Positions 1-36,184 of a DNA stretch of 36,184 nucleotides are shown in pieces (position 1 is the stretch's first letter; the number at the start of each line of letters is the position of its first letter). The notes under the pieces are model-generated. The model did no database searches. It was not told the DNA's origin and saw nothing but the letters and a program-made list of their open reading frames with translations. This DNA comes from a virus. A program made the position numbers and the translations under genes. The stretch covers positions 1-36,184 of IMG/VR virus record IMGVR_UViG_3300017735_000037, one strand, 5' to 3'.

Positions 1-538
1 CATTATAAAATGCTTGAAAGAAATAATGCTTGATGCCATGTACAGTAAAAAAGTTTTGTAGTTGTGTTACTTGTTGCACATACCTATTTGTATATTCTTC
101 TTCGTTCCACAAATACATTCTGTAGTTGTCAAAGAAAGCCTGCATACCGCGTTGATGGTATTCATGATTAGTTTGGTTAGGCCATATAGTTGTCCAGCCA
201 TGATTGTTTTCAACTGGATCTCTATAATAAAAATCTTTACGCTCTGGACTTGTGAAGCCAACAACAACAAACAAATCACTTGTATCTTTTTTATCATGCA
301 AGTAATGTTCTGTAATCCAACTAATAGTATGTCGTACAATACGATCGTTACTACTTGCTGGATATGAAATGTTACTGTGATCGTTGCAACCTAGTTTGTC
401 TGCTAACAGGGTTGGCCATATACGAGGAATACGATAAGCATTGTTTTCTGGATCCCAGTCGCTTACACTTTGTGGTAACTCTGGATCTCTTACTTCGCTA
501 CCAAATGTCCAACTATCGCCTGCAGTTAGTAAATGCAT
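1..538 (-). CDS. SGNH/GDSL-hydrolase-like protein (3' end beyond window)
   Basis: An open frame of 179 codons runs leftward from the ATG at 538 to the window edge without a stop. It begins MHLLTAGDSWTFGSE. The GDSW motif near residue 8 matches the nucleophile block of SGNH/GDSL hydrolases. Later blocks YPASSNDRI and VVVGFTSPER sit where this family carries its conserved Asn and a core strand. The family includes esterases and acyl or acetyl hydrolases, several of which act on glycans. The terminal Asp-x-x-His block would lie outside the window, so catalysis cannot be confirmed. The start overlaps the stop of the upstream transferase (TGATG), so the two are translationally linked. A shorter overlapping minus-strand frame at 67-339 has an unnatural composition and is rejected in favour of this one. 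Placed after glycosyltransferases, it could deacylate or modify a sugar; that is inference. Confidence 0.75.
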   Translation of the reverse strand, partial: MHLLTAGDSWTFGSEVRDPELPQSVSDWDPENNAYRIPRIWPTLLADKLGCNDHSNISYPASSNDRIVRHTISWITEHYLHDKKDTSDLFVVVGFTSPERKDFYYRDPVENNHGWTTIWPNQTNHEYHQRGMQAFFDNYRMYLWNEEEYTNRYVQQVTQLQNFFTVHGIKHYFFQAFYN

Positions 539-1278
539 CAGTATGCCTTTTTAATTTCTTGAAAGTCTGTAACTGGGTCGAGATGCTCAACACTAGTACG
601 CCATAATGTTTCTTGTAACTGCGGTTGTGTTTGTTGCATTCTAATATTACGTTTTTCTGTTTGTTGATATATTAGTGTGCCAGGACTTAGCATACTATCA
701 GCAGGATCTAACATGTTGCCTTGCATAAGTTGTAAGTAACGTGGAAAGCATTTCCAATTATAATATCTATATGTATCACAAGCAATATCCATTGTACTAC
801 TATCGCTCCAAAATATAATATCACTAAGTCCGTGTTTGCCTACATCAGTGTGTACAAGTCCTCTGTTGCCTAAACTATAGTATAAAGTTCTTGGCTCAAT
901 TTTTAGTTGTGGCCACTTTCTATCAGGTGGCATTAACATATCGTATCTTGTTTTGATTACACAATCGTAATCAAAGTTATGTTCTAATTCATAATTACGT
1001 TTTAATCTATTAGCCGCTTGTATACTATAAAGCATATTGCCAAACGGCCCTGCATGGTTAATGCTAGGTTCCATCTTTGCAATTACTAAATCGTGCTCAC
1101 TATTTTTTACAATAGCATTAAGGTGAGCTTCTTCAAGATCACTGTGTTCGTGGTCTCCTGTTTTGTTCCAAGTGTGACAAAACACATCTGCTTGTATGCC
1201 ATTAAAAAATTCTAGTATCAATGGCATAGCAACATTATATGTTCTTAACTCTCCGCTAAAACAAATTGCAGTTCTCAT
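538..1278 (-). CDS. Putative glycosyltransferase, FSG-LR family, copy 2
   Basis: 246 residues. The N-terminus MRTAICFSGELRT is a hydrophobic strand followed by an SGxLR loop, typical of a class of short sugar-transferase-like proteins found in bacteria and large viruses. An HTW motif follows near residue 35, and CVIKTRYDMLM near 106-116 sits where GT-A enzymes carry their metal/nucleotide-sugar Asp motif. The protein is a clear paralogue of the product of 1417-2154: both have AICFSG-LR, HTW, an aligned I-x-R[YW]D block and a later DI-[FY]W segment. No signal peptide or membrane segment is seen, so it should act in the host cytoplasm. Its ATG overlaps the stop of a 51-residue gene by ATGA. Transferase activity is inferred; donor and acceptor are unknown. 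Confidence 0.6.
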   Translation of the reverse strand: MRTAICFSGELRTYNVAMPLILEFFNGIQADVFCHTWNKTGDHEHSDLEEAHLNAIVKNSEHDLVIAKMEPSINHAGPFGNMLYSIQAANRLKRNYELEHNFDYDCVIKTRYDMLMPPDRKWPQLKIEPRTLYYSLGNRGLVHTDVGKHGLSDIIFWSDSSTMDIACDTYRYYNWKCFPRYLQLMQGNMLDPADSMLSPGTLIYQQTEKRNIRMQQTQPQLQETLWRTSVEHLDPVTDFQEIKKAY

Positions 1279-1430
1279 TGATTACCTCCTATTGTTCCGG
1301 CTAGTCTACGTTCCAGGTATTCAATTACATTTGGAAGTATAGGATCGTTTGTTTCTTCGTGTAATTCTTTTACTGCTTCTAGTTCTTCTTCAAGTAACTG
1401 CTTAACAGTTAATAGTTCATAAGGTTTCAT
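1275..1430 (-). CDS. Small hypothetical protein, 51 residues
   Basis: A complete short frame starts at ATG 1430 and ends with TGA at 1275-1277. The product begins MKPYELLTVKQLLEEELEAV and is rich in Glu and Leu. A predicted amphipathic helix or short coiled coil covers residues 5-30, followed by a second helical stretch ending NVIEYLERRLAG. Its start lies 14 bases inside the upstream transferase gene and its stop overlaps the next start by ATGA. It therefore fills the gap between two paralogous transferases exactly, which is strong positional evidence that it is real. Function is unknown. A partner or regulator of the transferases is possible but unsupported. It is too short for common ORF cut-offs and is likely to be missed. 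Confidence 0.75.
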   Translation of the reverse strand: MKPYELLTVKQLLEEELEAVKELHEETNDPILPNVIEYLERRLAGTIGGNQ

Positions 1431-2154
1431 AATCGCCACTTCCTACTACATGTTCTGGTTTTGGTCTTACAAGTTTAACAGGAGGATAAATTTGTTCTAA
1501 GTTTAAGTTGCATTCTTTTAAGTAATAAGCAAACACATGTTCCGGTCCATAATGTAAGTCACTGTTCATATTAAAATATTCTTTTGGGTGTCTTGCAAAG
1601 TGTCTATAGAAGTCACACATAATATCAAAGTCAGCACTAGTGCCTTGCCAGTAAATATCTCCAACCCTCATTCTATGTCCGTCATTGTCAAAACCTAAAT
1701 GTATAACTTGAGCAGTACCATCTGTTGGTGCTGGTACAGTCCAATCCTCGTCAAACATTGTGTCCCATCTTAATCTAATACACAGATCAAATTCACTGCC
1801 ATTGGTAATTTCATGCACACGTTTCATGTTTGCACTGTGCATGACTCCATAGAACTGACTCTGATAATTAACGTCATGTAGTGCTTGATCCAATCCAGGA
1901 GTAAACTCTACTTGCTCGTCAATCTTAAGTTCTAATCCAGGTAGCTCACGTCTTAGTTCTTGAAACTCATTGTTGTCAATAGTTTCAATATCGTGTTCGC
2001 CTGTTGTTACTTTAATAAAGTTTGGAGCACTTCGTGTTGTCCATGTGTGTCCAAAATAATATACTTCATGTTGTCTAAATGTTTGCTTCCAACTATCAAG
2101 ACATTTCTTCCAACTGCCTCGTAGTTGCCCACTAAAACAAATTGCTATCTTCAT
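1417..2154 (-). CDS. Putative glycosyltransferase, FSG-LR family, copy 1
   Basis: 245 residues from the ATG at 2154. A longer frame opens at 2190, but the 2154 start gives MKIAICFSGQLRGSW, matching the paralogue at 538-1278, and forms the ATGA overlap with the upstream stop at 2151-2153. That start is therefore preferred. Visible blocks are AICFSGQLR (residues 4-12), GHTW (35-38), FDLCIRLRWDTMF (122-134) with a GT-A-like Asp, and GDIYWQG. No membrane segment is visible. The pair probably arose by duplication and then diverged strongly, because only motif blocks still align. The likely role is transfer of a sugar onto phage or host glycan; this is inferred from fold-like motifs and neighbours. 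Confidence 0.6.
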   Translation of the reverse strand: MKIAICFSGQLRGSWKKCLDSWKQTFRQHEVYYFGHTWTTRSAPNFIKVTTGEHDIETIDNNEFQELRRELPGLELKIDEQVEFTPGLDQALHDVNYQSQFYGVMHSANMKRVHEITNGSEFDLCIRLRWDTMFDEDWTVPAPTDGTAQVIHLGFDNDGHRMRVGDIYWQGTSADFDIMCDFYRHFARHPKEYFNMNSDLHYGPEHVFAYYLKECNLNLEQIYPPVKLVRPKPEHVVGSGDYETL

Positions 2155-2594
2155 GTGCCTATCCTCATTATGTTGTGTTTGCTTACCCAATCACTACATA
2201 TACCATAACAGTTTTCTGGTACAGTATCATCTTTGTTGATTAAACAAATAACACTTATGCTTGTAACTTCTTTGTTAGGGTATGTCCAAATAAATCCATC
2301 ACTGGTTAATGTTCTTTCATCGCCTTCATGCCAGAAGCAACGTATACCGTGCTCTAACATATATGCTAATGCGTTTAAGTTTTTAGCATGATTCCAAAAC
2401 GCTGGGTTGCTAATAAATTCTTTTGAAACCAAATAGTCTGGGCCATCATGCCCTAACCAGATGTCGCCATCTAATACCCATACGTCAACTTCACAATCAT
2501 ATCCTTTGTCTACTGCACTCAGTAAGTACTCTGGATTGTTTTCACTGCTAGGTCTTGGACCGTTTACATTGCCTCTGTGTGCTATAAGTTTCAT
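2151..2594 (-). CDS. Short glycerophosphodiester phosphodiesterase-like protein
   Basis: 147 residues beginning MKLIAHRGN. The GP-PDE (GDPD) signature is intact: HRG at 6-8, E35 and D37 in CEVDVWV, and H49 in LGHD. In the family these are the metal ligands and the catalytic histidines. Typical GDPD domains form a TIM barrel of roughly 230-250 residues, so this version is short and covers only the first half plus a divergent tail (FIWTYPNK, then SVICLINKDD). It could hydrolyse glycerophosphodiesters or a related sugar phosphodiester, or be a degenerate binding protein. It is cytoplasmic, with no signal peptide. It overlaps both neighbours by four bases. Family assignment is confident; activity is uncertain because of the reduced barrel. 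Confidence 0.8.
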   Translation of the reverse strand: MKLIAHRGNVNGPRPSSENNPEYLLSAVDKGYDCEVDVWVLDGDIWLGHDGPDYLVSKEFISNPAFWNHAKNLNALAYMLEHGIRCFWHEGDERTLTSDGFIWTYPNKEVTSISVICLINKDDTVPENCYGICSDWVSKHNIMRIGT

Positions 2595-2860
2595 AGTGCT
2601 CCGTGTACCAAACTAAAGAATACTGCGTCAGTTTCTTTTTGAAAATTAATTACTGCACCTGTGTCGTTAAATGTCCAACCCCATTTGCCATCACAGTTTT
2701 CAATCATCCAACTTACAGTAGTTCCATTAACATTATCTTGTCTAGTTTGTATTTTATTTTTATACTGATTATTATATCCATAACCTGTTCTTGTAAGGTA
2801 TGAACTCATTACCATATCTAAAGATGGTTGCACATATGATGCTTCACTTAGTGTTTTCAT
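2591..2860 (-). CDS. Hypothetical protein, 89 residues
   Basis: Begins MKTLSEASYVQPSLDMVM and ends FFSLVHGAL. It is not recognised. The central part is polar and aromatic (GYGYNNQYKN), followed by VSWMIENCDGKWGWTFND, suggesting a small beta-rich fold. No membrane segment or signal peptide is visible. Both ends overlap neighbouring genes by ATGA junctions: its start overlaps the upstream GT-A-like gene and its stop overlaps the GP-PDE-like start. It is thus locked into the accessory operon. A plus-strand frame at 2603-2803 covers the same bases but has no sensible context. Confidence 0.65.
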   Translation of the reverse strand: MKTLSEASYVQPSLDMVMSSYLTRTGYGYNNQYKNKIQTRQDNVNGTTVSWMIENCDGKWGWTFNDTGAVINFQKETDAVFFSLVHGAL

Positions 2861-3795
2861 TTTTTCTTTTTATCTGCTTCTTGTTCTGTAATCATTATAC
2901 CAAAACGCTTAGGGTTTTGATATACGCTTTTAAACCAATGACTTGCACCAGCATCTAAATTTGCAACTCTAAAGTGTAATTCATTTTGCAATCTATCTCC
3001 AAAACTTTTTATAGCATTAAGTCTTTTAGTTTTGTGTTTGTATTCTTTTAGTTTATCTTTTACAAACGGTTGCATAAAATCATAGTCAGCAATTTGTGTA
3101 TGATCCCATTCATCTAAATTAGTTAGGCAAACGGCTTCTCTTGCTCCAAGTACTGCCCAGTCGCCATTCTCAATATCAAGTCCAACACTACACCACACAC
3201 TTAATCGTTGTAAGTTCTTTACATGATTCTGTTCTAAAAATTTCTGCTTAGGAGGTAACACTCCTCTGTCTAAACTCATCTTAACACCTTCACGAAAGCC
3301 TGCTCTATATGCCTGCTCGGGTGTAGCAGTAACAACAACATCACTCCATGTGTCTGCCATTTGAAAGTATGTAAACATCCAACAAAAGTCAACACTATGA
3401 GCACCATCTTCACTAACATCATTTTCGTGACTGTTCATGTTTTCAATAATGTGTTTAGGCCAAAGTTTAAGTCCACCGTTGCCATATGCTAAACTATTAA
3501 TAACATTATGTCCACACCAACTGAACACAAAGTCTCCTTGTGTTTCTTCATCAATCTCAATAGTTTGTTTAAAGAAGTCTGCGTGTACTACATTGTCTCC
3601 GTCTACTGTAACTAGTCTATGTGTTTCACTAATTTCACCTGCCTTATTATGAGCTGCATCAAATCCTTTAACACCTTGTACACGCTTTGCCCAAGGACAT
3701 TTACTTAACAAGTCTGCCCAATTCTTTTCTGCATTAGGTTCATCGTAACTAATATAAACTATATCAAAGTCGCTAATATTATAAATCTGTTTCAT
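2857..3795 (-). CDS. GT-A-like glycosyltransferase
   Basis: 312 residues. The N-terminus runs FDIVYISYDEPNAEKNW, then GVKGFDAAHNKAG, then THRLVTVDGDN. The order (first strand, a contact loop, then a strand ending in Asp-Gly-Asp at 65-67) is that of GT-A nucleotide-sugar transferases with a DxD metal motif. A cytoplasmic location is expected. Its start lies 17 bases inside the upstream gene, and its stop overlaps the next start by ATGA. The C-terminus is basic and ends KKKK. Donor and acceptor are unknown. Class-level assignment is moderately secure from the DxD context; a non-enzymatic role is not excluded. Confidence 0.65.
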   Translation of the reverse strand: MKQIYNISDFDIVYISYDEPNAEKNWADLLSKCPWAKRVQGVKGFDAAHNKAGEISETHRLVTVDGDNVVHADFFKQTIEIDEETQGDFVFSWCGHNVINSLAYGNGGLKLWPKHIIENMNSHENDVSEDGAHSVDFCWMFTYFQMADTWSDVVVTATPEQAYRAGFREGVKMSLDRGVLPPKQKFLEQNHVKNLQRLSVWCSVGLDIENGDWAVLGAREAVCLTNLDEWDHTQIADYDFMQPFVKDKLKEYKHKTKRLNAIKSFGDRLQNELHFRVANLDAGASHWFKSVYQNPKRFGIMITEQEADKKKK

Positions 3796-4351
3796 TGTCT
3801 ACTTCTCTATACGAAGCAAATGCTTCAATGTTTGTGTCTGTTATTAACTGACAACTGTTACTGTTGTTAAACGTAGGAACATCAATAAATGTTTCTTGTT
3901 GTGCTTGTAACTCTACAGTTAGTAATGGAATCATATAGTTGGCTCTAGGTACAAGCCATACTGTTCTCTTTGTAGGTAATTGTGTTCTTACGTTTACATA
4001 AAGTTGTCTTGTACTTTTTATAAATGTAAGTTTTGCTATGCTTGTATCAAGCCATTCAGTTAACTGTGATAAGTTCTTATTCTTTTCAACTTGGTTAGAT
4101 GCAATGTCAACAACTGTATTATTTTCAACATCAACAACATAGTTGCCAACTGTATTATTACTTAGCTCGTCAAAAATATCACGAGTTACAACAATATGTT
4201 CTGCATCATCATCTTTGCGTTCTAGTTTTCCAAAGCCAAGTATTTTATTCATTTCATTATATGAAACATAAAACATTTGTTCTGCTGGTGCTTGAGTCTG
4301 AGCACCAAATATGTCAGCCATAATTTTATCTAAGTCAACGTCTTCAGACAC
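3779..4351 (-). CDS. Hypothetical protein, 190 residues, GTG start
   Basis: The product begins MSEDVDLDKIMADIFGAQ. The first codon is GTG at 4351, preceded by AAAGG seven bases upstream, a good ribosome site lying inside the end of the previous gene. The frame overlaps that gene by 8 bases and the next by 17. The protein is acidic. It shows an N-terminal helical stretch, a hydrophilic middle and a C-terminal beta-rich half (TKRTVWLVPRANYMIPLLTV). No catalytic motif is recognised. It sits between transferase genes and may be structural or accessory; no function is proposed. Confidence 0.65.
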   Translation of the reverse strand: MSEDVDLDKIMADIFGAQTQAPAEQMFYVSYNEMNKILGFGKLERKDDDAEHIVVTRDIFDELSNNTVGNYVVDVENNTVVDIASNQVEKNKNLSQLTEWLDTSIAKLTFIKSTRQLYVNVRTQLPTKRTVWLVPRANYMIPLLTVELQAQQETFIDVPTFNNSNSCQLITDTNIEAFASYREVDNETDL

Positions 4352-5210
4352 CTGCTTGCCTTTCTAAACTAGATATTAATTCATCAGTACACCATTCTTT
4401 AACAACATAGTGAACTGGTTTAGTTTGTAAATAATTATTAATATATAAATCACCCGTATCACTAAATGCAGTATCTAAGTAATCTGTAAAGTTACTATCT
4501 GTAACTTGCCAATCAAGTAATCCTTGACACTTACTTTTTAAATGTATAAACCCAAAGTTACTTGGAGGACGAACATAGTCGTCCCAGTTAAGTGTTTTAA
4601 CTGCCATGCCATATACTTCATCAGTGTATGCAACTTCATTTGTTTTGTGTCTCATAAACTCGTGTGCATACTTTTCCCAATGATGATATATGTCTTCAAC
4701 TTGTAAATAAAACTCTTGTGCTTTGTGACTTTTACGAAAGTAAGTTAATGCACTATAGGCATTGTAAAAATTGTTTTGTATAAATGCTTTGCGATAGTAA
4801 CTGTCGTCTGCTATTGTATTTCGAAATGTATAAACAGTATTTGTAATTGCAACAGGAAAGTTTCTAGCACCTACTACGTCCCACATATGATTTACATCTG
4901 TAGTAAACAACATGTCAGCGTCCAGTTTAATAGTTTCATCATACGGAGTCATATGATATACTTTCCATTCGTTCTGAAGTTTCCAGTTATGCATAACTGC
5001 TTCATCAGTCCATGGAATAATTTCTACATTGAATACATCTAAGTAATGTTTAGGAAGACGTTCTCTATCTTCTTCAGTCATGCCTACAGTTAAATCAGTT
5101 GGGCCTTTTGTTTGACTTGCTTTAAGACTTAGTGCTAGTGCGTAAGCCATGCGTGGATAGTCACCAAACTTTTCACTGTATTGTGCAAACGTAAAGTAAC
5201 CTTTACTCAT
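4344..5210 (-). CDS. GT8-like glycosyltransferase, copy 2
   Basis: 288 residues. It opens with YFTFAQYSEKFGDYPRMAYA, resembling the first strand and helix of family-8-type transferases. The catalytic DxD is in ETIKLDADMLF (Asp 97-99), where it would hold the metal and nucleotide-sugar. A later aromatic region (YVRPPSNFGFIHLKSK) may bind acceptor. It is a diverged relative of the product of 5207-6040, with the same strand-DxD layout at nearly the same position. No membrane segment is visible. The ATG overlaps the upstream stop by ATGA. The substrate is unknown; modification of a phage-encoded or host surface glycan is inferred from context. Confidence 0.75.
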   Translation of the reverse strand: MSKGYFTFAQYSEKFGDYPRMAYALALSLKASQTKGPTDLTVGMTEEDRERLPKHYLDVFNVEIIPWTDEAVMHNWKLQNEWKVYHMTPYDETIKLDADMLFTTDVNHMWDVVGARNFPVAITNTVYTFRNTIADDSYYRKAFIQNNFYNAYSALTYFRKSHKAQEFYLQVEDIYHHWEKYAHEFMRHKTNEVAYTDEVYGMAVKTLNWDDYVRPPSNFGFIHLKSKCQGLLDWQVTDSNFTDYLDTAFSDTGDLYINNYLQTKPVHYVVKEWCTDELISSLERQAGV

Positions 5211-6040
5211 GAGTACAACTCCATAAAGCGATCATAATGTTTTTCAATTTCAACTTTGTTTACCAAGTGTACATTTGTATCTCTTAGTAATACAGGATAG
5301 TCATCAGTTTGTAATACTATCTTGCCATAGTCAACTTGCAGTATCTGTTCAGGAGGATAACTGTTAATTTGTCTGACTGGCAAAGGCTTCATGTATCCAT
5401 CTTCAAAGCCTCCAAGTATGTGACTTGCTATTGCGGCAGTAACATCATTGCGATAGTAATGATAAGGAGAACGAAAAGTCTTTTTATAAAAAGCATGATT
5501 CTCTTTTACAAACTTTGCAAACTCAAACCATTGTTCAGCCTCTTTACATTTTTTAAAATACATTACTGTAAACCAATGTACTCTTGGAAAGCCATCAGCA
5601 ACAACATTTTCAGTAACATGCAGTTGCGGCTTTGCAGGAAGTCTAGTACTAGTATTCATAAGCATAGGATTATTATTTCCCCACACTTCACCTAGTACAC
5701 TATTTTGTATAATGTAATCAGTATCTAATAATAGTGTTTCATCAAATGGAGAAAGATCGTAAGCCATTAATCGATCAATGTTATGCCATTGAATCTTCTT
5801 AGGTTTACCATCTATATAAAAAGGGCGTATGTTTGCTTCTGCTGTAGACTTGTAGTCAACTATATGATCAAAAATACTAACGTCGTCAGTTAGTTCATCT
5901 TTGTTTGTGATTAGTGCTACCGGAACATTTAAGTAATGCTTTGCCAATGTTGCACATACTACTGCTTGTTTAACGTAATTAAAGTCTAAGTTATTATTTG
6001 CAAAAAGCAGAACACCTTTAGTTCTGTTCTGTGAAGTCAT
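5207..6040 (-). CDS. GT8-like glycosyltransferase, copy 1
   Basis: 277 residues. KGVLLFANNNLDFNYVKQAV is a typical first strand and helix. VPVALITNKDEL follows. The motif block ETLLLDTDYII gives DTD at 106-108, the metal/sugar-nucleotide motif. VHWFTVMYFKK and NDVTAAIASHILGG resemble the acceptor-side blocks of family 8-like enzymes. It should be cytoplasmic. The start overlaps the preceding small gene by 23 bases, and no better internal start is visible. It heads the block of sugar-active genes that follows the fibre genes, so it should be expressed late, by read-through from the structural genes or from an unrecognised promoter. Confidence 0.75.
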   Translation of the reverse strand: MTSQNRTKGVLLFANNNLDFNYVKQAVVCATLAKHYLNVPVALITNKDELTDDVSIFDHIVDYKSTAEANIRPFYIDGKPKKIQWHNIDRLMAYDLSPFDETLLLDTDYIIQNSVLGEVWGNNNPMLMNTSTRLPAKPQLHVTENVVADGFPRVHWFTVMYFKKCKEAEQWFEFAKFVKENHAFYKKTFRSPYHYYRNDVTAAIASHILGGFEDGYMKPLPVRQINSYPPEQILQVDYGKIVLQTDDYPVLLRDTNVHLVNKVEIEKHYDRFMELYS

Positions 6041-6380
6041 AATCTATTAATTCTTTGACCGTTCTTGCTTTGCGAATTCTGTTTACTTCTGCTAATGCTT
6101 GATTCATTTCTTGTGCAAACTTTTCCATGCACGTTGCTTTGAATTCTTTTACATTATCAATTTGTGAAGGTATGCCGTTCATGTCTGAGATTACTGCGGA
6201 GTCGTAACCAGAACGTTCTAGTAGATCTAAAAAAGATAAAAGCTCACTATCGATCTGATATAGTCCGCCAAGATGACCGATTGTGAGCTTTTCATTTATT
6301 AACTCTTTTAGTAGAGTAAGTTGATTTCTTTGAACAGTATTGTATTTCGATTGATCGAAGACTGCTTCTATTTTATTCAT
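6018..6380 (-). CDS. Hypothetical helical protein, 120 residues
   Basis: Begins MNKIEAVFDQSKYNTVQ. The sequence suggests an all-helical protein: NQLTLLKELINEKL, SELLSFLDLLERS and FAQEMNQALAEVNRIRKAR are amphipathic stretches and the last could be a coiled coil. No known domain is recognised. It is the first gene after the fibre block, 93 bases from it, and overlaps the following GT8-like gene. Small helical proteins just after fibre genes are sometimes fibre-assembly chaperones in T4-like phages, which is a possibility here and nothing more. A GGGAAAA sequence precedes the ATG; no late-promoter box was seen in the short upstream gap. Confidence 0.65.
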   Translation of the reverse strand: MNKIEAVFDQSKYNTVQRNQLTLLKELINEKLTIGHLGGLYQIDSELLSFLDLLERSGYDSAVISDMNGIPSQIDNVKEFKATCMEKFAQEMNQALAEVNRIRKARTVKELIDYDFTEQN

Positions 6381-6405
6381 AAATTTTTTCCCAATAAAAT
6401 AAATT

Positions 6406-6435
6406 ATAGTAAGGACAAACTAATGCCCTTACTAT
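6406..6435 (-). terminator. Hairpin, possible rho-independent terminator
   Basis: Nine-base arms ATAGTAAGG (6427-6435 on the minus strand reads its partner) pair across a 12-base loop: 6406-6414 with 6427-6435. On the minus strand the hairpin lies about 39 bases after the stop of the structural gene 6474-7385 and is followed by an A/T-rich tract (AATTTATTTTATT). The tail is not a clean run of T, so termination may be partial. The rest of the 93-base gap shows no gene. Confidence 0.5.
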
Positions 6436-6473
6436 TAATATACTATATAGGAGATATTAAGTCAACCTAAATT

Positions 6474-7385
6474 TTATAGGCCTTCGCTACTTGTAACTGT
6501 TGGTGTTGCAATAGTATAAGTAGATGACTTTCTGAATCCAACTTCGATAGTTGAGCCTGCTGACACTTCGTCAACTGTACTTGGTGCTACCGGTGTGTGG
6601 GAGTCAGTTAATGTTGTATTAAAGTACACTCTATGATTTGTTGTATCTAGTTTTGCATTGATAACAATATCGTTACCTGCATACTGACCATCACCAATGT
6701 TTGTACCTGTGAAAAGTGCGGCATATGAAGTTGTTAAACCAGAATATGTAGCACTACCACTAATTGTTCCACCTGAGCCACTTCTTGTTAGTGTACTTAG
6801 GCCCATTTTAATTGTGCCAATTTTAGTTGTAAAAATACTTCTCCAGTTATTATCCTGGTCTGTTGAACCGTTTGGATGTGTAAAGGAAATGTGTATTTCT
6901 CCACCTGTGTTAAAGAATGCATCAGCAGCCACTTGCGAAGCAAACTGAACGTACCATTCTGCGTTGATTGTGTCACTCCAAACTGCACTTCTTGTGTCAA
7001 CTGTAGAAGCTGCAACAGTAGTTTGTTCTCCTGTGTCCACGTTATTTTTATTTGCGTTGATAGCCGTTACCGCTGCACCCAAGTCATATGTAGTTGAGCC
7101 TGCAGTTGAACCATCTAATGCCTCAATAGTATCACCTGTACTCAATGCTGCCGCGGGCAAGTCAATTGATGTACCTTGGTGAGTTGCGGCTAGTTTTACC
7201 GCTGCAATTAAACTTGCCCAACTACTTGCGTTAACTGTACCGGATGCACTGACACTTGACAAAGACGTCTGGCCGTAGCCTGATGTACTTTGGTATGATG
7301 CAGAGTTTCCGATGACTGTATTAACAGTACCGATAAAGGTATTGTAGTCTGTTGCAAGTATAGTATTACCTGAACTGTATGTCAT
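6474..7385 (-). CDS. Virion structural protein, probable fibre or decorating protein
   Basis: 303 residues. MTYSSGNTILATDYNTFIGTV at the N-terminus is a start seen in several phage tail-associated proteins: a short helical head followed by Ser/Thr/Gly/Ala-rich beta sequence. Cys and long charged segments are absent, as in extended fibre proteins. The C-terminal half (from about residue 140, VWSDTINAEWYVQFASQV) looks like a compact beta-sandwich with aromatic residues and may be the exposed domain. AGGGGA six bases before the ATG is a strong ribosome site. It is the last structural gene before a hairpin and the accessory block. A late-promoter-like box lies about 75 bases upstream inside the previous gene. 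Exact function is not identified; receptor binding is an inference. Confidence 0.7.
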   Translation of the reverse strand: MTYSSGNTILATDYNTFIGTVNTVIGNSASYQSTSGYGQTSLSSVSASGTVNASSWASLIAAVKLAATHQGTSIDLPAAALSTGDTIEALDGSTAGSTTYDLGAAVTAINANKNNVDTGEQTTVAASTVDTRSAVWSDTINAEWYVQFASQVAADAFFNTGGEIHISFTHPNGSTDQDNNWRSIFTTKIGTIKMGLSTLTRSGSGGTISGSATYSGLTTSYAALFTGTNIGDGQYAGNDIVINAKLDTTNHRVYFNTTLTDSHTPVAPSTVDEVSAGSTIEVGFRKSSTYTIATPTVTSSEGL

Positions 7386-7414
7386 TTTTATCCCCTAATT
7401 AAGATCTTTATTAG

Positions 7415-8893
7415 TTAGTTTATTTTTACAAAGGCTTCGATGGATCCTTCGCCTTCAGTGTATTTATTTTCAAGAGCTCTTCCAATAACATTAAAGGCCG
7501 TAATTTCATCACTCTTGGCTGCTCTAGCAATACCGTTCCCGGCACTTATTAGTCGCTCACCTTTGTTGACTTTTCCTGTTACTAAAACTGGAATACGTCC
7601 TGCCATTGCTACTGGTGGATGTGTTTCATCTGCACCTGCACCTGCATTCATTAAGTATGCTGGTCTAGTACTGATTACTCCAAAAACACTCTCACTGCCT
7701 TCTTCGGCCACTCTGGTTATCTCTTCTGCTCCTCCTAGTGCTACCACTGTTCCAGGAGCGTATGCGGTATCAGCCGCAAATCTTTCTGCCAAGTCAGCAT
7801 ATTGAGCTTCACTGGCTGTACCACTAAATGTGGCTGCATGTATAGTTGCATATCTTTTAGTAGTACTTCCAAAATCTCTAGTGTTGTCTACATCAGGTTC
7901 AATTACACCTTGAATAGTATTTCCACCAGTATTTAAAAGAACACCAGCACCACCGCCACCACTTAATGCATCATCAACATAACTCTTTGTTGCTGCCCCT
8001 AATGCACTTGTTGGTTTTGCGTTTAGTAATAGTTCGCTTGTTGCACCATCGATTGTCATAACCGTTGTTGAAACACCACCGTCATTAATACGGAAAAGCA
8101 TGTCACCATCACTAGTCTGGTTTTTCATAATTACGTTGTCACCAACTACTTCAACTGCGAAGTCATTATCAGCACCTACTGTTAATCCACCATCATTTGC
8201 AATTCGCATACTGGTGTTAACAACTGGAGCACTATCTCCACGTAAATAATTGGCTGCCGCTACTCCCCCAAGTTTATCTGAATCATCAGCAGTTCCATGA
8301 AACTTAGCAGCCGCTAAACTACTGTTTAACGTATATCCTTGTTTGATTGTAGTAAAGCCAGTTATACCACTTTGTGGTGTAAAGTCTGCGTCTTTACTAA
8401 TAATAGCAACGATAGTATCACTGTTCATCATTTGTACTACTACATGATTTGCTGAGGTACTATCTGTAATGGTTGCAATAACAGGTCCACTTTGTCCAGC
8501 ACCAGAACTAAATGCAGGACCTACTAGTGTCCATGAAGATCCGTTGTAAACTTTAAGTTGGTTGTTACTTGTGTCCCACCATAAGTCACCAACAACACCT
8601 GTTGCCGGCTGTGATGCACTTGCAGTAGAAGAACTAACAGTTTTAAAAGTACTACCTGTGTAAACTTTTAATAACGCATTGCTAGAATCCCACCATAGTT
8701 GGCCAGCCAGTGGTGATGTTGGAGCAGTTGAGTTTGAAAAGTTTTCAAGCAGTGCAACATAATTTTCATTAAATGCTTCACCGTAGCCTGAATAGTTCTT
8801 TCCAATTAGTGTTAAGTCTGTGGTTGTATCAATAGTACCATCGGCAATAGTTGCCAGTACCGCACCACTTGTTTTGTTAATTGTATAGGCCAT
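7415..8893 (-). CDS. Tail fibre-like protein with LWWD repeats and shared C-terminal domain
   Basis: 492 residues. The N-terminal part (MAYTINKTSGAVLATIADGT) probably anchors to the virion. Two tandem copies of an LWWD module follow (W67-D69 and W105-D107, each with a KVY-G motif after it), then a beta-rich shaft with the fibre motif ATKSYVDD near residue 305, then a glycine run. From residue 364, QYADLAERF to the end is a 129-residue domain also found at the C-terminus of the product of 9604-11865, including GVISTRPAYLMN and a V-V-GKVNKGE block. GGAG lies ten bases before the ATG, with a late-promoter box 25 bases upstream. Likely role: fibre or fibre-associated component contacting the host. 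Exact T4 counterpart is unclear. Confidence 0.75.
   Translation of the reverse strand: MAYTINKTSGAVLATIADGTIDTTTDLTLIGKNYSGYGEAFNENYVALLENFSNSTAPTSPLAGQLWWDSSNALLKVYTGSTFKTVSSSTASASQPATGVVGDLWWDTSNNQLKVYNGSSWTLVGPAFSSGAGQSGPVIATITDSTSANHVVVQMMNSDTIVAIISKDADFTPQSGITGFTTIKQGYTLNSSLAAAKFHGTADDSDKLGGVAAANYLRGDSAPVVNTSMRIANDGGLTVGADNDFAVEVVGDNVIMKNQTSDGDMLFRINDGGVSTTVMTIDGATSELLLNAKPTSALGAATKSYVDDALSGGGGAGVLLNTGGNTIQGVIEPDVDNTRDFGSTTKRYATIHAATFSGTASEAQYADLAERFAADTAYAPGTVVALGGAEEITRVAEEGSESVFGVISTRPAYLMNAGAGADETHPPVAMAGRIPVLVTGKVNKGERLISAGNGIARAAKSDEITAFNVIGRALENKYTEGEGSIEAFVKIN
7461..7468 (-). promoter_or_regulatory. Candidate late-promoter box inside a gene
   Basis: The minus strand reads AATAAATACA, matching boxes upstream of 8893 and 36056. 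It lies near the 3' end of 7415-8893, about 75 bases before the ATG at 7385. The distance is longer than at the other sites (25-39), so it is weaker. Confidence 0.35.
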
Positions 8894-8918
8894 TTATTTT
8901 TGCTCCAATATATAAATG

Positions 8919-8926
8919 TATTTATT
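8919..8926 (-). promoter_or_regulatory. Late promoter box (AATAAATA)
   Basis: The minus strand reads AATAAATACATT in the 55-base gap between the genes at 8949 and 8893, 25 bases before the ATG. T4-like phages use TATAAATA-type late promoters and marine relatives use NATAAATA. Position and match are good. Confidence 0.65.
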
Positions 8927-8948
8927 CGATTTTAATATATCCACTTTA

Positions 8949-9602
8949 TTAGCTCACTGAGCTTAGGTTAGTTAACGTCTGGATTCTAACTGTATAATCA
9001 ATTTGAATCAATCTGTTTAAACTTTTTTGTACTGGGTGGAACACCACGTGGGTTAACAGTTTACCTGTTCCTACTGTTCCGTTCCAGCTCTTTAATCCTA
9101 GCTCGTCAAACACATAAGTATCATCAAAGTTACTAGCATTATCGAATGCCGCTTGTCCACTTGGCTCACCATAGTCAAGTAAACAGCTAACAATAATATC
9201 TGTATAAACAAGACTTGTAGTATGGCTAACTGTAATCTTGTTTCTTACTGGATCGTTATTCAAACTACTTGTATCATCTACAACTTTATAGTAAGTTGGG
9301 TTATACAAATCTGCACTTTGTCCAGTGCTGTTTGCTGGCAAGTATGTTATAACTCCTGTAGGGTCAACACTTGTACCACCGTTCCCAAAATGCATTTCGT
9401 GAACGTATCCTGTTGTTTTATTAGCCAAACTGTTTGCTAATGCTTCACTCATATTTTCATAATGAATTGCATTGCGTTTGTTTACAAACACTTCGCCTGA
9501 TTCAGGGTCAAAGATCTTAATGTGACCTTGTACTTGTACCCCACTTTTCTCGTCTGGCTTTTTTATCATTTCATTTTTCTCTTTTTTAGTATTGTTTTCC
9601 AT
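8949..9602 (-). CDS. Virion structural protein, 217 residues
   Basis: The first 20 residues are charged (MENNTKKEKNEMIKKPDEKS), followed by VQVQGHIKIFDPESGEVFVNKRNAI, a beta hairpin seen in phage tail or baseplate proteins. The remainder is beta-rich, with HFGNGGTSVDPTGVITY and VVFHPVQKSLNRLIQIDYTV. No membrane segment is visible. It starts one base after the stop of the fibre gene 9604-11865 (TAATATG) and lies between two fibre-like genes. Its size and placement suggest a fibre connector or baseplate peripheral protein. It is not assigned to a numbered T4 protein. No strong ribosome site is visible, so coupling to the upstream stop is likely. Confidence 0.7.
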   Translation of the reverse strand: MENNTKKEKNEMIKKPDEKSGVQVQGHIKIFDPESGEVFVNKRNAIHYENMSEALANSLANKTTGYVHEMHFGNGGTSVDPTGVITYLPANSTGQSADLYNPTYYKVVDDTSSLNNDPVRNKITVSHTTSLVYTDIIVSCLLDYGEPSGQAAFDNASNFDDTYVFDELGLKSWNGTVGTGKLLTHVVFHPVQKSLNRLIQIDYTVRIQTLTNLSSVS

Positions 9603-9603
9603 A

Positions 9604-11865
9604 TTAAACTTTCAACATGCACTCAACTAATTTTTCATCAGCATCTGTGTTTGTTTCAATTGCAATACCTACTAACGGACCTGCTCCATCGCTACTTGCA
9701 CAACCATTTGCGTGTGCAAACACAGCTTGTCCTTTATTTATGGCACCTATAACACGGACCGGAACACGTCCAACCAATGCTATACTAACACCATCAAGTT
9801 CACTATTCATTAAGTATGCTGGGTTTGTACTTACAACACCTGCTACATAAGGACTTCCTGACCATGAAGTTGTTTCAGCGTCACTGTATACACCATCTAT
9901 TTCCATAACAGTTCCTGGTGCATACTCGGCATCTGCAGTATACTTTTCTGCCAAGTCAGCGTATTGTGCCGAACTTGATACAGTAGTTGCATTTGTTACT
10001 GATAATGTTTCTGTACTTGGAACATAACTTAAAACTCCACTATCTGTTTTAGTGGCTTGGTATCCAGTGTTTCCTGGACTAAAAGTTATATAGTGTGTAG
10101 CAGTACTTGTACTGTCTTCTGTAATTTCTACTCTATCAGTTTTTGTACTGTTCTCAACATTAATACCTGTTCCGTTAACTGCAAAAGTTACTGTGTCTCC
10201 GGTAATACTTGTATCAATACCACTACCACCTGTAAACGTTAGTGTATCAGCACCTGTTGTAATAACATCACTTCCGCTATCAGAAGCAATATTAAATGTA
10301 CCACTGACTGCACCTACTTGATCATCTACATATTTCTTTGTAGCCGCTTCTTGGTCTGAAGTTGGATCTACTACACCTTTAATTTTATTTGTGCCTGCAT
10401 CAATATCACCAGTTGCACTTAAAATTATATCACCTGATGCACTTGCAATAGTATTTGCACTTACACTTAAATTACCTGCTTTAAGTGTACCTGCATTAAA
10501 TGTTCCTGCAGTAATACTCAAGTTACCTGTACTTGCACCTGTAAATGTTCCAGTACCAACTGTGAACTCATCTGCACTTTCATCGTATCCGATAAATGCG
10601 TTTGCATCATCACCACGTTCGATAACAATACCTGCGTCATTGGCAGCCGATCCAGTTGTACCAGTTGCTAGTTCAAGTATGCTATCGCTAATAGTTGTAT
10701 TAGTAGTTGCTACTGTAGTTGTTGTTCCATTAACTGTTAAGTTACCACTAAGTGTTAAATCTGCAAATGTTGGACTAGCACTTGCGTTAAGTGATATACT
10801 TGGAGTTGTGCCTTCACCAGCACCTCCACCTGTTACAGTAATTCCTGTACCACCTGTTACTGTTGCTACATAACTACCTGTTGTGTCAGTACCTAAAGTA
10901 ATACCACCTGCTAGTGTTGTTGCAATACTAACGTTTGCACTACCATCAAAGTTACCAGTACCTGTTACTGCACCTGTTAGTGTAATATCTCTTGATGTAT
11001 GAAGTGCTGTTGCAGTTTGAGCCTGCACATTAATAGTTGACGGTAAACCAAGTGTTACTGTCTGTCCTGTTGCAGTTGAAGTAATTTGATTTGCAGTTCC
11101 AGTTAATGTTAAGTTCTGTGTGCTAAGATCAACTGTAATAGTGTCCGCGGCATCATCAATAATGTCAAGTGTTCCACTGCCTGCTAAACTATCAACATAT
11201 GTTTTGTTAGCGGCATCTGTTCCTGTAGTAGGAGCCCCTACGTTTACAATTTTATTTGTTAAAAAGTCAACGTCTCCACTTGGCACAAACGATAAGTCAA
11301 CTGTGTTTGCTCCAGTATTTTGATAGACGACAATTGGTTGTGCAACAGATCTAATTGTATTAAATTCTAAGTTAACACCTGCCTTTTGTTTAAAAACTCC
11401 AACACCTGTACCTACGTTCGAACCGTCATTGGCTTCACCACCTGATGCTCCAGGAGCCGCTAGTGGTTTAAAGTTTGCTCCATCCCAAGTTAACACGTCA
11501 CTAACATTTGGTGCAACAGTTGTTGTATCTACATCACTAAGAGCGTCAACACTGAGGGCGTTTACGGCTGTTCCTACTCTTGCATCTGTGTAGTATAAGT
11601 TTGGCGAACTGCCTGAACCTTCTGCTAAGTCGTTTGTAGTTTTATTTCCAAAACTTGTGTTAAATCTTGTTTCAGTGTAGTAAAAGTTTGTACTACCTTC
11701 TGCTATATTATCTGATCCTAATGTAACTGCGTCTTTAAAACCATTTACACTTGTAACATAGTCAAGTTCAATTGTGTTGACGCGATTGTTTACATCATCA
11801 AAGTTACCATCTAACTCTTCAAACGTTAGTGGTACACTCTTATTTCTTCTAAATGTAATTGCCAT
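9604..11865 (-). CDS. Large tail fibre-like protein, 753 residues
   Basis: The N-terminus MAITFRRNKSVPLTFEELDGNFDDVNNRV is the attachment-type head common in phage fibres. Two YYT-[ED]-[TA]R motifs follow (FYYTETRF, LYYTDARV). Two fibre-shaft repeats of the type AA[TN]K-YVD appear (AANKTYVDSL and AATKKYVDDQ). Between them is a long Thr/Ser/Gly-rich beta shaft. The last 120 residues, from QYADLAEKY at 634, form a domain shared with the product of 7415-8893 (GVVSTNPAYLMN). AAGGAAAT before the ATG is a good ribosome site, and a late-promoter box lies 39 bases upstream. Probably a homotrimeric fibre or a fibre-like side appendage; host contact is inferred. Confidence 0.8.
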   Translation of the reverse strand: MAITFRRNKSVPLTFEELDGNFDDVNNRVNTIELDYVTSVNGFKDAVTLGSDNIAEGSTNFYYTETRFNTSFGNKTTNDLAEGSGSSPNLYYTDARVGTAVNALSVDALSDVDTTTVAPNVSDVLTWDGANFKPLAAPGASGGEANDGSNVGTGVGVFKQKAGVNLEFNTIRSVAQPIVVYQNTGANTVDLSFVPSGDVDFLTNKIVNVGAPTTGTDAANKTYVDSLAGSGTLDIIDDAADTITVDLSTQNLTLTGTANQITSTATGQTVTLGLPSTINVQAQTATALHTSRDITLTGAVTGTGNFDGSANVSIATTLAGGITLGTDTTGSYVATVTGGTGITVTGGGAGEGTTPSISLNASASPTFADLTLSGNLTVNGTTTTVATTNTTISDSILELATGTTGSAANDAGIVIERGDDANAFIGYDESADEFTVGTGTFTGASTGNLSITAGTFNAGTLKAGNLSVSANTIASASGDIILSATGDIDAGTNKIKGVVDPTSDQEAATKKYVDDQVGAVSGTFNIASDSGSDVITTGADTLTFTGGSGIDTSITGDTVTFAVNGTGINVENSTKTDRVEITEDSTSTATHYITFSPGNTGYQATKTDSGVLSYVPSTETLSVTNATTVSSSAQYADLAEKYTADAEYAPGTVMEIDGVYSDAETTSWSGSPYVAGVVSTNPAYLMNSELDGVSIALVGRVPVRVIGAINKGQAVFAHANGCASSDGAGPLVGIAIETNTDADEKLVECMLKV

Positions 11866-11904
11866 TTTATTTCCTTCTTACCCCTCAGTAAAATACTATA
11901 TGTT

Positions 11905-11912
11905 TATTTATT
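11905..11912 (-). promoter_or_regulatory. Late promoter box (AATAAATA)
   Basis: The minus strand reads GAATAAATAAAC, overlapping the TAA stop of the giant gene and 39 bases before the ATG at 11865. It matches NATAAATA but lacks the following C found at other sites. Confidence 0.5.
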
Positions 11913-14900
11913 CATTAATTTGAACGTAATTATCATTCACATAGTCTGCATTTAAATATCTTCCGTTCTGATTATATGCAATGTTAACAATAGGTATTGT
12001 ACCAGCATATTCAGTTAAGAACTTTGCTTGTTGTGTTGTGTGATACTGTAAACTATCAGTTGTACTAGTCATATTATACCAAACATTATCATATGGATTT
12101 GGTATTTCCTGTCTTAGACTTGAATCAACTACTAGGTCACCTACATAGTGTCTAAATGCAATAGCAGTTCCCATTGTACCTCTACGTAGGTTACTAAGCA
12201 CATTACCATCTTTCTTCCAGTAAGTAATACGCTCATTACCGATAAAGACTACTCCAGGAATGTTACCTGCTAAGTCTGGATCTGCTAATCTAGTGCCATC
12301 ATCTACTGTAATTTCACTATCAGATCTGTTTAATGCTACTGCTATTTTTGTTGTAGCATCTTCGATCATTCTAGTAAATCGTGTTACGCCAAGTACGTCT
12401 TTCCACATTCTCCAGGCAATTTGCTTTTTAATTGTTTTATCGCTGAACTGATTGACAACAATAATATCATTAGTTGTAATTGCCTTTTTAATTACTAAGT
12501 CACCAGCACTGCTAACTTCGTAGTCTGTGCTAACACTTAATTTAATTCCGTTTAGTGTAACCCAAATATAATTAACATCTGTTATTGTTCTGTACAAGTC
12601 AAATAGCGGACTGTTAATAACTGCTATACTATCGCTATCAAAATTTGATGCGTCATAACTGTCACCGTCATATCCTATTGTAATGGTTACTTCACTTGCT
12701 GTCAACCCCTTAAATGTCTGTGCAGTAATTTCCAATGTATCGTGGTTACTAAATGTAGTTGTATTAAGTTTAGTACCATTAGTAACCGGTAAACTACTGT
12801 CTAATGTAAGTTGATTTCCAACTACTGTATATTCAGCATTTGTATTATCGCCTATTGCAATTTTTGAACCACTTGTTGGAGCACTGTTAAATGTAACTGT
12901 TCTTGGATCAGTTCCAACTTGTGCATCTAATGTCCAGTCTGTGTTAGCCGCTCCATTAACATATATGCTAATGTCTGAAGCAGTAATAGTTGCATGATCA
13001 ATGTCTGCGTTATCTGTTAGTTCAAAAGTAGTTGTAGTTCCATCACCTGTAAAGTAACTGTAAACTGCAGGACGTAATCTATTTTCGTTTAGTTCAACAA
13101 ATAGTTTTGCATCAGTCGGACCATCATAAAATGGCTGATTATCCATTGTAAATGTTCTTAACGAACCGTTCATTACAAATGTATCTTGAGCAACATGACT
13201 GTATGCAATCTCAACACTCTCATCTAAGTTAAACACAAATACATGTATATGTGCTCCAAGTGGCGGTGCCGTATTAAAAGTTAATACTCCACGCTCACTC
13301 TCATCAGCAATGGTATGATTTGTTTTAACACCATTAACTAATACTAAAGATTGTTTTGCTAAGTCTTGTTTAACAGGAAGTGTAATTTTTGTATCTGTTC
13401 CGTTGCTTATGTACACAACATCAAGTACCATATTTTGTCCAGTTGTACCAATGTTTATAATATCAATTATATCATTGTTACTAGGAGCAGTATTAAACAC
13501 AACTTCAAAAGTTGAATAGTCTAATGTAAACTCATCTGGCTGTACCTTACCCTGTTGTGCAGTGTAAATCATAATGTTGTCACCATATAGATTATCTAAT
13601 GGCATAAAACTAAATCTAACATCAGTACCGTTTGCTCTATGCTTAACAACATCAATCTTTGGACTTAGTGCAGTTCCACTTTCAAGTGAACTAGGTGTTT
13701 GATATATTTCCATATCTAAACTGTCAAACACTCTACCCGGAATAAACTCTTCCGGTGAATGTGAATTGTATTCATCAACAAACTTGCCGCCAATGATATC
13801 AATGTCTTCTGGTCTTGTTCCAAGTAAACTATCACCAAATCTATTTTCAAGTACTTGTGCTACTGTTAAACCTTCTGTTAGTATAGTTTGGTTTTCTGTG
13901 TATCCAGACTCAACATAATCAAAGTCTACAAATGCACCTGCCTCTAGTTCAGCACCAGTAATAGCAATATTACTTGCAGTAATATTTGTATCAGCAACAC
14001 CTGAAATCATTTTAATACCTTCAGGGCCTACTTCAAAGTTATCAAAAGGTACTGAGTCAAACCCGCCTCTTGCATAGCCAGGTTCTTGATCAAATGTTGG
14101 TCCAATTATTTTATTACGTGGATATTCAATTCCATAGAATAAATTTTCTAATTGTTTTGCTGGTTGTGTACTTGTTGGTTGATAGTATGCAATGGATCTA
14201 TCCATTGCGTTTGTAAATGTTTCATCAGCAATAACTGTCAAGTTGTCACTTGTAAATGTTACTCCACTAGTAAAGTCTATATTGGCAGTATATGCTTCGC
14301 CTAAGTGTGTAATCTTATCTCCTGCGTTATATGAAGTTTCTCCTGCCCACTCCTTAACTTCGGAAGTATACTTTATTCTATCAAACTTTAAAGTACTCTC
14401 AAATGTTCTTATTTGTTCATTACTGAGTCTTGCATATGCTTGTGCAGTTGTTCCTGCACTATCACTAAATGTAACTGTTGGTGTTGAAGTATATCCAGTG
14501 CCTGGATTTGTTACTGTAACACTAGTTACAACACCTGTATCAATAACTGCTGTTGCAGTAGCACCAGTTCCACCACCACCACTAATTGTAATTACTGGAG
14601 GAACAGTATATGAAGTTCCTGCATTTTCAATTACTAATTCTTTTACAATAAATGTTTTGTTTGCATTGTATGGACTGTTTATACCTGCTTGTAGTCTTGC
14701 AAGGTCATCTGCACTATTTGTATTTGGCTTTCTGTAAAGTCCAAGATTAGTATCATAATAACTTGCAACATCAAAGTCTGTAACATCACCATCCCACGGC
14801 TCAGTATTATCGTAGTTTAATACATACTCACGTATCTTTGTATGATAAGGTTTTGCTTCGCTAATAAAATCATTAACGTAACTTTGATTATCTCTTCTGT

Positions 14901-17900
14901 AATATGGTAAGGCATCAAGTGCTCTAATGTTATGATTAACACTTACAAAACTTGTTTTAAATAACCAGTCTACATAAGGTTGCTCATCAAGTATATAATA
15001 TATTATTGCCATAATTAAATTGTTGTACTTAATTTTTAAGTCTTCAACAAGTATATGGTTTAGTACACACTCGATAATTTTTCTAGTTTCAACTTGTGGC
15101 TCTTGATCAAATAACTGGAAGTCAAATACTTCACTATCAAAACCGTAACGGTTCTTTGTATAGTCGTATAAACTTGTTCCTAGTTGTAATGTACCATTTG
15201 CAATACCAACTGTTGTGTACTCTTCACCGTTATAATATAACAGTTCCCATGCACCACCATTATCAACTTTAACAACTTCGCCACTAACTACTCCAGTTAA
15301 GTTAACTAAGTCTTTCTTTAAGTCTACTAAATGATTTATATATGTTGTTGCACTATATCCTGTTGCATACCAGTCTGTATAATTCCACTGATTCTTAACA
15401 TCATAACTTTGTAACTTTACAAGTGTCCATGTATTATTTTCTAGTTTAGAATATATACTCCACAAGTTTTGTACATTGTCGTCGTTTGCTACAAGAACTC
15501 TCCAACCAGTTGGGCGTTCTCTAAGTCTTACAAATCCTAGTTGTTCTTGATTTTCAACACGTTGGTTCCACTCGCCACTGTTTACTGTTGGCTCATTGTC
15601 TTCTTCAAGTAATCCACTAATGTCTCTACTAATTGCAATAGGGTTTGCAAGTAATATAGGATTAACAACATCGACAAATGTTTTTAATGCTGTGAATCTA
15701 TTAACAAACATACTCTGTCTTGGACGGAATTGTACGCCGTGTTGTTGTGTAATATTTAAATTAGTATCTGGTACTTGATTACCTTTTGTATCAGCACCAA
15801 CTAAACTATCTACAAGTTTACGTTCTATGTTAGTAGGTAATGATTGTTCTGCATAACCTTCTTTAATAATACTCCACTCAGTGTGTAACACTTGATCGTT
15901 TTTCTTAACGTCAAAGTCAACTGCAAGAATAGTATCATTGTCAATAATATCACTGTTTATATTGTAGTTAACAATATCACTTGCACTTGCAAATGCCACA
16001 TACTTAATTCCGTATGTTGTAGGATCTACAATAATTTGTGCAACGTTGTATGGACTTACTGTATGATTTTCAGTAATGTCTCTAAGTCCTCTAACCCAGA
16101 AGTAATACTTTGTTGTAGCACTTTGGTTAGTATAAGTTGTATTTGTAACAAATAAATTTTCGTTGTAAACTACACCATCACCGGAGTATGCACTTGGCAC
16201 TACGTTACTTTCAACCCAACTATAAACATCAATAGTACTTCCAGGAAATACTGTACCCCAGAATGTGCTACGGTATGCCCAGTCGCCTTGTTCTGCATAG
16301 TTGTATTTTACAGTTGCAAGATCCCACCAAATTTTACCAACTTGCTTTGAACTCCAAGTACTTGCACCTTCGGCGGCATATACTGCTGGATCCCATAATG
16401 TTTTGTAATCAATATTTTCATCTGCTAGTCCTGGTATCTTTCCTTTAATAGGATCAATCCAGTCATAGTAATTAATAATTTTATTTGTTACTTTGTTGTA
16501 ACTGAACACTCTGTTAATACGTTTTGGGTCAACTAATTTTGACTCTTGCTCACTAAGTTCAAACACACTGCCGTTAAGTTTATATTCAAACACACGACCT
16601 GAGTTAGTATAAGTGTTATCATCATATGGAGTTCCAACAAAAATTGTTGTTCCTACTACTGCAAGATCAGAACCAAATTCATCATTATCTTCAACAGTTG
16701 TATTTGCTAACTTTTGTGTTTGTATGTAACTATCGTTTATTGCTTGATACACATAAACATTACCGCCACGTTTTCTTCTGTCAACAAATTCAGTTGCTTT
16801 ACTATCAATAGTTAATTCGTTACTATCAAATGTACATGCTGAATCAAAAATACTAGTTGGTGCGGCAATACTTAATACACTTCCATCACTGTTAACTGCA
16901 ATGGACTTACCAAATTGTTGTAAGTCTGTTTGTGCATCTTGTGTAATATTATGAACTAGTGACCAGTCATTGTTTGCATACTTGTGTACACTTACTAGTC
17001 CACTTTCACTTTCAAATCTATCTAAACCTGGACTACCAGCAAATACTTTTAAACCGTCATGTGTTATTGCAACATCTGTACCGTAAAAGGAATATTCGCC
17101 TGTTACTGATGCAGTTAATGTTTTTTGTAATGTCCAACCAGTTCGTCCACTGTCTGTTGTAGTTGCACTATCGTCTGTTGTTAATAATTCACTGTCCGCA
17201 GTTTTAAAGTCTACTGTTGCATCAGCAGTATAAATGTAAACTGCACCACGTTGTGTTCCTGCACCGTCTTCCTTAGGTGCACCAACAACAAATGTATCAC
17301 CTGTTGTAGTTGTATCAATACTTGAACCAAAGTCTGAACCACCATTACCGGTAACTACTTTTCTTTGGATTATGTTTAATCCTGTGTTTACTTTTACAAT
17401 ACTTGATAATGGCGGAGTAACAGTAAATGTCATTAACCCATTTACAAGCGTATAGTCTACACCTTCAATTTGAACTACGTCTTCTAGTGTAACATTTCTA
17501 CCAGCAAACATTGGTACAAGTGAAGTAACTTTATTAGAACCGTCTGTAACTATTGTATCTTCAACTTGACTAATTTCAGTAACACCTACTGCTTGTTCAA
17601 TGTCTAAAATATAAACTGAAACATTACCCGGTGAACCAACAAACAGACGCTTACCGTTCTTACTAAACTTTACACTTTCTCCTAAGCGAGTAGCACTTGT
17701 ATCACTCCATGCAAGTCTTAATTCGTAATCGCCTGTAGTTTTGTTTAACTTGTAAACAAATACTGCACCTTGTCCTGAGTTTGTTCCTGGTGCTCCAACA
17801 ACAACTGTTTCTTCAAATACATCTACACTATGTCCAAACTCTCTAACTGTTACATTAGTTGGAACAAGATTTGTACTTTCACTTAACTTACCTTCAACGT

Positions 17901-20900
17901 TTGGTGTATACACTACTGCTGAACCGTAAGTTGAAACAGTTGGCATACCAAACGCAGCCAAGCTCTCATCACTGTTTACTGCAATGCTATGTCCAAAGCG
18001 TCCATCTGCAAAACTGTAAATGCCAGGAGTGAATGTATAGTTGTTTACATATTCTTTTGTTTTTTCAAATACTGCCCACTTGTCATTGTAATCATCAATG
18101 AATACTTTGTCATTTAATTTCCAGCCACGTGTCGGATTAAAAGAACTAAGTGTAAGTTCATCTGCAAAACGTATACTGGTAAATTTCATTACTACTGCTT
18201 CACCAGTTACATCAAGTCCTTCAACTTTCTCATCTGTTTCAAAACTTTTTAAGCCAGTTGATCTTAGTATTCTATGTACGCCACTACCTTCTCCAAAACC
18301 TTTGATAACAATAAAGTCATCTGGCTGAAGTGTATGTTGTTCGTCTGTTGTCCATAGTATTGTATCGTTGTTACTTGCTTGTGCAGTTGTTACAACTACC
18401 TTTGTTACATCTAAGTAATACATGTTCCAGTCAAGTGTAAGATCATTAGCAACGTATAAAACGTAACCAGTATCCATACTAGCAAGACTTGAATCTAAGT
18501 TTTGATAAGAAGTAATATTAAACAGTGTAGCGTCAGCATCAGTTAATTTTGCATAACCGGCATACGGCAATGCATCACTAATAATTCCATAATCGTCACT
18601 TAGCGGTATCCACTTGTCAGTTATTGTAGGAGGTGCTTCGTAAAATTTATTTACAAGTAAGTTGTTGACACCTTCTTCTTTTTGTTCTATACTAGGAATA
18701 GTATGAATTACTGAAGGATTACCTTTTGTATCATTTTCTTTAAGTTGTATTTCAACTCTGTTGTTTACATCAGTACCGCCATACTCACCACTGCGTATTG
18801 CCCATTCTTCAAACATATTGATATCTGAAGTTGTGTTATCTAACTTAGCACGGAGTAGTTTGTCAATTGAATTCTTAGTACCCTTCTCACGTATCATACC
18901 TTGATAAAACTTTATCTGTGATGTATCGTTAAGTCCTAAGTTTTCTAAGTAACTTCTTGATTGATAACCAATAACACTCTTACCAAATCTGTCAGCATCA
19001 CTTTCTAAGTTGGATTCATCTAAATCATAAAATGATTCAAAGTTTCCACCTAGTGTGTCCCAGTTAGGTAATAAGCCTAATTTAAAACTATCTGTTGGTG
19101 CCCATTGATTGTAATCAAATGCACTACCACTTGTGTGTTTTTGTACTGCGGTATATAACTTATCATTATATTTTACAATAGCACCTTTAGAGTAATCTGT
19201 ATTTTGTATAAACGGATCTACAGTTCCACGATTTAAAATAAATCCTTGTGCAGTTAAACTTCCGTCCCATCCTTGTGTTCTCCAACCTACTAAACGTAAT
19301 CTGTTTTGTCTGTTGCCTAGTTCTGGTTGATATACAATATCATTAAAGACTGTTGTATTATTTAAAACTAACACATGCTCGTATTGTACTACTTTAAGAT
19401 CTGCGTAATAAATTCCTCCGGCATCTGGTGCTGGCTCTAATTCAAAACTGCCGTCTTCTCTTTTTGTTTTATAACTATCTATTGTTAAACTATCAAAGTT
19501 TTGATTTAGTACTGACTTGCTACTTCCTAAGTCAGTAACAAGACTGTCAATCATTCCATCTTCACGATTGAACTGTAAAAAGTTAGCACTAGGACTTATA
19601 CTAATTACTGCACCTACGCCCCAGTTCTGCTTATTCCAATAAGCAAACTCTTTACCACTCATTGCCCAGTTGGCAGTAGTTGTTCCGTTGGCTACTTCTT
19701 CTGTACTGTTATCAAAGTCGTAACCTATTAGCGTTAAGTAACGTCCGTAACTAATTAAGAAATCAAATACTTGTTGCGGATTACTTAGCTCAGTACCATA
19801 TGCAACCTGTTGTGTAAAGTCCTGTGAATCTTTATATTCATAATAACGATCATCTAAAACTGTGTGTGTTTGTACGTTGTTACTTTGTATACTAGGTATA
19901 ACTGTAAAGAAAGGATTAGTATGATCGTAACCATATAACAAGTAACCTGTATCACTTCTTTGTACAATTACTCCACTGTAAGGTGCGTTTATGATAGGTC
20001 CTGTTTTTTGTACATGCAAACTATAGTCTTCATCAGGTATAATAACATTTTCACTAACTGCGTTAGGACTTACTTGCTCAGCAAGTACTTTTAAGAATTT
20101 TTTATCTGTGTAACTGCTTAACTTACATGCTAAATTAATATCCAACTTGTCAACAATATCTTCGAGTATAGTTGTTGATAGTCCTAAAAACTGCATGTAG
20201 TTTCCAACTAATGTTGAATAACCATTTACAATATTACTATCTACAAACGGAATTTTAAAGTCAGCTCTTTGTAATTGTTTGTTAGTATTGATATTAACAA
20301 TATTATTTGTTAGTGTACTTCTACTAATAACATCTGTATCGTATGTCAATCCGAAATACTTTGCAGGCTTCATTAAGCCCATTGCAATTTGACATATAAA
20401 TGGCCATTCACTACTTTTCATCCAGGCTGTCTGTGCAGGCCCAAAATCATTTAGTGTCCAGGAAGCATCATTGTCAAATACAGTTGAACCTTTGGCAAGT
20501 GTTTTCCACGGTGAACGTAATGTTCCGTGTTCATCTACAGGAATCATACTTAGCAAATCAGGACGAGCATAATTTGTGTTTATTGTGTGCGTGTCACTAA
20601 TTCCGTCACTGTAAATCTTACCATCACGTAAGTCTTCCCACAATACTAAGTTTCCACTTGCATACGGAGCCGGACCATAACGTTGTGTCCACCAACTAGG
20701 CATTTCACTATAGCCTAACATCTCCCACGGATGTGTGTCTGGTCGATCAGTATCAAAGTAAAAGTTGTAAATGCCTCTCCAGAAACCAGGAAGCAGTTCA
20801 TCAGTTATTTTGTCATTTAATTTATTATAGTTCCAACTAAATTCATTACCAGTGGAATACTCTTGATTGGTTGTCCAGTCAACTCTATTTTGTATTGCCC

Positions 20901-23900
20901 ACTTTAGAAAGAACTTTGCAATAATATTATTCTTTTCTACTAGTGAGTAACTTGTATCTCTCCAACGTCCAGGCATAACATCATTGATGTCTAACACTTC
21001 TGACTTGTATGTTGCTTTGATGTTATTATAAATTCTATTTTCTAATTCAATTAATATATCATCTAAGTATCCGCCAAATGCACGAGTCTTACTTCCATCA
21101 TGTCCTTGAATCATTTCTACATCATTAAAGTAACTTGTATCAATATATTTTACAGGCTGGTACTTTGGGTATAAGCCTAACTTACTTGGTGTAGGTGGAA
21201 TATAGTTTCCAGCAGTATTTGAATAGTCAACAATTTTAATAACGTCAGTCAATGCTAGTAAGTTTTCTTTAAACTCTACTGCTGCTCTAATACTACTAAA
21301 TGTGTAATCAGTTCCGTGTTGTAGTTGTACATTATTACGATATACTAGTACACTTCTACTACTGTTTGTTTCAGTTGAAAATAAACTTTCAAACTGATAA
21401 CTGGTTTGTCTATCATCAGTAATAGTATATTTTCTAATCTTTTTATTAGTACCATGCCCAACCATATCACTGTGATAAAATGGAAACGTACTGCTTTTTG
21501 TATTGTTAATATTTGCAAGTATCACATCAACTGCGGCAGGAATATCATCAAAGTCTAAGTCTAGTGTATTAGCCGCTTGTATAAATTTTTGTTTAAACTT
21601 GGCATACTCACTTGCATTATACTCAACTGACTTAACAAAATTTAAGTTATTGTCTTGTAAGAATATACTTGGAAAAACCATTCCAGCACTATGATGTAAT
21701 ATGTTACCAGCATGTTCGCTACTGTTAATAATATCTCTTAAGTTACTAGCACCCGGATATACACCGTCAAAGTCTGTAGCAGTTTTTAATGTAGTACCTA
21801 CATGGTTACGCATTTGTCCAAGCGTAATAGTATCAAACTTAGCGTTAAAGGCATTGTTACTTAAATTAACTGGTACTTGGTAATTGCCAAAATCTGTTGC
21901 AGTATTACTTAATACTTCAATAATAATTTGTGTTTTTGCAGTTGGTGCCGTTGTAAATTCAACAACATTTCTACCACCAAATGTTGTTGCTGTCCAACCT
22001 GTTGTTACTTCAACATTATCTTTGTACACTATTACACTAGGACGACTTTCAGTTGATACAATAGGCTCGGCTCCTATATCAAACTGTTTTGCATCGCCTG
22101 ATGCAATGTACATAACTTCTTGATATTGTGTACTATCGTTTATTACTTTTATCCAACCGTCTGTGTATTGATGTGTGCCGTTACTATCTGTGCTACGAAT
22201 AAATCCAGTGTTAATACTTTTAGTTGTACTACCTGATGTTGTAGTATATACAAATGAGTCAGTACTATAATCGTTATTAAAAATAATATCGCCAATGTTA
22301 CTAAAGTTTCTATACTTTAATGCAAATCCTAATTCAGTATCACTTGCACCTGTGCCAACTGCATATGAAAATAGTTTGCTACCTACAAAGTTATTTCCAA
22401 CATATGTAGTTGAATCATTTAAACTTACTCCGTTTGCATCAAAAACATCAAATAATGGTGCTTGGTTCACAAGTGTTTTTAACTGACATAAACTCCATGC
22501 AGTTCCAGTCCACTTGTAACTTTTTCCTTTTTGTTGTATTCCTTGCTTAACTGAAAACCCGGTATCAACTGCAATTATATCTGTAGTACTTTCAACTAAT
22601 CTAATTTCAGTACTACCTGTATTTTGAAAGTTAACAATATTAACTGTGTAAACTTTATTTCTTACTTCTTGATTTGTGTCTGCGGCAAAAACAACTCGCA
22701 TACCTTCAGTTAATAGTACACCGTCAATTCTAAAACTGTTTGTATTTTGTACTATACTTAATGCATCAGTAGTAAAATTGTCAACTAAATCAATTGGCTC
22801 TAAGCCTTGTCGACCGTGATTAAAAAGATTTAAGTTTCTATTAAACTCAATAATAGGTCTGTTTGCTCTACTAACTTGATCTAGTGTTGGAATAGTTTTA
22901 TTATATGTTGCAATAGTATTAACAACTTCTTTGTGGTACCAGTGATTACTTCTGCTCCACGCATTTCTGTCTACACTACCACGTTTGATAGTAACATAGT
23001 CTTTTGTGTCAGTAGTTGCTAGTTCGTAACTTTCGTGGTTACTTTTATCAATTAAAAAGATACCTTCGCCAACTCCATCAACAATAAATGTTTTACTTTG
23101 TTTTGTAGTTGGTAATACAGTTGTATCAAAACTAATATGTAGTCCGTTTGTAAACTGTACACCATTTGGACTTGTGTATGCAGTTTTACCAACAACTTCA
23201 TTGTCAATATCTAGTGTTCTGAAGTCAGGATCAATTAATTTAATAATACCGTATCTTGTAGCATCGGTACTATCTTGATAGTATAGTGTGCTCATCGGTG
23301 CAGTAATTGCCGGTACTACTTGTAAACTGTCTACACTTGGATTTCTATAATATTCTTTTGTGCTATGAAGCGAGCCTTCATTTATTTGTACTTTTTTATC
23401 TACATCAATTGCTTGTATAGGTAGTAATGTAATCTTGCCACTACCGCCAACTTGTATTTGGAAAATACTAAATCTGTTTGCTTTAGGCAATACAGTTGTG
23501 GCATCCCAATTAGCATCATCTTCAGTTGACTGTGTAAAAATTATTGTTTTGTTTTCAAGATATAACTGTCCGTCAACACCGCCAAGTTCCTGTATTTGTG
23601 TAACTGTTTTGCCGTTAATTTGTTTATGTGTTAAATCACTTGCTAAATCAATTGATGCAATATTAACTAATGTTTGTGTAAAAAATTGTTGATCTCTTGA
23701 TTTAGGAACATTGAATGTTACAGTTCCATTACTTTGTCCGTTGTTAGTTACACCAAAAATATCACGTGTACTACGATTAAAACTTATTAAACTTTTGCCT
23801 GTGTTGCCCGGCTCTGTCTGAATCCAAAACTGACTTGTTTGGTCAACAGTAAATGTATAACTACCACCACGTACCAAATATATAGTTGGATTTTTAGTAG

Positions 23901-24414
23901 TGCCGTATGTAGGACTTAGTGTGTAATCTGATAAGCCTGTATGTGTAACTGTGAAGTCTGTGTTAATAGGAACGTCATTTGCACTAACGGCAACAGTTCC
24001 TGGACCGTCTGGTAACCAGTAGTACTCTCCAAAGTTAATTAACTTATCGTAGTCACTGAATCCGCCCCAGTTGTAATATTCTTGTTCAAATAATCTATCG
24101 TGTCTTGTTGCATTACCGCCATTAGCAGAAATGTTAGTAATTAAATCATCATACGTTACAACAAATTCAATCTCGTTATTCTTTTTATAAACTGTACTAG
24201 GCTCTAGTTGAAAGTTTTGTCTGTTAACACCTACTGTACTAATATATGGATCGTCAATACTATAACTAGGTCCACGACGTTTACCAACAAAGCCGTCAAT
24301 ACGCTCTAAGTTCTTACTATTAAGTAACTGGTCTAGTGTAGCATGTAGAAATTTTTCGTTCTTAACTGTTTGTAAAAACTTAGGTAAAAACGAACTGGAT
24401 TTACGTTTGGCCAT
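11908..24414 (-). CDS. Giant baseplate/virion structural protein, 4168 residues, gp7-like position
   Basis: A single uninterrupted frame of 12,507 bases, directly after gp6 with TAATG coupling. In T4 the gene after 6 is 7 (about 1030 residues); this product is four times as long. The N-terminal region (FLPKFLQTVKNEKFLHATLDQL, then a Trp/Tyr-rich stretch NWGGFSDYDKLINFGEYYWL) is a segment I associate with large baseplate proteins of marine T4-like phages. Other parts: beta-domains around residues 785-830 and 1015-1060; a seven-repeat FG-GAP-type propeller at about 2139-2615; an IWWDL segment after it; a long helical/aromatic region about 3000-3200; a Gly-rich repeat near 3265-3330 (SGGGGTGATATAV); a string of short beta-domains from about 3590 to 4000; and a C-terminal block with NERITYW and LSNLRRGT at about 4070-4100. 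No signal or membrane segment is visible. It probably joins wedge and peripheral functions. The wedge role is inferred from position. Confidence 0.75.
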   Translation of the reverse strand: MAKRKSSSFLPKFLQTVKNEKFLHATLDQLLNSKNLERIDGFVGKRRGPSYSIDDPYISTVGVNRQNFQLEPSTVYKKNNEIEFVVTYDDLITNISANGGNATRHDRLFEQEYYNWGGFSDYDKLINFGEYYWLPDGPGTVAVSANDVPINTDFTVTHTGLSDYTLSPTYGTTKNPTIYLVRGGSYTFTVDQTSQFWIQTEPGNTGKSLISFNRSTRDIFGVTNNGQSNGTVTFNVPKSRDQQFFTQTLVNIASIDLASDLTHKQINGKTVTQIQELGGVDGQLYLENKTIIFTQSTEDDANWDATTVLPKANRFSIFQIQVGGSGKITLLPIQAIDVDKKVQINEGSLHSTKEYYRNPSVDSLQVVPAITAPMSTLYYQDSTDATRYGIIKLIDPDFRTLDIDNEVVGKTAYTSPNGVQFTNGLHISFDTTVLPTTKQSKTFIVDGVGEGIFLIDKSNHESYELATTDTKDYVTIKRGSVDRNAWSRSNHWYHKEVVNTIATYNKTIPTLDQVSRANRPIIEFNRNLNLFNHGRQGLEPIDLVDNFTTDALSIVQNTNSFRIDGVLLTEGMRVVFAADTNQEVRNKVYTVNIVNFQNTGSTEIRLVESTTDIIAVDTGFSVKQGIQQKGKSYKWTGTAWSLCQLKTLVNQAPLFDVFDANGVSLNDSTTYVGNNFVGSKLFSYAVGTGASDTELGFALKYRNFSNIGDIIFNNDYSTDSFVYTTTSGSTTKSINTGFIRSTDSNGTHQYTDGWIKVINDSTQYQEVMYIASGDAKQFDIGAEPIVSTESRPSVIVYKDNVEVTTGWTATTFGGRNVVEFTTAPTAKTQIIIEVLSNTATDFGNYQVPVNLSNNAFNAKFDTITLGQMRNHVGTTLKTATDFDGVYPGASNLRDIINSSEHAGNILHHSAGMVFPSIFLQDNNLNFVKSVEYNASEYAKFKQKFIQAANTLDLDFDDIPAAVDVILANINNTKSSTFPFYHSDMVGHGTNKKIRKYTITDDRQTSYQFESLFSTETNSSRSVLVYRNNVQLQHGTDYTFSSIRAAVEFKENLLALTDVIKIVDYSNTAGNYIPPTPSKLGLYPKYQPVKYIDTSYFNDVEMIQGHDGSKTRAFGGYLDDILIELENRIYNNIKATYKSEVLDINDVMPGRWRDTSYSLVEKNNIIAKFFLKWAIQNRVDWTTNQEYSTGNEFSWNYNKLNDKITDELLPGFWRGIYNFYFDTDRPDTHPWEMLGYSEMPSWWTQRYGPAPYASGNLVLWEDLRDGKIYSDGISDTHTINTNYARPDLLSMIPVDEHGTLRSPWKTLAKGSTVFDNDASWTLNDFGPAQTAWMKSSEWPFICQIAMGLMKPAKYFGLTYDTDVISRSTLTNNIVNINTNKQLQRADFKIPFVDSNIVNGYSTLVGNYMQFLGLSTTILEDIVDKLDINLACKLSSYTDKKFLKVLAEQVSPNAVSENVIIPDEDYSLHVQKTGPIINAPYSGVIVQRSDTGYLLYGYDHTNPFFTVIPSIQSNNVQTHTVLDDRYYEYKDSQDFTQQVAYGTELSNPQQVFDFLISYGRYLTLIGYDFDNSTEEVANGTTTANWAMSGKEFAYWNKQNWGVGAVISISPSANFLQFNREDGMIDSLVTDLGSSKSVLNQNFDSLTIDSYKTKREDGSFELEPAPDAGGIYYADLKVVQYEHVLVLNNTTVFNDIVYQPELGNRQNRLRLVGWRTQGWDGSLTAQGFILNRGTVDPFIQNTDYSKGAIVKYNDKLYTAVQKHTSGSAFDYNQWAPTDSFKLGLLPNWDTLGGNFESFYDLDESNLESDADRFGKSVIGYQSRSYLENLGLNDTSQIKFYQGMIREKGTKNSIDKLLRAKLDNTTSDINMFEEWAIRSGEYGGTDVNNRVEIQLKENDTKGNPSVIHTIPSIEQKEEGVNNLLVNKFYEAPPTITDKWIPLSDDYGIISDALPYAGYAKLTDADATLFNITSYQNLDSSLASMDTGYVLYVANDLTLDWNMYYLDVTKVVVTTAQASNNDTILWTTDEQHTLQPDDFIVIKGFGEGSGVHRILRSTGLKSFETDEKVEGLDVTGEAVVMKFTSIRFADELTLSSFNPTRGWKLNDKVFIDDYNDKWAVFEKTKEYVNNYTFTPGIYSFADGRFGHSIAVNSDESLAAFGMPTVSTYGSAVVYTPNVEGKLSESTNLVPTNVTVREFGHSVDVFEETVVVGAPGTNSGQGAVFVYKLNKTTGDYELRLAWSDTSATRLGESVKFSKNGKRLFVGSPGNVSVYILDIEQAVGVTEISQVEDTIVTDGSNKVTSLVPMFAGRNVTLEDVVQIEGVDYTLVNGLMTFTVTPPLSSIVKVNTGLNIIQRKVVTGNGGSDFGSSIDTTTTGDTFVVGAPKEDGAGTQRGAVYIYTADATVDFKTADSELLTTDDSATTTDSGRTGWTLQKTLTASVTGEYSFYGTDVAITHDGLKVFAGSPGLDRFESESGLVSVHKYANNDWSLVHNITQDAQTDLQQFGKSIAVNSDGSVLSIAAPTSIFDSACTFDSNELTIDSKATEFVDRRKRGGNVYVYQAINDSYIQTQKLANTTVEDNDEFGSDLAVVGTTIFVGTPYDDNTYTNSGRVFEYKLNGSVFELSEQESKLVDPKRINRVFSYNKVTNKIINYYDWIDPIKGKIPGLADENIDYKTLWDPAVYAAEGASTWSSKQVGKIWWDLATVKYNYAEQGDWAYRSTFWGTVFPGSTIDVYSWVESNVVPSAYSGDGVVYNENLFVTNTTYTNQSATTKYYFWVRGLRDITENHTVSPYNVAQIIVDPTTYGIKYVAFASASDIVNYNINSDIIDNDTILAVDFDVKKNDQVLHTEWSIIKEGYAEQSLPTNIERKLVDSLVGADTKGNQVPDTNLNITQQHGVQFRPRQSMFVNRFTALKTFVDVVNPILLANPIAISRDISGLLEEDNEPTVNSGEWNQRVENQEQLGFVRLRERPTGWRVLVANDDNVQNLWSIYSKLENNTWTLVKLQSYDVKNQWNYTDWYATGYSATTYINHLVDLKKDLVNLTGVVSGEVVKVDNGGAWELLYYNGEEYTTVGIANGTLQLGTSLYDYTKNRYGFDSEVFDFQLFDQEPQVETRKIIECVLNHILVEDLKIKYNNLIMAIIYYILDEQPYVDWLFKTSFVSVNHNIRALDALPYYRRDNQSYVNDFISEAKPYHTKIREYVLNYDNTEPWDGDVTDFDVASYYDTNLGLYRKPNTNSADDLARLQAGINSPYNANKTFIVKELVIENAGTSYTVPPVITISGGGGTGATATAVIDTGVVTSVTVTNPGTGYTSTPTVTFSDSAGTTAQAYARLSNEQIRTFESTLKFDRIKYTSEVKEWAGETSYNAGDKITHLGEAYTANIDFTSGVTFTSDNLTVIADETFTNAMDRSIAYYQPTSTQPAKQLENLFYGIEYPRNKIIGPTFDQEPGYARGGFDSVPFDNFEVGPEGIKMISGVADTNITASNIAITGAELEAGAFVDFDYVESGYTENQTILTEGLTVAQVLENRFGDSLLGTRPEDIDIIGGKFVDEYNSHSPEEFIPGRVFDSLDMEIYQTPSSLESGTALSPKIDVVKHRANGTDVRFSFMPLDNLYGDNIMIYTAQQGKVQPDEFTLDYSTFEVVFNTAPSNNDIIDIINIGTTGQNMVLDVVYISNGTDTKITLPVKQDLAKQSLVLVNGVKTNHTIADESERGVLTFNTAPPLGAHIHVFVFNLDESVEIAYSHVAQDTFVMNGSLRTFTMDNQPFYDGPTDAKLFVELNENRLRPAVYSYFTGDGTTTTFELTDNADIDHATITASDISIYVNGAANTDWTLDAQVGTDPRTVTFNSAPTSGSKIAIGDNTNAEYTVVGNQLTLDSSLPVTNGTKLNTTTFSNHDTLEITAQTFKGLTASEVTITIGYDGDSYDASNFDSDSIAVINSPLFDLYRTITDVNYIWVTLNGIKLSVSTDYEVSSAGDLVIKKAITTNDIIVVNQFSDKTIKKQIAWRMWKDVLGVTRFTRMIEDATTKIAVALNRSDSEITVDDGTRLADPDLAGNIPGVVFIGNERITYWKKDGNVLSNLRRGTMGTAIAFRHYVGDLVVDSSLRQEIPNPYDNVWYNMTSTTDSLQYHTTQQAKFLTEYAGTIPIVNIAYNQNGRYLNADYVNDNYVQINE
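12500..13640 (-). repeat. Tandem beta-domain repeats in the giant protein
   Basis: From about residue 3590 to 3970, at least four to five segments share a pattern: a hydrophobic strand, a [VI]-[VL]-[NY]-[NG] turn (for example SLVLVNGVKTN, ISIYVNGAANTDW, WVTLNGIKLS), a DY/DW, then V-F-[NT]-AP. Two similar units lie near residues 800 and 1020 (VIVYKDNVEV, VLVYRNNVQL). They are degenerate protein-level repeats, not DNA repeats, and look like small beta-sandwich modules strung as a rod. Confidence 0.6.
16572..18000 (-). repeat. Seven FG-GAP-type propeller repeats in the giant protein
   Basis: Seven repeats of [FLY]G-[SHTE]-[SDV], a short variable stretch, then [VAS]G[APST]P and a [VR]-[VFS]-[VEI]-[YK] strand start near residues 2140, 2193, 2244, 2362, 2443, 2501 and 2580. 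Examples are EFGHSVDVFEETVVVGAPG, DFGSSIDTTTTGDTFVVGAP and EFGSDLAVVGTTIFVGTP. Seven copies match a closed seven-bladed beta-propeller like those of integrin-type FG-GAP proteins. About 80 extra residues lie between repeats three and four. Clear Ca2+ loops (DxDxDG) are not obvious. Confidence 0.8.
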
Positions 24415-27400
24415 TAGTAACCACTACCTCCACTGGATGTTGTCGTAATAGATGATGTTCCGCTTGTTGTTGCTGAACCTGTATATACTTCACCTGTTGC
24501 TTTAATGTTAGAAGCCGTAATAGCATCTATCACTGCAACGTCGTTAACTGTTGCGGCGTTAACAAATATTTCATCATGTTCGCAACTGATTTGATATAAA
24601 CTACCAAATGCTTGTGTTCCACTTGTTGGAACAATCACAACACTATTTAAGTAAGGTGTAAGAGTAGTATGTAAGTAAGCACTTAGCTCACTAAAGAAAA
24701 ATGTTTCACCAAAGTCCCAGTTTTCAACTGCAAAGTATTCATTAAGTGCCATAACTAGTTTTGATTTAATTTCACTGTCACTAATACTGTAACCTGGATT
24801 TTTAACTACTTTAAAACTTGCACGGAGATTAGCATCTGCTTTTAAACCAAACAGTGGCTTAAACTTTGCACTATGCATTACAAGTGCATCACTTAAACTT
24901 TTGTAACCTTCTAATGAGTTGAACTGACTTCTTAAACTATTTACTGTTGGCTCTGCTGGCAAACTAATAGTTGCAGTTGTGTCTTGTACATACTCAACAT
25001 ATGCATCACTGTAGTTTTGTGTCAGTAAGTATATGTCAATGATGTTACCCGGACTTGGGTCAATACGTCTATCGTTTGGTGCATGGTGTGAGTAATGAAA
25101 CTTAATTGCATCACGTCCTACACGCACTTGGTAATCAAGACTTTCAACTGCTAATTTTGTTCCAGTTGAATTGCTTATTACATAAAATTTATCTTCAGTT
25201 ACTGCATACATTACTTGATTTGGTAACAAGTTACTAATTTGTGCATCAATGGCACCTTTTGTTTCATATGTATGATTTACTGTACCGGCTGGCATTGCTA
25301 CATACTTGTCAAAGTTATCATAGTCTGCTTGTCTCTTTAAAAATACAAACTTTCTATCAGCAACTGGTCCAGTTGGATCATCAGTGCCAACTACCATGTC
25401 AAAAATATCTGGATTGTCAATAATGCCGTCATCATCCTGATCAGCAAACGTTATTAAAATCTTTGTGTTGTCATTGTAACCATCAGACTCAGTTACAACA
25501 TTGTAAACGTTCCATTCAAGATCTCTTATAAGAGGAGACGCAGTTACTGGATCTGCATTTACACCTAATACACTAATTGTATCTTTCTTTGTAAGTCCTG
25601 TTACTGGATCATAAACTTTGCTTGTCTTGTCGTGATAGAAACGTGTTTCCTGCTCACTAGTAAAGAAGTATTCAAGTCCTCTATATGTAACTGTGTAAGT
25701 GCTTCCGTCTGTTGTAAACTTAATTAACCAACTAGCATCTTTGTTTGTAGTTGATGTGTCTTCTGAAAAGTCTCTACTAAAAGTATTGCCTGTGCTTATG
25801 TCTCTATTTTCAATAACATACCAAACGTTATCTAAATAATCAAAACCTATTGCAAAGTTTTTATACTGTTTAATGTTTGTAAAAAGTGTACTTTCAAATG
25901 CACCCGGTAAGTCTGACTTAAAGCCAGGTAATATAGTTTGTGCTATTGCAGTTGATGGAATGTTTTCATTTAATCTAATTGCACCAGTTTGTGCAGTTAC
26001 TAGTCCATCAGCGGCACCTATGCCATTGTTATTAATACTAACAATACCGCTATACACATTTTTCATACTTCCATAGTGATTTGGTTCACCGGACATTAAT
26101 GTTCCGTTTTCCATAAAGTGCTTACCTGTCGGCGCCGCAAACTTTAACATGCCACCTACTTTAACAAAACTTCTATTGTTACCTGATGAAGTTCCTATTT
26201 CTAGTACTTCTCCTGCATCGTTAGTAAAGTATCCAGTACTATAGTTGCTACCAAAACTTATACGGTTCCAGTTAACATTACTTCCTGTTAATGCTTTACG
26301 TTCGTAGTTTGCAAAGTAAAAATGTTCCATTTCATTACTACGAAGTAAGGGCTCAACAGTATTTTTAAGTATGTTAAAAATATCGTTATCTGTAACCCAT
26401 GTAAATGTTACATTGTTTAAAAATTCGTTTCTGTATAACGCACCATCGTTAGCATATATGTTTGTACTAGAATACTTTCCAGTTACATCTTTAACATCTA
26501 AGTATCTACTAATACCACTACTTGTTCTGTTAATTGCTTTACTTTTAATAACGTTATTAAAATTAGTTAATGGAAAAATATTATAGTCTTCACCATTAAT
26601 CATTCTGTTTTGTGTGTAATACTGTTGTGGTGCTTTTGATTTAATATCTGCGATTGTATCTCTTGCACTTGCATTATCAATTGTATATTGTAAACTTAGT
26701 CCTACACTTAGTTCTTCAATTGATCCAGTCTTACTAACGTAACTTATATTAAGTTTTAATCCGTTAATATCATTTGGCTTAATACGATATGATCTTCCGT
26801 TACTTGTACGATAGAATGTACGGAAACTACCATTTGGAATATCTGAAAATACTCCATCTCCAAATACTAAATCAACTTGATCATCTGTTCTACTGTTAAC
26901 TGCAAACAAAGAACGTACACTTTCACTTAAACTATTATAGATAACATTGTTACCAGTTATAGCAGGAACCTTAGTCCATTCTGTGCCAGCATCTGCGTTT
27001 GCATCAAGGTTAAACAACCATACATCATCATTGTTAATTCCGTTAACATCAATACTAACAACACGATTTGACAAAGCAGTATTCAACTGAAACTCTGAAG
27101 TTTCAAGTGTTCCTTGCTTGAAGTAAAAGAAAAATCCAGTATTACTTGATCCTGCTCCTTTACCATCTTGTCTGTAAAATGTATTAAATGTATCACCGGG
27201 TCTAGGTGCTGCTTCATAAACATAATCCTTGCCCTGAAATGTACCATTAACAACTTCAAACGTCATACTCTGTCCGGCAACATCTGCAACAAACGGTACA
27301 ACAGGAATTGTATCTGGTATTAAATTAATTTCATATATTTCAGTAGTAATTCCGCTTAGTGTTCCTTTTAAGCCAGGATTACCAAAACTCTGCGAGCTTG

Positions 27401-27893
27401 TCATAGCGGCATTTAATATTACTGCATAGTGTTCTAAATAGTCTGGGTTTGTACTATCGTTCCAAACAATAAAACTATCTGCTAAATTTCTACCTGTACT
27501 ATCAAACACGCTTTCACTAGTTTGTATACTTGTAATTTTTAACATACCACGTGCAGGTTGATTACGTTTCGGATGATAACTTAATAACTTTGCTAAACGT
27601 AATACACTATCACGACGTTGTGCAGTTTCTAAGAAGTTTTCTCTTGCATTAAGATCTTGTCTAAAAGCAAGACTTTGTCCAAAGTATGCAATAAGATCCA
27701 TAAGTGCAATAAATTCACTACTCTCAATGTAGTCATTAAAGTCTTCAGGATAGTTATTGCGAAGATACTGTACCATAGTGGTACGAAGTGTTTCAAAGTC
27801 ATAACTTTGAAAATCTGCGTCTTTGAATGTTTGATAAATCTTTGTCCAGTCTTCTGAAACAAATAAACTATTTTGACGTTCACTAGTGCTCAT
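24414..27893 (-). CDS. 6: Baseplate wedge protein gp6-like
   Basis: 1159 residues. The N-terminus has the gp6/J-family signature: YLRNNYPEDFNDYIESSEF, IAYFGQSLAFRQDLNARENF and VLRLAKLLSYHPKRN. In T4, gp6 forms the ring of wedges that clamps the central hub and starts contraction. T4 gp6 is about 660 residues; the extra length here lies in the middle and consists of beta-rich insertions. The C-terminal region SEIKSKLVMALNEYFAVENW and ETFFFSELSAYLHTTL fits the family's dimerising part. The last residues are a Ser/Thr/Gly-rich tail. A late-promoter box lies 29 bases before the ATG. The stop overlaps the giant gene's start (TAATG), so they are coupled. Confidence 0.9.
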   Translation of the reverse strand: MSTSERQNSLFVSEDWTKIYQTFKDADFQSYDFETLRTTMVQYLRNNYPEDFNDYIESSEFIALMDLIAYFGQSLAFRQDLNARENFLETAQRRDSVLRLAKLLSYHPKRNQPARGMLKITSIQTSESVFDSTGRNLADSFIVWNDSTNPDYLEHYAVILNAAMTSSQSFGNPGLKGTLSGITTEIYEINLIPDTIPVVPFVADVAGQSMTFEVVNGTFQGKDYVYEAAPRPGDTFNTFYRQDGKGAGSSNTGFFFYFKQGTLETSEFQLNTALSNRVVSIDVNGINNDDVWLFNLDANADAGTEWTKVPAITGNNVIYNSLSESVRSLFAVNSRTDDQVDLVFGDGVFSDIPNGSFRTFYRTSNGRSYRIKPNDINGLKLNISYVSKTGSIEELSVGLSLQYTIDNASARDTIADIKSKAPQQYYTQNRMINGEDYNIFPLTNFNNVIKSKAINRTSSGISRYLDVKDVTGKYSSTNIYANDGALYRNEFLNNVTFTWVTDNDIFNILKNTVEPLLRSNEMEHFYFANYERKALTGSNVNWNRISFGSNYSTGYFTNDAGEVLEIGTSSGNNRSFVKVGGMLKFAAPTGKHFMENGTLMSGEPNHYGSMKNVYSGIVSINNNGIGAADGLVTAQTGAIRLNENIPSTAIAQTILPGFKSDLPGAFESTLFTNIKQYKNFAIGFDYLDNVWYVIENRDISTGNTFSRDFSEDTSTTNKDASWLIKFTTDGSTYTVTYRGLEYFFTSEQETRFYHDKTSKVYDPVTGLTKKDTISVLGVNADPVTASPLIRDLEWNVYNVVTESDGYNDNTKILITFADQDDDGIIDNPDIFDMVVGTDDPTGPVADRKFVFLKRQADYDNFDKYVAMPAGTVNHTYETKGAIDAQISNLLPNQVMYAVTEDKFYVISNSTGTKLAVESLDYQVRVGRDAIKFHYSHHAPNDRRIDPSPGNIIDIYLLTQNYSDAYVEYVQDTTATISLPAEPTVNSLRSQFNSLEGYKSLSDALVMHSAKFKPLFGLKADANLRASFKVVKNPGYSISDSEIKSKLVMALNEYFAVENWDFGETFFFSELSAYLHTTLTPYLNSVVIVPTSGTQAFGSLYQISCEHDEIFVNAATVNDVAVIDAITASNIKATGEVYTGSATTSGTSSITTTSSGGSGY

Positions 27894-27922
27894 TTAAATA
27901 TACCCAGTTCCTTATATTGTAG

Positions 27923-27930
27923 TATTTATG
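27923..27930 (-). promoter_or_regulatory. Late promoter box (CATAAATA)
   Basis: The minus strand reads CGCATAAATACTACAATA in the 60-base gap between gp25 and gp6, 29 bases before the gp6 ATG. It is a close match to the late box of marine T4-like phages and shares ATAAATAC with those at 8919 and 36082. Confidence 0.65.
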
Positions 27931-27953
27931 CGTTTTATAAAGTGCGTATATTA

Positions 27954-28328
27954 TTAAGCAGTTGCTTTTCCACTTTGACTATCAAACGTAACTACCATGT
28001 CTTCGCTATAGTCACCATCGGCATATGCTATTGCTAACTCTACTTGCAGCCCATGTTCATACTCTGCAACATCTAACGATCTTAATACTATCCTCGGATC
28101 TGATTCAACAATATTCTGCAAGTTTTCAATAACTGCATATCTTACTTCATCAGTAAAAGGATCAAAAATGTAATCCCATATTATACAACCAAACTCAGGA
28201 TTCATTAATCGTTCGCCTAATCTTGTATTAAAATGATTAATTAGATCAGCACGAATTAATACTTGGTCTGTTGCCGCAGTATCTACAAAATCTCTTCCAA
28301 TGCTTGTGTAACCGTAATAGTTTGCCAT
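27954..28328 (-). CDS. 25: Baseplate wedge protein gp25-like
   Basis: 124 residues, close to T4 gp25 (132). The GPW/gp25 family pattern is clear: an N-terminal SIGRDFVDT, DLINHFNTRLGERLMNPEFG in the middle, then IIWDYIFDPFTDEV, and the C-terminal beta strands VELAIAYADGDYSEDMVV. gp25 sits in the baseplate core, where it links the wedges to the sheath and serves as the template for sheath polymerisation; homologues occur in type VI secretion (TssE). The order gp25 then gp6 is typical. It ends with TAATAA (two adjacent stops). Upstream spacing to the PAAR gene is 22 bases, with an AGG-containing site. Confidence 0.92.
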   Translation of the reverse strand: MANYYGYTSIGRDFVDTAATDQVLIRADLINHFNTRLGERLMNPEFGCIIWDYIFDPFTDEVRYAVIENLQNIVESDPRIVLRSLDVAEYEHGLQVELAIAYADGDYSEDMVVTFDSQSGKATA

Positions 28329-28350
28329 ATCAATATTTACCTATGCTTTT

Positions 28351-28662
28351 TTACTCTTCTGCAAGTCTATCAGGACTAGCAGTTACTATTTCTGCAACGT
28401 AAGGTGCCTTGTTTGCTATTTTATCACCTAGTCTTGCAACTGGTTTATCATTAGCAAGTACGTTAGGACTGCCTGTAATAATCTCACCGTGGTGTCCACA
28501 GTCAGTTAAAACTAAGTCACCTAATCTAGCAGTACCTTTATTGTTTGTTATGTCGTCTGGACTTGCAGTAATAATAGTGCCACCAATTTTTAATGGAATA
28601 TGACTAGGGTGACTGCACGTTCCAAATGTTCTATCACCGAGTCTTGCTACTGGTCTTCCCAT
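28351..28662 (-). CDS. PAAR-domain spike-tip protein
   Basis: 103 residues. Three PAAR-type repeats are visible: PVARLGDRTFGTCSHPSH, TARLGDLVLTDCGHHGEI with SP, and PVARLGDKI with ASP at the end. His and Cys residues (C17, H18, H21, and CGHH in the middle) match the metal site of PAAR tips, which sharpen gp5/VgrG spikes in phages and type VI systems. The whole protein is one PAAR domain with no effector extension. It starts by TAATG coupling from the preceding gene and is followed by gp25. In T4 the equivalent is gp5.4. It most likely sits on the gp5-like spike encoded at 30595-31932, although two other genes intervene. Confidence 0.92.
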   Translation of the reverse strand: MGRPVARLGDRTFGTCSHPSHIPLKIGGTIITASPDDITNNKGTARLGDLVLTDCGHHGEIITGSPNVLANDKPVARLGDKIANKAPYVAEIVTASPDRLAEE

Positions 28663-29630
28663 TATGCCGCTCCTGTGTCAGTCCATTTGTTAGAAATACT
28701 ATTCCAAGTTTTCCTAGCAATAGATAAGTTATTACTTGGTCGAGGTGCTTCTTTTACTGATCTGCGAGATGAAACATTGGCAAAGTCATCAACCCCAAAT
28801 GCATTATTTAAATCTGTCTCAGTTCCGTATACTCTTGTTGTTCTTGCCATTTTTGCAAATGATTCGGTTGTTTCAGTTATGCTATTAGCAATGTCACTGA
28901 ACGAGCTTAGATCTGAAAGACTTGTAATTTTTACATCAACGTTTTCTACAATGTCTCTAAAACCTTGCAACTTGTTAACTCCATCAAAGCTCAATGCTCC
29001 TGCTGAGTCAACTGCTTTTGAAACTCCTGGAAGTGATAATCCTTTAGTTGCCGCCATTGCTCCGTCAATGCCTGCAAACTTACCAATAGAACCACTAGGG
29101 TCTCCCATACTAAGTGCATCACCTAAGTTTCCTGGTGTTTTAATTCCTTGTGCTTTTATAATATCAGTTTCTAGTCCCATACTTAATTTGTCTTTGTTAC
29201 CTACTGATATTTCTCCAAGTTCTGCTTGTGCTTCAAGTATAGCCGCATCAAGTTTTGCAAGTGCTACCATTTCAGCAACACTTCCATCCTTTAATGATTC
29301 AAGTCCACTAGCCATACCGTTTACACTGCTTAGTGCAACACCGGCTACTGCTTTCATATTCTTAGTTGCTTTGCCTACTGCCGCACTAAGACTGACTGGA
29401 ATAAGCGGACCTCCAAATACAGGAATGTCTGCACTTGGATCTGGTGTTCCTGTCTTAGCCTCAACTACTTTTTCTTTACCGTTTGGAAAACGTTTGTCGA
29501 TGTCAGCAGTTCTGCCATACATCATTACTTGTGTTTTATTGTACTCAACCTCTTTGCTTGGCAACTTATAATCAATATTGAAGTTAACAACTTTAAGGTT
29601 AGGCTTTATCATGTAATTTTTTAATGCCAT
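28662..29630 (-). CDS. Unknown structural protein with VYGTE motif, 322 residues
   Basis: Begins MALKNYMIKPNLKVVNFNIDYKLP and ends SNKWTDTGAA. The core (80-250) is Ala/Gly/Ser-rich with helical stretches (VAEMVALAKLDAAILEAQ). Two copies of a small motif are present: TQVMMYGRTADIDKRFP near residue 33 and TTRVYGTETDLNNAF near 264. The next gene upstream carries a third copy and the same VNFNID sequence. The large plus-strand frame over 28600-29571 is a mirror of this gene and is rejected. Placement between the spike and PAAR genes suggests a hub or tail-lumen component, possibly a spike chaperone or a tape-measure-related protein. Not assigned to a T4 number. Confidence 0.7.
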   Translation of the reverse strand: MALKNYMIKPNLKVVNFNIDYKLPSKEVEYNKTQVMMYGRTADIDKRFPNGKEKVVEAKTGTPDPSADIPVFGGPLIPVSLSAAVGKATKNMKAVAGVALSSVNGMASGLESLKDGSVAEMVALAKLDAAILEAQAELGEISVGNKDKLSMGLETDIIKAQGIKTPGNLGDALSMGDPSGSIGKFAGIDGAMAATKGLSLPGVSKAVDSAGALSFDGVNKLQGFRDIVENVDVKITSLSDLSSFSDIANSITETTESFAKMARTTRVYGTETDLNNAFGVDDFANVSSRRSVKEAPRPSNNLSIARKTWNSISNKWTDTGAA

Positions 29631-30595
29631 TATAACGCTATTTTCTCCACTTCTTCTTCAGGTATCTCTTCAACTTTTGCACCGTAACGTTTATTCAACT
29701 GTGCTTCAGTTCCGTATACTCTAATTAATGTTGTCTTTTCTTCAAACGGACTTTCGCCTGCTTCTTCATTTGCACTTAGGTTTCTTACTTGCAATGTTTC
29801 AACAACATCTCTAAAAGGCTTTTTACGATCAATATTAAAATTAACAAGTGTGCCATTATCTTGTATACGTCTAGTGTGTCTTGGCACTTTACTTTTAACT
29901 TCTTTAGTTGCTTCGCCTACTGTTCCACTTGCTTCAAACTTACTGTTGAGCATTGCTTCTTGTATTCCTTTACAACTTAATCCGCCTGTAACACTAACCA
30001 TGTCACCTAATTTTTCAACACACACGTTAAGTTTTTCTTCTGCTTTTGTCATTGCATCTGCAATAGCATCACCTGGTGTTTTCATTTCTGTAATAGGATC
30101 GCCAAACTCATCATACGTTGGATGTCCGTCATCATCCATTACAGGTACAGGAATCATTATACCACTTCCTGCTGATGCATTTACTTTAGTTGCTTTACCG
30201 TCAACTGCATCCATGTAATCAATAAATGCTTGTTCAAGTTTTGATTTCATCTCTATCTTGCCAGCATCAGTTAGTTTTGTTAGTAATGCGTTTACTTGAT
30301 CAATCTTGCTAGTTGCAGTTTCTTTAGAAGCAATTATACTACTCATTGCTTCAGTTAACTGTCCTGCGGCGTCTTGTGTCTTTGTTAACATTTCTGCAGT
30401 CTTTACTTCTGTTTCAGCAGCCGTAATTGCAGTTTTAATATCTGGTGTAATTGCGCCAATAGTTCCCATAATGTTACAGGAATCTCCGCCTAGTTTAAGT
30501 GTTTTGTTTGCACCCTCTGTTAGTTTTGTTAAGTTGGTTGCCACGTCGGCATCCATATCAAAGTTAAATGCTCTACCGGCAAAATTAAATGGCAT
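29630..30595 (-). CDS. Unknown structural protein with VNFNID/VYGTE module, 321 residues
   Basis: Begins MPFNFAGRAFNFDMD. The N-terminal two thirds are helical and Ala/Lys/Glu-rich (KTAITAAETEVKTAEMLTK, AEEKLNVCVEKLGDMV) and could form coiled coils. The last 74 residues hold VNFNIDRKKPFRDV (from 251) and RVYGTEAQLNKRYG (292-305), shared with the next gene. The tail is acidic (EEIPEEEVEKIAL). It is coupled by TAATG to genes on both sides, between the gp5-like spike and its relative. A role in hub assembly is inferred from position only. Confidence 0.7.
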   Translation of the reverse strand: MPFNFAGRAFNFDMDADVATNLTKLTEGANKTLKLGGDSCNIMGTIGAITPDIKTAITAAETEVKTAEMLTKTQDAAGQLTEAMSSIIASKETATSKIDQVNALLTKLTDAGKIEMKSKLEQAFIDYMDAVDGKATKVNASAGSGIMIPVPVMDDDGHPTYDEFGDPITEMKTPGDAIADAMTKAEEKLNVCVEKLGDMVSVTGGLSCKGIQEAMLNSKFEASGTVGEATKEVKSKVPRHTRRIQDNGTLVNFNIDRKKPFRDVVETLQVRNLSANEEAGESPFEEKTTLIRVYGTEAQLNKRYGAKVEEIPEEEVEKIAL

Positions 30596-31932
30596 TATTC
30601 GTCTCCTCTACTCCAAGGCTCATGTTCTGGAACCACATTGGCAATACTGCTTAGTACATCTTTGTTATTGTTAGATCCTACTAAATCATTTGTTGTCGGT
30701 GTTGACGCAACTGTTGCCTCTGGTCCGTTATGATGTATGTCACTATCTAATGCAGTGAACTTTTGATCTTCAGCAGTTCTAACATGCAAAGGTCCTTCAC
30801 TTTGTATATAAGTTCCTTTTTCACTTACTGCATCTATTGTTCCATCCTCAGCATGTATTTTTACTGCGGCTTCTTTTGATTTTATATTTACGTTCATGTC
30901 TGCTTCTAAATTAATATTACCACCTGCTTGTACATTAAATGTTCCTTCGCAATGTACACTAAAGTTTCCTGCACTATAGGCATTTGTATTTCCAGTGTTG
31001 TCCATTTCAATCCAAGCATTACCACTTGCAGTTGCAACATATACAATACCTTTTTTATCGTCCATTAAGATTTGATGTCCTGTACTTGTTCTTAAACGAA
31101 TCAAGTTACTATCACCTTCAACATCGCCGTCGTCCATAATAAACATGTGACCTGGCAAACGTTCCTTAACTTTTAAATCTTCTTCAGTTGCAGTTCCTTC
31201 TTCCATTCGTTCTTTTAATTGAATGTTAGTTGCTGGATCAGTGTGTACAGATCTTCCCGGAGTGCTTATTCCATAAACTGAACTATTGTTTTCTCTTTGA
31301 CTACTACTAAAACTTTGTCCACGTACTGTATCGTTTAATAACCCTTGTTGTTTAAATATTTTTAATAAAGGAATATTAACTGGTCTTTGTAGTACACCTA
31401 GTGTGCTTCTAGTTTCATCTTTAAATTTTGGGTTTCTTTCAATAACCGGTAAAATATCTCTGCCAGTTTCTGCTGCTGGTAAAATATCAAATACTTTTGG
31501 ATCTTCAATCCAGTTTTTACTACTAGGAATACCTGGAGTCATATGATTACTCATATCATCAATCAAGCAACCTATACAAACACCTTTATCTTTAACACCT
31601 TCAAGAAAAGTTACAACAACTCTAACTCCTGGATCAGGTGGCGACATCCACATTCCGTAACTGTATATGCCATCAAGTTGATCTTTACCTATATTGTCTT
31701 TATCTGTTTTGCCGTAGTATGGTGTACTCCATTGTATTGGTATCCAACTGTTTGTTGCTTGTTCAGGACCGCCAAATGCTGGAATGTATACTTCAATACG
31801 TCCTGTTCTTAACACGTCACTGTTGTTTTTAATAATACCTTCATAAGGACCTGGATCAACAATCTGACGTTTTTTCATTACGTCGAGGTCTGGATCAATC
31901 CTATTAAAAAACTGTTGTGTGGTTGTACTCAT
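30595..31932 (-). CDS. 5: gp5-like baseplate spike without lysozyme domain
   Basis: 445 residues. An OB-fold-like N-terminal domain is seen at about 29-133 (GRIEVYIPAFGG, WIPIQWSTPYYG, DPGVRVVVTFLEG, CIGCL). A C-terminal beta-helix spans about 285-400, with short alternating strands (GHQILMDDKKGIVYVATA, FNVQAGGNINLEADMNVNI), as in gp5 and VgrG needles. T4 gp5 is 575 residues and has a lysozyme domain between these parts. Here that stretch (about 140-280) is a linker with no recognisable lysozyme Glu-Asp-Thr pattern. The trimer should form the cell-puncturing needle and carry the PAAR tip. It overlaps the hub gene by ATGA. Confidence 0.85.
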   Translation of the reverse strand: MSTTTQQFFNRIDPDLDVMKKRQIVDPGPYEGIIKNNSDVLRTGRIEVYIPAFGGPEQATNSWIPIQWSTPYYGKTDKDNIGKDQLDGIYSYGMWMSPPDPGVRVVVTFLEGVKDKGVCIGCLIDDMSNHMTPGIPSSKNWIEDPKVFDILPAAETGRDILPVIERNPKFKDETRSTLGVLQRPVNIPLLKIFKQQGLLNDTVRGQSFSSSQRENNSSVYGISTPGRSVHTDPATNIQLKERMEEGTATEEDLKVKERLPGHMFIMDDGDVEGDSNLIRLRTSTGHQILMDDKKGIVYVATASGNAWIEMDNTGNTNAYSAGNFSVHCEGTFNVQAGGNINLEADMNVNIKSKEAAVKIHAEDGTIDAVSEKGTYIQSEGPLHVRTAEDQKFTALDSDIHHNGPEATVASTPTTNDLVGSNNNKDVLSSIANVVPEHEPWSRGDE

Positions 31933-34661
31933 GTTGCTATTGTCCTAGCACTTTTAAGCAGATTTGTTCCTGCTTTTTTAGCCTTTGCTATAGTGCCTGG
32001 TTTAGGTGACCAACCACCTGTAATTGCTTCTACGCCTTCACCTATGCTATTAACATCACCGGGTGGAAATGCTTTTCCTAAACTACCTGCTTTGTCTATT
32101 GCATTCTTAACTGCATTGGATCCTGTTATTGTTTTATCAAAACTATCAGGTTCTAGTTTGTTGGCTGCACTAAATGGGTTACCAGGACTATTATTTTGTA
32201 TTGCTTTTGTAAGTTGAGATTTAATATCCGGAGTTTGTTTAATTTTTAAATCCACACGCTGATTAATTTCTTTTACACTTTCGACACGCTTCTGGCCCTC
32301 AGACTTATCAACAAAATCAGATAACTGTCTGCCTCTTTCTCTAATTGCTTTTATACTCTGTGTAAACTTACCACCTGTAAATTTACTATCAACTTCAACG
32401 GCTTTGTATATGCCATTCATAGTAGGTGCAGTAACTTCTGCAAGTCCATCTTTGTCATGTCCAAATCCGCTATACAATCCTGTTTCGGTATTAATATCTT
32501 CTGGGTTTCTAAATGATAATGACAAATGCCACTCTCTGTCTGGATTTAAAGATTTATCATCTGGAAAGTAAGTTGGTGCTTCTGATGTAGCATTGCTTAC
32601 TATTCTTAAATCTTGTGATTGTATAAAAGCAGGATCTCCTATAATTTCAAGAGATACTTCAATTAAATCTGCACCTGTTGAAAATACATCTTGCATAAAG
32701 TTATCAACAATCATTGAACGTGGGTCGCTTCTAGGATCGCTTATTCCTTTTGAACTTCCAACATCTATTACTGCTTCTTTATTAAATGGAGCAATAACAC
32801 TAACTGAGTTAGCATCTGTCTTGGCTAAATTACCTGCGGCAAAATCTGATGGATCATATGCAGACTTTTGTGTTGGAGACTTTTTTGCCTTTTCTGCAAT
32901 TTGATATAAGTTTTTTTGGTAATACGCACTATTAAACTGAATGTCAAAATTTAATATGTCGTTGTTCTGTCCTGTGTATAGGTATTTATAATCTTTAACA
33001 ACGTCCTTAATAGGTGCCTGGCCAAAGTTTTCAAAGTCTTTACCGTGCATGTTATACTTTTTAATTGTATAGGTCATTTTTCTTGCAAAGCAATTTCGCT
33101 TTGTGTCCCACTTATCTAGTAGTGTAATCTTAGGAACAATTCTGTAAAAGTTAATTGGTGTGTCTTCATTTTCTTTATACTGACTAAATTGTTTGTCAGG
33201 TACTAATTGCAAGTTATCGTTCTTAACTTGGTTTGTCATGTATGTGCTTGTTCTCATTATACTGTGAATACACTGTATTAGGTTTGTACCTGCACGTATT
33301 GAATAAGACTGCTTTGACTCATTATAATTAAAGTTTTTTAAGAACTGACCTTGTGCCTTTTTAGCAGGATCGTTTTCATTTTTAATTTTTCTATATTCAA
33401 CAACATCTTGTAATGTAATAGTTGATGTAGAAATATCAGGATCTACTACAAATTCATATTCGTCAGCGTATAGTTTAGTTCCTTGTTTTACTTGCTCTTT
33501 TTCAATTAAATTAAAATAACCTGCAAGTCCACCTTGTACAACGTCTGATCTGATTGCGTCTACTATATCCTCTGGGTCGCCCATTGGATTTGTTATCTTC
33601 TTTCTGTACTTGGTAAATGTTGTAATATCACTAGTTAGAAATTCTCCAATAGTAGTTGCATTAACTTTAACATCAGTTTTAATTGTTGCTTTAGTATTTT
33701 CTAATGCTAAACTATGATAAGGTACACATTCAATGTTGTAAACTGTGCCTGCCTCAGTTGCTCCAAACGTAAACTTTTTTATTTTTATAGGAATATATCT
33801 TGTTGATTCAGCGGATGCTTTTTCAATTAACACGCCGTCTTTGTCATATCCTTTAAAACTTACTTTTAACAAATATGGTTGATTAGTATAGTTATAACCG
33901 CCCATTTCTTTAGCTGCCATTACAAGTCCGTTGAGTAATGTCATTCCGTATGGTTCTGTAACTGTAAAACTAACTTCTGTGTTTACACTTCCAACATTAC
34001 CGGCACCCGGTGCAATTTTACTAGCAATCTCAACATCATCAATAAAGTAATCTAACTTAAAAAATTTGTTTCTATTCTTTTGACTACCGCCACCTGATTT
34101 AATTAATAGGCGTCCGGGTAAGTCTTCGACAGTAAACTTAGGGTCTTCTACAAAATTATTAAAATCATCTACTCCTAAAACAAACAACTCAAAATGATAT
34201 GTATAACTTGCATATTCATGTAATACGTTTTTCTTAAACAGTGCTGGAATTTTAGTTGTATCTTTTGTTTGTGATCTTTCTAGTACTTCAATTGCCTCAT
34301 CACTTAGCTCAGAATCATCGTCTGCTTGGCTGAGACGTACATTCTTAGTTGCAACATCTTTAGTTACAACCGGAGCCTCTTTTTTTGTTGGAGTAATTTC
34401 TACACGTTTTGTTTCTGTATATGAAAATCCATCTTTGTCTATACCTTTAGTAACAACTTGTTTATATTGTTTCTTAGTAGGATCTCCTATTTTTTCTTTA
34501 CCGCCTGAACCGGAACCAGCAATACCTTGTGACTTTCCGCCAGGACCGCCAGTTAGTGCATTCATATGTTTCATTGCGGCCGCAGCATCTTTATTGTATG
34601 CTTCTTTTTGACTTTCTGGTACTAGTTTACCCAAGCCATTTACTAAGTTTTGAAGTGCCAC
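31929..34661 (-). CDS. Baseplate hub candidate, 910 residues, GTG start
   Basis: The first codon is GTG at 34661, with AGGA (in TTAGGA) nine bases before it inside the end of gp53. The first 130 residues are low-complexity and charged (GGPGGKSQGIAGSGSGGKEK). A folded part follows: YTYHFELFVLGVDDFNNFV, then VNTEVSFTVTEPYGMTLLNG, PIKIKKFTFGATEAGTVYN and INFYRIVPKITLLDKWDTK, a beta-rich pattern compatible with a hub made of tube-like domains. The C-terminal third (about 680-850) includes FIQSQDLRIVSNATSEAP and REWHLSLSFRNPEDI. Its place directly before the gp5-like gene is that of T4 gp27 or a fusion of hub proteins. It is much longer than gp27 (391 residues), so the identity rests on position and fold pattern. 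Confidence 0.65.
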   Translation of the reverse strand: MALQNLVNGLGKLVPESQKEAYNKDAAAAMKHMNALTGGPGGKSQGIAGSGSGGKEKIGDPTKKQYKQVVTKGIDKDGFSYTETKRVEITPTKKEAPVVTKDVATKNVRLSQADDDSELSDEAIEVLERSQTKDTTKIPALFKKNVLHEYASYTYHFELFVLGVDDFNNFVEDPKFTVEDLPGRLLIKSGGGSQKNRNKFFKLDYFIDDVEIASKIAPGAGNVGSVNTEVSFTVTEPYGMTLLNGLVMAAKEMGGYNYTNQPYLLKVSFKGYDKDGVLIEKASAESTRYIPIKIKKFTFGATEAGTVYNIECVPYHSLALENTKATIKTDVKVNATTIGEFLTSDITTFTKYRKKITNPMGDPEDIVDAIRSDVVQGGLAGYFNLIEKEQVKQGTKLYADEYEFVVDPDISTSTITLQDVVEYRKIKNENDPAKKAQGQFLKNFNYNESKQSYSIRAGTNLIQCIHSIMRTSTYMTNQVKNDNLQLVPDKQFSQYKENEDTPINFYRIVPKITLLDKWDTKRNCFARKMTYTIKKYNMHGKDFENFGQAPIKDVVKDYKYLYTGQNNDILNFDIQFNSAYYQKNLYQIAEKAKKSPTQKSAYDPSDFAAGNLAKTDANSVSVIAPFNKEAVIDVGSSKGISDPRSDPRSMIVDNFMQDVFSTGADLIEVSLEIIGDPAFIQSQDLRIVSNATSEAPTYFPDDKSLNPDREWHLSLSFRNPEDINTETGLYSGFGHDKDGLAEVTAPTMNGIYKAVEVDSKFTGGKFTQSIKAIRERGRQLSDFVDKSEGQKRVESVKEINQRVDLKIKQTPDIKSQLTKAIQNNSPGNPFSAANKLEPDSFDKTITGSNAVKNAIDKAGSLGKAFPPGDVNSIGEGVEAITGGWSPKPGTIAKAKKAGTNLLKSARTIAT

Positions 34662-34662
34662 G

Positions 34663-34962
34663 TTATATTCCTAAATCATTAAATAGTCGTTCTTGCTCGG
34701 GTAAGAATATACTAACTCCTTGCTTCATATCCCATATTGGGTCATGAATTACATTTGGATTACGTTGTGCAAATACCCACCATAACTTTGGATTATCGTA
34801 TAAGTCACTCGCGAGCAAGTCTGGACGATATTCATATGTGGTGTTGATTGTTAATATTTGGTCACCTACTGAAGCACTAATTGGTCGAGGTGTTAATGTC
34901 TCTAGTTGCCTGTTAGCATTTATTCCAGTTTTATAATAAGGGCTAGTGTTACTGTACGCCAT
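34663..34962 (-). CDS. 53: Baseplate wedge protein gp53-like
   Basis: 99 residues. The gp53 family block is plain: YEYRPDLLASDLYDNPKLWW, VFAQRNPNVIHDPIWDMKQG and IFLPEQ. T4 gp53 is about 196 residues and binds the ends of adjacent wedges together with a LysM-like domain; this is a compact version with that domain only. AAGGAA, overlapping the stop of the preceding 49-residue gene (TAAGGAAACACTATG), is its ribosome site. The last codons carry the ribosome site for the hub gene. Confidence 0.85.
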   Translation of the reverse strand: MAYSNTSPYYKTGINANRQLETLTPRPISASVGDQILTINTTYEYRPDLLASDLYDNPKLWWVFAQRNPNVIHDPIWDMKQGVSIFLPEQERLFNDLGI

Positions 34963-34971
34963 AGTGTTTCC

Positions 34972-35121
34972 TTACTTTATATATTTCTTCATTAGTAGGT
35001 AAATGCCATAACAAGCAAACAAGTATGCAGTTGCTACGCCTACGTCTACTAAGTGTTCTCGCATGTGGTATATGAATTCTATACCTGCTTGTACATCGCC
35101 TTCGGTTACTTTTTGTTCCAT
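34972..35121 (-). CDS. Small single-pass membrane protein, 49 residues
   Basis: A complete frame begins at ATG 35121, coupled by TAATG to the preceding stop, and ends with TAA at 34972-34974. The product starts MEQKVTEGDVQAGIEF and has a probable membrane span at about 27-44 (DVGVATAYLFACYGIYLL), followed by a basic end (MKKYIK). This gives a likely N-out or N-in single-span topology. A competing 69-residue frame at 34949-35158 is Arg/Cys-rich, overlaps two genes badly and is rejected. A small membrane protein among baseplate genes is unusual; a virion component that enters the host membrane, or a lysis-related protein, are untested options. Confidence 0.8.
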   Translation of the reverse strand: MEQKVTEGDVQAGIEFIYHMREHLVDVGVATAYLFACYGIYLLMKKYIK

Positions 35122-36056
35122 TAGATAAATCCTTTTGAACTACCGGCTCCACTTGCAAGTGTATCTAAACCAAATTCTCTTAATTGATTTCTACTGTAAA
35201 CCGGTGTAACGCCTACACTTATTTCTGTTTGTCTTGGTACACGAGTTGTTCCTGGTGAACTATCAAAACCCCCTGCTGATAAACCTGGTATTGCCATATA
35301 GTCTACTTCTGCTGGTAGTGTAATCGATACGTTGTTAACAACACAAGGAATGTTTGGCATTAAATGTTGTCCGTGTCCACTTAATCTCATAATTGGAGGT
35401 GGGTTACCTGCAAGAGCTCCATCCGCTTCTCCAAACATTTTTGTAATTGTTCTTAAAAATTGTATTACTGCCATCACATAGATTGCATCAGGACCTGAAT
35501 CAACAGTAAACGTCCCTGTTATTAATATGTCTTGTACTGCACTATTACTATAGAAATTAAAAGGATAATTACTATGTGTAGGACTTGTTCTTGAATAATC
35601 AACTTGATGTTGAAATGTAATAGCAGGAGTATAAGGAAATACAACTCCATTTGTCTCTGCTAACGGTGAAATTAAACCGCCAGTACTGCCATTATATAAA
35701 ATTTTACTTTTAGGAGGTAAACTAAGTCTTACTCTATGGTCTGAATTTTTATTACCAACAACCGGGTAACTAGTACTCATTGCTGCGCCTTTTTTATTAG
35801 CACTAGCGCCTTTAGTAATACCAGCACCAAATAGTCTGCCAATATCAGGAGCACCGCCACCTGCTATATCTTTTATGCCAGGAAATATACCGCCTGCAAT
35901 TTTGGCAGCCATTGGATTTTTGTCTGCAAACTCGCCGTAACTTGCATAAGATGGAACAGTTGACGTTGTTACACCTTTGTTTTTTGCTAATTGCGAAACT
36001 GGCTTACCTTTGGCAGTGTATTGTACATCGCCTTTACTATTTAAAATTCTACCCAT
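35121..36056 (-). CDS. Tail tube/baseplate junction protein, gp48- or gp54-like
   Basis: 311 residues. A flexible Gly/Ala/Lys-rich start (to about 90) is followed by a beta-rich domain: DHRVRLSLPPKSKILY, VVFPYTPAITFQHQVDYS, YPFNFYSNSAVQDILITGTF and AVIQFLRTITKMFG. The order of strands resembles tube-like domains of T4 gp48 and gp54 (about 364 and 320 residues), which cap the hub and start tail tube polymerisation. It is the first gene of the baseplate run, with a late-promoter box 25 bases upstream and AGAGG near the ATG. Choice between gp48 and gp54 is not possible by eye. Confidence 0.65.
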   Translation of the reverse strand: MGRILNSKGDVQYTAKGKPVSQLAKNKGVTTSTVPSYASYGEFADKNPMAAKIAGGIFPGIKDIAGGGAPDIGRLFGAGITKGASANKKGAAMSTSYPVVGNKNSDHRVRLSLPPKSKILYNGSTGGLISPLAETNGVVFPYTPAITFQHQVDYSRTSPTHSNYPFNFYSNSAVQDILITGTFTVDSGPDAIYVMAVIQFLRTITKMFGEADGALAGNPPPIMRLSGHGQHLMPNIPCVVNNVSITLPAEVDYMAIPGLSAGGFDSSPGTTRVPRQTEISVGVTPVYSRNQLREFGLDTLASGAGSSKGFI

Positions 36057-36071
36057 TATATAAAATACCTC

Positions 36072-36100
36072 TTGCTCTATGTATTTATTTACGTTATAAT
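36072..36100 (+). promoter_or_regulatory. Sigma70-type promoter (TTGCTC-17-TATAAT)
   Basis: TTGCTC at 36072-36077 and a perfect TATAAT at 36095-36100 are separated by 17 bases, pointing rightward toward the ATG at 36130. This is the usual layout of host-recognised early promoters. Confidence 0.55.
36082..36089 (-). promoter_or_regulatory. Late promoter box (AATAAATA)
   Basis: The minus strand reads AAATAAATACATAG, 25 bases before the ATG at 36056. Same core and spacing as the box at 8919. It sits inside the spacer of a sigma70-type promoter on the other strand. Confidence 0.65.
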
Positions 36101-36116
36101 GTACACATATAATTAT

Positions 36117-36128
36117 AAGGAATTCCTT
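36117..36128 (+). promoter_or_regulatory. Palindrome AAGGAATTCCTT overlapping a ribosome site
   Basis: A perfect 12-base palindrome whose left half, AAGGAA, is the ribosome site of the gene starting at 36130. It could be a repressor site or arise by chance. Confidence 0.45.
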
Positions 36129-36129
36129 T

Positions 36130-36184
36130 ATGGCAACAAAAAACTATCTTAATAACAGAGATTTATTAAAAGAGATACACAAAA
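36130..36184 (+). CDS. Start of divergent gene, product unknown (cut by window)
   Basis: ATG at 36130 opens a frame to the right edge: MATKNYLNNRDLLKEIHK (18 residues visible). AAGGAA lies seven bases before the start and a sigma70-type promoter lies upstream. It is the only gene on the plus strand with good signals, and divergent from the late block, which suggests a different expression time. The fragment reads like the N-terminus of a soluble helical protein and is too short to identify. Confidence 0.7.
   Translation, partial: MATKNYLNNRDLLKEIHK

Follow-up and report, generated by a model that had tools for sequence, protein, structure and literature searches.

A putative tail-linked glycosylation cassette in uncultured large T4-like phages

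Genes and features of the tail locus

The window, that is, the whole stretch of DNA analyzed, is a virus record of 36,184 bases, and every gene of the block described here lies on its minus strand, as do g11, g12, g13 and the hairpin between g11 and g10. Its structural genes, encoding a gp6-like baseplate wedge, a gp5-like hub and fiber proteins, put it among the large T4-like phages, and the best matches of gp6 were jumbo phages Phosso, Atu_ph07 and the Serratia BF/Erwinia group (~35% identity). A 4168-aa protein is encoded at 11908-24414, after the gp6-like gene, in the position held by very large virion structural proteins in Phosso, Atu_ph07 and PA5oct.

The tail locus includes g13 (8949-9602), a conserved tail-locus protein of phrog_11259 that served as anchor for the locus comparison, the fiber-type structural protein g12 (7415-8893) and the Ser/Thr-rich virion-protein homolog g11 (6474-7385). 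From g11 the order of transcription is g10 (6018-6380, 120 aa, conserved), g9 (5207-6040), g8 (4344-5210), g7 (3779-4351, 190 aa, GTG start), g6 (2857-3795, 312 aa), g5 (2591-2860, 89 aa, with no assigned function and seen in the nearest relative only), g4 (2151-2594), g3 (1417-2154), a 51-aa ORF (1430-1275), g2 (538-1278) and g1 (2-538). From g10 onward neighboring genes overlap by 1-23 bases; the apparent gap of 138 bases between g3 and g2 (1278-1417) is occupied by the 51-aa ORF, which overlaps both neighbors, and the start of g3 was set at an ATG overlapping g4 in place of the listed TTG at 2190. The block is one overlapping operon at 2-6380 behind the fiber genes, beginning at g10 and leaving the window within the SGNH gene g1. 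A first-pass annotation of this DNA had likewise described a single overlapping operon after the fiber genes; the span that it gave, 538-6040, has ORFs at both coordinates but is too short, since the operon extends from g10 to g1.

A terminator-like hairpin (6406-6435, 12 pairs with a T-rich tail) and, alongside it, a promoter-like match (6465-6437) lie between g11 and g10, both being consensus matches whose frequency is similar in shuffled sequence and not above chance overall. The one exact match in the window to the T4-type late promoter, TATAAATA, is far from the block. The largest 19-residue Kyte-Doolittle mean among the block proteins was 1.48, and this lack of a strongly hydrophobic segment fits the expectation for cytosolic enzymes.

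The tandem GT8-like pair

g9 and g8, first and second of a tandem, belong to a GT8-like family of 146 ORFs across 76 fetched loci. Searched against PDB sequences, the family profile matched glycogenin-1 and -2 (E 1.3e-6 to 5e-5) and nothing else up to E 10, and the match covers the first 113 positions with the DxD motif included; as single sequences g9 and g8 gave no significant match to a Pfam glycosyltransferase family. DxD was present in all first copies (38/38). Second copies have D or E at the first DxD position and keep Asp108 (35/35), g8 of the window reading LDAD. Asp108 and Asp199 do not vary among the GT8-like proteins, and His258 is found in 72/73. GT8 enzymes carry the C-terminal motif HxxGxxKPW. 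The family of g9 and g8 resembles the GT8 enzyme glycogenin in the profile match with its DxD motif; at the C-terminal end His258 is kept and Lys262 mostly so, with the spacing HxxxK in place of HxxGxxKPW.

g9 and g8 share 23% local identity (E 0.001) and form one family by HMM. In a tree of 73 GT8-like proteins the first copies (38) and the second copies (35) separated into two clades, both with full SH-aLRT support, and there was no swap of tandem position. Two such clean clades indicate a duplication older than every sampled relative, and a recent duplication of the pair was rejected on this tree. Against the nearest relative, dN/dS was 0.11 for g9, 0.09 for g8 and 0.05 for g6; on these ratios both GT8 copies are under purifying selection, and the low values of all three genes argue against current diversification of the core sugar specificity. 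The suggestion of the first-pass annotation that the GT8 pair reflects local duplication with changing sugar specificity is therefore not supported, given the ancient clades, the fixed order and the dN/dS of 0.09-0.11.

Further transferases and accessory proteins

The AF2 model of g6, which carries a VDGDN motif, has a GT-A fold (pLDDT 91). Its PDB matches were mostly GT-A transferases (TM 0.2-0.4, none under E 0.001), the PBCV-1 capsid-glycosylation enzyme among them; among viral models the top two matches were uncharacterized phage proteins, followed by phage glycosyltransferases. Asp65 and Asp67 are invariant in the g6 family, of which 5/29 members matched Glycos_transf_2 (best E 0.001). 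The model thus places g6 with the GT-A enzymes at the level of fold, not of GT2 membership. In some relatives g6 lies within a much longer ORF of 534-864 aa, possibly a fusion (L100:10001-12592, L117:408-2558, L098:9995-11596).

g2, of the FSG-LR family, was modeled with a GT-A fold (pLDDT 88), and its top PDB matches were GT6-type enzymes (E 2e-6, TM about 0.5). No Pfam glycosyltransferase family matched it, the best match being DUF7796 below the cut-off, so that g2 is taken as a fold relative of GT6 enzymes without sequence membership. g3 is its paralog (20% identity, E 9e-11). g2 is 49-68% identical to second-position copies elsewhere and about 25% to first-position copies, and because it is nearer to the former, the FSG pair appears older than the close relatives of the window. 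Both paralogous pairs noticed on first reading, g9/g8 and g2/g3, are therefore real, and its count of five transferase-like genes holds, with g9 and g8 recognized by profile, g6 and g2 by model and g3 as the paralog of g2. Pfam and PHROGs assigned the transferases no function. Single-sequence searches with g9, g8, g6, g2 and a distant g6 relative found no match among isolated phages; profiles were needed.

g1, truncated by the window edge, is SGNH/GDSL-like (DUF6071, E 1e-19; SGNH-esterase Est2A profile, E 2.5e-4). A GDS motif stands near the N-terminus in most of 14 aligned g1-type sequences, with GCS in some, and in relatives extending further g1 is the first of 3-5 SGNH paralogs in a row. 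An SGNH-like protein had been claimed before, and these matches agree with it, although the gene (2-538) falls outside the span then given. g4, assigned to phrog_34507, was called GP-PDE-like: its HRG, ExD and GHD motifs are present and H6, R7, E35-x-D37 and H49 are invariant in 7/7 sequences, but its length of 147 aa is about half that of the matched GP-PDE chain (255), and the match to a solved GP-PDE was not significant (best E 0.024 over 48 residues). The earlier GP-PDE call is therefore borne out at the motif level only. g7, which lies between the GT8 pair and g6, evolves fast, with ~32% identity in close relatives versus 64-83% for its neighbors, and short proteins occupy its place in other relatives; g10 and g7 are probably helpers.

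Constant and variable genes in related loci

Comparison of gene content at this locus across related phages had been proposed with the first-pass annotation, and we carried it out on loci fetched with g13 and, separately, with g6. The GT8 pair was present in 23/23 distinct g13-fetched loci reaching 3.5 kb past g11, and g6 in 19/19 reaching 6 kb past g11; with the g6-fetched loci included, the counts were 44/44 for the GT8 pair and 38/38 for g6. The order of the GT8 copies was constant in all sampled relatives. While g9, g8 and g6 are constant, the FSG, GP-PDE-like and SGNH genes vary: the FSG pair and SGNH genes occur in the relatives of the window, and radical SAM genes stand behind g6 in others. 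Judged by gene content, the block is two-layered, with a core of g11, g10, the GT8 pair and g6 and an outer layer of the GP-PDE-like gene, the FSG pair and the SGNH genes. In many relatives the core is succeeded by stretches of radical SAM-type genes, downstream of g6 in L003, L008, L010 and L057 and at L140:14393-18053, and a 2OG-Fe(II) oxygenase gene lies between the GT8 pair and g6 in some relatives.

Orthologous genes at the g13 site were sought in the isolated jumbo phages Phosso, Atu_ph07, CBB and Munch with the GT8, g6, FSG, SGNH, g10, g11, g7 and g4 profiles; none of these matched near g13, and orthology in these four phages was rejected. In the tail loci of Phosso and Atu_ph07 we observed a ~300-aa protein (L131:18306-19226 and L132:19062-19952) with a shared terminal D[Y/F]CH[T/S]SCHASCH[S/N]SRSRR, next to several radical SAM genes. 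This arrangement resembles a peptide-type modification whose target protein is encoded amid the virion genes. A g13 search of genome contigs returned only a few MAG contigs, which do not count as evidence of a host.

g11 as the candidate acceptor

The profile of g11 matched PA5oct gp360 over positions 3-290 of 303 (E 3.9e-48). In PA5oct the gp360 gene closes the same run of tail genes, preceded by genes for a long tail fiber and a further virion protein. Its record carries the note ESI-MS/MS, which we take as detection in virions. No transferases are annotated at this place in PA5oct; as the g11 homolog is kept there without them, g11 does not need the transferases everywhere. Ser and Thr make up 30% of g11 in the window and 27% in the family median, the highest of the proteins compared, and 22% of the PA5oct homolog.

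Co-divergence, measured as the correlation of pairwise divergence after removal of the cubic g13 trend, was 0.59-0.82 among g11, g10, g9, g8 and g6 (g11 with the others, 0.59-0.71). The adjoining g12 did not track them (0.07-0.16 with g10, g9, g8 and g6; 0.07-0.28 overall). Without the clade of the window the signal was weaker but retained (g11 0.44-0.57, g12 0.13-0.36). An exchange of the g11-g6 stretch as a single piece of DNA would produce such values as well; by themselves they support a unit and not an enzyme-substrate pair.

We presume that the block most likely serves to decorate the virus's own tail with sugars. That a tail protein, probably g11, is glycosylated in the cytosol we rate at roughly one in two, with acceptor, sugar, timing and order of transfer inferred. 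In that case this large T4-like phage would have a protein-glycosylation cassette tied to its tail. The core enzymes, g9, g8 and g6, would act in the cytosol, late, during tail assembly, and would assemble a short glycan on a virion protein rich in Ser and Thr, g11 being the likeliest. The outer layer, consisting of the FSG pair, the GP-PDE-like protein and several SGNH proteins, and in relatives of sugar-nucleotide and sugar-decoration enzymes, would supply or trim sugars, and it differs between phages. The first-pass annotation had offered late modification either of virion proteins or of host surface sugars; the tie of a glycan block to the fiber genes is upheld, and the virion half of that alternative is favored.

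Sugar genes behind the core and other possible roles

The window ends inside g1, and the sugar-nucleotide genes were seen in a relative only. The 306.7-kb record of the nearest large relative may be incomplete; in it the block runs on into a nucleotidyltransferase, a RuBisCO-like protein and a phosphomannomutase-like protein (called on the homolog in L089), and the same region holds two UDP-sugar dehydrogenases, a DegT aminotransferase, a carbamoyltransferase, a cytidylyltransferase and radical SAM-like genes. The RuBisCO-like protein (PF00016, E 4e-35) of this sugar-gene region lies at L085:18416-19552, which equals L140:1531-2667.

This extended block resembles a surface-sugar pathway, and while infection proceeds the enzymes might instead remodel the outer polysaccharide or LPS of the host, one possible purpose being to shut out other phages. 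A host-surface role has been proposed for glycosyltransferase clusters of jumbo cyanophages (PMC7824862), and the FSG family occurs in the cluster of Synechococcus phage SynMITS9220M01, annotated as polysaccharide synthesis. That proposal, however, was built on sporadic and variable clusters, whereas the core here is invariant across the sampled relatives; the block holds no membrane transferase or flippase, and within the tail locus the cassette comes immediately after the gene of a virion-protein homolog. We consider host remodeling the main rival, though a rather unlikely one. Another reading, improbable, is that the outer genes produce a small metabolite derived from carbohydrate, or modify some peptide, with the transferases as part of that pathway. 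Such a product would leave unexplained the constant place of the GT8 pair and g6 beside g11 in every relative while the other genes change. In favor of this reading, genes of the radical SAM, carbamoyltransferase and cupin types lie behind the block in relatives, and a secondary-metabolite role was proposed for a similar cyanophage cluster (PMC7824862).

No gene of the thymidylate synthase/dCMP hydroxymethylase family was found in the 306.7-kb relative, with the reservation that this record may be incomplete, and the transferases are encoded in the tail locus rather than with the replication genes. Glycosylation of phage DNA, for which phage glycosyltransferases are known and are discussed in PMC12619734, was judged very improbable on the absence of that gene family from this record and on the tail-locus position.

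Returning to tail glycosylation, a broader picture can be put forward only tentatively and with considerable doubt: a clade of uncultured large T4-like phages may carry a fixed, vertically kept glycosylation cassette reserved for a single tail protein, g11, and lineage-specific sugar-making genes behind it, so that every virion would bear a tail glycan.

Comparison with known systems

In mycobacteriophages virions are reported to be glycosylated (Freeman et al. 2023, cited through PMC12619734), with glycans on capsid and tail-tube proteins; those phages are unrelated, and the target proposed here is a candidate. The g6 model resembles a Che8 glycosyltransferase (E 1.2e-3). Moraphages, which are aquatic, have four putative glycosyltransferase groups in their core genome and share with the window phage a large size, contractile-tail genes and conserved glycosyltransferases (PMC12619734); the passages on them give neither a placement of the transferases behind tail fibers nor an acceptor. 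A fixed GT8-GT8-GT2-like cassette linked to a named virion-protein homolog was not found in a search of the open-access literature.

In gene content there is also a likeness to cyanophage polysaccharide/LPS-type clusters such as that of SynMITS9220M01 (PMC7824862), which, like the block, combine paralogous glycosyltransferases with nucleotide-sugar genes and include the FSG family. The paper portrays those clusters as sporadic and as variable between related phages, whereas here neither the GT8 pair nor g6 varies, and these genes stand behind tail-fiber genes. Phage glycosyltransferase clusters are usually taken as variable accessories; the conserved order across sampled relatives, together with co-divergence with g11, points to a core virion function for this one and names g11 as a specific, testable acceptor.
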